This document shows positions 1-64,000 of a stretch of 64,000 nt of DNA, piece by piece. A program made the translations under genes and the position numbers. The notes beneath the pieces are model-generated. The model made no database searches. It saw nothing but the letters and a program-made list of their open reading frames with translations, and was not told the DNA's origin. The DNA is from Imbricaverruca yamaguchii (taxonomy: Eukaryota; Arthropoda; Thecostraca; Neoverrucidae), in NCBI GenBank assembly GCA_034440575.1, contig JAOTOL010001545.1, positions 1,291,501 through 1,355,500 on the forward strand, given 5' to 3'. The first letter of the stretch is position 1; each line of letters begins with the position of its first letter.

Positions 1-1405
1 GGAGCTTCTGGACTCCTGAAAGAGTGTTCGAAATCCGGCAATATTTATCCTCGCACAACAACATCAAGTTGAACAGGATTAAAAAAAATTAAATGCTTCA
101 AAGGAAGAAGGGATCGTTGCATGTTCATATCCCGACAAGTTCGCAGACGCCTTCGTTTTTACTAAGTACAATTTGTATTACATTGTTGGATCGTGTGTCC
201 TTATTTGTTGTTGTCGGGCGTTGTCGTGTCGTGTGTTGGGTCAGCAGTTAGCAGGATCTCAGCTGGCAAGCACGCTGATACGTAATTGCATTGAAGTTTT
301 TTTTTGTTGGTTTATGAACGAAGCAATGAGTGCATTAACATTACATTTGGGAGTTTGGGGAAAGGAATTGGCTCCTTGTGCACATATGTATTACAGTGGA
401 CTATTTGTCACAAAATACCACATTACATTTACCTCTCAAAGTTACCTCTCGAAACCTGATCGGACGGCGAACGAGAAATCCCTTCGGAAGAATGTTGTGC
501 AAACTACGGATCACAGATACTCAGATAATCATCTCATCAAATATACGGTGGATTGCTCTCGCAGCAGATTTTGAGATGGTTTTCTCCGCTCAGGTGCTCG
601 AGAAGAGACTGGCAGCTGGACCTGGCCGACTGCCAAGTGATGTTACCAGCCCTTACGCGCAGAGGAACATCAGCTGAACAACAACAGATCTCCTCCACGC
701 TGTTGAGAGATTCCCGACATATCTACGGCGATATCCACCCACATATGTCGCGGGCCTTGCGAAACCGTGCTTTTCCCGGGAAACATGAATCATGTGCTAG
801 CTGCGAGTGACCGCCTCTGGTTGTCCGTCGCTTCTATCTTACTCGGAAGAGAGCGTGCGACGATTCATTCCAAGAAGACATCTCAATCGGATAAACAATA
901 TTCCGGAATCCGTCGCAGTGCACTTCGGCATGTCGTATGACTGAGGTTTCCGAGGAACGCGAGGGCCATTCGCATGCCTCGATGTCCGTCAGTGGTGTCA
1001 CTGTTCAGCTCCACTGACCGGTCTGATCCGCGTGATTGGCTTCCTCAATACACAGCCATGCACGCTTGACTGCTGGGCGCCAACTTCAAACAATCGCACT
1101 GCAGTGCTCGTCCGCCTGAGACCGGCGCCACGCGATCTGTCATATTATGACACGAAGATTTGCAGGGGAACGGCTCCTTTCCTGCGCAAGCGGAACCAGT
1201 CCACATTCTGGGCGCGCCTCTGTACACGGGTCACGTGCCAACCGATTGATCGCCGGACGAGAACGCCAAGAACAACAGGGCTCCCCTCCCTAGCAGGACC
1301 GACCTGAGAGGCACCGGCGACACGGTAGGACGCGTTTCGCCCGGGAGACAAACACACGTCGTGTTCCGCGCGAAACACCGGACCGCGCGGCCCAGAGCCC
1401 GCTCC
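1..1405. other. Unique sequence, no supported gene
   Basis: No tandem repeat and no ORF with recognisable domain content is visible here. Short overlapping ORFs of 60-130 codons occur on both strands but have no domain signature and no convincing splice context. The left part (1-600) is AT-richer; the right part (800-1400) is more GC-rich. It could hold an intron or an intergenic spacer. Confidence 0.5.
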
Positions 1406-1650
1406 TGTTCGTCCCTCCCACGAGCTCCCCCTCGACTTAAGGTTCGTCCCTCCCACGAGCTCCCCCTCGACTTAAGGTTCGTCCCTCCCACGAGCTCCCC
1501 CTCGACTTAAGGTTCGTCCCTCCCACGAGCTCCCCCTCGACTTAAGGTTCGTCCCTCCCACGAGCTCCCCCTCGACTTAAGGTTCGTCCCTCCCACGAGC
1601 TCCCCCTCGGCGTAAGGTTCGTCCCTCCCACGAGCTCCCCTCGACATAAT
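1406..1650. repeat. 35-bp minisatellite, 7 copies
   Basis: Seven head-to-tail copies of a 35-bp unit that starts GGTTCGTCCCTCCCACGAGC and ends CCCCCTCGACTTAA. Copies begin near 1406, 1441, 1476, 1511, 1546, 1581 and 1616. The middle copies are identical; the sixth has CGGCGTAA in place of CGACTTAA and the last has lost one C and ends CGACATAAT. The high internal identity points to recent expansion. ORFs crossing the array on the minus strand are repeat artefacts. Confidence 0.95.
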
Positions 1651-1819
1651 GTGGCCTCGCACCAGCGTCTTATGGCCCCGCGGCTGTGCGGTCCTTCCCC
1701 TCACCGTTTGAGTTTTAACTTGATTTAATCCTGGCTAACTCACAGCAAAGCGTTGTTTCGGACGCTCCGGCATGCCTGAAGGTACCGGAGCGGCGCTGGT
1801 GCACTGAACGCCTAAGTAT

Positions 1820-2171
1820 GCATTGTTGGCTGTGCACTGATGTGGTGTTGGCGGTGTTTTGATGTTGTGTGGCGGTGTGCTGATGTTGTGCTGACCGTAT
1901 ACCGACGTGGTGTTGGCGGTATTTTGATGTTGTGTGGCGGTGTGCTGATGTTGTGCTGACCGTATACTGACGTGGTGTTGTCGGTGTTTTGATGTTGTGT
2001 GGCGGTGTGCTGATGTTGTGTGGCAGTGTGCTGATGTTGTGTGGCAGTGTTTTGATGTTTGGCGATGTGCTGATGTTGTGCTGACCGTATACTGACGTGG
2101 TGTTGGCGGTGTTTTGATGTTGTGTGGCGGTGTGCTGATGTTGTGCTGGCCGTATACTGACGTGGTGTTGG
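1820..2171. repeat. 65-bp TG-rich tandem repeat (left arm of an inverted repeat)
   Basis: About five copies of a ~65-bp unit with landmarks GTGGTGTTGGCGGTGTTTTG, ATGTTGTGTGGCGGTGTGCT and CTGACCGTATACTGAC. One copy contains an internal expansion of the GTGTGCTGATGTTGTGTGGCA sub-block. The first ~62 bp (1820-1883) occur again, reverse-complemented, at 3471-3532, so this array forms the left arm of an inverted structure around the 46-bp satellite. Confidence 0.85.
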
Positions 2172-2359
2172 CTTTTTGCGCTGGTGGTATACTAAGCGCT
2201 GTTTATGCTGTGCTGGCGATGTAGTAATGCTGTCTTGTCGATACGCTGATGCTTTATTGACGGTATCCTGATGCCGTGCTTATTGCATTCTAATGCTGTG
2301 TTTACGATGTGTTGATATTGCATGCAAGCATGTACGTGTTTACGCCGCTCGGCTAGGCT
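2172..2359. repeat. Degenerate GCTGATGCT-type repeats
   Basis: Loose continuation of the preceding TG-rich repeat: recurring blocks such as GCTGTGCTGGCGATG, ACGCTGATGC and ATCCTGATGCCGTGC at irregular spacing. It looks like old, eroded copies of the neighbouring repeat and links it to the 46-bp satellite. No gene is visible. Confidence 0.55.
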
Positions 2360-3410
2360 TGACCCACCTGGTGAGGAGCACGGCAGTGTCGAAGTGTTCT
2401 CCGCCTGACCCACCTGGTGAGGAGCACGGCAGTGTCGAAGTGTTCTCCGCCTGACCCACCTGGTTAGGAGCACGGCAGTGTCGAAGTGTTCTCCGCCTGA
2501 CCCACCTGGTTAGGAGCACAGCAGTGTCGAAGTGTTCTCCGCCTGACCCACCTGGTTAGGAGCACAGCAATGCCGAAGTGTTCTCCGCCTGACCCACCTG
2601 GTGAGGAGCACGGCAATGCCGAAGTGTTCTCCGCCTGGCCCACCTGGTTAGGAGCACAGCAGTGTCGAAGTGTTCTCCGCCTGACCCACCTGGTTAGGAG
2701 CACAGCAGTGTCGAAGTGTTCTCCGCCTGACCCACCTGGTTAGGAGCACAGCAGTGTCGAAGTGTTCTCCGCCTGACCCACCTGGTTAGGAGCACGGCAG
2801 TGTCGAAGTGTTCTCCGCCTGACCCACCTGGTTAGAGCACGGCAGTGTCGAAGTGTTCTCCGCTGACCACCTGGTTAGGAGCACGGCAGTGTCGAAGTGT
2901 TCTCCGCCTGACCCACCTGGTTAGGAGCACGCAGTGTCGAAGTGTTCTCCGCCTGACCCACCTGGTTAGGAGCACAGCAGTGTCGAAGTGTTCTCCGCCT
3001 GACCCACCTGGTTAGGAGCACAGCAGTGTCGAAGTGTTCTCCGCCTGACCCACCTGGTTAGGGGCAAAAGTGTCGAAGTGTTCTCCGCCTGACCCACCTG
3101 GTTAGGAGCACAGCAGTGTCGAAGTGTTCTCCGCCTGACCCACCTGGTGAGGAGCACGGCAATGCCGAAGTGTTCTCCGCCTGACCCACCTGGTTAGGAG
3201 CACAGCAGTGTCGAAGTGTTCTCCGCCTGACCCACCTGGTTAGGAGCACAGCAGTGTCGAAGTGTTCTCCGCCTGACCCACCTGGTTAGGAGCACGGCAG
3301 TGTCGAAGTGTTCTCCGCCTGACCCACCTGGTTAGGAGCACAGCAGTGTCGAAGTGTTCTCCGCCTGACCCACCTGGTTAGGAGCACAGCAGTGTCGAAG
3401 TGTTCTCCGC
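2360..3410. repeat. 46-bp satellite, about 23 copies
   Basis: A regular 46-bp unit: TGACCCACCTGGTTAGGAGC, then ACAGCAGTGTCGAAGTG, then TTCTCCGCC. About 23 copies. Variants are shared between copies (GGTGAGG versus GGTTAGG; ACGGCAATGCCG versus ACAGCAGTGTCG), suggesting block duplication or gene conversion. A few copies have single-base losses near 2833, 2865 and 3060. Minus-strand ORFs reading LLTRWVRRRTLRHC are translations of the repeat, not proteins. Confidence 0.97.
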
Positions 3411-3470
3411 TGGATGCGTCATCATCGTTGAGTCGCTGTTGCCATCGACAGAACCTGCACCACGGCTAAA

Positions 3471-3660
3471 ATCAGCACACCGCCACACAACATCAAAACA
3501 CCACCAATAAAACATCAGCACACAGCCAATGCGACATGTCCCACCACTAACACGACATCAGTAAACTATCAACACAACATCAGTCAACTACCAACACAAC
3601 ATCGATAAGCAGTCAACACAACATCAGCATACAGCAAACACAGCGTCAATACACGACCGG
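3471..3660. repeat. Right arm of inverted repeat flanking the 46-bp satellite
   Basis: The reverse complement of 3471-3532 matches 1820-1883 over ~62 bp, including the blocks GGTGTTTTGATGTTGTGTGG and CGGTGTGCTGAT and the GCATTG..GGCTGTG edge. The remainder (3533-3660) carries repeated ACAACATCAG/CAACACAACATC blocks that mirror the left-side repeat more loosely. This gives inverted arms around a tandem-repeat core, as in some non-autonomous mobile elements with satellite cores. No target-site duplication could be established. Confidence 0.7.
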
Positions 3661-3695
3661 CAAATGAACCTCCCATAGTCAGACCTCCAAATGGA

Positions 3696-4266
3696 CAGTG
3701 GCGGATCCAGTGAGGCCCATGCCGGCCATGTCCCCCAAAGCGCTTACAAGGGCATAGTGTCTTTTGATCCCTCTCGAACCAACAGAAGTAAACTGAATTA
3801 AAAGTCAGTAACCTTTGCCGAGGTTAGAAAATTGTGTTCCGGATGAAAGAATCTTCGGTTATAAAGGTTTTTTTCTCACCTTTTGGACGCCCAATATTGT
3901 AACATAGTAGATTCTGACACACATCGAAGGCTCTCTGCTGTTCAAGTTCTGCTTACAGCAAAAGTTGACAAAATCGGGTCCGCCAGTGTGTACACGTGCA
4001 TGAACATTGACGTGGTACAAGGCGTCAAACGTTAACGTGAAAGTTGTGGTAAACAAGAACACAAATTCTGTAACTTAGAAATGGTGGAGGTATGCTAGAG
4101 AAACTACACAAGAAATTATGTTGCCATTAGTTGATATTTTTAAAGATGGGCAGTTCGCAAAATTGTGGTCGAAATCCGGTGCTTTTCAACCAAAAACAGT
4201 GGCAGGATGACCAGCCGCCAAATCCGTTCGACCGCTCCCCTGATGCAAATCCTAGGTACGCAACTG
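3696..4266. mobile_element. Candidate degraded hAT-like non-autonomous element
   Basis: The left edge reads CAGTGGCGGATCCAGTGAGG, a typical hAT terminus. The plus strand around 4230-4266, read in reverse complement, begins CAGTTGCGTACCTAGGATTT, also hAT-terminus-like. The two ends agree only in part, and the flanking 8-mers (CAAATGGA and GGGGAGGT) do not match, so this may be two unrelated partial ends. The interior (AT-rich) encodes no transposase that I can recognise. Confidence 0.3.
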
Positions 4267-5384
4267 GGGGAGGTGGGGGCTCTGACGCCGAAAGCCGAAA
4301 CTTGTCCCTCACCCCCCTCCCCCCTCCCCCTCACCCCCTCCCCACCCACCCACCCACACACACATAAATGGTTGGCCAGATTCGCCAATGCAACTGGACT
4401 TGAAGCAGTGTCCGGCCTCCGGTCCAGCGATCGACCAGAAGCGTCTCCAATGCTGGGTACGTGCAACTTACCCAGGGACATGGTCCGCTGAGCTTCAGGA
4501 GCTCTTGACATTAGCTGTATGATATTTCGCATAAATGAAATCAAACTGAACTTGATTCTTCAATGCTTTTCCATTGAAAAGTAAGAAGATGCAAAACTGT
4601 TGAAGCTGAGGTAGCGCATGACCTGTGATGGATTTCATACTGTTCTGAGTGACATTCTTTCTCAGCCTGTCGCGAGCCTTAGCACAAAGTAATGATACTA
4701 ATGAGACATTGAGTGCTCCCCTCGGCTGTCTATTGGCATACAGCTAGCCGATTGGGTGGGTTATCGAGAATCAATTCTGAGCCCATATACAAAACTGGCT
4801 CCCCTTGTTTGTTGCTTAACGAATTGCTTGCCCGAGGCCAGCGATCACGAGTATTTTTGGGGGTCACTATCCCTCCATTCGTGAAGTATGTCTCATTCTT
4901 CCTCTGATTCACTTAACAACGATGCGCCTTGCAGTGTATCTTACTGCGCGTGAATTGATCATCAATCACTATCCGCGACCGATAACCCACACATTCCTGA
5001 GCGGGTTTCCTAACCCGCGGACAACTCCTGCGCCGCAGGAAGATCCCCTCGATGTGGTCACCTACCTGTGTAGCATAGCCGAGGCCGACTTTCCGTTCTT
5101 CCAAATGTTTTGCTTGTCTGAGTCCAACACGTCATTGTCCATAACGACGATCCGCACTACTGAAATTGTCATCGAGTTTCCTATACTGGGGTCCTTGTAG
5201 ATTAGTGCTACCTGCAACGAATATTCTGTGAATTGAGCATCTTGGAATCGAGGGGGTACCACCTGCTTTCTATTGAGAAACTCGACACAATAATGTATGT
5301 CAACATTAACAGGAAGAGACTGAAACGTAGCCTACTGTTCGCTAAGGCAATTAGGTCGAGCAAGAACGGACAGTGGGAGGGGGA
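4267..5384. other. Unique sequence with a C-rich stretch
   Basis: 4295-4365 is a C-rich, CCACCC/CACACA low-complexity stretch. The rest to 5384 is unique sequence. Short ORFs on both strands show no recognisable domains. No gene can be supported. Confidence 0.5.
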
Positions 5385-7272
<1,888 letters not shown>

Positions 7273-7580
7273 TGTTTTGAGTTCATGCAACTCAGTTCGT
7301 ATGTGACCAATTTCTAACGCGAGCTTCTGTTTGGAGACAGCAAAGGCGAAACACTGCTACAACGAGATATCGCCTCGACTGCAGTGGTCGTCTTGAGAGG
7401 CCAACAAATGTGGAATCGTTCGTCCTCATGAATCGGACATTGAACATCAGGTTCGCCTGATGACATGCTGCATATTGCATTAGATGTCACGTGTCGGATG
7501 TGCACTACGATCACCCAAAATGGTCATCTGGAGGTAGTAGTCGACGCACTAGTACACCCCCGTTTGAAACTGGACGCAGC
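7273..7580. other. Unique spacer
   Basis: A short unique stretch between the CTA array and the 55-bp array. No supported gene. Confidence 0.5.
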
Positions 7581-8120
7581 TCACTATTGACATGAGGGTG
7601 AGCACGTACTGCTGCAGCTGGTCTGCAGGATACACTCACTATTGACATGAGGGCGAGCACGTACTGCTGCAGCTGGTCTGCAGGATACACTCACTATTGA
7701 CATGAGGGTGAGCACGTACTGCTGCAGCTGGTCTGCAGGATACACTCACTATTGACATGAGGGTGAGCACGTACTGCTGCAGCTGGTCTGCAGGATACAC
7801 TCACTATTGACATGAGGGTGAGCACGTACTGCAGGAGGTAATGGGAGGTTGTGCGCTGGTGCGGATTCACATTGCATGGGTGGCACGTACGCTGCAGCTG
7901 GTCTGCAGGGTACACTCACTATTGACATGAGGGTGAGCACGTACTGCTGCAGCTGGTCTGCAGGATACACTCACTATTGACATGAGGGTGAGCACGTACT
8001 GCAGCTGGTCTGCAGGGTACACTCACTATTGACATGAGGGTGAGCACGTACTGCTGCAGCTGGTCTGCAGGATACACTCACTATTGACATGAGGGTGAGC
8101 ACGTACTGCTGCAGCTGGTC
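7581..8120. repeat. 55-bp minisatellite, about 10 copies
   Basis: The unit runs TCACTATTGACATGAGGGTG, AGCACGTACTGCTGCAGCTG, GTCTGCAGGATACAC. Roughly ten copies. One block at ~7832-7895 is a diverged insertion (GGAGGTAATGGGAGGTTGTG onward) and some copies have lost a GCT triplet. Each unit contains CAGCTG and CTGCAG palindromes. The copies are nearly identical, consistent with recent amplification. Confidence 0.95.
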
Positions 8121-8199
8121 GCCATGGTACTCCGCCATTTTCGAGTCGGTTGCGACCATCACCTCAATAAAGTGAGGCTCGCTGATCGAGCGACGTTCT

Positions 8200-8620
8200 C
8201 GACGCCACCTTTTGCTCTCCTCTGTGGGTCAGGTCAGGTCAACTCGTCGGCACATCAGCGAGCAACTGGGTCGCGTCATGCTCAGCACAGGCAGAGGTCG
8301 GATTAGGTTGCTGAATAATCGGGTAAGATTGCCCAGGTCGGTGAATAGTCAAGTCAGATCGTCATCCGATCAGCAAGACGCTACGACGGCTTATATCAGG
8401 TCAGTGGGTATATTCAGTGGGCATTATACCAGGCCAGTGGGAATCCAGGCAGGCTATGTCCATGCCAAGGAGGAGTCGGGTGAGGTCATGTCCAGGTTAA
8501 TGAGTCATACACATATCAATGATAAGTTATACACATATCAATGACGAGTCGCATCAGATCACAAGCAGGTCAGTGATGAGTCAGATCAGGTCATACACAG
8601 ATCAACTGGCAGTCTGGATC
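8200..8620. repeat. Degenerate GGTCAG-rich repeat region
   Basis: Irregular recurrence of GGTCAGGTCA, CAGGTCAGTG and GTCAGATC blocks, plus a local duplication of ATACACATATCAATGA near 8507-8544. It resembles an eroded minisatellite. No gene is supported. Confidence 0.5.
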
Positions 8621-11600
8621 CGCTAGTTCCAATGGAGGCGGATGACCGAAATGCCGACAGCCCACTGAGACTGCGATGGTGCTGCCACCTTGCTGCTCTA
8701 GCTGTCTGGCACCACAACTGCCATATGTAGCACACAAACTGTTGAAGTGAAGGAGCTAGGTTCGATCATGGCCCACAGCAGTATTCTTGTGCACTTGTTG
8801 GTGGACGCAGATGCGCCGAGGTACGGAAGGTTGGATCATTGGGTGTAGCTTAGGGGTGCCGACAAGACCAAAATATGCTACTCAATACACAAATTGACTT
8901 GGTACACACTCAAAATCGTTTTAATACAACGCCATCCCTGGCTTTGATGAAATTTCATTGAATTTCATTGAGAAGCTGAGCAATGCTGAGACTAGTGAGG
9001 CTAAGGCGACGTGGTAGCCTAGATGTTGGATGTTGCCACATCAAAATCCTCAATTACTGAGTGGGCTTTGGCGAACATTCGAAGCACCCCTCATGCCCTG
9101 CATTTCAGCTTACTCCTCCAAAGAGACAGCAAGCTCCCGGCACCACATATTGGGACCGGTATTTTGATCATGGCTGTCATCGTGCACTATGCTTATGCCC
9201 AGTGTGGTCGACGGCTACCCCGTGAAGGGAACGACGAGTGTTCTTTAAAAAAACGAACTTCGTATTATATACAAAGTTCTCTCCAGGCTGTCTAGATTCG
9301 TGTAAGCGATTCCACTGAACCCAAACATGCTAAAATTAGGCATGGAAGCATGGGCGCCGCCACAGATTTTCCACGGGGTAGGAGAGGGGGATTGTGGATA
9401 GTTTTTTATCCATCCTTTTCATGCCACGCCATTGGTGTTCTGCTACAATTCACGTTTGGGAGGGACGTGCGTTCTCGTCCCCATTGCAGCAACCTCCTTG
9501 CATGGAAGAGCGGGGAATCCACCTGAATACAAGGCAACGCCGCGGTTTAATCACAAAATTACTTGTATATATGAATATATGAGATATGTGGTACGTTTTT
9601 GTTTCATATATCATATTTGGTATATGGAACACCAGATAAATTTCATATATCAATTCATTTGCATCTGTTTAGTGGTAGCAATTACCATACCAAACCTACA
9701 TATAAATTGAAACAGGATGATCCGCTAGATGCCATACAGCTATATATATGGCCTTGAGAAATATACACTATATCTCGTGACCACGTGACGTTTCTATGCC
9801 CTCCGGACCATTAAAAAAAATGGTGCCTTGTAGGATTTGGTCGCGGTATGGTTTTCTCGTATTGCTGGAGCCGCTTGACGCGTGGGCCGCGAGTTATCGT
9901 CTCTTTGTCGTCATCATTTGTGACGTCTTAGAAGGTGTTGGTGGAAGCTGCCATGGCCACACACGTATCTGAACAGAAACTGAGCAGGAAAATTGATTAA
10001 TCGTAAGAGTCGGACGGTATTGCCAAGTTGTGCCATGTCAGAGAGGACGCTAAAACCGTTCCAGATGCCAAGCACACGAAATGTGTGGTACAAAAGCGAC
10101 TACTTTTGGGTGATCTTGGCGAATTGTGTGCTGATTTTTAGAAAGGAAATGACAGTCCTGCCATCGGGCTCCCAATCCTTGCGAATCTAAAGCCTTACCA
10201 TTGTGTGCTGGTCGACGGCGGGGCACCCATGACGCCTGTGTGTGATCTGCTGATCGCTACAAATTGATTTATGTGCTGCCGGTTTGCGAACATGCTCCTA
10301 CGTTTAGTGACGCAACGTGGAAGCTGACGCGTCATCGTCTTATCGCCCAGGCACAGGCGCAGTACCTTAAGCAGCTGCGTGATTATCTCTGACAGAGAGG
10401 CGGCTGTGGTCAGTGCTTTTTTCCGAAATGCTTCTTTCGTCATCCAGGATGCGACTCGAAGTGTTCAATAGGATCACTTCCAATGCACTCTTCATCCGTT
10501 AGCGCTGTGCACAAGTGATTCATACGACAGCTTTTGGGTGGTCTCCCCAACACAAAGCGTGGCTGTAGTGACAGCGCTCCATTCCGTGTTGATGTCTTAC
10601 AAAGGGCAGTACATTCAGATCTGGAGAAATTTCACTCTTATTGTCCGATAACCTCGCTGGGAAATATAAAAAAAAGAATCAAAACCATGGAAGTATTTGT
10701 AGCAACCACAAAGATTAGAGCATCAGATATGAGGGCATTTTGTTTTGGCAACTGGAAAAGTACATATCGTGACATTGGTAGATCGGTTAAGCGTGAGGTA
10801 GGTATATCGCGTCAGCCCCCAACAGGCAATAGATCGATAAATCGCAACACTTCAGCATTCTTCATTCTTTTGAAATTATGAGTCGGGTCTCAGCACTAAG
10901 ATTAAGTTTTATTTGTCTTGGAGTCCAAAATGTACCGTGCGAAAATGGCTCTGCAGCTCGGTTGCGTGAATCGCTTCTCTTGAAGAACACAAAGAGACTT
11001 CAACTCGTGTCGTTAGATGGAAAGAGAGCATCGCAGTAGAGATCATGATATATCTGCGGATGTCGGCCAATGTGCATGGCGCGTCCATAACTGATATGCA
11101 TAACACTGCTTCGAATAGTGCTGTATTGGGCTTCGGAGGTCGATGCTTTCGGTGCACATATGCAGCTGCTATGTTTATGATTCGCTTCTAGCCAAATGTG
11201 CTTGTTGCTGAAATGCGTTCTGTGATGTCAATTAATTCCCTATGAAATAGAAGGATTTCAAATAAATAATTTCTTAGAAGGCCAACGTGGTTTCCATTGG
11301 ACGCCAATCTTCATTTCAATGTTAGGTCACCGTACGTACCAATGGGACCTGCGCGACCTCACTCGGTGAGCTTTGGCGCTGTCGTGCTTCCTAAAAAAAA
11401 CTGTTTTCAATGACACCGATGCCAAATTACTTTTGCAATGCACATACAACATTCATTTTGAAGTCAGTTTACTGAACCATGTGTTAATTTTGTGACGTCT
11501 AATACCTACATGTATGACTATCCCGGTCTTTGAGAAGATGCTTTAAAATGAAATCCATATAGGTCCCATTCTGCAACGCACACAACGCCACGATTTCGAG

Positions 11601-13228
11601 GCCAGGTCACTGACCCATATGCAGCCACTCTAATCTCTAACGCACCAAAGAATATGATTATCGTATTCTATGAGCGAATAACTTTGAAACGACGTCCATG
11701 CCTGCGATGTCCATAGTCACGCACAATAAGTCTGTTTGGAGTCGGCCTAGTCTCCAGCATTTTACCTCAGTGACAAATTATGGAGTCAGCGTAAAAAATA
11801 GACACCAACAGCTGTACGATGGGGCAATGCTCGGTAAAGGAAGAGTAACCAAAACAGGACTGCTTAAAAGGTCGCAAAGGCAATCAAATGTCACAAGTTG
11901 ATATAGTTAAAGTTGACTTTAGCAAATCACAACTATTTGCATTGCATTGGATGGGGTTACCTCTTTCATATGACGCACGCGTTTGGTACGCTAACTGCTA
12001 CCATTAAGAAATATAATTAGCTCCAATATGCACTTTCTTAGTGACCTCAAACATTCGATGGCCTGTAACTTGTTACTCTTGAGACTTATAAAATTGACAA
12101 CATTATAATCGTAATCTGGGCCATCAATAACCTCATGAATCCATTTTAATCGAGATCAGAGTGGGTGTGGCAAACACACCTTGGTGATTTGTTCTGGAAT
12201 TGCCGTAATTCAATTAGTCTAGTGACTAATTTACGTGCGAAGAAGATTTGTCCGAGGAATGTCGGCCAAACATTAATGCCGGAAAATGAATAGATGGTTC
12301 CACATCCGATGGGAGGACGTCCATTTACAATTCCTGCATTTGATGCTGGGCTTGAACAGATCCTTTACCCACTACTCCATGCAAGTACATAAACAACGCG
12401 CAATGGTTACCTAACATGCAATCAAAAGTGAAAACTCCATATAAACATTTCATCCTTCATCGCAGTGTTTATTAGTACCCCGTACTGCGCAGGTGATATT
12501 CCAGCGCAATTATCACAGCGTGAATACTCACACATTGCTACAAGATATGCACTACTTTGTGGAGAATGATCGACATGGCGTGATTTCAACTAGCTTCGAG
12601 ATAACATTATACCCATTATGGAAACTAATCGCTTAGACTGAACCGTTGATTCCCTTCAACCTGCATGTGCACGGCGATCGTCGCCTTTCTGCAGCGGGAT
12701 GGACATCACGCTTCGCATTCCGTTGACTACCGCTGACAAACGCCGCCACCACATGCACGAGCCGGGGGATCTGTTCCGGTGTCTACTCTGCTGTGTGGTG
12801 AGGAAGGTGCCGGGTGTGTGACAAATCACGCAACCGTCAGCCAACTCGGCTGACGCCGGCTGCGGAGATGGACGGCTGACCTGAGCGGCGAGACGTCGCC
12901 GGGTACCGCTGGATCACGTGAGCACCAGCGGTCGCCAGCCGGCCGCTCCCGGACGGCCAGATCAGGTAGTTGCCGTCCGATGTGCGGATGTTGCCCGTCT
13001 GAAAGCGCACGGGTCACGGTGAGGCGAGGTGAGAGGTGACGTCACCACGCCGGGCCGGAGCGACACCGGCGCACGCGGCTGCCGCTCGGCACCCGCTCAC
13101 CCCAGAGCGGCTGTTCAAAGCGGGTGTGAAGTCGTGTGTGTCGATGTCGATGTCGTGTGTGTCACAGTGTGCGTCGATCGCTAGCGCGCGGCAGACGGAC
13201 CCTTGAGGCGCCGCCACTGGACGCGCGC
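8621..13228. other. Long unique region without a supported gene
   Basis: About 4.6 kb of non-tandem sequence, AT-rich for most of its length and GC-rich from ~12.65 kb. I examined both strands for domain-like ORFs, splice-framed exons, tRNA-like boxes and transposon termini and found nothing convincing. A GGGCGCCGCCACAG motif at ~9353 resembles a hAT 3' end, but no partner end was found. This is probably intronic or intergenic. Confidence 0.45.
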
Positions 13229-13332
13229 CACTTTGTCCGTGCCGAGGCGGCACCTTTGTCCGAGCCGCGGCGGCACCTTTGTCCGTGCCGCGGACGCACC
13301 TTTGTCCGAGCCGCGGCGGCACCTTTGTCGAC
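13229..13332. repeat. 24-bp GC-rich minisatellite, about 4 copies
   Basis: Repeats of GCGGCACCTTTGTCCGAGCC followed by GCGG, period 24 bp, with G/T and A/C variants between copies. Because 24 is a multiple of 3, several frames remain open; the overlapping ORFs on both strands are products of the repeat. Confidence 0.9.
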
Positions 13333-13956
13333 CTGTTCGTGTGACACTCGTGCAGAGCGCGCTGGCCGCCCCTCTGCAGATGAGGTTCGCTTTTGGTGGC
13401 GACCTACTCGGGGCGAGACATGACCAGATGGGCTCGGTACATACGTTCACGATGAGCCAACGTCGAGCTTGGCCTGCCGTCGTGCAAATCTGGCCACTCG
13501 GGCCGTCGGTGGTCGGCGGCTCGCCAGTCGTACATCAGTCATACATGGCAGCTACATCAGCAGGCACTTACCGCGCCAACAACAGAGCGCACCACACATT
13601 AGCCAATCAGTGTCGTGGCACACTGCTCTCTGCTAGCTGACGGAGGTCGAGGCTGGCGAGGACAACTGCCCCATCTCTGCAGCCCGTTGAAGGCTGCAAT
13701 GATGAGCGATAGCTCGCCTTACACACTTCTCAAAGTGGGTATGTGCGAGAGAACACCAGCACACTGTAGCCGCCCGAACGCCTACTGTATTAGTCATATG
13801 ACACCGGAACAGCAAAAAGCCTCCGCGCATGCTCTGAAGACATTCCTATTTGAGTTGGCCTACTCGCATTGGTTGCCCAAAAAAATTGGTTGGGGAAAAT
13901 TTAGAGTACCATAACGGTACGCAGGCGGAAGTATCAAAGATCCGCTACTTCATTTC

Positions 13957-13957
<1 letters not shown>
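13333..13957. other. Unique sequence
   Basis: No tandem repeats. A 99-codon plus-strand ORF spans 13615-13914 but shows no domain, signal peptide or splice context I recognise. Treated as non-coding. Confidence 0.4.

Positions 13958-14028
<71 letters not shown>
13958..14028. repeat. (GA)n microsatellite
   Basis: About 70 bp of near-pure GA dinucleotide ending in GAAAGAGAGAGAAG. Confidence 0.97.
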
Positions 14029-14030
<2 letters not shown>

Positions 14031-16432
14031 AGCCCAAGCTAGCTTACTCTCGTGTCTGGTAAGTTCACCGCAGTGGTTGAACCTAAGTCGACTCGAGAGG
14101 AACGCCTTAGAAACTCGATTAACCCTTTGGTAAAACGTTTCAGGATCGAATTATATCACTCAGGAATGTATTTGCTGTTTACTCTGAATTCCTGGCCGAT
14201 TTCATACAAATTCCTCCCCTGACGTATTCACACTTTCTCTTTAAAAGAAAGGATTGTGGCTGTACTGCCCGCGAAGATACCCATATGGAGTTAGTGATCT
14301 CGCTGGCGACATCAGTGAATGAATGTTCGATGAGAAGTGGGTGGTTGTGTATATAGATATTTGCAAGCATATTCATTCCATGAAACACCAATGGAGAGTA
14401 TTTTAGCGTGCCATAAAGTGGTAAACTCATTATCCTGCGCAGCATCCTCTCTCTACCATATTATTTTGTCCGTGGATAGAGATATTTCAGCCGAATGACA
14501 ATCATTATTGTGTTGCTCTCCAGAACAATGTAAGTATTGGCCTTTTAGTCTACCATTAGTGTTGTCACAGTGCTCCACAATTATATATATTTGAACAATA
14601 TATGCAAGCTTATCATCTAGGTTCGCACCAATACACGCATAATAATCACAGCATCATCGTAAAGAGGATTGAGCATGCAGGCAATTAAGGTCAAACTAAG
14701 CCGAAGACCAATGTCTTCGGCTCAGAAAATACAGAGGTGCCCGTGCCAGTTGCAATGAACTTCTCCCATTACAATAATGATCGAACGCATGCGTTTGGGC
14801 TGCTGCATTCTGCACATGTGTTGATAATGGCATGCAATATATGTGCGGAATGTGATGTGCGACAAGCAAATTGCATAACTTCAGACACACCTACAAATCG
14901 TGGCATTGCTTGGCGGTTTAAAGGGAGTGTTGGTGAAAGAGCTACCAAGGAAGTGTCTGAGGCTGACGTTCATTTTGATTCAAGCGTATCATCTTGCTTT
15001 CAACGTATGCGCCTTTAGTTGGGTTGTAGTTTATCGAAGTACAGACATAAATCTTCGGCGAAGACAGAAAGACGGACAGCGTGGGCTAATTTCGCTGACA
15101 AGGGCAAAAACGGAATGGGAATTCGAAGAAGAAAAGCAGCTTCAAGCTTGAAGCAAATCAGGCCCGGTATCTCAATATATTGACAAATATGTGTGATATA
15201 TTGATAGACATGACTGATAGACTGACATATATGTCTGGGGGCCCCAGGTATTTGAATAAGAAACATAACCCGCCCGCTAAACTGATGACTTAAGTTACCG
15301 TTTTGTCCTCATCGAACCTGAAATTTCTGAGGTAAGTGATGCTCACCGCCTACACCGCTTACGTCATGTAGGCGGTGCTGTGGGCGAATAGAGTGAATCA
15401 GGTAATCGCTGCAATTCCACTTGAATTAGCTCACCACACTTGAAGCGGTCAAAAAAAAAGAAAGAGGAGGGAAAGCCTGCCGAGCAAACACGGACTGCTG
15501 ATGCTGGGCTAAGTTCACACACCACCACTCGATCAAAGCGGACGGATGAGCGAGTGAGAGCGGTTCAACGGGCGGCCGTGCTCCCAGTGACCCGGTCCGA
15601 GTTGAGCAGTCCGCCATAGCCGACCTCAACCAACCGCCCCTGCCACACATTCCACACAGCGACCAACGGCGTGAGCATGAGCAGTCGCCTGTGGCCAGCC
15701 GGGCAGGGCCGGACGCCGCCGACCGGGAAATCTCGGTGGTGCACACTTGGTGGTCTTAATTTTTGTTCTGGTGTGCTTGACAAATAGCAGTCAAGCGCCT
15801 GCACATGATTTGTGTCTGTGCAGCATGGTTTCGTGGTTGTCTTAAGTGTCATAGCTACCTCTGTCATCATTCACGGATCTCTATCTCTCGCCTCACTTGA
15901 GACTAAGCTAGTCGAACTCAGTCAGCGGGAAGGGAGAGTTGAGCCAGGGGCCGCGCGACTGTCTGTGTGATGCACCGGTCCATCATAGCGCGCCAGACCG
16001 GACAGGTACACAGAGAGCAGAGTTCCGACTACCTGGCTCACGGCTAACCGTCCCCGGTCCATGTCATCACTACCTCCAGTAGTAGGTAGCATCATCAGTA
16101 TATAGTAGGTAGTACCATCAGTAGTACCTCCAGTGGTAGATCAGTTCATCACCACAACCCCACCCGTCGTGCTTCTTCAGCTGTGTGCGATTGTTTGGCG
16201 CGACCGTTCCAAAGTACAAGTCAGTCTGGCCAAATGCATCAACTGCATTTACTTTATAATTAACCGACCCAAGCACACGGCGAAATTCAACAGCTGTTCG
16301 TAGAACGCACTCGGAACCCGAGGCATATCACTCGCGCTCACACACCAACGGTTCCATCTCATAAACATCAAGGTTCAGGCGCAACGGCGGTATGTACCTT
16401 ATTCAAAGTACTCGCCGCCAAAACTTTTAATC
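14029..16432. other. Unique region without a supported gene
   Basis: About 2.4 kb with no array. AT-rich on the left, GC-richer at 15.5-16.1 kb. 16070-16140 has a few GTAGTAGGTAGTACC-type repeats. Minus-strand ORFs at 15426-15870 lack domain features. Confidence 0.45.
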
Positions 16433-16545
16433 TACGCTTGTCTACCAGACACTAGTCACTACAAGCATCCGCATAGCACAGCTGTACTCTGCGCTCGTCT
16501 GCCAGACTCTAGTCACTACACCCATTCTCACAGCAGAGTTATACC
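16433..16545. repeat. 57-bp tandem duplication (2 diverged copies)
   Basis: The block starting CTACGCTTGTCTACCAGACA and continuing CTAGTCACTACA is followed at once by a diverged copy starting CTGCGCTCGTCTGCCAGACT with the same CTAGTCACTACA core. Two copies only. Confidence 0.7.
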
Positions 16546-16605
16546 CAATGCTCACAGCATACGCAACAATATATACCTGACTATTATAACACAACAATAT
16601 TATAG

Positions 16606-16633
16606 CGTAGGACTAAGCATACGCAGTCCTACG
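16606..16633. other. Small inverted repeat (9-bp stem)
   Basis: CGTAGGACT, a 10-nt loop, then AGTCCTACG forms a perfect 9-bp stem; further CGTAGCGTAGG sequence follows. This could be a foldback or chance; nothing else points to function. Confidence 0.5.
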
Positions 16634-17049
16634 CGTAGCGTAGGAAGATGCCACCACACAGCATTGTTCAATCTGCACAACAAAACCCCAACCACTTCAC
16701 AAACTATCAACATACAATATCACGTTCCTGTACACCAGCCACTACTGCGTTGGTTGCGCGATTCAAACATCACGGGAAATGCGCACTCAGAAACATCAGT
16801 CGACAAGCACTACACTACAGACACCCCACATGGCATCGCATCACAATCAGACCACTTCCCTCACATGCAACGAGCGCTCAACTCAAAACCGCTACCAGCG
16901 TGGCATCCAGCACGTACATCACGCCACACTATGCATAAGGCATGTCCACATTGAGACACAGTTGACCGCCGCACAGGACATCACGAGTCATGTCACGTTT
17001 GCGCGTATAGGACATGAAAAAAATCAGCTTTATGTCATTGAGAATCGGT

Positions 17050-17252
17050 GGCAACATCGCTGCACCACTTGCAACAGAACACTCACAGTACACCGTATGC
17101 CCATATACTGTCACGGTAGCGACATCGCTGCACCACTTGCGACAGAACACTCATAGTGCACCGTATGCCCATATACTGTCACGGTAGCGACATCGCTGCA
17201 CCACTTGCAACAGAACACTCACAGTGCACCGTATGCCCATATACTGTAGCAA
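17050..17252. repeat. 68-bp tandem repeat, 3 copies
   Basis: Three copies of a 68-bp unit with landmarks GACATCGCTGCACCACTTGC, AACAGAACACTCACAGTG and ACCGTATGCCCATATACTGT. Copies differ at only a few positions (GCAACAG/GCGACAG, CACAGT/CATAGT). ORFs reading through are repeat-derived. Confidence 0.9.
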
Positions 17253-17616
17253 AAACATCTGGCGAAGGCAATCGCATATCATATGCTGCAGCACAAACAA
17301 CAGCAGCTTTCATATCACGCCACCTCTCAGCAACAAATGTCCAGCACGACATGGACAACTCTGATATAATCTTTTCTCCACTGAACTTTTCTCGGAAATA
17401 TGAATGGAAAATAGTAATTTGGGAGCGAGATAACAAACGCAGAATAAAGTTACGTATTTTAAAAACTGGAACTATGACTAATGCAAAGAAAACGAACCAA
17501 AACACGACATCTCTTTCAGACAGAAATAAAGGAAATCATGGATACAATTTTAGCGTTGGATGTTGCCTCGCTGTGCTCGTGTAATGTTTACGAGGAAATA
17601 GGCGATGACTAAACCC
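17253..17616. other. Unique AT-rich spacer
   Basis: Unique sequence between two arrays. No supported gene. Confidence 0.5.
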
Positions 17617-19482
17617 CGGACTGCACCACCCCTGCTACTGCACTGTCGGACTGCACCACCCCTGCTACTGCACTGTCTGACTGCACCACCCCCTGCTACT
17701 GCACTGTCTGACTGCACCACCCCCTGCTACTGCACTGTCGGACTGCACCACCCCTGCTACTGCACTGTCGGGCTGCACCACCCCTGCTACTGCACTGTCG
17801 GACCGCACCACCCCTGCTACTGCACTGTCGGACTGCACCACCCCTGCTACTGCACTGTCTGACCGCACCACCCTACTACTGACTGTCGGACTGCACCACC
17901 CTGCTACCACTGTCGCTGACACCCTGCTACTGCACTGTCGGACTGCACCACCCCTGCTACTGCACTGTCGGACTGCACCACCCCTGCTACTGCACTGTCG
18001 GACTGCACCACCCCTGCTACTACACTGTCGGACTGCACCACCCTGCTACTACACTGTCGGACTGCACAACCCCTGCTTCTGCACTGTCGGACTGCACCAC
18101 CCCTGCTACTGCACTGTCGGACTGCACCACCCCTGCTACTGCACTGTCGGACTGCACCACCCCTGCTACTGCACTGTCGGACTGCACCACCCCTGCTACT
18201 GCACTGTCGGACTGCACCACCCCTGCTACTGCACTGTCGGACTGCACCACCCCTGCTACTGCACTGTCGGACTGCACCACCCTGCTACTGCACTGTCGGC
18301 TGCACACCTGCTACTGCACTGTCGGACTGCACCACCCTGCTACTGCACTGTCGGACTGCACCACCCCTGCTACTGCACTGTCGGACTGCACCACCCCCTG
18401 CTACTGCACTGTCGGACTGCACCACCCCTGCTACTGCACTGTCGGACTGCACCACCCCTGCTACTGCACTGTCGGACTGCACCACCCCTGCTACTGCACT
18501 GTCGGACTGCACCACCCCTGCTACTGCACTGTCGGACTGCACCACCCCTGCTACTGCACTGTCGGACTGCACCACCCCTGCTACTGCACTGTCGGACTGC
18601 ACCACCCCTGCTACTGCACTGTCGGACTGCACCACCCCTGCTACTGCACTGTCGGACTGCACCACCCTGCTACTGCACTGTCGGACTGCACCACCCCTGC
18701 TACTGCACTGTCGGACTGCACCACCCCTGCTACTGCACTGTCGGACTGCACCACCCCTGCTACTGCACTGCCGGACCGCACCACCCCTGCTACTGCACTG
18801 TCGGACTGCACCACTGCCTGCACGCACGGGACTGCACCACCCCTGCTACTGCACTGTCGGACTGCACCACCCTGCTACTGCACTGTCGGACTGCACCACC
18901 CTGCTACTGCACTGTCGGACTGCACCACCCCTGCTACTGCACTGTCGGACTGCACCACCCTGCTACTGCACTGTCGGACTGCACCACCCCTGCTACTGCA
19001 CTGTCGGACTGCACCACCCCTGCTACTGCACTGTCGGGCTGACCACCCCTGCTACTGCACTGTCGGACTGCACCACCCTGCTACTGCACTGTCGGACTGC
19101 ACCACCCCTGCACTGCACTGCCCCGACCACCACCCTGCTACTGCACTGTCGGACTGCACCACCCTGCTACTACACTGTCGGACCGCACCACCCCCTGCTA
19201 CTGCACTGTCGGACTGCACCACCCCTGCTACTGCACTGTCGGACTGCACCACCCCTGCTACTGCACTGTCGGACTGCACCACCCCTGCTACTGCACTGTC
19301 GGACTGCACCACCCCTGCTACTGCACTGTCGGACTGCACCACCCCTGCTACTGCACTGTCGGGCTGCACCACCCCTGCCTGTCGGACTGCACCACCCCTG
19401 CTACTGCACTGTCGGACTGCACCACCCCTGCTACTGCACTGTCGGGCTGCACCACCCCTGCTACTGCACTGTCGGGCTGCAT
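17617..19482. repeat. 30-bp minisatellite, about 62 copies
   Basis: A 30-bp unit: CGGACTGCACCACCCCTGCT then ACTGCACTGT. About 62 head-to-tail copies over 1.87 kb. Most differences are indels in the CCCC run (3-5 C) and a G/C/T variant at CGG(A/G)CTGC; there are small deletions near 17880, 18300, 18815, 19110 and 19375. The indels shift frame between copies, explaining several separate minus-strand QSDSAVAGVV ORFs, which are not genes. Confidence 0.97.
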
Positions 19483-20875
19483 TTCACCTCAGAAACAGCG
19501 AGCATCACCATCTGGTGGCTGGCTGGCCAAACCTATATCTCATCCTCCCCTCTCCAACAGAATGCGGGGAATATCGCAAGCTGATAGTTATGTCGGCTGA
19601 GTGTTTCGCAAAAACTACCGGGGAGACCCCTCCCCACCTCACCGAGCCGACCCTTGAGCGTGGAGGGGGGTGGGGGACAACCGGCATCTATGTGGTCGGC
19701 ACCAAACCCGACGAGCAGCCCCGCGTGTAACGGTCGCATGTCTTCGCTGACAGCCGTGGCAGCCGTTCATCGCGGCAGATGATGGACAGCTCTTCGATTG
19801 TAAGCTTGCGGGGCCGAAGCGCCGGCCGTGATATACTGCGATGATTGTTTTTCTGGTGGCCGGTCAGCCCGGTTTGGGGCCGTTCCTGTCGGTCCGGCGG
19901 CCCGTTTATTGTGCGATGGTCGGCCGGCGCAGCGTGCAGCGACAGATGAAATCACGTGCAGATAGTCCGCTGCCGGAGCTATCTACACGAGCGGGCACGC
20001 ATCTGGCCCGTCGGCCGTACTCCCGTTCCGTGTGATGCGCGCCCGTCGAGGTCGCCGCCGGTGCGATTGTGTGCACGAGGAGGAGGCAGGGTCGTGTGTC
20101 GTCCGGTGACTGATGGCTCGCCGACCGGGGCCTTGTCGCCACGTCGCACCGGTCGCAGATTGGCCGGCGATACCAATTGAAGGCTGGGTGATTGACGAGC
20201 AGCTGATGTCGTATTGTAGATTGTTCGGCGGACGTCCTCCGCCAAAGGCTTGGCGTGAGAGGCGTTCGCGACGCGACGATCGCCGCAGCAGCACGCCACC
20301 GCGCCGTTCTGGCGCGTTCTGTTCCCGCGCGTCAGGTACGTCTGGTGCGTGCGAACGGTGGAATGTGCACGGCGCACGCCATGCGGTCGCGGCTCTTGTA
20401 AAACCCAACAGCTACCGGGGACTTAGCGATGGAATCAAGACAGTGGCGCGGACTTGAGAAATGCCGCGATGAGCATAGCAAAAAGTAAGGAATGAAAGCG
20501 CAGCCATTCGTGTATATTAGTGATGGTGATGAAAATGTGTAGACGGCATCTGCAGTGGGTTTCATAGCCACAATTTACCTGCCAACTGTGGTAATTATAA
20601 ACAAAATTATGAATATTCCCGTTCCTCTTTCTTTCTTAGAGCAGAGAAGCGTTTATAAGCGGAGTTTCCCCACCAACTTAGTGTTTTGAAATTTCATGCT
20701 TTTTCGTCCATGCCAATCCGAAGATATTATTCAGCAGTCTAAATCCCCTGCAGACGTTTGGTTTATTGCCCCTGGATCCAGTCCTCAGTCAGCAAGCGGA
20801 AACGATGGCCCCATGTATGGTTAATGTGACTCACATGGTGCTAATGTGACTCACATGGTTAGTCCCACCGGCCGT
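19483..20875. other. Unique, partly GC-rich region
   Basis: Unique GC-rich sequence to ~20.46 kb, then AT-richer. Overlapping long ORFs on both strands at 19.9-20.45 kb reflect low stop density in GC-rich DNA; I recognise no domain in them. A 21-bp block (TAATGTGACTCACATGGT) is tandemly duplicated at 20820-20860. Confidence 0.45.
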
Positions 20876-21162
20876 CACGGGCGGATCCAGGATTTTTTAA
20901 CGGATGGGGAGTAGCACCCATTTGGAGGAGCGCCATTTCCCTCGGGGAGGGCGCCACTGATTAGGGAAGTTAAAGGGATGCTACACTCCGGTGTTTCTAA
21001 AACAGCCTGTTCTGCTCAGAGAGATTCCTTCGGCTGAAAATTCAAGAGGTGCACTTGATGGTCCCTGGAGGAACACATTTCCTAGTCAGGGGAACGCTAC
21101 ATTTACATGGGAAGCATGCCTCCACCCTACCCCCCGTGCTCCACCCCCTAGATTCGCCCCTG
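20876..21162. mobile_element. Candidate hAT-type MITE (287 bp)
   Basis: The left end CACGGGCGGATCCAGGATTT and the right end, read in reverse complement as CAGGGGCGAATCTAGGGGGT, agree over GGGCG.ATC.AGG, the commonest form of hAT terminal repeat. The interior has no ORF and includes a self-similar motif (GGAGGAGCGCCATTTCCCTC and, later, GGAGGAACACATTTCCTAG). Flanking 8-mers CCGGCCGT and TTACCCGT share only the last four bases, so the target-site duplication is not proven. Confidence 0.5.
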
Positions 21163-22894
21163 TTACCCGTTGATTCTGTAGGGGACTACAGAAGAAGGTG
21201 TTATCGTAACTAACACGGTTAGTTTGACTTTGGCATCAACACAGAAGCAAACGACCCCTACCGATTTGGTTTGGGTTGCCAATTATGTTTGAGCGATCAA
21301 TGATGCTTAATTGACCCTTGTTGGACTTCGATTGAACTCGATGGAGCGGAACCCTCGAACGCTAAAACGCCGTGCCGGCCCCAAGAACCTCGTGCGGATC
21401 AACGATACTGTTTTAACTGAAAAGGCTTCATTATTAGCTCTGAACCTTGTTCAATATGGATGCTCCTTTTTATCGGTGAGTTCTTAGGGTTTTTGTGCGC
21501 ATCAACTGCATTGGTTATACATCGCACATAACGAGCTCATTTTGTATTCACATAGCATGTGTTTGAACAAAATTGCTTCCCACATCTACGAAGCTTAGGA
21601 CAAGAATACAGAAAGGCACCTAAGCAAAACAAAAGTACATTTTTAGTACTTCTTGCCAATATTCTTAAACTTAACGTTGCCAGCCGACACTACCCCAATG
21701 GGTAAGTTGTCTTAGAACATACTTAGTTTTCGCTACCGCTCCCACTATGCAAGAACATCACATCATTCAAATATCCTGCATTTTCCGTGCTGAGGGATAA
21801 TCACAGCACGAGCATGGGAACAACAACCAGTCAGTCCTGTAAGTAATTTGTCTGTATGCTGGCGCCTAGCGCACGCTGGCAAGGAGCCAAACATTCAGCA
21901 CACAAATTCCAAAGCTCCGTGCTGCTATCTATCAAACAGTTATATTAATTATCAACGAATAAATATGAATTCTTGTTGGATGTACTTAGCACATAGGGTT
22001 GTCACAAAGCTGGTTGTGATACCCATACTAATGATGATGCGGTGACGCCAACTGCAACCACAGCCATGAGTAATTGCAGCCGTCTTGCTCCTCGCTGACT
22101 GAATCATGGCTCGCTCACATGTGTTCATTTGTCAGGAACACCTGTGGGTGTTGTTGACAAAAGACGAGAACACTGACAGTGATAAGCCCTGCTTGTGATA
22201 ACCAGCTTAGCATTATCAAGTTAAAGATATTTCGACTGAGACTCATGGTTCATCAACTCGAACCATATGTTGGCAAATTAATCGGTTCCTAACAATTATA
22301 TTTGTGTTATATTTAAGATGAAGGTTGAACATAATTTTCACTTTTTTAAGCATGGAAAAATTTCCTTCGCAACTGCATTTCACAGTCGTGAATTTACTGG
22401 CAAATGCAATCCAATTTCAGTTCGCGAATAGATCAAAACATCACCGAAAAGCGGTTTAAGAATATGTTCGTTAGGCTACTCATGAAAGGCCAGTTCTCCG
22501 ATTCAATGTTTTGAATCAGTACAGTTTCTAGGCAGTGACATCCTATATTTTGCGGATTCATGCCATGGACCAAGTAAGCTTTTCAACATTCGTGCGTAAT
22601 TATATCGAGGCATTGTGACGAATAGTGCAGGTTTAAAGTTGCATCAAGTTGCGGATACCATGAGAAGAGATGCTCGACTCATCGTCCACTTTCTTCGAAC
22701 GGCGTGCGGCCGCCATTGCCGAGCAATCTGTCTGTAGTTACCCAGCAATAGTTTTTTTTATTATTAAATAAATTTAATCCGAGTTGTTGTTGGAGTGGCT
22801 TGAAGAACCAGGGTTCTATTGCTAAGCAGAGCTTGTTGCGTGAACCCTGGCCCCACCACCCGGTCCATGAACTCAAGTTCAACGGCAGAATTTA
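21163..22894. other. Unique AT-rich region
   Basis: No arrays and no convincing coding ORF. 22748-22775 is an A/T-rich low-complexity run. A 67-codon minus-strand ORF (22679-22882) has no recognisable domain. Confidence 0.45.
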
Positions 22895-23092
22895 GGCCGA
22901 AAGTTTAACGTGCCGCCAATGCACCGACACGGTCGCCCGGTAGCTCGTCCCCGGCCTTATCGGGCCAGTTGCCAACTGACACTCCCAGCCGGGGGCAAAT
23001 GCGAGCGCGCGAAGCGACTCGAAACTTGTGTTGCCAGTACAGGGGGGACCAGTGCAGGCCAGCGCTCTAACCAACTGAGCTACCGTAGTGGC
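22895..23092 (-). mobile_element. tRNA-derived SINE
   Basis: On the minus strand the element begins at 23092 with a tRNA-like head: an acceptor-like GCCACTAC, an A-box TAGCTCAGTTGGTTAGAGCG (first ten positions most diagnostic) and, about 45 nt later, a B-box-like GTTTCGAGTCG at 23015-23025. The anticodon arm does not fold as a functional tRNA and sequence continues for another ~110 bp as an unrelated GC-rich body ending near GTGCCGCC/ACGTTAAA. A tRNA head plus non-tRNA body is the layout of a Pol III SINE. The exact 3' end is uncertain. Confidence 0.75.
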
Positions 23093-23142
23093 AAGGCAAG
23101 TCGAGTTTCACAGCGACAGCAGCCCGAAGTGTGCAAATAATC

Positions 23143-23331
23143 ATGGAGAACGAAGGTAAGTCGAATAGCATGATATGATATTCCTTCAAAAATCGTCTAC
23201 AGCTCATTGTTTTGCTCCCTTGCATTACAGGTCTGGTTAACTGCAGGGCGGTAATTTCGAAACCTCAAAATGTCACGCCTTTAGCAACTACTGATAACTT
23301 ATGCAACGATAGCTACAGTGAAACCTTGTAA
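23143..23331 (+). CDS. Speculative two-exon short ORF (37 codons)
   Basis: ATGGAGAACGAAG at 23143-23155 is followed by a consensus donor GTAAGT. An acceptor TTGCATTACAG ends at 23230, and joining the pieces gives an uninterrupted frame that begins MENEGLVNCRAV and stops at 23329-23331. The implied intron is only 75 bp. I recognise no domain. It lies just upstream of the degraded transposon ORF at 23.5 kb and could be part of that element's 5' region, or chance. Confidence 0.15.
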
Positions 23332-23464
23332 TGTTGTGTAGTCATGTTTTATTAGGCTCAAATGTATTAAACATTGTATTCAGTTGGGTATAATAATGCT
23401 CGGCAAGCAACACAGGCGATTTTTCGTGTGCTCCTCAAAGCGAATACGGCCAATGTAGCTGTGC

Positions 23465-23745
23465 CTGTTAAACTTGTTTAACAGGATTCTTTTGAGATTC
23501 TGCGTGAATCAGACGCCACAAAGCATACAACTAGCTCTGTGCACGCCTCTCTGCGGCAACTGGTACCAGCAATAAAGGAAGAGGTTCCCGGGCTCATGCA
23601 AATTCATTACCTCACGGACGGATGCGCTCGCAATACAAAAACAAGTACAGCTTTCCGAATGTGTGCTATCATGACATCGACTTCCCCGGTGTTACATGTA
23701 AGTGGCACTTTTTCTCCACGTTCCACGGGAAGGGAGCGTGACCTA
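23465..23745 (+). pseudogene. Frameshifted transposon-encoded ORF (DG..QYKN..WHFF.HGKG type)
   Basis: The conceptual translation of 23539-23640 reads into IHYLTDGCAR. A one-base frame change near 23630-23640 then gives QYKNKYSFPNVCYHD followed by CKWHFFSTFHGKG. The order TDG(C), QYKN, W.(F/Y)FA.(S/F)HGKG is a pattern I know from a large family of uncharacterised transposon-associated proteins in animal genomes, where the aspartate and histidine motifs resemble a DDE-type catalytic core. Upstream codons (LRQLVPAIKEEVPGLMQ) fit the same family. The frameshift, the missing N-terminus and the absence of a continuing frame after 23750 mark it as a dead fragment. The superfamily assignment is uncertain. 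Confidence 0.5.
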
Positions 23746-24203
23746 ACCTCAGGTCATGTGACCTAACTTGACCCATCTGGGTCATCCCACGTATCACTGC
23801 AGCCGTTTCGATGTGACGAACACAATAGCATTGAGTTCAACTGTTTAGCTCATTTAGGGATACAGTTTTAGCCAGAAATAAATTCGTGACCGCAGACCCA
23901 ATGACCTTGAACACCTAATGTCAACGTCACCTTATGTTAGGCCTTCTCACTAACCTTGAGAAATTTGCCAAGACTGTATCTTGGAAAAAAAATTGTGGGG
24001 GGGGAAATTTTTTTCATCATAAATGAATTGTTCGCCCTTGAAACATGAATTGTTCGCCCTTGGTGCACAACATTTCAAGAAAATAAAAAATTGTCGGATG
24101 GTGCCCGCCGGTTGAGTTACCATGGAATGCCTCACAAGTAAAGTGTGTGTGTTGAATTCCGAACACGGACTTAAACATTTTAACCCCGCAAGGTTGCACT
24201 TGA

Positions 24204-24365
24204 CAAGGGCGGATGCAGTAATTATCATTGGGAAAGGGGCGCATTTCCTCGGAGGGTTTTCTTCGGCGGAAAAACTCGCTAAGTGCGGGAGGGGTACACT
24301 GAAGTCTGCTGTGTGGCACCTATCCAGCCAAAATGGACGCATTTTTATCCTTCCGCGCCCCATTG
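24204..24365. mobile_element. Possible MITE related to the 20.9-kb element
   Basis: The left edge CAAGGGCGGATGCAG and the internal block GGCGCATTTCCTCGGAGG resemble the hAT-type MITE at 20876-21162 (GGGCGGATCCAG and GCGCCATTTCCCTCGGGGAG). A candidate right edge, read in reverse complement as CAATGGGGCGCGGAAGG, lies at 24365. Flanking 8-mers do not match. A 147-codon minus-strand ORF crossing here has no domain I recognise. Confidence 0.3.
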
Positions 24366-26308
24366 CTAAACCAAAATTTGGTACGTACAGCACTCTCGGG
24401 ACTCTTAAGTCATGTCTCTGTGGTCTAGCCTGATATTGACTGTACTATCGAACACTGGTAAAAGTACATGGTACGCGTTTTTCACGACTTTCCAAATATC
24501 TCGCTTACAGACAAAATCTTCACCATCAATTATTCGCAGGGTAAATTTCAATCTGACCTGGTGAAATGACTTGGAGTCAACTTCGATTGTACTCTTGCAT
24601 CCTTGCAATCAGTTATCTATGCAGCTATCGTTAGCTCTTGACTCTGTTTAGTTTGGTTAGCTTATGGTATAAGCTTCAATGCAAGTCCGGAAACGACATC
24701 GAAAGAAAGATGCCATCTGGCTTTGGCCTACCACAGTTTCGAATAATTATCAGGCTATAACTTCATGTGTATAAAATATCCATAAATAATAATTTAAGTT
24801 CCAGCTTAGGCTAAACGATCATTGAGAAACGGGTGTGATATGATTTCGAACCACCGTAGTTCTGTGACTCTAATTCACTTGGAGGTATGTCTTTACACCA
24901 GTTATATTCATCTCTGTAGGAGATAAGACGTCTTCGAAACTTTGAAGTCATATATGAACTGATTTAAGAGACATGTGGGGTGAAATCCCCCTGCTTCTTT
25001 TTTTACGATGATTAAATTCTGATCCCAAATCCAAAACAACTAGAAGTTGCCGATCTACATTGAGTGAATCCCGAAGTGCACGCCCGTTAACAGCTGGCCA
25101 AGTCTCCGATGAGCGGCAGGTTCACCGACGACTGAAATACGAAGTCATCACAATACCGCGACCCCTGTCCGTCGGTTGACCGATCCAAATGAGCCATGGA
25201 CAGCCGTGATGCCGGCTGACGGCGATGTGTAGGTGCGCAGCACAGCCCGCTGCGGTGAGGAGGTCAGTAACGATGGATATGCAACAGCACACCGCAGACC
25301 AAGGCATTACCAGCGAGCGGACAGACATTGAATCTTCGAGACACTAGGGTGGACAGGCACTGAATCTCCGAGACACTCGAGTGCACCGGCACTGAACCTC
25401 TGAGTCACTTGAGTTCACACGAGCTGAGAACAAATGTGACGGCGGCGATCATATCAGAACGCCTCGCCAGAAGAATGTGGCTCCAGTTGGCACGGCAGCA
25501 GCGGATGGCAACAGCGACCAGCAACGGCCGCAGCACGCGCCTCAGCAGGTATACACTCGTGGCCGCACGAGCCGGGTCAGATCCAGGGAAAGGTCACAGA
25601 GTTGGCAAAGGGCAAGGCGGCGGGCAAGTCGGCTTTCCATGTGTCTTTTCGCGCAATGTCCTCGAGTCTCCGACAAGCTGAAGAGGGGGTTGCACTTTGC
25701 GTGATTGTGTCTGAATCATGGTCTTCAGAGACAGCTGAAGCTATCCATTCGAATAAACACCCGTCACGTCTTTTGGAACACACTGCTAATTGCTGCTATC
25801 GTTGCGTACACGTGTGTAATTTGTGTTCGAGGTGGCCAGTTGGACAGGTTCGGAAGAAAACGCAGTCCCACCGACTGACCACAAATCGCCGACAGCTCAC
25901 TCCACTCGGTGAAGCAGCCATCGGCGGCGCACCCGCCTCCATTACCACCGCGCGTCACAGGCCGCATCAATTTCCCGACACGACCCGTCCCCACTCAACG
26001 GAGATGGTCTCCAGCCGGCCGAGACAGCCCACTGTGTCACAGCGTTCGCCAGCCTTCGCACGCCACGGGCGGCGCGACTGGCGGCGGCGGCCGGCCCGGC
26101 CCAGCGGGTCCCACTGCCAGGCATGCCTGCACGTGGCCGAGACGGTACGCCAGATTACATGGCAGCGGCACACCTTGCCGCCAGTCCGCCGGCCCGCAGA
26201 TCTTCAGGCGCGCCGCCGGTCGCGCCGGCCGCAGTCGTGCCCGTGCAGGTGCGCGCCTGCACCGCCAGCGGCGGCGGCCCGCTGAGACCGCACTGGAAAC
26301 ACTGAGGC
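24366..26308. other. Unique region, GC-rich at the right
   Basis: AT-rich to ~25 kb, then GC-rich to 26.3 kb. 25325-25415 has three diverged ~33-bp copies around GGCACTGAATCTCCGAGACAC. Overlapping long ORFs on both strands at 25.6-26.3 kb reflect low stop density; no domain is evident. Confidence 0.4.
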
Positions 26309-26375
26309 TGGTTGGTTGGTTGGTTGGTTATTTGGGTTTTACGGCGCATCGACCAGGCTTGGTCATTTAGCGCCC
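26309..26375 (-). mobile_element. 3' tail of a SINE/LINE with (AACC)n terminus
   Basis: Read on the minus strand: GGCGCTAAATGACCAAGCCT, GGTCGATGCGCCGTAAAACC, CAAAT, then five AACC units. This matches the widespread invertebrate SINE/LINE 3' tail pattern TAAATGACC...GGACGTTAAAC..(AACC)n as I remember it. The internal CCAAGCCTGG segment forms a small hairpin, typical of RT-recognised tails. No tRNA-like head is visible upstream on the minus strand, so the copy is probably 5'-truncated. Confidence 0.55.
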
Positions 26376-27681
26376 ATGGAAACACTGTGGTTACGGGAAG
26401 TGTTGTTCAATTCGCAGCTTCTAGTTTTCCCGAAAAGTCACCTGACCTGATCCAAAATCCGGTGAACTTTGTTAAGTTTTCGCACATTTCTGTCCCCTTG
26501 AGCGAATGTCGGTGATATTTTGAATTGAATGTATCTTGTGCACCAAAAAACTGACCAAAAAACTTCACCCGTTTGAGTCAAATCACGGCCCACCATGACG
26601 CCTGCGTGTGTGGTTTTGGGTATTCTGAAGATGACGACAGAAAAGGACAAAAGTATCCTTCTCTTCGGTAAAAAGGAGGTAGTTAAATTTGAATTCAGCG
26701 TAAATCAATAACGTGCGATGATCTCGAAGTCAATAACGTCAACTAAGGCAACTAAGGTCATATGAAGCCAATGATCCCAGGTGACTTCGTAACCTGAACC
26801 GAGACGGTGACCTGACCTATTCTAAATCAGGAAACTGAATACTCAGTCTTCGATGTCAGTCCATGCGATGGTTGGTGGGAATGCCCATGGCAGCAATGTA
26901 CTTCAAATATGCCTTGGCCCCGCCCCTTTATACTTCACTATTAACCTAACGTCAAGTGTTGTATATACTGCTGAATCTACGCCTCCGACTAAAAACGGCA
27001 GTGATCTCTGCTTTTTCTACTCAGGGCGAGATCGTCGCATTACAGAGCGAGCTCGTCGCATTACAGGGCGAGATCGTGAAGACCGCCAGTTGAAATTGAC
27101 GCCGCGGCTGGCCAGTTGGCCAAACGCTAGTCAACTGATGGACTTCCATGTCAACAAAATCGTCCCTTGGGCGGCTCTGCATTTCCCAAGCTGGCATTGG
27201 GTCGTCTACAAAGATTGTTTGAGCTTGAATAATTTCTACGGAGACGACACTTGCTACTCATGGTTATGTGTATGATTGTAATGTTATTGGCGGATGTTGC
27301 CACCACTGATATTATGTTCGTGAGCGCCTTTCACACGCCGTTCGTGCATTGGGCCACTGCTAATCACGTTCCTCATTCTATCGATCTGTCGATTTACAAT
27401 GCCTTCTGGGTACAACCTTACCGCAAATATCTGTTTTTAGCTCGGTGCAGTTTTAGCTCGGTGCACATAACTTGATTTTCCGAGCAAGTATATAGGGGGT
27501 ACAAACTGATTAGGAGTGGCTAATCCCCAAAGGACGTGTAAAACGTGCGAAAGAAACAGGGGCTTAAGGGACGATTTTGTTCACAGGAAAAAATCACAAG
27601 TTGATAGACAGGCGCTCAAAAGTTCCGGAATGAGCAAAACAAAACTGTGTGGTTAGTCGAAGAAGGTATCCTTCAGAAGGT

Positions 27682-27688
<7 letters not shown>
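26376..27688. other. Unique region
   Basis: No tandem array apart from a small duplication of CGTCGCATTACAG.GCGAG at 27032-27075. A 140-codon plus-strand ORF (26853-27275) has no recognised domain. No gene supported. Confidence 0.4.
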
Positions 27689-27763
<75 letters not shown>

Positions 27764-27792
27764 CATACATATATACACATATACATATATAC

Positions 27793-27862
<70 letters not shown>
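27689..27862. repeat. (TA)n microsatellite with TACA variants
   Basis: About 170 bp of TA dinucleotides, interrupted centrally (27740-27805) by ATACATA/ATACACA variants. Overlapping YIYIYI ORFs are artefacts. Confidence 0.97.
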
Positions 27863-27864
<2 letters not shown>

Positions 27865-28222
27865 GCACTTACACGTCAGCGCAACAAGCCCTTCCATTGA
27901 ATCTCTCCAAACCGGAAACGCCGCGGAGCATATGCCTAATCCTTACATCCCGCAAGCGTTTCATCTGTATGCATAGCACATTCATCCATATTCATAACCG
28001 CCACCAAACTCTTACAAATTGCGCCGCACCCTCAGACCGCCCGAACGGAAGCTAGCATAACACCACGCCGGAAACAATCATGGCGCTATAAACGGCGCGC
28101 CAAGCACCTGCAAAAGCAGTGGGCCGCCGGCTCGGAGGCCGACCGAAACCGGTCCGTGGCGGGAGACGAGACGGCACCGGCCGCTGTTGGCAGCACGGCC
28201 GGCCACGTCATCGGCCGCCGCC
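27863..28222. other. Unique sequence; TATAAA motif of uncertain meaning
   Basis: A unique stretch leading into the GC-rich arrays. GCTATAAACGGCGCGCC at 28083-28099 contains a TATA-box-like motif in GC-rich surroundings, but no downstream gene is evident, so I do not call it a promoter. Confidence 0.4.
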
Positions 28223-29043
28223 CACGGTCACGGCTGTCGGGTGGCCGCGCCACGGTCAGACCGGCCGCCCGGTCACGGTCACGGCTGTCGGGTGGCCGCG
28301 CCACGGTCAGACCGGCCGCCCGGTCACGGTCACGGCTGTCGGGTGGCCGCGCCACGGTCAGACCGGCCGTTGCTCACGGTCAGACCGGCCGCCCGGTCAC
28401 GGTCACGGCTGTCGGGTGGCCGCGTCACGGTCAGACCGGCCGCCCGGTCACGGTCACGGCTGTCGGGTGACCGCGCCACGGTCAGACCGGCCGCTGCTCA
28501 CGGTCAGACCGGCCGCCCGGTCACGGTCACGGTCAGACCGGCCGCCCGGTCACGGCTGTCGGGTGGCCGCGCCACGGTCAGACCGGCCCCACGGTCACGC
28601 TGTCGGGTGGCCGCGCCACGGTCAGACCGGCCGCTGCTCACGGTCAGACCGGCCGCCCGGTCACGGTCACGGCTGTCGGGTGGCCGCGGGTGGCCGCGCC
28701 ACGGTCAGACCGGCCGCCCGGTCACGGTCACGGCTGTCGGGTGACCGCGCCACGGTCAGACCGGCCGCTGCCCACGGTCAGACCGGCCGCCCGGTCACGG
28801 TCAGACCGGCCGCCCGGTCACGGTCACGGCTGTCGGGTGGCCGCGCCACGGTCAGACCGGCCGCTGCTCACGGTCAGACCGGCCGCCCGGTCACGGTCAC
28901 GGCTGTCGGGTGGCCACGCCGCGACCGCCCCCGGTCACGGCGGCCACGGTCAGACCGGCCGCTGCCCACGGTCAGACCGGCCGCCCGGTCACGGTCACGG
29001 TTGTCGGGTGACCGCGCCACGGTCAGACCGGCCGCCTGGTCAC
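28223..29043. repeat. 51-bp GC-rich minisatellite, about 16 units with rearrangements
   Basis: The full unit is 51 bp: CACGGTCAGACCGGCCGCCC, GGTCACGGTCACGGCTGTCG, GGTGGCCGCGC. Partial units (CACGGTCAGACCGGCCGCTG) alternate with complete ones. 51 is a multiple of 3 and the unit lacks stops in some frames, so it is read through by long ORFs (RPPGHGHGCRVAAPRSD). Protein coding is not supported: the array abuts two other stop-free arrays and open frames occur on both strands. Confidence 0.93.
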
Positions 29044-29116
29044 GGGCCCGGAAGCTGACGCGGCACTTTCGTGCCGGCTACACGGCAGGTGTGTGTGTGG
29101 GGGGGGGGACAGAGAT

Positions 29117-29455
29117 CGTCGTCACGTCGGTAGGTGTGGGAGGGCAAAGATCGTCGGCGCGTCGACAGGTGTGGGAGGGCAAAGATCGTCGACACGTCGA
29201 CAGGTGTGGGAGTGGCAAAGATCGTCGGCGCGTCGACAGGTGTGGGAGGGCAAAGATCGTCGGCGCGTCGACAGGTGTGGGAGGGCAAAGATCGTCGACA
29301 CGTCGACAGGTGTGGGAGTGGCAAAGATCGTCGACACGTCGACAGGTGTGGGAGTGGCAGAGATCGTCGACACGTCGACAGGTGTGGGAGTGGCAGAGAT
29401 CGTCGACACGTCGACAGGTGTGGGAGGGGCAGAGATCGTCGACACGGCAGCAGGC
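29117..29455. repeat. 35/36-bp minisatellite, about 10 copies
   Basis: The unit runs AGGTGTGGGAGGGCAAAGAT then CGTCGGCGCGTCGAC (35 bp), with a 36-bp form containing GGAGTGGCA. Two variants alternate, GTCGGCGCG and GTCGACACG. Copies are near identical. Confidence 0.95.
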
Positions 29456-29475
29456 GTAGAAGTCGATACGTCGCA

Positions 29476-29562
29476 CCAGCACCAGCGCCGATGCTGGTGC
29501 TGGTGTGGACTGCAAGGGATAGTGCTGATGCTGGTGCGGCTGGTGCTGGTGCGGACTGCACA
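29476..29562. repeat. GCTGGTG-rich short repeats
   Basis: Recurring CACCAGCACCAGCGC and GCTGGTGCTGGTGTGG blocks; the first is close to the inverse complement of the second, giving local foldback potential between 29474-29489 and 29490-29505. It bridges two minisatellites. Confidence 0.7.
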
Positions 29563-29600
29563 GCAGGCCACTCTGGCGTGACTGAGCCGAGCTGGACGGT

Positions 29601-32600
29601 AGACGACCACGACAGACGACCACGCCAGACGACCACGGCAGACGACCACGACAGACGACCACGACAGACGACCACGACAGACGACCACGACAGACGACCA
29701 CGACAGACGACCACGGCAGACGACCACGACAGACGACCACGACAGACGACCACGCCAGACGACCACGACAGACGACCACGACAGACGACCACGACAGACG
29801 ACCACGACAGACGACCACGGCAGACGACCACGGCAGACGACCACGACAGACGACCACGACGCGCAGACGACCAAGCAGACGACCACGCAGACGACCACGC
29901 AGACGACCACGCAGACGACCACGACAGACGACCCGGCGCGCGCGCACGACAGACGCCCGGGCAGACGACCACGCCAGACGACCACGACAGACGACCACGA
30001 CAGACGACCACGACAGACGACCACGACAGACGACCACGACAGACGACCAGGGCAGACGACCACGACAGACGACCACGACAGCGACACGGCGCGACACGCG
30101 ACGACCCGCGACGCCACGGCAGACGACCACGGCAGACGCCCGCAGACGCGCAGACGACCACGCAGACGACCACGACAGACGACCACGCAGACGACCACGA
30201 CAGACGACCACGCAGACGACCACGACAGACGACCACGACAGAGGCAGACGACCACGACAGAGGCAGACGACCACGACAGAGGCAGACGACCACGACAGAC
30301 GACCACGGCAGACGACCACGACAGACGACCACGACAGACGACCACGGCAGACGACCACGACGCCACGGCAGACGACCACGACAGACGACCACGGCAGACG
30401 GCCACGACAGACGACCACGACAGACGACCACGGCAGACGACCACGACAGACGACCACGACAGACGACCACGACAGACGACCACGCCAGACGACCACGGCA
30501 GGCGCAGACGACGGCCACCCCGCGCACGGCAGGAACCACGCAGACGACCGCGACGACCACGGCAGATGACCACGCAGACGCCGGCAGACGACCACGACAG
30601 ACGACCACGACAGACGACCACGACAGACGACCACGCAGACGACCACGACAGACGACCACGGCAGACGACCACGACAGACGACCACGACAGAGGCAGACGA
30701 CCACGACAGAGGCAGACGACCACGACAGACGACCACGACAGACGACCACGCAGACGACCACGGCAGACGACACGACCCGCAGACGACCACGACAGACGAC
30801 CACGGACGACACGCAGCCGAGCCGAACCACGCAGCGCAACGGACAGACGACCACGCAGACGACCACGACAGACGACCCGACAGACGACCACGCAGACGAC
30901 CACGACAGACGACCACGACAGACGACCACGGCAGACGACCACGCAGACGACCACGCAGACGACCACGCAGACGACAGACGACCACGACAGACGACCACGC
31001 AGACGACCACGACAGACGACCACGACAGACGACCACGACAGACGACCACGACAGACGACCACGACAGACGACCACGCCAGACGACCACGACAGACGACCA
31101 CGACAGACGACCACGACAGACGACCACGACAGACGACCACGACAGACGACCACGACAGACGACCACGACAGACGACCACGACAGACGACCACGACAGACG
31201 ACCACGGCAGACGACCACGGCAGACGACCACGACAGACGACCACGACAGACGACCACGACAGACGACCACGACAGACGACCACGACAGACGACCACGACA
31301 GACGACCACAGACGACGACAGACGACCACGACAGACGACCACGCAGACGACCACGGCAGACGACCACGACAGACGACGACCACGACAGACGACCACGACA
31401 GACGACCACGACAGACGACCACGACAGACGACCACGACAGACGACCACGACAGACGACCACGACAGACGACCACGGCAGACGACCACGACAGACGACCAC
31501 GACAGACGACCACGACAGACGACCACGACAGACGACCACGACAGACGACCACGACACAGACGACCACGACAGACGACCACGACAGACGACCACGACAGAC
31601 GACCACGACAGACGACCACGACAGACGACCACGACAGACGACCACGACAGACGACCACGACAGACGACCACGACAGACGACCACGACAGACGACCACGAC
31701 AGACGATCACGACAGACGACCACGACAGACGACCACGACAGACGACCACGACAGACGACCACGACAGACGACCACGACAGACGACCACGACAGACGACCA
31801 CAAGGCAGACGACCACGACAGACGACCACGACAGACGACCACGACAGACGACACCACGGCAGACGACCACGACAGACGACCACGACCAGACGACCACGAC
31901 AGACGACCACGACAGACGACCACGACAGACGACCACGCACAGACGACCACGACAGACGACCACGACAGACGACCACGACAGACGACCACGACAGACGACC
32001 ACGACAGACGACCACGACAGACGACCACAGAGACCACGACAGACGACCACGACAGACGACCACGACAGACGACCACGACAGACGACCACGACAGACGACC
32101 ACGACAGACGACCACGACAGACGACCACGACAGACGACCACGACAGACGACCACGACAGACGACCACGACAGACGACCACGACAGACGACCACGACAGAC
32201 GACCACGACAGACGACCACGACAGACGACCACGACAGACGACCACGACAGACGACCACGACAGACGACCACGGCAGACGACCACGACAGACGACCACGAC
32301 AGACGACCACGACAGACGACCACGACAGACGACCACGACAGACGACCACGACAGACGACCACGACAGACGACCACGACAGACGACCACGACAGACGACCA
32401 CGACAGACGACCACGACAGACGACCACGACAGACGACCACACAGACGACCACGACAGACGACCACGACAGACGACCACGAAGACGACACACGACAGACGA
32501 CCACGCCAGACGACCACGACAGACGACCACGACAGACGACCACGACAGACGACCACGACAGACGACCACGACAGACGACCACGACAGACGACCACGACAG

Positions 32601-32699
32601 ACGACCACGACAGACGACCACGACAGACGACCACGACAGACGACCACGACAGACGACCACGACAGACGACCACGACAGACGACCACGACAGACGACCAG
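29601..32699. repeat. 13-bp minisatellite, 3.1 kb, about 230 copies
   Basis: Tandem copies of the 13-mer CCACGACAGACGA. It is the longest array in the window. The left half (29.6-31.0 kb) is heterogeneous, with CGGCAGACGA, CGCAGACGA and GAGGCAGACGA variants and short insertions; the right half (31.0-32.7 kb) is almost homogeneous, suggesting more recent expansion there. No frame of either strand meets a stop in the consensus, so ORFs of 885-1218 codons appear on both strands (TDDHDRRPRQTTT on one, VVVCRGRLSWSS on the other). Symmetrical openness with no unique N- or C-terminal domain argues against a protein. Confidence 0.97.
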
Positions 32700-33429
32700 G
32701 GCTCGCCGGCGTGGCGCCGCCCGGCTGCCAATCACGACCGCCGCCATTAGCGGCCCGACCGTCCGAGACGAGCCGCCCGTAGCGACATGAACGCTTATTT
32801 GCCGCGCCGTCAGCTGTAATGGCAGCACATCTGTCACGCCCGCCAGCATAAACAAACCGTGGAGAGACGACGGCGCTACTCGCGAGCTGCTCGGACTGGA
32901 AGGGGGGCCGCCAGTGGCGGATGCCGCAAGGTTCCGGTCAGTGCGTACGGCCACCTTCTGCTGCTGCTCTGCGAGTCCGCTGATCCTGATGCCGTGTAGC
33001 CTTGCGTGCAGGGGTGGGCGGGCTGCTGCTGTCGTTGCAGGAGTGGGTTAATACGACCGCATTCAACTGGTGTGTCAAGCTCCGATTTATTGACCCAAAC
33101 GAAAGTGTTCATGCTTGTGAGATGCTTGCACACCGTGATGCGCCTGGTGACAAACGTGTGATGCTGAAGCTAAACGGAATGGAAAGAGCGCAACATCGGC
33201 TGGTGAGCCCAATCCTAGTTGTGTTTCTGCGGTCGACCAGACCAGAACACTTCAACGTAGACAGAAACACGATGTGGACATCCTTCCGAGAAAAGTGCAA
33301 CCAGAAATCTCACTTCACAATCAATTGTTCACATCCTTACAGCGGAGTTGCATCTTATAGGGCACTATTCCGCGGCAGCACAGCACATCCCTATTCCCTA
33401 TGACTAATTTTGTGGAGGACCAATGTCGT
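32700..33429. other. Unique CpG-rich then ordinary sequence
   Basis: 32700-33020 is CpG-rich, with motifs such as CCGCCATTAGCGG and TTATTTGCCGCGCC. This could be a CpG-rich regulatory stretch, but no transcript feature supports that. A 133-codon plus-strand ORF (33002-33403) has no recognisable domain. CAGTGGCGGATGCC at 32913 resembles a hAT end without a partner. Confidence 0.4.
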
Positions 33430-33544
33430 GTGCTTTGAGCAGGTTTAAATTTGCATTGAGCCGAAATATGTGTGTATTGAGCAGATATCAGTATGTGTTG
33501 AGGCGATATCAGTTTGTATTGCACAGGAATAGGTGTATATTGAG
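33430..33544. repeat. Left remnant of the 22-bp-monomer array
   Basis: About five diverged monomers around TATTGAGC(C/A)GATATCAGTATG. These are the same repeat family as 34959-35625 but separated from it by a transposon insertion; the last eight bases (33537-33544, ATATTGAG) are duplicated on the far side of the insertion. Confidence 0.85.
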
Positions 33545-34958
33545 CAGGGGCGGTCCGTGGCACCAAAGTGAGGTGAGGCAGAAAAAATGGCCGGATTTCG
33601 ACCAGTATTTTTCATGAGTACCCATTATTGTTTTATGTTAAGATGCGTATGAACAACTTAATTTGGCGCCGCAAGGTCCCAAACCTATCACCATCGTTCC
33701 GAAGTCAGTAAATTTCAACCCTCTCCCTCGTGTTCAAATGCTTTCAGAAATTGCCGGGAAGTTTTCATATATAAAATATCATTGAGGTTTTCATATATTT
33801 CCATTTCATAACCCGAAATGGCTAGCATACCCACACACACATATTATATGTATATATAATTATGTATATAATAATTATTATTGTTGTTATTTCTTATTAT
33901 TTATTATTTCAGTGCAAAATACATGAAGTTAATGGGAAGCCCCACATCGGTGGATTGCATGCTCCATGGTACCCCATGTTAAAAGTCTAGATTTTTAGTG
34001 GACATAGCCAACATTGAGGGGGCACTTGCCCTTGAAAAAAAATATACAAAAAACACGCCTGGTCTAGACGTATATAAATTAAAAATTGAAAACAATTCTG
34101 AAAACCAGCAGCAGGTTCTGTATCTGCACATGGGTGATAAGGGCGTGATATTCCAACCAGTACAAGTGCTTCCGCCGGTAGCCTAAATATAATGTTGGCG
34201 CCTTTTCCTGGCCGGATGGGTACTATCTTCCCATGGGGGCAAATGCCCCCAGTACCCGCACCCTTGTTTACGCCCCTGCACCGAGTGGGGAGGAATTATG
34301 TTGCAATAGTTACCTCTTACTTGCTCCTACCCCTCCTGTCCGGCCGTGATCTTAAGTTGGGCTGTCTCATCATACTGCTACTACCCGTGGCGCCGCGCGA
34401 TTCCTGCGGCGCTTGACGTGAATGCAGTCAGTGTGAGTCCAAGCGAAAAATCCTAGTGTTAAGGGAAATACGGCTCATATTCGCGGACACGATTCTTCAA
34501 GCTTTCCAATTAACCCTACTTTGTCCCATTTCGATGGTATTTAAGATCGGAAATATCGTGGGGAAAATACGGAAGTTTCGCTGGAGCGCCTACGGGACTG
34601 AGCAATTGTACAGCCCATGTGACGTCACCGATTGCGAAACGATATTGCAGGGCCCCTGCCTACCCTTCGCTTGTTATGAAACGAAACCTCACTATATGGC
34701 GAAATGTGCGAGAAGCAAGCTTCTGCCGACCGGTGATAGAGCTGTTTGGAAGCTAAGATGCAAATGTTGCAAATGTAAATGAGCTTCAATGTTTACCATA
34801 ATTATTAGTCACCAATGCATATTTATTTCCAGTTTTTCAACCTTGCTATTCTCCAGTGGATGAAAGCATCATTTTATGAAAATAGCATACAAAAATACTT
34901 ACTAGCTCTACTCAGGTGAGGCACTGCCTTAGTGCCTTACATGGGCGGACCGGCCCTG
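33545..34958. mobile_element. hAT-superfamily element, 1414 bp, with perfect 8-bp target-site duplication
   Basis: The left terminus is CAGGGGCGGTCCGTGGCACC followed by AAAGTGAGGTGAGGCAG. The right terminus in reverse complement is CAGGGCCGGTCCGCCCATGT followed further in by GGCAGTGCCTCACCT. The ends start with CAG and share CAGGG.CGGTCCG and a subterminal GAGGCA/GGCAG motif. The flanking 8-mers are identical (ATATTGAG at 33537-33544 and 34959-34966). An 8-bp duplication plus CAG...CTG ends is diagnostic of the hAT superfamily. The only sizeable internal ORF (34456-34782, 108 codons) shows no transposase domain (no RNase H-like DDE or ERxFS-type C-terminus), so this is a non-autonomous copy. 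It sits inside a minisatellite. Confidence 0.88.
34194..34280. mobile_element. Possible internal terminus of a second element
   Basis: Read on the minus strand from ~34279: CAGGGGCGTAAACAAGGGTG, GCGGGTACTGGGGGCATTTGC. This looks like another hAT-type terminus nested within the 1414-bp element. No partner end is clear on its left (a GAGGGGGCACTTGCCC motif at 34016 is a weak candidate), so nesting is not proven. Confidence 0.3.
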
Positions 34959-35625
34959 ATATTGAGCCAGCATCAGTATGTATTGAGCCGATCGCACTGT
35001 ATACTGAGCCGATGTCAGAATGTATTGAGCCGGTATCAGTGTATATGTTGAGCCGGTATCAGTGTGTATATTGGGCCGGCATCAGTATGTATTGAGCCGA
35101 TAGAATGTATTGACCGGTTATGCGATGTGCCGGATCAGTGTATTGAGGACGGTATTGACAGTGTATATTGTTGGCCGGTATCAGTGTGTATATTGAGCCG
35201 GCATCAGTATGTATTGAGCCGATAGCACTGTATACTGGGCCGACGTCAGAATGTATTGAACCGGTATCAGTGTATATGTTGAGCCGGTATCAGTGTGTAT
35301 ATTGAGCCGGCATCAGTATGTATTGAGCCGATAGCACTGTATACTGGGCCGATGTCAGAATGTATTGAACCGGTATCAGTGTATATGTTGAGCCGGTATC
35401 AGTGTGTATATTGAGCCGGCATCAGTATGTATTGAGCGGATAGCACTGTATACTGGGCCGTTGTCAGAATGTGTTGAGCCGGTATCATGTATATGTTGAG
35501 CCGGTATCAGTGTGTATATTGAGCCGGCATCAGTATGTATTGAGCCGATAGCACTGTATACTGAGCCGATAGCAGAATGCATTGAGTCGATATCAGTGTG
35601 TATATTGAGCCGGCATCAGTGAACT
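34959..35625. repeat. 22-bp-monomer array with 109-bp higher-order repeat
   Basis: Monomers of 21-23 bp with core TTGAGCCG(G/A)TATCAGTGT. Five distinguishable monomers (TATTGAGCCGATAGCACTGT, TACTGGGCCGATGTCAGAAT, TATTGAACCGGTATCAGTGT, TGTTGAGCCGGTATCAGTGT, TATTGAGCCGGCATCAGTAT) form a 109-bp higher-order unit repeated about five times. This is the same organisation as centromeric alphoid DNA in miniature: monomer divergence is old and higher-order amplification is younger. 35100-35165 is locally scrambled. Confidence 0.92.
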
Positions 35626-35966
35626 GGGAGCCTTGTGCCGGCGGTGGCAGCGGGAGGGGTGCGGTCCGTCTGAAGTGGCACCACCGCCGGGGTCGTGTTA
35701 ATAAATGTTTGGCCCGCTCTCACAGCCGGGGCTTCGGCTGGCCGCAACAGTCCTGCATCAGGCAGCGGGTCAGCGATGCCTGCGGGCGACGGTTCCTGAT
35801 CCTGCGGACAAAGAGTGCCATCGGAGAAGAACGGAGGAACGCCGATGTAGTCGCCCGCCAGGTGTGCTGCACTTTAGGAGCTCCGATGCAGGATGTCAAT
35901 TTTGAGGCGCTCACCACTGCAGGATCAGTTTTGCCACACAAACATGAATGGCCAGTGACATGGTGC
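35626..35966. other. Unique GC-rich sequence
   Basis: About 340 bp of unique GC-rich DNA between the minisatellite and a candidate transposon. ORFs on both strands cross it without a recognisable domain. Confidence 0.4.
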
Positions 35967-37001
35967 CAGTGGCGGCGTCAGGGTTTGGTAACGGGTTAGG
36001 CACATGGCTGTGCTCTGGGGCGGACTTCATGTGTCGATTCGTGAAAAAAAAGCTGAACGAAAACACTCTCTCCCATTTTCTAACGATTTCCAACTATTTA
36101 AGTACAGACCAGTGTCTTGGCCTAATATGACCTCCAGTGACCATATTATTGGTCAAGATGCAAACGCAGAGTATGATTCCATGAGCAGAGCTTTTGACGG
36201 TGTTTTGTGTTTCATCCGAGCTTTCCTAAGTGGGAGGTTCGTGGCCCCTGACCAGCCGAAGCTGAATCTGCCGGCCAGCCCGGACTCTCAAGAGAACGAG
36301 ACGTTAGTTTCAAATTCGTCCTAATTCCTCAGGACCTCTTAAAATTACATGGGCCCATGAATATGCCCTGTTGCGTGAAGCTGGCTATGGACTCACCATT
36401 GGGGAACATGTGTACATAATGTGTATGCCGCAAGCTAGGTGAAAGAAAGCGGTGATTGGGGAAGCCGAGTTTGAGACGCTAAATTCCAACACGCAGTATT
36501 TGCAAACTTTCTGGATCTGCGCGCTGGAAAGTGTTTTGCGGAGCGAGAAACTGTATTCTCTAGATTTGCTATTTTCCCGGGTGGGTGAGGACAAATTTCC
36601 CGTTCTAAAAAAAAAAACAGGGGAAATGTCCCTCATCCCGTCCATCAAGGAATACACCCATGGGTGAAATACTTGTCAGCTTCATCGATTGCCCTGTTCA
36701 GCCATCTGGGCTCAGCCCACGGGCGGCAAATCAGAGGAGGAGCAGTCCCCCACATGTGGGCCTTTTAACATCAGTCACAATGCACTTCATGTACTTTAGC
36801 GAGTTTAGGATTGTGTGATTCCTCTTCCCCCACATAGGCAAAACGGCACTCCGCTGCCCTTGGCTCCGTGGCGCACCAGGTGGGGGTGGGGAAAGAGGGA
36901 CAATGTGCCCAATGGCTGAAGACATGTCATTTAGCAACCCAGATAAAATGAGAATACTATTTCACTTATAAGACCACGGAACGCTCTCTCTCTCTCTCTC
37001 A

Positions 37002-37039
<38 letters not shown>

Positions 37040-37258
37040 TTTTTCAATCTTCGCTCTCTCTCTCGCTCTCTCTTTCTTTCTTTCTTTCTTTCTTTCTCTC
37101 TTTCTATCTTTCTCTCTCTCTCTTTCTCTCTCTCTCGCTCCCTCTCCCTCCCTTTTTCTCCTGCCTTCACCACGTTTAACAACATTAAAAGGAAAACATT
37201 TTTCGTTAAAACTAGGTTAGGCAGTGCTTTAAGTACCACAATGGGTGCGCCGCCACTG
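35967..37258. mobile_element. Candidate hAT-like element, 1292 bp
   Basis: The left edge CAGTGGCGGCGTCAGGGTTT and the right edge (reverse complement) CAGTGGCGGCGCACCCATTG share the first 11 bases exactly, and both have TTAGGCA-type sequence 35-50 bp inward (GGGTTAGGCAC; GCACTGCCTAACC). Flanking 8-mers CATGGTGC and CATAGAAC agree at 5 of 8 positions, a possible decayed duplication. The interior contains a CT microsatellite and no recognisable transposase. It resembles the 33545-34958 copy in size and terminus style. Confidence 0.45.
36983..37162. repeat. CT-rich microsatellite
   Basis: Imperfect CTCTCT/CTTTCTTT low-complexity tract of ~180 bp within the candidate element. Confidence 0.93.
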
Positions 37259-38230
37259 CATAGAACGCAGCATTCACGCTTCGAAAATAGCACGCTGTTG
37301 CTTGCCTACCACGGCGCCCCAAAAGTCGGTACAACCCTTTAGCGGGCTGTGGGCTGGCTCCGTTATGTCGTCTGTGGGGTCGTACCTGAGTCAGAGTTGT
37401 TTTTTTATGCGGCACAAAGCATCTCACCGCTTGCGCTCATTCAACGATCAATGGCAGGCTTTGTGCAGATAAACATGGCATCAGAGTTTCCACGTACAGA
37501 AAACCAGTTTATCGGTGAAAAGAACCTTTATCGCGTGGGTAGGGCTGGTACGAAAATCCTGCTTTATATGGACGTGGAAGTATTTTACTACACGCTATCT
37601 CTAAGATTGTCCTCGCAGATGATTGGCGAACAGGTACGATTTTTTTGTGTGTGCAGAATCCGTTCCAGCGACATGGGTGCTCCATGGGCAAATATATTGT
37701 GCGCTGTGGAGTATTTTAACATTTTATCGGCATGGAACTTCCACGGCATTGCATTCTTGAACAGAAGACTCTGCTGAACGAAACAAGCGCCAGCATTACT
37801 GCAGAGGAACACTGAAAACGTAGACATCTGTCGCATCTGCATTCCGGATGTATCAGACATCATCCGCAAAACATAGCGATAAGAACTTATTTAGCTTGCA
37901 TTCTTAAATAGTTCAGCTGCACCGCAGAGGCAATACTTGCTTATACTGTAGGCAGCATTTCGCAGCACAATTCTGGGCTGACCCCGTTGGCAACACGGCC
38001 GGTCACGTGCTGGTGACCTCCGCCGGGGTCAAAGGTGCGCCGCAGTGTGTCCCATGCGCTTGGTGAATGCCCGCGTGAATGAAGGCGTTCACTGCCCTTG
38101 GGCTCCTCTGACTCTCGATTCACAGACGGCAGACTCCGGAGGCAGAGAGCAATGGGCAAGCCAGTTGAAGAATCATCCCGTCAGATTGGGCACGTGAGAC
38201 TGAGACCGGTGCTGTGGGCCTGACCGTAGC
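37259..38230. other. Unique sequence without a supported gene
   Basis: About 970 bp, no arrays. A 142-codon plus-strand ORF (37349-37777) has no recognisable domain or splice context. Confidence 0.4.
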
Positions 38231-38846
38231 GCAGTCTGACCGTCAGCACGTGTCTGACCGTCAGCACGTGTCTGACCGTCAGCACGTGTCTGACCGTCAG
38301 CACGTGTCTGACCGTCCGTGTCGCCGTCTGACCGTCAGACGTGTCTGACCGTCTTTCCGTTGTCTGACCGTACGTGTCTGACCGTCAGCACGTGTCTGAC
38401 CGTCAGCACGTGTCTGACCGTCAGCACGTGTCTGACCGTCACACGTGTCTGATCGTCAACACGTGTCTGACCGTCAGCACGTGTCTGACCGTCAGCACGT
38501 GTCTGACCGTCAGCACGTGTCTGACCGTCAGCACGTGTCTGACCGTCAGCACGTGTCTGACCGTCAGCACGTGTCTGACCGTCAGCACGTGTCTGATCGT
38601 CAACACGTGTCTGAACGTCAGCACGTGTCTGACCGTCAACACGGTCTGACCGCAACACGGTCTGCCGAGGGACCGTGCACGTGTCTGACCGTCAGCACGT
38701 GTCTGACCGTCAGCACGTCTGACCGTCAGCACGTGTCTGACCGTCAACACGTGTCTGACCGTCAGCACGTGTCTGACCGTCAGCACGTGTCTGACCGTCA
38801 ACACGTGTCTGACCTTCAACACGTGTCTGACCGTCAGCATGTGTTT
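38231..38846. repeat. 18-bp minisatellite with a CACGTG E-box in every unit, about 33 copies
   Basis: Unit CACGTGTCTGACCGTCAG (18 bp). Variants include GTCAAC and TGATCG copies and a short unrelated insertion near 38645-38680. With an 18-bp period it is open in several frames (VSDRQH, LTVSTC, VLTVRH). Every unit carries the palindromic CACGTG hexamer, the high-affinity site of Myc/Max, USF and CLOCK-type bHLH factors in animals; whether it acts here is inference. Confidence 0.95.
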
Positions 38847-39076
38847 GATCGGGCGGTCGCAGACCACCATGGATTGCAAAGGGCGATGAGTGATGAGAGG
38901 TATCCTACGGATGTCGACGACAGAGGACAGATGACAGATGCTTTGAGCATGATAAGCATTTTGTTCAGTGACCTGGCTTCCAATTCAGCTGAAGGCTAAG
39001 GATGGTCCTTTTGACTTTTTAAATTTTGCCCTTTAATTTTTATTCACCATCCCTGAGCCTTCCAGAGGCGACATGG
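38847..39076. other. Short unique spacer
   Basis: Unique DNA between the 18-bp array and the TA tract. No supported gene. Confidence 0.5.

Positions 39077-39164
<88 letters not shown>
39077..39164. repeat. (TA)n microsatellite
   Basis: About 88 bp of TA dinucleotide, followed by ACACCTATATATATAGGT, itself a palindrome-like TA foldback. Confidence 0.97.
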
Positions 39165-39169
<5 letters not shown>

Positions 39170-39867
39170 CTATATATATAGGTAAAAAGCAAAATAATGA
39201 GTACCTACCCTCGAATAATATATAGCCTCTAATAAATTTTACCACTGAAGGGATGAGTTTATATATTTGGAGTAAACTAGATTGTGTAGATTATCCAACT
39301 TGGCAGCACATGTTATCTAACGTGGTGTGTAAAAGGATCTCTATCACCCCATCTAGAGAATCACTGGTGAAACCCGTGAACTGACATTTCATTCGTACCA
39401 CAAATTCCTGAAAGCTGCCCCGAAAAGGCACCGCCACAACTCCCTTCCTGCTCTGATGGATGCCTCTGTGGTGTTCTACGTGCGCTATTGCCTCTACGTG
39501 CATGACAACACCACTCATACGCAACTGACTCCCATACAGCGCGTAGTTAATTTAGCCATAGTTACGATCATTAACTGGAAATTGCAAATACCATCGAATC
39601 GGCACTGCATCCAAACAACTGGGACTGCTGACCTCCAGCCAGCTGGCCAGTTATGCTGGCCTGTGTCGGCTGCACTCCGTCATTCGTGGCGTGGACGACG
39701 CACTAGCTCCACTCGGTGACTTCCCACTTAGCCAAGCTGTTGCTCAGTGTCGTACTCGTCGGCCACATATACTTCATGTACAGCAGGCTGGAACCGGTGA
39801 TGGTGCTAGAACACCTCGTGTCCGTGCCGCCAAACACTTCTATAATACATGTCATTCTATAATACAT
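39165..39867. other. Unique sequence
   Basis: No array and no convincing coding ORF. Confidence 0.45.
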
Positions 39868-39905
39868 CCAATATACATGTCATTTAGAAATGACATGTAT
39901 ATTGG
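39868..39905. other. Perfect 18-bp-arm hairpin
   Basis: CCAATATACATGTCATTT, a 2-nt centre (AG), then AAATGACATGTATATTGG. The arms are perfect reverse complements over 18 bp. The neighbouring sequence also has ATACATGTCATTC at 39845, a partial direct copy. It could be a foldback mutation or a minimal transposon remnant; no flanking duplication is evident. Confidence 0.9.
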
Positions 39906-41138
39906 CATCCTGAGGCATTCCTAAGCTGGCTGTCCAAACTTTTGAATAGTTGGCGATAGGAAAGCCCAATAGCAATCGAGCCTGTAACAGTGCGTGTAGC
40001 CAAATAGGATAGGCTACTGCATAAGAAATAGGGGTCGACATTAGAAAAAAATGAATACGTATGGCATCGTATGGCTATCGTATGGCATGAGCTCCAGCGT
40101 AAACGCACCGATTTTAAAAAGCATGCGATTGCTCAGATAGTCTCCACTGTTGACTGCGTGGCAGTTTCATGGACACATTCGTATCAAGCTGTGTTACGTA
40201 TTAGGTGATATTGGAATTGTTATAGGCCTTTTGGAGCTGTGATTGACAATGGCTAGTGGTAGTCACTTGTAAAAGTGGATTGTGCTTGCTTCTGTACTCC
40301 AATACAATACAATACGTCCAGACAACTTCCCGGTGGCTCTCTCGAAGTCAGTCCCTCCTATCCATCAACCAAAAGACTCGAAATGCTCTTGGGTCAGCGG
40401 GTGTTTATCTGCATCTACCACTCCCACCCTCACCCCCTACTTAAGCACAATATCCTGGCGGTACCCCTGAATCGGCACCTTCATCATCCATAAAAGCTCC
40501 CTGATCCTTCCAGGAATCAGACACCTTTATATCAGCGCCTGATCCTTCCAGGGCCACATGGAACTTGAACACATTCACGCATACTTGAAACGGTCTCGAA
40601 TCGGCATCTGCATTGGACTGTCGAGACAGATTCAGCCAATGAATCATGCCAATGATTCATGCCAATGAATTGGTTCTTAATTGGCTGACATGATATCAGA
40701 TAGATTTAAAACGGACAAATCCAACAGGACGTACGAGGTTCGAGAGCGGACCGGCCGGGTGGGGGGGGGGGGCTGGGTGGCTCGAGCCGTCCGCCAGTCC
40801 GGCCGCAGCGGGCATCATTCATTGGCGGTGGCTGCGGTCGGCGCAGGGGATTAGTGTTGACAGGCGAGCCGCACGGTGGCCATGAGGCCAGCTGGCTGCC
40901 GCCGAGGCCGGGCATGAATGGACGGCGACGGGCTGTCGGCGGCGACAGGGCGTCAGCCGCGCCCCCGGCCGCGCCGCGCAACATCTCGCCGCATCTCGCG
41001 GCCCCTGCCCGCCTTATACGGCGGCCGCCGCCTCTCGGCAGCTGCAGCGCAGCTGGGGCGTGGGTGGGCCGCAGCGCATGGCCCATTGTGTACCGCGCGC
41101 GCTCGTCAGGTGGCCGCCGGGCATAATCGGTCAGCCGG
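39906..41138. other. Unique region, GC-rich at the right
   Basis: AT-rich to ~40.7 kb, GC-rich from 40.72 to 41.13 kb, with a G homopolymer at 40760-40772. 40633-40690 has AGCCAATGAATCATGCCAAT blocks and a distal ATTGGCT, giving modest foldback. The overlapping ORFs on both strands at 40.7-41.6 kb come from GC richness plus the adjacent pentamer array. Confidence 0.4.
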
Positions 41139-41415
41139 CGACGTGACACGACACGACACGACACGACACGATGCGATAAGACCCGACAAGACACGACATG
41201 ACGCGGTAAGAGACAACACGACACGACACGACACGACACGACACGACACGACACGACACGACGACGGACAGACAGACGACACGACACGCACGACGACACG
41301 ACACGACACGACACGACACGACACGACACGACACGACACGACACGACACGACACGACACGACACGACACGACACGACACGACACGACACGATGCGGTAAG
41401 AGACGACACGACGCG
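41139..41415. repeat. (ACACG)n pentanucleotide array
   Basis: Pentamer GACAC/ACACG repeated over ~275 bp, with short interruptions (ATGCGATAAGACCCGACAAG near 41170; GACGGACAGACAGACG near 41262). The GCGGTAAGAGAC motif occurs inside and at the right edge. It gives CRVVSCRVVS-type ORFs in one direction and RHDTTRHDTT in the other; not protein. Confidence 0.95.
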
Positions 41416-41445
41416 ACAGGGTCGTGTCGTGTCGTCTCTTACCGC
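41393..41445. other. 25-bp-arm hairpin terminating the pentamer array
   Basis: The left arm (41393-41417) begins GCGGTAAGAGACGACACGAC. The right arm (41421-41445) is its reverse complement with one mismatch and ends GTCTCTTACCGC. The loop is three bases. The array thus reverses direction for ~20 bp and stops, as expected of a foldback replication error. Confidence 0.92.
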
Positions 41446-41683
41446 AGCAGCCGCCTGCCTGCGGCTGAGACGCGTATCGCGGAAGACAGGCTAAGAATCG
41501 TGAAGAGTGTAGCCCGAAACTGTGCCGCATCGCACGACTGTACGACGGTTCAGACCCCTCGGGCGTTACACCTTGGCGGGGACAGCTCTGCGTCGCCTCA
41601 TAGAAAACTCGGTTCCGTTCCAAGTCCGCCCTGGGAAGATCTAAAATGAGCATGGAAGAGAGCTTACATCGTGCATTCATCGC

Positions 41684-41983
41684 ATGACGCAACGATTCTG
41701 CAAGCTGTTTTATAAGCGCATTGCTCTTAATAGTTGGTTGTTGGTCTACGAACGCGTAGGCTCGTGGGCTCTATTATCGGATGGGGGGAATAAATTCGTA
41801 AAACCGTTATCCGGAGGGATGACTGTTTTGGCGAAATCACCAAGCCGACATTGCTGGCTGATTTTGCGGTCCGTAAGCATGGCAAGTGAAAGGACCTTCC
41901 CAGCTCTAAATGTCCGCATGAAACGTGTCATATTGACCGTCAAATCGCATCATCGGCCTTCAGGGCCAACCACTGGTACATGA
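41684..41983 (+). pseudogene. Weak hAT transposase C-terminus-like ORF
   Basis: A 99-codon ORF contains SMASERTFPALNVRMKRV, which resembles the S.A.SER.FS.L...K (ERxFS) segment of the hAT dimerisation domain. The flanking residues fit poorly and no other transposase part is found, so the match may be chance. Confidence 0.2.
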
Positions 41984-43595
41984 ACTATCGATATTCTGAG
42001 AATGCACTATCTCCCGCTGACTCGACACGGCTGATCGGCAGCTGAATCGACCGGAGGTGCAAAAAACCTGCCACTTGGCCAGGGGTGTAGGGGACAGATA
42101 TCGGACGATTCACCGCAGCTGTGGTCAGAGATTACGGTATTGCATTGGCATCCGCGGTGGATCCACGAATTATCACCGGAGGGTTGGGGTTGGAGGTACA
42201 ATCCCTCGAATGGGCGCCTTTGGCGAAACAAAATCGTTCAGCGGGGTCCGGGTTGCGAGTGCACTCGAACACAATAAAGTGGTGCTTTTTTTCTTCCAAG
42301 GGGAATCTTTTCTTCTTGCAGCGCTTTTGGCTGAATGTCTGTTGGGCGAAAGGGAGCAGGTATAGTCGAGCCTTCCTGAAGTAGTCGAGCCTGTCCTGGT
42401 TGGAGGGGCGCCACTTTTCCACGGGGGGGGGGGAGGCATCCGCTCATGGAAAGGGACACAAATGCACCTTCCGAGTATTGGAAAAAAGTGGTTTATCCTG
42501 TATATTTCTTATCCGGTACATTATCCTCTCTGGGACGGTATTCACTACTTTTTGCTGGATATTCCCTGCTTTAATTAACTTCTTTCAAAGTGACTGAACT
42601 TAATTGTTTGATACATATTCCCAAAGCTGACTGTGAAGTACATCAATGAGCTTTTTATGTCAGACACGGAGACAAGAATGCTCATCTCCGGCCTGGAACG
42701 TTCATACATTTTCCTCTCTAAATTAAGAATAAAAAACATAAATCAAACTGTTCCACTCCATTATCGATAATTTGGAGCAACAATTACTAAATGCTTGAAC
42801 AGTATTGCGTGGCAAGAAATTTCATGAGGTGTGCTTCCCTCAACCTTTGTATATGCTGATCAGTTTTTGTATCGTCTAACAGTTCCATTCATAGTACACC
42901 AAAGATGCAAATCGGTGTTAAACCATGCAATCATGGCTTAGCAACGCTGTTGTCTGTGTCGTTTTAGTGCATTCTTTCACATGGATTTTGCCATTGGAAA
43001 ACGTACTAACCTTGACAGTACTCTGAGTTTGTCAGGCTTGAATCATTACCTTGACAATCGCAGTTTGTTCTGCTCCCATGCCGATTACTGGCCATCGCTA
43101 CTGTTCACTAGGCCTGTGATTTATGCAGCTTATATAGATGTGGTGAGTAGCAAGCATGTTACATTGTTCTGCAGCTACATACACTGATGAATGGTGAGAC
43201 ATAACTAACTGGATGCCAGATTGATGATCATATAGAGGTTACAGCGGCAGTTTTGCCATTTTAGCATCTATTGGGATGGCAAGCCACACTTTCACATTGA
43301 TCTAAATGGTTTGCTGTTGGCCATCAATATGTGACAGCCCTGGTAGTGTTTGACATTGTGTGGGCGACACCCTGGATACTTTTTCACCTATGGAATCGAC
43401 ACTCCTCTCTGTGCGGGCACGGAAGTACAGTTACGAACCCTGTGTTCAAACATAGATTTCAGCACAAAGAGCAATGGCAATTGATTAAATATAATCATAG
43501 CAAGTCTATTCCTGAGTAAAAACATTTAGTAAAAGAAAGCGTTTGCGTCTTGAAACAAACAACGGCACAGGAAGTTATAGTTTCAAAAGCGTGAG
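41984..43595. other. Unique sequence
   Basis: AT-rich in the centre. A G-run lies at 42424-42434. Small ORFs have no recognisable domain. No further metalloprotease exon could be identified here, although it lies downstream of the 44.8-kb minus-strand exon. Confidence 0.4.
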
Positions 43596-44112
43596 GAGCG
43601 GGTCTGACTGAGGCGGGCCGGACTGAGGATCGGGCCTGACTTATGATCGGGCCTGACTGAGGATCGGGCCTGACTGAGGATCGGGCCTGACTGAGGATCG
43701 GGCCAGACTGAGGATCGGGCCTGACTTATGATCGGATCGGACTGAGGATCGGGCCTGACTGAGGATCGGGCCTGACTGAGGATCGAGCCAGACTGAGCCG
43801 GACCGGACTGAGGATCGGGCCAGACTGAGGATCGGGCCTGACTGAGGATCGGGCCTGACTGAGGCGGACCGGACTGAGGATCGGGCCTGACTGTATGATC
43901 AGGCCTGACTGAGCCGGACCGGACTGAGGATCGGGCCAGACTGAGGATCGGGCCTGACTGAGGATCGGGCCTGACTGATGATGGGGCCGGACTGATGATG
44001 GGGCCAGACTGATGACGGGGCCGGACTGAGGATCGGGCCTGACTGAGGATCGGGCCAGACTGAGCCGGACCGGACTGAGGCGAGCCTCTGACCGGGACGG
44101 GTCGGTCTGAGG
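43596..44112. repeat. 17-bp minisatellite, about 30 copies
   Basis: Unit GACTGAGGATCGGGCCT with variants GACTTATGATCGG, GAGCCGGACCG and GATGATGGGGCCG. Partial higher-order organisation is visible in repeated GACTGAGCCGGACCGGACTG blocks. It lies in the presumed intron downstream of the metalloprotease exon. Confidence 0.93.
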
Positions 44113-44411
44113 CGGGCCTGTCTAGGCCAGGCCGTATCGGGTCGCTGAAATTAACTTTTATCGCATATACACCGGAGTAGACTCACTGAGGCTTGGCCCT
44201 CGCTCCAACAATGCATCACAAAATAGCAGAATAAAGGTGCTTAGGCCCCGAATGTTGTTTGGATTCCGTCGGGGTGGCAACAGAATGACCGCCAACAAAT
44301 CGGCGGCGGAAGTCAAACAGTTCTCATCATGGTCCACCTGCATCCCACTTCCATATTCAAGATTGCATCATCGTATCTATTTATCAGATCATGTCAGTCG
44401 CGGCGCAATCT
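44113..44411. other. Unique intronic sequence
   Basis: Spacer between the 17-bp and 40-bp arrays, presumably within the same minus-strand intron. No other feature. Confidence 0.4.
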
Positions 44412-44801
44412 AGCCAGTACTCACCATGAACTTGCGCAAGCTGATGACAACTGTCAGAACTCACCATGCCTTTACAGAGACCATGCCTTTACACAGACTG
44501 ATCCGACCAGTCAGTACTCACCATCCCTTTACACAGACTGATCCGAGTGGTCAGTACTCGCCATCCCTTTACACAGACTGATCCGACCAGTCAGTACTCG
44601 CCATGCCTTCCCACAGACTGATCCGACCAGTCAGTACTCGCCATGCCTTTACACAGACTGATCCGACCAGTCAGTACTCACCATGCCTTTACACAGACTG
44701 ATCCGACCAGTCAGTACTCACCATGCCTTTACACAGACTGATCCGACCAGTCAGTACTGGCCATGCCTTTACACAGACTGATCCGACCAGTCAGTACTCA
44801 C
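44412..44801 (-). repeat. 40-bp minisatellite made of exon end plus 5' splice site
   Basis: Nine copies start at 44415, 44455, 44512, 44552, 44592, 44632, 44672, 44712 and 44752 on the plus strand and run directly into the real exon junction (44792). On the minus strand each unit is CAGTCTGTGTAAAGGCATG (the last 19 nt of the exon, two substitutions) followed by GTGAGTACTGACTGGTCGGA plus T (the first 21 nt of the intron). Five copies keep the GT donor (44415, 44455, 44512, 44672, 44712), three have GC followed by GAGT (44552, 44592, 44632) and one (44752) is GCCAGT. The array was therefore generated by tandem amplification of the authentic exon-intron boundary. Confidence 0.92.
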
Positions 44802-45109
44802 CATGCCTTTGCACAGGCTGACGGCCACTGCAGAGTGTTGGTCTCGCTCCACCGAGCCGCGGTAGAAACAGCGAGTCGTGGCGCTGTCCAGCTCGTGCAC
44901 CTCGCTGAAGTTTCTGTGCACGCTTTCGACGTGCAGCCGGGGCGCCGTGAAGCCGGTGTCGAGCCGCAGTACCAGCGTCAGGTCACGACCGAACGCCCGC
45001 AGGCGATAGCGCACCGGCTGGCCGGTGTCGAGGTCAGCGGGAGGTGCTGACGGCCGGGGCGGCCACGGGAGCCGGCGTGGCCAGGTGAGCATCGTCAGGG
45101 CCGAGTCGT
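44802..45109 (-). CDS. Internal exon of an ADAMTS/ADAM-family metalloprotease (propeptide)
   Basis: This 308-nt exon reads from 45109 to 44802. The acceptor is a pyrimidine-rich CTGACCTGACC tract ending GTGGCCGCAG; the donor is GGCATG|GTGAGTACT. It enters in phase 1 and leaves in phase 0 with no stop. The translation contains YRLRAFGRDLTLVLRLDTGF, then a hydrophobic-basic LHVESVHRNF, then CFYRGSVERDQHSAV and VAVSLCKGM. This order (FxLxAFG.D..L.L....F, then CFY.G.V..D..SA..VSLC.G) is the signature of the reprolysin M12B propeptide found in secreted ADAMTS and membrane ADAM proteases; the AFG.D and CFY.G forms favour ADAMTS. The propeptide keeps the zinc protease latent in the secretory pathway. 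The exon holds no catalytic HExxH motif; catalytic, disintegrin and thrombospondin exons should lie at lower coordinates but none is recognised in the window. Codons are strongly GC-ending. Confidence 0.85.
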
Positions 45110-45415
45110 CTGCGGCCACACACAGGTCAGGTCAGGTCAGGTCAGGTCAGATCCGACTGACAGGCCGCGGCAGCCGCCGTGGCCAGGTGAGCGTCGTCAG
45201 AGCCGAGTCGTCTACAGTTACACAAAGGCCAGGTCAGGTCAGGTCAGGTCGGATCAGGTCAGGTCAGGTCAGATCAGATCAGGTCAGGTCAGGTCAGATC
45301 CGACTGACAGGCCGCGGCAGCCGCCGTGGCCAGGTGAGCGTCGTCAGAGCCGAGTCGTCTCCAGCTACACAAGTAAGGTCAGGTTAGGCCGGGCTGGTCG
45401 GCCGCGGCAGCCGGT
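45110..45415 (-). repeat. Upstream-intron repeat: copies of the 3' splice site and exon start joined to AGGTC pentamers
   Basis: On the minus strand, 45211-45163 and 45358-45310 each read ACGACTCGGCTCTGACGACG, CTCACCTGGCCACGGCGGCT, GCCGCGGCC. This matches the first ~50 nt of the real exon (45109 downwards) with about five substitutions, and each copy is preceded by an acceptor-like (T/C)A(C/G)AG. A third partial copy lies at 45400-45415. The copies are separated by (AGGTC)n pentamer runs (45124-45150, 45230-45300) that on the minus strand supply pyrimidine-rich (GACCT)n next to each acceptor. AGGTCA is also the nuclear-receptor half-site. Confidence 0.85.
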
Positions 45416-47227
45416 CGTCACATTGGTTCGTGTCGTCACACCCAGCACCGGCACAACTGCCACCATAGTTATCAACCCCACCACGAATTGCCGCCCGGCG
45501 ATTCGAGACGCGCCGCAAAACTGGCTAGTCGGGAAATACTCCACGTACGCGTCTGACTCCAGCCTCTGACCCCGGGAGCAGCTGACCCCGGACGGTCAGC
45601 GGCTCCCGCGACTGGACCTCCCGATGTCAGCACCAGGAAAGGTTGCACGTGGCGGCAATATCGGCGTGGGTGGTACGTCAGCAGTCTGGAGCGACCCTTG
45701 CTGCTCCGGCAATCCATAAACTGCATGGGAATGGCGGGTCAGTTGCCAGTTCTTCAATGGTCCAGAGCAGCGATGAATTGCTGCTCTGGCAATACATCCG
45801 CCGCATGGAGTGGTGAGCAATTTGTCAGTGAACGGGAACAAGAAGAAATAAATGAAAGAAAACCAAATCAGAAGCGATGTTGGTCTTCTTTTGACGCGTG
45901 TTAAACAATCGTTCCATGTTTTGTTCGAGAACAGCTTGCCAGCTTCGAACAGCTTTGAAAAGCAACAGGGAAACATCCAGAAGGATGCAAGAGGCGATCA
46001 TTCCTCTCACCATTTCCTCCTCTATCCAGGCGATCATGGAGTCAGCACTTCCTCCCTCCCTCCCCCACTCCCCTCTTCCGCCGTGAACGAAATTTGGTAA
46101 GTACTAATTTTTCCACCCTCTTCCCACTCAGCCTGTCTTAGAAACAGCCTCTTCCCAATCCTCAACCACCAAGACGGTTTTTGACATCGGGGACTGCTTC
46201 CTCCCTTTCCTGTCCCATCCAGACCGAATTAGCTGCTGGGATCACTTAGACGGGGACTGATAGGCTCCACGTTCCCCTCCTCGTCCACAAAATCGTTTCA
46301 GAAACTGCTTCCTCTCATTTCCCTCCTATCTAGATAGTATCGGAGCCCCCTCCCCCTTCACCTCGCAGACGCTTGGGGATGGGGCGCCGTCGGCAAGGCC
46401 TCCAGACGACACAGATTCAGCGAACGTTTCTGGCGGCTAGCCAGTTCGCCAGCCGCCACTATTTACACCTGTCGAGGCAAATCCACCGCCAGACAGCTCG
46501 GCGACCGACCCTGCCCAAGCCGGGAGGGCCGGGACTGCTCCGTCTGGGAAGGTCGCAACTCACCCGCTCGGAAGGTCGGGACTAACCCGCCGGGAATGTC
46601 GCAGGTGTCGTTCTCGTCGGGTTGCCCCCGCCCAGATGCTCGGGAAGGTGGATTCCACCCGATTCGGAAAGTCTGCCTCGTCCTCACTGGAGTTTCAGCG
46701 TGTCTCCCATGGAATGCCGGGCTTGATCCGTTCGCTAGGTCACGAATACGCCACTGATAAAGCCAAGAAATCTCCGTTCTTAGTCGGAGCGTTTTGTCCG
46801 AAGGTCCAGAGTGCTGCACCGCGCTCCGATCAGTGATCACCGCCCGGTAGCACCGTTCCCGCGCCCTCCTGTCTCACCTGTCACAGCTGTCACAAAGGAC
46901 AACCCGTCACAAGAGGATGGCTAACGTAGGAAAAGAACGTAACGCGCCCGGCGGACAGACAGGCCGCCGGCTGCGGCGGCGGCGGCGACCAGATACATAG
47001 CCGGAGGCAAGGTCGTCTGGATGGACCGCCTGGCACCAGACGCCGGCTGGGTTATAACGGCACCCGAGGCGCCCGCGGCGATCATCACGGCTCCTCTCTG
47101 GGTTTGTCTGTGGTGTGAAGGTCACTGGACGTCAGGACGCCGTCGGAAGGTCTCTGTGCGTCGACCCCGGCCGGAAGGTACAACTTTTCCTCTGGCAAAG
47201 GTCGATCGTACGGTGGTGTGATGACTG
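45416..47227. other. Unique GC-rich region
   Basis: If the metalloprotease gene extends upstream, its 5' exons would lie here or beyond, but no signal-peptide exon could be recognised. 45697-45830 contains a diverged ~95-bp duplication starting GCTGCTC(C/T)GGCAAT. 46500-46680 has GGGAAGGT(C/G)G-type degenerate repeats. ORFs on both strands lack domains. Confidence 0.4.
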
Positions 47228-47540
47228 ATAACCCTGTCAGGCATTGACCAGACTGTCACCTCTGTCAAAGCTCAGCCGGGCTGTCACCTCTGACAAAGCT
47301 CAGCCGGATTCCCGTCTCGGCTGAAAAGTCAGCCGAGTCCCAGCCTGTCAAAGGTTCGCCTGGTCCCCATCCCTGTCAAAGGTTGGCCAGGTCCTCACCT
47401 GTTCAAGGCTGGCGGGGCCTCAGCCTCAGCCAAAGGTTGGTTGGGTCCTCACCTCTGACAAAGGTCCGTCGAGTCCCCATATCCACACAGCCGAATCCCC
47501 ACATATCAATGGTCACCTGAATCCCCACCTTCACTAGAGG
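47228..47540. repeat. Degenerate ~35-40-bp repeat
   Basis: Recurring CCTCACCTCTGACAAAGCTC, AGCCGGG and GTCAAAGGTTGGCCAGGTCC blocks at ~35-40-bp spacing, strongly diverged. An old minisatellite. Confidence 0.6.
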
Positions 47541-48236
47541 TCGGCTGCGCCTAAGTCTCCCTCGCGGCCTACACCACGTGGTTCATACCGCGACCGGCCC
47601 ACCGTTCAGTCACCTCGTCCGACGGACAAGAGATGACATCATTGTGTCTGCTCGTGATGGTGGGGCCTGCGTTTAGTGGCTCGCAACCCGCGCAAACTTG
47701 CACCAGCTGAGTTACGAATAAGCACCACACATGCGCGTGGCCATGCGCACACGAGCATCTCTGCATGCGAGTATCAACATACGCATACCCGCCTGTCCGC
47801 CTGTACGGGGACTCAACGAGCACACGACGTGGGCGTGAGACGAGAGTGCACCCCGCGCGAGGTATGCAAAGTCACTGCAATAAACGAGCACCCCACTGCT
47901 GCACACTGGTAGCGATGCACGCGACATATAGAGATATAGCGCGCTCGGCATTTCGCCATGCACCACATATGCCAGGTTACGATTGATGGCTCCGTGTTTG
48001 GGTGTTACAGCGCCCGACGTCGCTGGATACACTCGAGATATGCCCGGCACGTCACAGTCGCCCGTCACGTACACACCTGGCAAGCCTTGCTGGGAGCGTC
48101 GCCCGGCGTTGGCGGCGTCTGATGCAAGGCCAGGCGAATTGCGAAGTGGTCGGTGCGCCCAGGGTAAACAGCTAGGCTACAATTTGTTGCCACCGTTAGT
48201 CGGGCGGGCAAGTGAACACCGTTTGCGACAAGGTCA
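47541..48236. other. Unique sequence upstream of a retrotransposon fragment
   Basis: GC-rich unique DNA. Short ORFs on both strands lack recognised domains. Confidence 0.4.
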
Positions 48237-48895
48237 TCGGGTAGAATGCTCGGGGCAATAAATAGGAATGTATCATACAGAAGTGAGGAAGTCATCAGGA
48301 AGCTTTACTGTGCATATGTCAGGCCACATTTGGAATACTGCATCCAAGCTTGGTCTTCTAGCTATGAAAAAGATTGTTGGCTTTTAGAGAGAGTACAAAA
48401 GAGGGCTACACAAATGGTTAATGGCATAAGCAACCTGGCATATGAGGAAAGATTGAAGAAATTGAATATGTTTTCACTTAGATATAGAAGGCTGAGAGGA
48501 GATCTCCTCGAGGTCTTTAAATTTGTCCATGGTCTGGAGAGGGGATATCTTGGGGAAATGTTTGAATTGAACAGAAATGATGCAATTAGAGGTCATAAAT
48601 TCAAAATTAAAGTTAACCACAGCAGAACAAGGTTAAGGCAGACTTTCTTCACCAACAGGGTAGTAGAACACTGTAACCAGCTGCCTGGAAACATTGTCAG
48701 TAGCAGCACATTTAACATCTTTAAAAACAGCATAGACAATCATTATAAGAAAGAGGGCTTGCTTTTCAGTATTACAGGGAGGGCTGATTGACATATTTGG
48801 TGGGCAACTGGTTCAGTGTACAGAGTGCGACCAATAAGGGCCCTTGTGGCTCATAGTTGCACTAATCTTTTATGTCTTTGTGTCTTTTATGTGTC
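48237..48895 (+). mobile_element. CR1-like non-LTR retrotransposon, 5'-truncated 3' end
   Basis: An uninterrupted 181-codon ORF (48246-48791) encodes the C-terminal part of a LINE reverse transcriptase. It shows MLGAINRN, LYCAYVRPHLEYCIQAW (the thumb/connection motif of CR1/L2/Rex-type elements), LLERVQKRATQMV, LRYRRLRGDLLEVFK and the terminal TFFTNRVVEHCNQLP..IV.S.TFN.FKN.ID. The finger and palm with the YxDD catalytic motif and the endonuclease domain are absent, as expected of 5' truncation. About 105 bp of 3' UTR follow and end in TCTTTTATGT direct repeats (48866-48895), typical of CR1-group 3' ends. The frame is intact, so the copy is young. It is not a functional gene on its own. Confidence 0.85.
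48246..48791 (+). CDS. Reverse transcriptase C-terminal fragment (CR1-like)
   Basis: The open frame of the element above. The ATG at 48246 is the first in frame, but homology (GRMLGAINRN) begins a few codons upstream, so the start is an artefact of truncation. The stop is TGA at 48789. In the complete protein this region follows the palm and supports template binding during target-primed reverse transcription. No active site is present. Confidence 0.8.
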   Translation: MLGAINRNVSYRSEEVIRKLYCAYVRPHLEYCIQAWSSSYEKDCWLLERVQKRATQMVNGISNLAYEERLKKLNMFSLRYRRLRGDLLEVFKFVHGLERGYLGEMFELNRNDAIRGHKFKIKVNHSRTRLRQTFFTNRVVEHCNQLPGNIVSSSTFNIFKNSIDNHYKKEGLLFSITGRAD

Positions 48896-48939
48896 GGTGC
48901 AGTTTTGCTGACATGCCGCCGAATGTGTGCACGTGCCGG

Positions 48940-49292
48940 GCCAAGCCAGCGTGAGTACAGCTCAAAGCCAGTGCGAATACAGCCCAACGGAGCCCAGGCC
49001 CAGCCAGAATACGTGCTTTTGCAAGAGCTGAGCTCAGCCAGCGTGCATACAGCCCAATGGGACCCAGGCCAGCCAGAATACGCCTGCGTCAGATTTAGCA
49101 ATACATGGACATGGCCCGACGGGGTGTGGGCCCAGACTGACACGTCCGCCAAGCAGGACCCAGGCCCAGCCCGAATATGCCTGCTTCAGACTCAGCTATG
49201 TGAACACAGGGCCCAGACTGACACATCCGCCAAGCAGGACCCAGGCCCAGCCCGAATATGTCTGCTCCAGACTCAGCTATACGAACACAAAC
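48940..49292. repeat. 81-bp tandem repeat plus diverged shorter copies
   Basis: Two near-identical 81-bp units (49131-49292) with landmarks GCCCAGACTGACACGTCCGC, CAAGCAGGACCCAGGCCCAG and CCGAATATGCCTGCTTCAGA. They are preceded by three to four shorter diverged copies around CCCAGGCCAGCCAGAATACG. The array lies immediately 3' of the CR1 fragment. Confidence 0.85.
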
Positions 49293-50599
49293 TACAGCAT
49301 TCTAGAAGAAGCTATCAGCTTTGCATTGGCGTGTGGTTTTCGTACTTTATATGAAATGGTTGCATGTCTGGTATGACAAGTTGATGTCGTCCACACAGCT
49401 TGTAACATACCAGGTAGCTAGGTTGCTTCTGTGTAAATACCTGTTTTGTTAGAGCTAATGACAGTCGCTTCGATATGAATAAGGTGGACATTTAAAAAAA
49501 AAACTTTTGAAGCTGATGTTGCTATTTTGTCTGATTATATTCCTTAGTAGTAGTTCTATTTCTTGTGGTGGCAGCTACTGTTCGACATCTGAACATTAGA
49601 TTTACCCTCCGCTGATGTCTTCCTTTCTAGATCCGATCAAGTATGTGTATTTACTCTCCACCGCATCACTGACTTAATCGTAACTACACATGAGTAACAT
49701 ATGCAACGAGGAATGCGAACCCGGCAACGAAACCCACTCAGCCTGGCCATGCTTACGTTCTGTCCTACGTACGTTTATCTCTACACTATTTGCTCACTCT
49801 CTTCCATCCCGTAGTCTCGAAATAGTCAGAGCTGGCTGCGGAGACGTCCAGATACCAAGTGAACGCGGCACAAATATACCACTGGAGATAAACGATCTAC
49901 AAAACGTGTTCGAATACACAGCCTGGACGTTCAAAACGTGTTCAGTGAGGCTACTAAGATAGTGAACAGCGCCGGTATATACGCACACATCAAATACGAA
50001 TAAATAATAAACTAAATAAATGGATACAATAAATGTGAAATATAATTCATAATAAATAATAAGTAATATATAAATAAACACATAAATGCCATGAAACCGA
50101 CCACTGTGGTGCGAAATCTAGTTCAAGTTGCTCAGCATAGCCAAAGCTGTCCTAATGTTACAATAAATATTCCCGATAGGTTCGGTGAGAACCAGTCACA
50201 TACAAGCGTGTGTCGTATTATTGTGGCGTCACAAGTTCAGTCAGCAACACGTCAAAGCTTAGACGCACAACGTCAAGTTATTGCAAGCGCAAAACAAACC
50301 GGGCCGAACAATGGCGCCGGCCGCCAGCCGCCCCCATCAGAATTCTGACGGCCGTGCGGGCCAGCGCCGGCGCCGGTGCAGCGCGCTCCACGGCCAGATT
50401 GGCCCGAAAACAAGGCCGGGATCAGCGCGCATGTGGCCCTATCAGCGCGCTGACCACATTCCGCCGCGGGCACTGGGAGCCCGCTCGGCGCGCCGGGCGC
50501 CCGTCTGCTCCTCTCCGGTGCCAAGTGGTGTTCCTCTCCTGAGGCTGCCATGGGGCGGCAGGAGACCGATGGATTATAGTGAGGCACATGTGGTGTCGC
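49293..50599. other. Unique region, AT-rich then GC-rich
   Basis: AT-rich to ~50.1 kb, GC-rich to 50.6 kb. ORFs at 50.27-50.64 kb on both strands have no recognisable domain. CTCTCCTGAG near 50540 and ACACG|GTGAGATG near 50630 could frame a short exon from which the adjacent array grew, by analogy with the 44.8-kb exon, but I recognise no protein in it. Confidence 0.35.
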
Positions 50600-53380
50600 G
50601 GCCAGCTGCGGTCAGGTGGGACACGGTGAGATGTTAGAGTCAGAGAGGCCAGCTGCGGTCAGGTGGGACACGGTGTTAGAGTCAGAGACGCCAGCTGCGG
50701 TCAGGTGGGACACGGTGACATGACTTAGAGTCAGAGAGGCCAGCTGTGGTCAGGTGGGACACGGTGTTAGAGTCAGAGAGGCCAGCTGTGGTCAGGTGGG
50801 ACACGGTGAGGTGACTTAGAGTCAGGAGAGGCCAGCTGTGGTCAGGTGGGACACGGTGTTAGAGTCAGAGAGGCCAGCTGTGGTCAGGTGGGACACGGTG
50901 ATTAGAGTCAGAGAGGCCAGCTGCGGTCAGGTGGGACACGGTGTTTAGAGTCAGAGAGGCCAGCTGCGGTCAGGTGGGACACGGTGACATGACTTAGAGT
51001 CAGAGAGGCCAGCTGTGGTCAGGTGGGACACGGTGTTAGAGTCAGAGAGGCCAGCTGTGGTCAGGTGGGACACGGTGAATGACTTAGAGTCAGAGAGGCC
51101 AGCTGCGGTCAGGTGGGACACGGTGACATGACTTAGAGTCAGAGAGGCCAGCTTGGTCAGGGTCACGGTGTGATAGAGTCAGAAGGCAAGAGGCCAGCTG
51201 TGGTCAGGTGGGACACGGTGAATGACTTAGAGTCAGAGAGGCCAGCTGTGGTCAGGTGGGACACGGTGACGTGACTTAGAGTCAGAGAGGCCAGCTGTGG
51301 TCAGGTGGGACACGGTGTTAGAGTCAGAGAGGCCAGCTGTGGTCAGGTGGGACACGGTGTTAGAGGCACTCGGTAGGTGGGACAGGTGTTAGAGTCAGAG
51401 AGGCCAGCTGCGGTCAGGTGGGACACGGTGACATGACTTAGAGTCAGAGAGGCCAGCTGCGGTCAGGTGGGACACGGTGTTAGAGTCAGAGAGGCCAGCT
51501 GTGGTCAGGTGGGACACGGTGATTAGAGTCAGAGAGGCCAGCTGCGGTCAGGTGGGACACGGTGACATGACTTAGAGTCAGGGAGGCCAGCTGTGGTCAG
51601 GTGGGACACGGTGTTAGAGTCAGAGAGGCCAGCTGCGGTCAGGTGGGACACGGTGACATGACTTAGAGTCAGAGAGGCCAGCTGTGGTCAGGTGGGACAC
51701 GGCGACATGACTTAGAGTCAGAGAGGCCAGCTGCGGTCAGGTGGGACACGGTATGACTTAGAGTCAGAGAGGCCAGCTGTGGTCAGGTGGGACACGGTGA
51801 ATGACTTAGAGTCAGAGAGGCCAGCTGTGGTCAGGTGGGACACGGCGAGATGACTTAGAGTCAGAGAGGCCAGCTGCGGTCAGGTGGGACACGGTGTGAC
51901 TTAGAGTCAGAGAGGCCAGCTGTGGTCAGGTGGGACACGGTGAATCTTAGAGTCAGAGAGGCCAGCTGTGGTCAGGTGGGACACGGTGTTAGAGTCAGAG
52001 AGGCCAGCTGTGGTCAGGTGGGACACGGTGTTAGAGTCAGAGAGGCCAGCTGCGGTCAGGTGGGACACGGTGAATACTTAGAGTCAGAGAGGCCAGCTGC
52101 GGTCAGGTGGGACACGGTGACATGACTTAGAGTCAGAGAGGCCAGCTGCGGTCAGGTGGGACACGGTGAATATTAGAGTCAGAGAGGCCAGCTGTGGTCA
52201 GGTGGGACACGGTGATTAGAGTCAGAGAGGCCAGCTGCGGTCAGGTGGGACACGGTGACATGACTTAGAGTCAGGAGGCCAGCTGTGGTCAGGTGGGACA
52301 CGGTGTTAGAGTCAGAGAGGCCAGCTGCGGTCAGGTGGGACACGGTGAGATGACTTAGAGTCAGAGAGGCCAGCTGTGGTCAGGTGGGACACGGTGAGAT
52401 GACTTAGAGTCAGAGAGGCCAGCTGCGGTCAGGTGGGACACGGTGTTAGAGTCAGAGAGGCCAGCTGTGGTCAGGTGGGACACGGTGACATGACTTAGAG
52501 TCAGAGAGGCCAGCTGTGGTCAGGTGGGACGTGGTGACTTAGAGTCAGAGAGGCCAGCTGCGGTCAGGTGGGACACGGTGTTAGAGTCAGAGAGGCCAGC
52601 TGTGGTCAGGTGGGACACGGTGACATGACTTAGAGTCAGAGAGGCCAGCTGTGGTCAGGTGGGACACGGTGACATGACTTAGAGTCAGAGAGGCCAGCTG
52701 CGGTCAGGTGGGACACGGTGACATGACTTAGAGTCAGAGAGGCCAGCTGCGGTCAGGTGGGACACGGTGACATGACTTAGAGTCAGAGAGGCCAGCTGCG
52801 GTCAGGTGGGACACGGTGACATGACTTAGAGTCAGAGAGGCCAGCTGCGGTCAGGTGGGACACGGTGAATGATTAGAGTCAGAGAGGCCAGCTGTGGTCA
52901 GGTGGGACACGGTGAATTATTAGAGTCAGAGAGGCCAGCTGTGGTCAGGTGGGACACGGTGACATGACTTAGAGTCAGAGAGGCCAGCTGTGGTCAGGTG
53001 GGACACGGTGAATTACTTAGAGTCAGAGAGGCCAGCTGCGGTCAGGTGGGACACGGTGTTAGAGTCGGAGAGGCCATCTGCGGTCAGGTGGGACATGGTG
53101 TTACAGTCAGAGACGCCAGCTGCGGTCAGGTGGGACATGGTGTTACAGTCAGAGAGGACATCTGCGGTCAGGTGGGACACGGTGAGATGACTTAGAGTCA
53201 GAGAGGCCAGCTGTGGTCAGGTGGGACACGGTGAGATGACTTAGAGTCAGAGAGGCCAGCTGCGGTCAGGTGGGACACGGTGAGATGACTTAGAGTCAGA
53301 GAGGCCAGCTGCGGTCAGGTGGGACACGGTGAGATGACTTAGAGTCAGATAGGTCAACGGCAGTCAGGTGGGACACGGCG
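50600..53380. repeat. Minisatellite with 42-51-bp units, roughly 55-60 copies
   Basis: The unit core is TTAGAGTCAGAGAGGCCAGC, TG(C/T)GGTCAGGTGGGACACGG, TG, with an optional ACATGAC/AGATGAC/AATGAC spacer giving long and short forms that alternate. The C/T polymorphism and spacer length form mixed patterns, indicating unequal exchange. Each unit contains CAGCTG and CAGGTG E-box hexamers. A few scrambled units occur near 51150-51190 and 51360-51390. In the last copies (53050-53170) the unit changes to GGACATCTGCGG and ATGGTGTTACAG variants. Confidence 0.95.
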
Positions 53381-53640
53381 AGCTGGGACCAGACTGGACC
53401 CTGTTCAGTGAGCTGGGCCAGACGGGACGCTGTTCAGTGAGCTAGGGCCAGACGGGACGCTGTTCAGTGAGCTAGGGCCAGACGGGACGCTGTTCAGTGA
53501 GCTGGGCCAGACGGAACGCTGTTCAGTGAGCTAGGGCCAGACGGGACGCTGTTCAGTGAGCTAGGGCCAGACGGGACGCTGTTCAGTGAGCTAGGGCCAG
53601 ACGGAGCGCCATTCAGTGAGCTAGGGCCAGACGGGAAGTT
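53381..53640. repeat. 29/30-bp minisatellite, about 9 copies
   Basis: Unit GCTGTTCAGTGAGCTAGGGC followed by CAGACGGGAC; copies differ by GCTAGGG/GCTGGG. It abuts the previous array directly. Confidence 0.93.
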
Positions 53641-54189
53641 TCGTACTGAGCTGAGTGCATGGGTGACGATGGCGTGCGCCTCTCATCACCTGCGGTCGAA
53701 CGAACTCGAACTAGCCTGAGCCCAGTCCGGCTCAACAGGCGTGCAGTTCAGACTTCTGACTGAGGTAGACTGTGTCGTGGAGCACAGAGACTCAGAACAC
53801 AGAGGCGACGCCGGCCGTGCTCGGTTTGTGTGCCGTACGGCCGACGAGGCGACTGCACCTCAAGTGGCACGGGGCGTGACTGTGCAGGTCGGCCGGCAAA
53901 TCTGGCGCCGCGCGCCACCGTCGCAGACTGCGGGACGACCTCGTGTTTAACGTCTGAGACCGAGCACGGCTGCCTTGTCAATACCCGCACCTCGCTCGGA
54001 CATCGGCCCGCCAGATGGAAAACTGCGCCGGTCACATTCAGCAGCGAAAGCGATTTGTCGCTGTCTGTTATTGGCCGATTGGCTGCCAACGGACAAGCAA
54101 CAACATGGGTCGTCTCGTTCCGGGTTGGAAGCCGCTCGGGCTTCGGGGGAGGATGCCACCGCCGGACCGTGCTGGGTTAATGGTAAACG
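53641..54189. other. Unique GC-rich spacer
   Basis: About 550 bp between two large arrays. Long overlapping ORFs exist on both strands (53748-54193) but I recognise no domain. Confidence 0.4.
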
Positions 54190-55498
54190 GTGAGACGGCG
54201 TGGTGGGGATTGTGAGGCCATGAAGTTAACTGTGAGACGGTGGGACAGTGAAGATCACTGTGAGACGGTGGGACAGTGAAGTTAACTGTGAGACGGTGGG
54301 ACAGTGAAGTTAACTGTGAGACGGTGGGACAGTGAAGTTAACTGTGAGACGGCGGGACAGTGAAGTTAACTGTGAGACGGTGGGACAGTGAAGATAACTG
54401 TGAGACGGTGGGACAGTGAAGTTAACTGTGAGACGGTGGGACAGTGAAGTTAACTGTGAGACGGTGGGACAGTGAAGTTAACTGTGAGACGGTGGGACAG
54501 TGAAGTTAACTGTGAGACGGCGGGACAGTGAAGTTAACTGTGAGACGGTGGGACAGTGAAGTTAACTGTGAGACGGTGGGACAGTGAAGTTAACTGTGAG
54601 ACGGTGGGACAGTGAAGATAACTGTGAGACGGTGGGACAGTGAAGATAACTGTGAGACGGTGGGACAGTGAAGATAACTGTGAGACGGCGGGACAGTGAA
54701 GATAACTGTAAGAGTGGGACAGTGAGTTAACTGTGAGACGGCGGGACAGTGAAGTTAACTGTGAGACGGTGGGACAGTGAAGATAACTGTGAGACGGTGG
54801 GACAGTGAAGTTAACTGTGAGACGGTGGGACAGTGAAGATAACTGTGAGACGGTGGGACAGTGAAGATAACTGTGAGACGGTGGGACAGTGAAGATAACT
54901 GTGAGACGGTGGGACAGTGAAGTTAACTGTGAGACGGCGGGACAGTGAAGATAACTGTGAGACGGCGGGACAGTGAAATTAACTGTGAGACGGCGGGACA
55001 GTGAAGATAACTGTGAGATGGTGGGACAGTGAAGTTAACTGTGAGACGGTGGGACAGTGAAAATAACTGTGAGACGGCGGGACAGTGAAGTTAACTGTGA
55101 GACGGCGAGACAGTGAAGATAACTGTGAGACGGTGGGACAGTGAAGTTAACTGTGAGACGGTGGGACAGTGAAGATAACTGTGAGACAGTGGGACAGTGA
55201 AGTTAACTGTGAGACGGTGGGACAGTGAAGATAACTGAGACGGTGGGACAGTGAAGATAACTGTGAGACGGTGGGACAGTGAAGATAACTGAGACGATGG
55301 GACAGTGAAGATAACTGTGAGACGGTGGGTCAGTGAAGTTAACTGTGAGACGGCGAGACAGTGAAGTGAACTGTGAGACGGCGGGACAGTGAAGATAACT
55401 GTGAGACGGTGGGACAGTGAAGTTAACTGTGAGACGGTGGGACAGTGAAGTTAACTGTGAGACGGCGGGACAGTGAAGTGAACAGTGAAGTGAAGTTC
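54190..55498. repeat. 28-bp minisatellite, about 46 copies
   Basis: Unit GTTAACTGTGAGACGGTGGG then ACAGTGAA (28 bp), with GTTAAC/GATAAC and GGTGGG/GGCGGG variants arranged in runs. A few copies have lost GT (GATAACTGAGACG near 55230 and 55290). The GGTGGGACA core is shared with the 50.6-53.4-kb unit, suggesting related ancestry. Confidence 0.96.
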
Positions 55499-55930
55499 AG
55501 ATGGCCAGATTGTCAAACGGTCAGGGATACGGCTGGGGGTACGGCTAGGGGTACGGCCAGGGGTACGGCCAGGGGTACGGCCAGGGATATGGTCATGGAT
55601 ACGGTCAGGTGAGACGATTAAGTGAGACGATCAGGTGAGACGGTCAGCTGAGACGGTCAAGTGAGACGGTCAAGTGAGACGGTCAGCTGAGACGGTCAAG
55701 TGAGACGGTCAAGTGAGACGGCCAGATTAGACGGTCAGATCAGACGGTCAGATCAGACGGTCAGATCAGACGGTCAGTTCAGACAGGATAGGGATGAGCC
55801 GGCCAGGTGAGACGGTCAGATCAGACGGTCAGTTCAGACAGTATAGGGATGAGACGGTCAGATCAGACGGTCAGATCAGACGGTCAGATCAGACGGTCAG
55901 TTCAGACAGGATAGGGATGAGCCGGCTCGT
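55499..55930. repeat. Short GACGGTCAG-type repeats (12- and ~14-bp periods)
   Basis: First a 12-bp GGGTACGGCCAG repeat (55530-55605), then ~14-bp GAGACGGTCAAGT/CAGACGGTCAGAT repeats to 55930, including two long direct copies of the AGATCAGACGGTCAGTTCAG, ACAG.ATAGGGATGAG block (55800-55925). Confidence 0.88.
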
Positions 55931-57444
55931 CAGACGTTCAGGGTCGCAGTCAGCCGGACGGCACGACTTCAGACGTGCCGCATTGTCTGATTAGCTGGCC
56001 AGACTGAGGCGATTATCCCGATGAATTCGGCATCCTTCCTGGGCGCGGCCTTCTGCCCGGTATGTGGCATGCCAATCAGATTGCTTAATCTCTATTTAGT
56101 GTAGTTGGAGCCAATAACGCCGGTGCTGACACTAAGCACATAAATGCAATCCGTCAGTGCCTCTTAGTACTCAGCAATAGCTTGCGGGTCCGCCACTCCT
56201 GGCTGACACCAACGCAAGGAACCCCAGATAGCTTGGACTCGTGATTCTTAGCCTGGGCGAGTCTTCCTCTGGAAGCGACAACTGTCTGCCTGAAAAGCAG
56301 GATAAAGCCAAACGAAGACCGAGGGAAAAACAGTTCGCAATGCGGAACGGAGACTGATGCACGTCCTACGGGTGAAAAAAGCACAATGAAAAAGTCTAGG
56401 ACCGCCGACTAGGGTAAGCCTGCACCACGTCGACACAACCGGAAGTGCAATCACCTTCGGCTCACCGCTGGCCGGAAGGCCCCCCTCGCCTGCAGTCGCC
56501 TCTGACAATGGGTCGGCGGCGGCGGCCGTTAGACCGGCCGGCATCGGGAGCGGAACAGTGGCGGCCGCGGCGTGGCCCGTCTGCCGGTGTCGACCTCATC
56601 ACATGGCCAGTCACGCAGCGAGCCGCGCTGCGCCCGCCCGCCGGCCGGCGGCCCGCCGCCGACTTCCGGCCGACCGCCCGGCAACACGCCGCCGGCCGGC
56701 GACGGACGAGTCCACGTGGCTCGGCCGCGCCGCGCGCCGCCCAAATTTGGCGCGCCCTGCGCGCGCCGCGCGAACGGCTGCTCTCGCGCGCCGTCTGGCC
56801 TCGCGAAATGAGTGGCTGCCTGGCGGTGCTGTCGGGCGAAGATGAGCCGCCTTCCCGTAAGGATTTGCATGGCGTAAAACGGTTACGCCGAGGAGCCATC
56901 TTACGTAGATGAGCCAGTTTGCCGAGCAATCCATGACGTAAAACGGCTATCTAGAGGTATGACGACCGTAGACGAGGCGAGTCGCAAAACGCCGTGCTGA
57001 TCTGACACACAACCCTGCATGAAAGCATACTCTCTTTGACCCGTTACAAACAATTAACACGCGGTAGCCAACGTGATAGGCGATGTGGACAATTTCTTCC
57101 TTGTCCACACGCTGAAGACCCCTTGGTGTTCTTCGACATGAGTGCGTCAATGCCGGAACTCTTGCAAAACCAACTTTCTCGTTTACCCTCCCCACCGAAC
57201 TACAAATTATCTTGCGGAGGAGCAAAGTAAGACTAAAAGCGATAGGCATCAGGGAGATGTCCTCCGCTCCGTACCCAACTTCAGAACCTCAACGTCACAT
57301 GCACTATAACTTAGGACTTCCTCAACATAAATGTGCACTTACCTTAGACTTACTTGCAAAGCCCACTCCCATTAAAAGGAGCTCAAATTACCTCTATGGT
57401 CCGGCACGCATCTAAGCTCACTCCTCCTCCTCCCCCACCTCCCC
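55931..57444. other. Unique region, GC-rich centre
   Basis: 56.4-56.9 kb is very GC-rich, giving overlapping ORFs on both strands (up to 155 codons) without recognisable domains. It could be a CpG-rich regulatory region. No gene supported. Confidence 0.4.
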
Positions 57445-57515
57445 GGGAGCGGTCGGTGTTCGCGCGCTATCTGGATGGATCTGGCGGGAGCGGTCGGTGT
57501 TCGCGCGCTACCTGA
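57445..57515. repeat. 41-bp tandem duplication
   Basis: GGGAGCGGTCGGTGTTCGCG followed by CGCTA occurs at 57445 and again at 57486, 41 bp apart; two copies. Confidence 0.85.
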
Positions 57516-60420
<2,905 letters not shown>

Positions 60421-60550
60421 GGGGTGTGTGACGGGTGTGTGTGTGACGGGTGTGTGACGGGTGTGTGTGTGACGGGTGTGTGACGGGTGTATGATGGGTG
60501 TGTGGCGGGTGTGTGGCGGGTGTGTGACGGGTGTGTGACGGGTGTGTGAA
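60421..60550. repeat. G-rich 11-bp repeat (GTGTGTGACGG)
   Basis: About a dozen copies of GGGTGTGTGAC with GTGTGTGTGACGGG, TGGCGGG and TGATGGG variants. GGG runs every ~11 bp on the plus strand could form quadruplexes with long loops. Minus-strand ORFs (SHTRHTPVTH) are artefacts. Confidence 0.93.
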
Positions 60551-61086
60551 GGGTTACCGGATTGGTAGGACAGGAACAGGAGCAGTATGCAAGTGTTGGG
60601 AAACACTTCATCATTCCTGCCCTCGGCTCCTCGTTTCAGCGCCTATTGCTTTATGTTGAATAAATCTGAGGCAGCAGCCACACTGCCATGACTTTGCATC
60701 CAGATGAGCCGCAACACCGTCGCATCTTGTCAGATCTAGATGACATCCAATGTACCGGCAACGGCCATGTCACATTATGCTGATGCATCCCAACAGTAAG
60801 ATGCGATGCAGAACATTGGCCAGCCTGTAGACCACGGTGAGTCAGGGATGTCAAAGCACGCCGGATAAAGCCACATAATGCTCGGATAGCCTACGGCAGC
60901 CACTCCACGACAATCCGCTACAAACTACATTTGGGCGAAGGAAAATCAAATCCGCCCCATCTAAAGTAATAAATCTCAGGTATTGCGGCCAGGGTCATCA
61001 AGGCAACCGTTGCGCTGATGCAGATCAGCGGGAGGAACTTGGTACAGCTGACGTCACATGTGGCACTGGCAGGTCACCTGCGACGG
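60551..61086. other. Unique spacer
   Basis: No array or supported gene. Confidence 0.45.
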
Positions 61087-61445
61087 CACCCTCATCAGCT
61101 GCTGTGACAGTGTGCCCTCGTCAGCAGCTGTGGCAGTGTGCCCTCGCCACCAGCTGTGACAGTGCCCTCGTCACCAGCTGTGACAGTGTGCCCTCGTCAG
61201 CAGCTGTGGCAGTGTGCCTTCGTCAGCTGCTGTGGCAGTGTGCCCTCGCCACCAGCTGTGACAGTGTGCCCTCGTCAGCAGCTGTGACAGTGTGCCCTCA
61301 TCAGCAGCTGTGACAGTGTGCCTTCGTCAGCTGCTGTGGCAGTGTGCCCTCGTCAGCAGCTGTGACAGTGTGCCCTCGTCAGCAGCTGTGACAGTGTGCC
61401 CTCATCAGCTGCTGTGACAGTGTGCCCTCGTCAGCTGCTACAACG
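61087..61445. repeat. 28-bp minisatellite, about 13 copies
   Basis: Unit GTGTGCCCTCGTCAGCAGCT followed by GTGACAGT, with CATCAGC/CGCCACC and GACAG/GGCAG variants. Each unit carries CAGCTG. Confidence 0.94.
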
Positions 61446-61716
61446 ACGCCCTCATCAGCTGCTATAACGGTGTGCTCGCCAGGAGCTGTGACAGTGCCCT
61501 CGTCAGCTGCTATAACGATGTGCTCGCCAGGAGCTGTGGCAGTGCCCTCGTCAGCTGCTATAACGGTGTGCTCGCCAGGAGCTGTGGCAGTGCCCTCGTC
61601 AGCTGCTATAACGGTGTGCTCGCCAGAAGCTGTGACAGTGCCCTCGTCAGCTGCTATAACGATGTGCTCGCCAGGAGCTGTGGCAGTGCCCTCGTCAGCT
61701 GCTATAGCGGTGTGCT
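61446..61716. repeat. 48-bp compound repeat derived from the 28-bp unit
   Basis: Unit GCCCTCGTCAGCTGCTATAA, CGGTGTGCTCGCCAGGAGCT, GTGGCAGT (48 bp), about 5.5 copies. The ends (GCCCTCGTCAGC and AGCTGTG(A/G)CAGT) are the 28-bp unit; the middle is a diverged second unit, so a dimer has become the new amplified unit. 48 is a multiple of 3, producing VPSSAAITVCSPGAV and inverse ORFs. Confidence 0.92.
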
Positions 61717-61877
61717 CGTCGGCCTCTGACCGCCCCCCCCGTCCCCGTAAGCAACAGCGGCTGACCCACTGGCGCAAGATGGTCTCGATGGTGGCGTTTA
61801 TGTTCGGCGTCAGCACGAGTATCAAACGTCAGCCGAGGTCACACATCGCCAAACGCAAACAACCGCCCGTGGGCAAA
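61717..61877. other. Unique interval between arrays, weakly coding-like
   Basis: The plus frame reads HWRKMVSMVAFMFGVSTSI and the opposite strand reads LVLTPNINATIETILRQWV. Either could be a short exon, but no splice sites or domain could be established. Confidence 0.3.
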
Positions 61878-62140
61878 CATGGCACCCAGTGCCTCAGCAG
61901 TGTACGGCAGGAGCGGAACCCGCTGCTGGGAGGGGGGAGGGTAGACATGGCACCCAGTGCCTCACCAGTGTACGGTCAGGAGCGGGACCCGCTGCTGGTG
62001 GGGGGGTAGACATGGCACCCAGTGCCTCACCAGTGTACGGTCAGGAGCGGGACCCGCTGCTGGGGGGGGGGTAGACATGGCACCCAGTGCCTCAGCAGTG
62101 TACGGTCGGAGCGGGACCCACTGCTGGGGGGAGGGGAGCA
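61878..62140. repeat. ~65-bp tandem repeat, 4 copies
   Basis: Unit ACATGGCACCCAGTGCCTCA, CCAGTGTACGGTCAGGAGCG, GGACCCGCTGCTGG plus a variable G8-G10 run ending GTAG. Copy lengths differ mainly in the G run. The first and last copies are diverged. Confidence 0.9.
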
Positions 62141-62584
62141 CTGTCGGCAGCGGCCGTCACCGTAGTGCCTGGCGGCAGCCATCGTCCCCGGAAATTTCCG
62201 CCGGCCCTGGCAATAGCCCTGACATCCAGAGACCTCTGCTGGTCTCCTCATTCCCTTTCCCTGGTGCTGGCAGACCGTGCTGGTCTCCTCAATCCTGTTC
62301 CGTGGCGTCTGATAGACTGTGTTGGTCTCTTCATCCCTGGTTGCTGGTGTCCGGTAGACTGTGCTGGCCTCCTCCTCCCTATTCCGTGCTGTCTGATAGA
62401 TTGTGCTGGTCTCCTCATCCGTGGTCCCTGGTGTCCAGTAGACTGTGCTGGTCTCCTCAGCCTGGGTAACAGTTGCTGCTCCTCCTCAGCCTGGGTAACG
62501 GCTGCTGTTCCCGCCTTCACCAGTGACAGCACCGACTGATCCTTGGCTACGGCCGCCGTTGGCTGGCAGCAGTCGCTGCTCCCC
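62141..62584. repeat. ~46-bp CT-rich repeat with dimeric pattern
   Basis: From ~62262 to 62465 the block GACTGTGCTGGTCTCCTCAT recurs every ~45-47 bp, with alternating CCCTGGT..CTGGTGTCC and TTCCGTG.CGTCTGA halves that make a ~92-bp dimer. The flanks are unique. Confidence 0.8.
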
Positions 62585-62850
62585 GGTGACACGTCGCGGT
62601 CCTGCCAGTGACACCCTTGGTGACACGTCGCGGTCCCGCCAGTGACACCCCTGGTGACACGTCGCGGTCCTGCCAGTGACACCCTTGGTGACACGTCGCG
62701 GTCCTGCCAGTGACACCCTTGGTGACACGTCGCGGTCCCGCCAGTGACACCCTTGGTGACACGTCGGTCCCCAGTGACACCCTTGGTGACACGTCGCGGA
62801 CCTTCAAGTGACACCCTTGGTGACACGTCGCGGTCCTGCCAGTGACACCG
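62585..62850. repeat. 34-bp minisatellite, about 8 copies
   Basis: Unit GGTGACACGTCGCGGTCCTG then CCAGTGACACCCTT, with CCCG/CTG variants and one shortened copy near 62763. The copies are near identical. Confidence 0.95.
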
Positions 62851-63574
62851 ACCCGTCAGCGACCGCCAATTGTCATCCACAACCCGACCCGTAGAGAACT
62901 TCCTCCTTCCCGGTGGAAATTCCAGTGCAGCCAGTGTCCAGTGATGCTGACTTCGGGTCACAAGAGCTGGGATCTACTCTGGCTGCACTGCACTGGCTAC
63001 GGATTCGCGACTCTCTCGGGGCAGCTGTGATGCCAGCATGTGGTGACGAACATTACGCAATCCTGCAGCTCAGCTGACCAACTATAGCCCAGTTACAAGA
63101 TCCTCACACTGGGCACCGATAGTCCGATATTTACTATTGTCAACGTTAAGTCGACCAGGCGTCCCACCAGACTGGGAGATGCACGTGTTTTGACTTCTGC
63201 GAATAGCTACCGCTACGTATAACCTCCGTCACCGGTACTACCGCTATTAAAGCCACCGTCGCACATATAGCAATTCATTTCGCACTGGTAATGCCTCAAG
63301 TTGGCTTGGTCATATCGCCGTGTCCTATGCAGCTCTGGCCTTTCGACGGCTGGCTTCAAAGTCATGACATCACAACCATACCCATATAATTCCACCGAAA
63401 CAGCTTGCGCGGATTACCGTACCGTCATGTCACGCCTAAGTGGAGTGATTGATTTGATAGTGTGACTCGGCACCGGGGAGTTTTTCCTCCGCCACGAAAC
63501 GACAAATAATCCCCAGCGGCTCGCCCCGGTGTTCACTCAACCAAAACACAGCGGCGATCCGGGAAGCCACGAGG
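62851..63574. other. Unique spacer
   Basis: No array. The 60-codon minus-strand ORF at 63213-63395 has no recognisable domain. No gene supported. Confidence 0.4.
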
Positions 63575-63885
63575 TACCACGAGCCACAGCGTGCCACACA
63601 GCGTCGTCACGAGGTGCCACGAGCCACAGCGTGCCACACAGCGCCACCACGAGGTGCCACGAGCCACAGTGTGCCACACAGCGCCACCACGAGGTGCCAC
63701 GAGCCACAGCGTGCCACACAGCGCCACCACGAGGTGCCACGAGCCACAACGTGCCACACAACGCCGTCACGAGGTGCCACGAGCCACAGCGTGCCACATA
63801 GCGACGTCACGAGGTGCCACGAGCCATAACGTGCCACATAGCGCCGTCACGAGGTGCCACGAGCCACAGTGTGCCACACAGCGCA
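63575..63885. repeat. 40-bp minisatellite, about 8 copies
   Basis: Unit CACGAGGTGCCACGAGCCAC then AGCGTGCCACACAGCGCCAC. Variants are CGCCGTCAC, CGACGTCAC and CATAACG. Sub-units of GTGCCACGAGCC/GCGTGCCAC suggest an older ~20-bp ancestor. ORFs on both strands are artefacts. Confidence 0.95.
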
Positions 63886-64000
63886 GTCACGTCGTGGCAC
63901 GCTCGTTACACCGGCCCGCCAGCAGGCCGGCTGCGGCGCTTTTCGGTTTCTGAACCGCCCCGGGGTTAACATGAACTGTGAAATTACAATTGCCCTTGAT
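63886..64000. other. Window edge, unique sequence
   Basis: Short unique end of the window; nothing identified. Confidence 0.5.

Follow-up and report, generated by a model that had tools for sequence, protein, structure and literature searches.

Tandem arrays containing the donor and the probable acceptor junction of a propeptide exon in a barnacle genome

In the genome of the barnacle Imbricaverruca yamaguchii, a protease-family propeptide exon is flanked on both sides by tandem repeats that contain its own splice junctions, the donor on one side and what is probably the acceptor on the other. The exon lies on the minus strand of a 64,000-nucleotide stretch of contig JAOTOL010001545.1, referred to here as the window. 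Junction-spanning minisatellites at 5' and 3' boundaries have been named "mirages" in amphioxus, as described in passages of the globin paper (PMC3087553). Measured against those passages, the window feature is a further mirage, of a known kind, with a seeding bias that can be tested. We consider it likely that the double mirage consists of arrays seeded at the exon edges, as a by-product of a tolerated mutational bias, and that it is not an evolved splicing device. The analysis used the genomic sequence of one assembly, in which splice sites were predicted with a scoring matrix.

The product of the exon matches Pfam PF01562 with an E-value of 1.1e-10 and 42.4 bits, against a curated cut-off of 23.7. 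The match covers profile positions 35 to 93 of 93, so that the exon encodes the later part of the propeptide domain, as found in ADAMTS/reprolysin genes. Unlike these genes, the window has yielded no catalytic domain in the ~39.5 of 64 kb scanned with Pfam on both strands (~8100–17600, 19500–29500, 33000–43000, 45100–50600 and 55900–60400, plus the propeptide exon itself), and none of the 14 genomic matches to PF01421 lies on the window's contig, C1312; divergent or short exons could escape this search. The five weak rows returned by the scans outside the exon are all under their curated cut-offs. The term "protease exon" used in the preliminary description therefore stands for a propeptide exon. 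A phmmer search of PDB gave no match, and Rfam and tRNA searches returned nothing.

The exon is predicted to begin in phase 1 and to end in phase 0, with 44802 as the last base on the minus strand (Table 1). The own-assembly search (767 Mb, 1430 contigs) lists three such propeptide exons, on C1422, C1312 (the window) and C1094, and all three have a predicted phase 0 donor at the corresponding codon. The single homologue in the protein collection, P0002 (52% identity over 94% of the query), reads SLCKGMVST across the window donor position. The donor is considered well placed because of the agreement in codon and phase among the paralogs and the continuity of P0002. For the acceptor there are two phase 1 candidates, 45109 with the best score of 3.7 and 45046 with 1.1. 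An automated caller that penalises distance from the Pfam match chose 45046; no copies of that junction were found. The best candidate in the C1094 paralog is a phase 1 acceptor 338 nt before the donor (score 4.7), and the best one outside the Pfam match in the C1422 paralog is also phase 1, 380 nt before the donor (score 3.0, with a phase 2 neighbour at 2.8). The acceptor at 45109 is the probable, not certain, start of the exon. If the true start is at 45046, the upstream array is intronic only.

Table 1. Positions in the window of the propeptide exon, its junctions and the flanking repeats; distances refer to the probable exon start.
Feature	Position	Strand	Details and basis
Reprolysin/ADAMTS-type propeptide exon	44802..45109	-	308 nt; Pfam PF01562, open frame, splice candidates, paralogs
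Donor GT (ATG/GTGAGT)	44800..44801	-	Both paralogous exons have a phase 0 donor at the matching codon
Donor-side minisatellite: true junction and nine 40-bp copies, the last two degenerate	44404..44821	-	TRF and unit-by-unit identities
Acceptor-side unit, copy C (within the exon, its first 49 nt)	45061..45109	-	Unit-by-unit alignment
Copy B, AG in front	45163..45211	-	102 nt upstream of exon start; 44/49; acceptor score 4.9
Copy A, AG in front	45310..45358	-	249 nt upstream of exon start; 44/49; acceptor score 0.5
TRF extent of the 102-bp acceptor-side repeat	45061..45255	-	102 bp x 1.9, score 306
Pentamer tract, (CTGAC)n, separating copy B from copy A	45226..45297	-	TRF period 5, 14.4 copies
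Shorter CTGAC tract	45123..45150	-	TRF period 5, 5.6 copies

On the donor side, the preliminary description had read the 40-bp repeat as 19 nt of exon end joined to 21 nt of intron start, and this is borne out by nine ungapped copies with 36, 38, 38, 37, 36, 33, 37, 29 and 28 identities out of 40. TRF calls the array at 44480–44821 (40 bp x 8.6, 93%). A shuffle check had been proposed as well, and its outcome depends on the sequence that is compared. The 60-nt exon end alone scores 30 against the intron, and this test is indecisive because 30 is also the best score of 1000 dinucleotide shuffles (mean 17.8). On the other hand, when 30 nt of the whole junction are compared, the nine copies reach 23 to 29 identities, while 23 of 30 was reached in none of 275 shuffled controls derived from myosin donors. 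The whole-junction test is decisive for copying on the donor side. Seven of the nine copies have TGTAAA where the exon reads TGCAAA, and the copied donor keeps GT in five and has GC in four.

The upstream repeat had been described as the acceptor together with the first ~50 nt of the exon. Two intronic copies, A and B, fit this description, with an alignment score of 73 where none of 1000 shuffles exceeded 31; the acceptor they copy is itself the probable one. Copies A and B do not differ from each other over the 49 nt, and both depart from the exon at the same five positions.

The pentamer of the acceptor-side tracts occurs more widely in the window. CTGAC or GTCAG is present in 15 of 49 merged array consensus units, where shuffled units give an expectation of 3.3 and where the highest count for any pentamer in 200 shuffles was 14. 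The pentamer resembles a branch-site consensus. The window, with a mean G+C of ~0.53, also holds very long TRF arrays at 29601–32698 (13 bp x 244), 50600–53378 (49 bp x 60) and 17617–19481 (30 bp x 63), and its AT skew rises to 0.99 at 30001–32000.

The paralogous exons bear on the age of the intron. In the C1422 paralog (L006, 788–1469), a 33-bp unit containing the exon end and the donor is present in 20.6 copies by TRF. Its intronic part is visibly unlike that of the window array, and the C1422 array is therefore probably of separate origin. The C1094 paralog has no junction array, just a 10-bp x 1.9 repeat close by. An origin of the intron itself from the tandem duplication of a piece of exon that carries splice signals, with the arrays as relics of its birth, has been proposed for the amphioxus globin mirages in passages of PMC3087553. 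Under such an origin the intron is expected to be absent from homologues without the duplication, and C1094 has the donor with no junction array. Since donor position and phase are common to the two paralogs, one of them without a junction array, the window intron is older than the array; intron birth by duplication was rejected on this ground, and we regard it as highly improbable. Additional exons were sought by comparing the paralogous loci, which proved too mixed with repeats for use.

Junctions elsewhere in the genome were surveyed in a sample chosen independently of repeats, the myosin head (PF00063), with 72 matches, of which 59 on 17 contigs had sequence and 13 did not. One of the 59 had no donor candidate and two had no acceptor candidate; score limits of 2 for donors and 0 for acceptors then removed 3 of 58 and 1 of 57, respectively, and with these four kept the edge counts are the same. 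The sample is one gene family with predicted splice sites, and its paralogous exons are not fully independent. With a copy defined as at least 23 of 30 nt identical within 1 kb, junction copies are present at 7 of 55 donors and 3 of 56 acceptors (shuffles 0/275 and 0/280), and they range from one extra copy to ~20 units. The clear donor cases are C1274:869371 (67 bp), C1082:448443 (79 bp), C1307:909175 (39 bp, 20.5 copies) and C1314:1271509 (32 bp), and the clear acceptor case is C1413:2360307 (34 bp). C1376:1866589 has one extra donor copy, perhaps an early stage of array growth. Junction arrays thus seem not to be rare in this genome. The reprolysin set of 14 loci, some intronless or poorly scored, gives weak support for common junction copying: one donor and no acceptor pass the test, the donor being the weakly scored one of L044 with a single copy, and at L052 the predicted acceptor marks the end of a repeat of two copies. 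The trypsin family has 154 matches in the assembly; the edge bias described below was measured in myosins only.

Two further observations concern the myosin genes. A homologous donor (profile end 82–83) is found in five of them (C1274:869371, C1135:327346, C1272:107094, C1138:558986 and C1307:923049), where an array lies across the junction, 26 nt in or 58 nt in, and is absent in two; recurrent seeding at one homologous edge is possible. At C1272:95309, 98174 and 99511 there are three tandem copies of one exon (profile 376–439) with similar predicted boundaries, which resemble the mutually exclusive alternative Mhc exons of arthropods.

The positions of array edges carry the case for seeding at junctions. 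The junction-proximal edges were counted in a near zone, from -30 to +60 nt of the junction, and a far zone, 60–600 nt into the intron. Myosin donors have 15 edges near and 13 far, a density ratio of 6.9 (p 1.2e-6), and acceptors 12 near and 23 far, a ratio of 3.1 (p 0.0024). Raising the TRF score limit to as much as 250 does not lower the ratios; with stricter splice scores the acceptor ratio is 2.8 (p 0.019) and one acceptor is crossed. Arrays crossing the junction number 4 at donors against 0.70 expected at the intron-interior rate (p 0.006) and 3 at acceptors against 1.27 (p 0.14), with uncertain boundaries in two of the three acceptor cases (C875, C1376). The donor-crossing array at C1272:103160 (12-bp unit) passed no junction-copy test, and the clear donor case C1082:448443, with its edge at -31, falls just outside the crossing cut. 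Short introns pressing arrays against the exons were rejected as a cause, the array-free intron length being 281–2058 nt in the 12 introns measured.

Arrays could instead arise uniformly in non-coding DNA, with some of them beginning at exons by chance and the junctions playing no part. The window is rich in arrays, and the myosin junctions lie in repeats (7/55 and 3/56) no more often than the intron interior 150–500 nt from the donor, where 103 of 527 non-independent positions do; the low count in the reprolysin set points the same way. What is in excess at junctions is array edges and not repeat coverage, and it is this several-fold concentration of edges, together with the surplus of donor-crossing arrays in a place from which purifying selection should remove them, that makes chance abutment rather unlikely. 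The suggestion that exon–intron junctions seed tandem duplication has accordingly gained support, within one gene family and at predicted sites, and the results suggest that junctions look like preferred sites of tandem duplication. The crowding of array edges near junctions looks new; the passages of the mirage papers mention none. At junctions without an edge array, G+C is 0.57–0.60 in the first 60 intronic nt (0.57–0.58 at acceptors) and mostly 0.47–0.55 beyond. This step may be a cause of the seeding or a relic of older arrays.

A selected role as splicing modulators had also been suggested, in which the copied sites would serve as decoys or enhancers, adjusting exon definition or giving rise to unproductive, NMD-sensitive isoforms. 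Many of the copies do look usable: five of the nine decoy donors score equal to the true donor, and decoy acceptor B (4.9) scores above the presumed true acceptor. The spacings of copies A and B from the exon start are divisible by three, the CTGAC run has TGA in all three frames, and reading on from either copy meets a stop after 20 full codons. Read-through past the donor runs into a stop at 30 nt, before it gets to any decoy donor, the first of which lies at 40 nt; this stop is due to TGTAAA in the copy in place of the exon's TGCAAA. The use of any decoy would therefore be unproductive, since an in-frame premature stop would be added, which is in line with a modulator making NMD-sensitive isoforms. 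In each of the five arrays tested, the donor core also varies less from copy to copy than the remainder of the unit does; however, the ranks are weak (5/32, 3/25, 5/31, 21/71 and 16/59) and are biased by anchoring the copies on the core. The four GC donors in the window speak against this role as well. Moreover, most edge arrays begin inside the intron and not in the exon (10 of 16 at donors, 9 of 12 at acceptors), although two such donor arrays, on C388 and C1135, still hold one junction copy. Because of this intron-side start, a positional mutational bias is favoured over selection for copied splice sites, and the proposal of selected modulators has become an improbable one.

The presence of arrays at both edges of one exon had been called hard to explain by chance, and this is not supported. 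Both sites were scored in 52 myosin exons. Arrays sit at the donor edge in 13 of these and at the acceptor edge in 12; 4 exons have them at both, where independence would give 3.0, and an excess of co-occurrence was rejected (Fisher p 0.47). None of the sampled exons has arrays crossing both junctions, and for this reason the window case is a strong one. TRF arrays of period at least 10 occupy 30% of the window. The two ends of a 308-bp segment placed in it fall into separate arrays 3.6% of the time, so that the coincidence around the exon is uncommon and not extraordinary. Arrays at both edges are about as frequent as expected from two common processes acting independently.

Under the preferred reading of edge seeding by a tolerated mutational bias, a stretch straddling each junction of the propeptide exon would have been tandemly duplicated by slippage or microhomology repair. 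The units would then have been multiplied and homogenised by unequal exchange or conversion, like other minisatellites, while the exon's own copy was presumably held fixed by selection on the protein, as suggested by its sequence, which stands apart from the homogenised copies. The intronic copies include working-looking splice sites, and transcripts presumably use the exon-proximal pair, since decoy use would add a premature stop. Exon edges would be preferred seeding sites, arrays starting within ~60 nt of the junction more than deeper in the myosins; this zone is also richer in G+C, and either the G+C or the exon edge itself may be the cause.

A broader and more tentative possibility is that, throughout the genome of this lineage, junctions act as mutational hotspots at which minisatellites are seeded, owing to a property of exon edges, for example the G+C step, chromatin or structures formed in co-transcriptional splicing. 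The junctions would then keep supplying genes with ready-made arrays of splice sites, and this supply could drive the shifting of junctions, the birth of exons and regulated unproductive splicing, with an origin independent of the amphioxus mirages. In the parts of the literature searched, all mirages described so far come from lancelet genes. Should another, distant genome make them routinely and start its minisatellites at exon edges, long-read RNA and allelic variation could be used across many natural arrays to test the origins of new splice sites and of shifted introns, as well as the choice of the spliceosome among near-identical sites.

The original mirage report is reportedly that of Canestro and colleagues in 2002. 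It had been supposed that no example with both boundaries amplified was described, which passages of two papers contradict where the kinds of boundary are concerned. In the amphioxus globins, tandem duplications lie on the acceptor side in BflGb6 and on the donor side in BflGb9, after an earlier report of mirages in amphioxus Adh3 (PMC3087553), and the lancelet PGBD5 gene has 60- and 108-bp repeats at its 5' and 3' splice sites, with troponin C also mentioned (PMC3902484). Junction-spanning arrays outside lancelets were not found in the titles and abstract openings of the literature searched, which mostly excludes subscription papers, and a search on tandem repeats and introns of barnacle genomes yielded nothing.

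The window feature resembles the amphioxus mirages in several respects. Its tandem units span the exon–intron boundary (19 + 21 nt at the donor, AG + 49 nt at the probable acceptor), and both kinds of boundary are affected. Many units, not all, keep the splice dinucleotide (GT in 5/9, AG in 2/2). The passages on the amphioxus mirages report regular splicing by RT-PCR, length alleles and a boundary copy exempt from homogenisation (PMC3087553). Concerted evolution that leaves out the boundary copy is likewise indicated here by the identity of A and B and the shared TGTAAA, as read from the copies themselves. Unlike the amphioxus cases, a single exon has arrays at both its boundaries, a pentamer tract has expanded within the acceptor-side unit, and an edge bias, which the passages of the mirage papers do not contain, has been measured in a gene sample. 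Finally, intron gain by tandem genomic duplication, reported in potato RdRp (PMC4974935) and Drosophila (PMC2891723), likewise duplicates, in tandem, sequence that carries splice signals; there a new intron arises, whereas here an existing intron grows.
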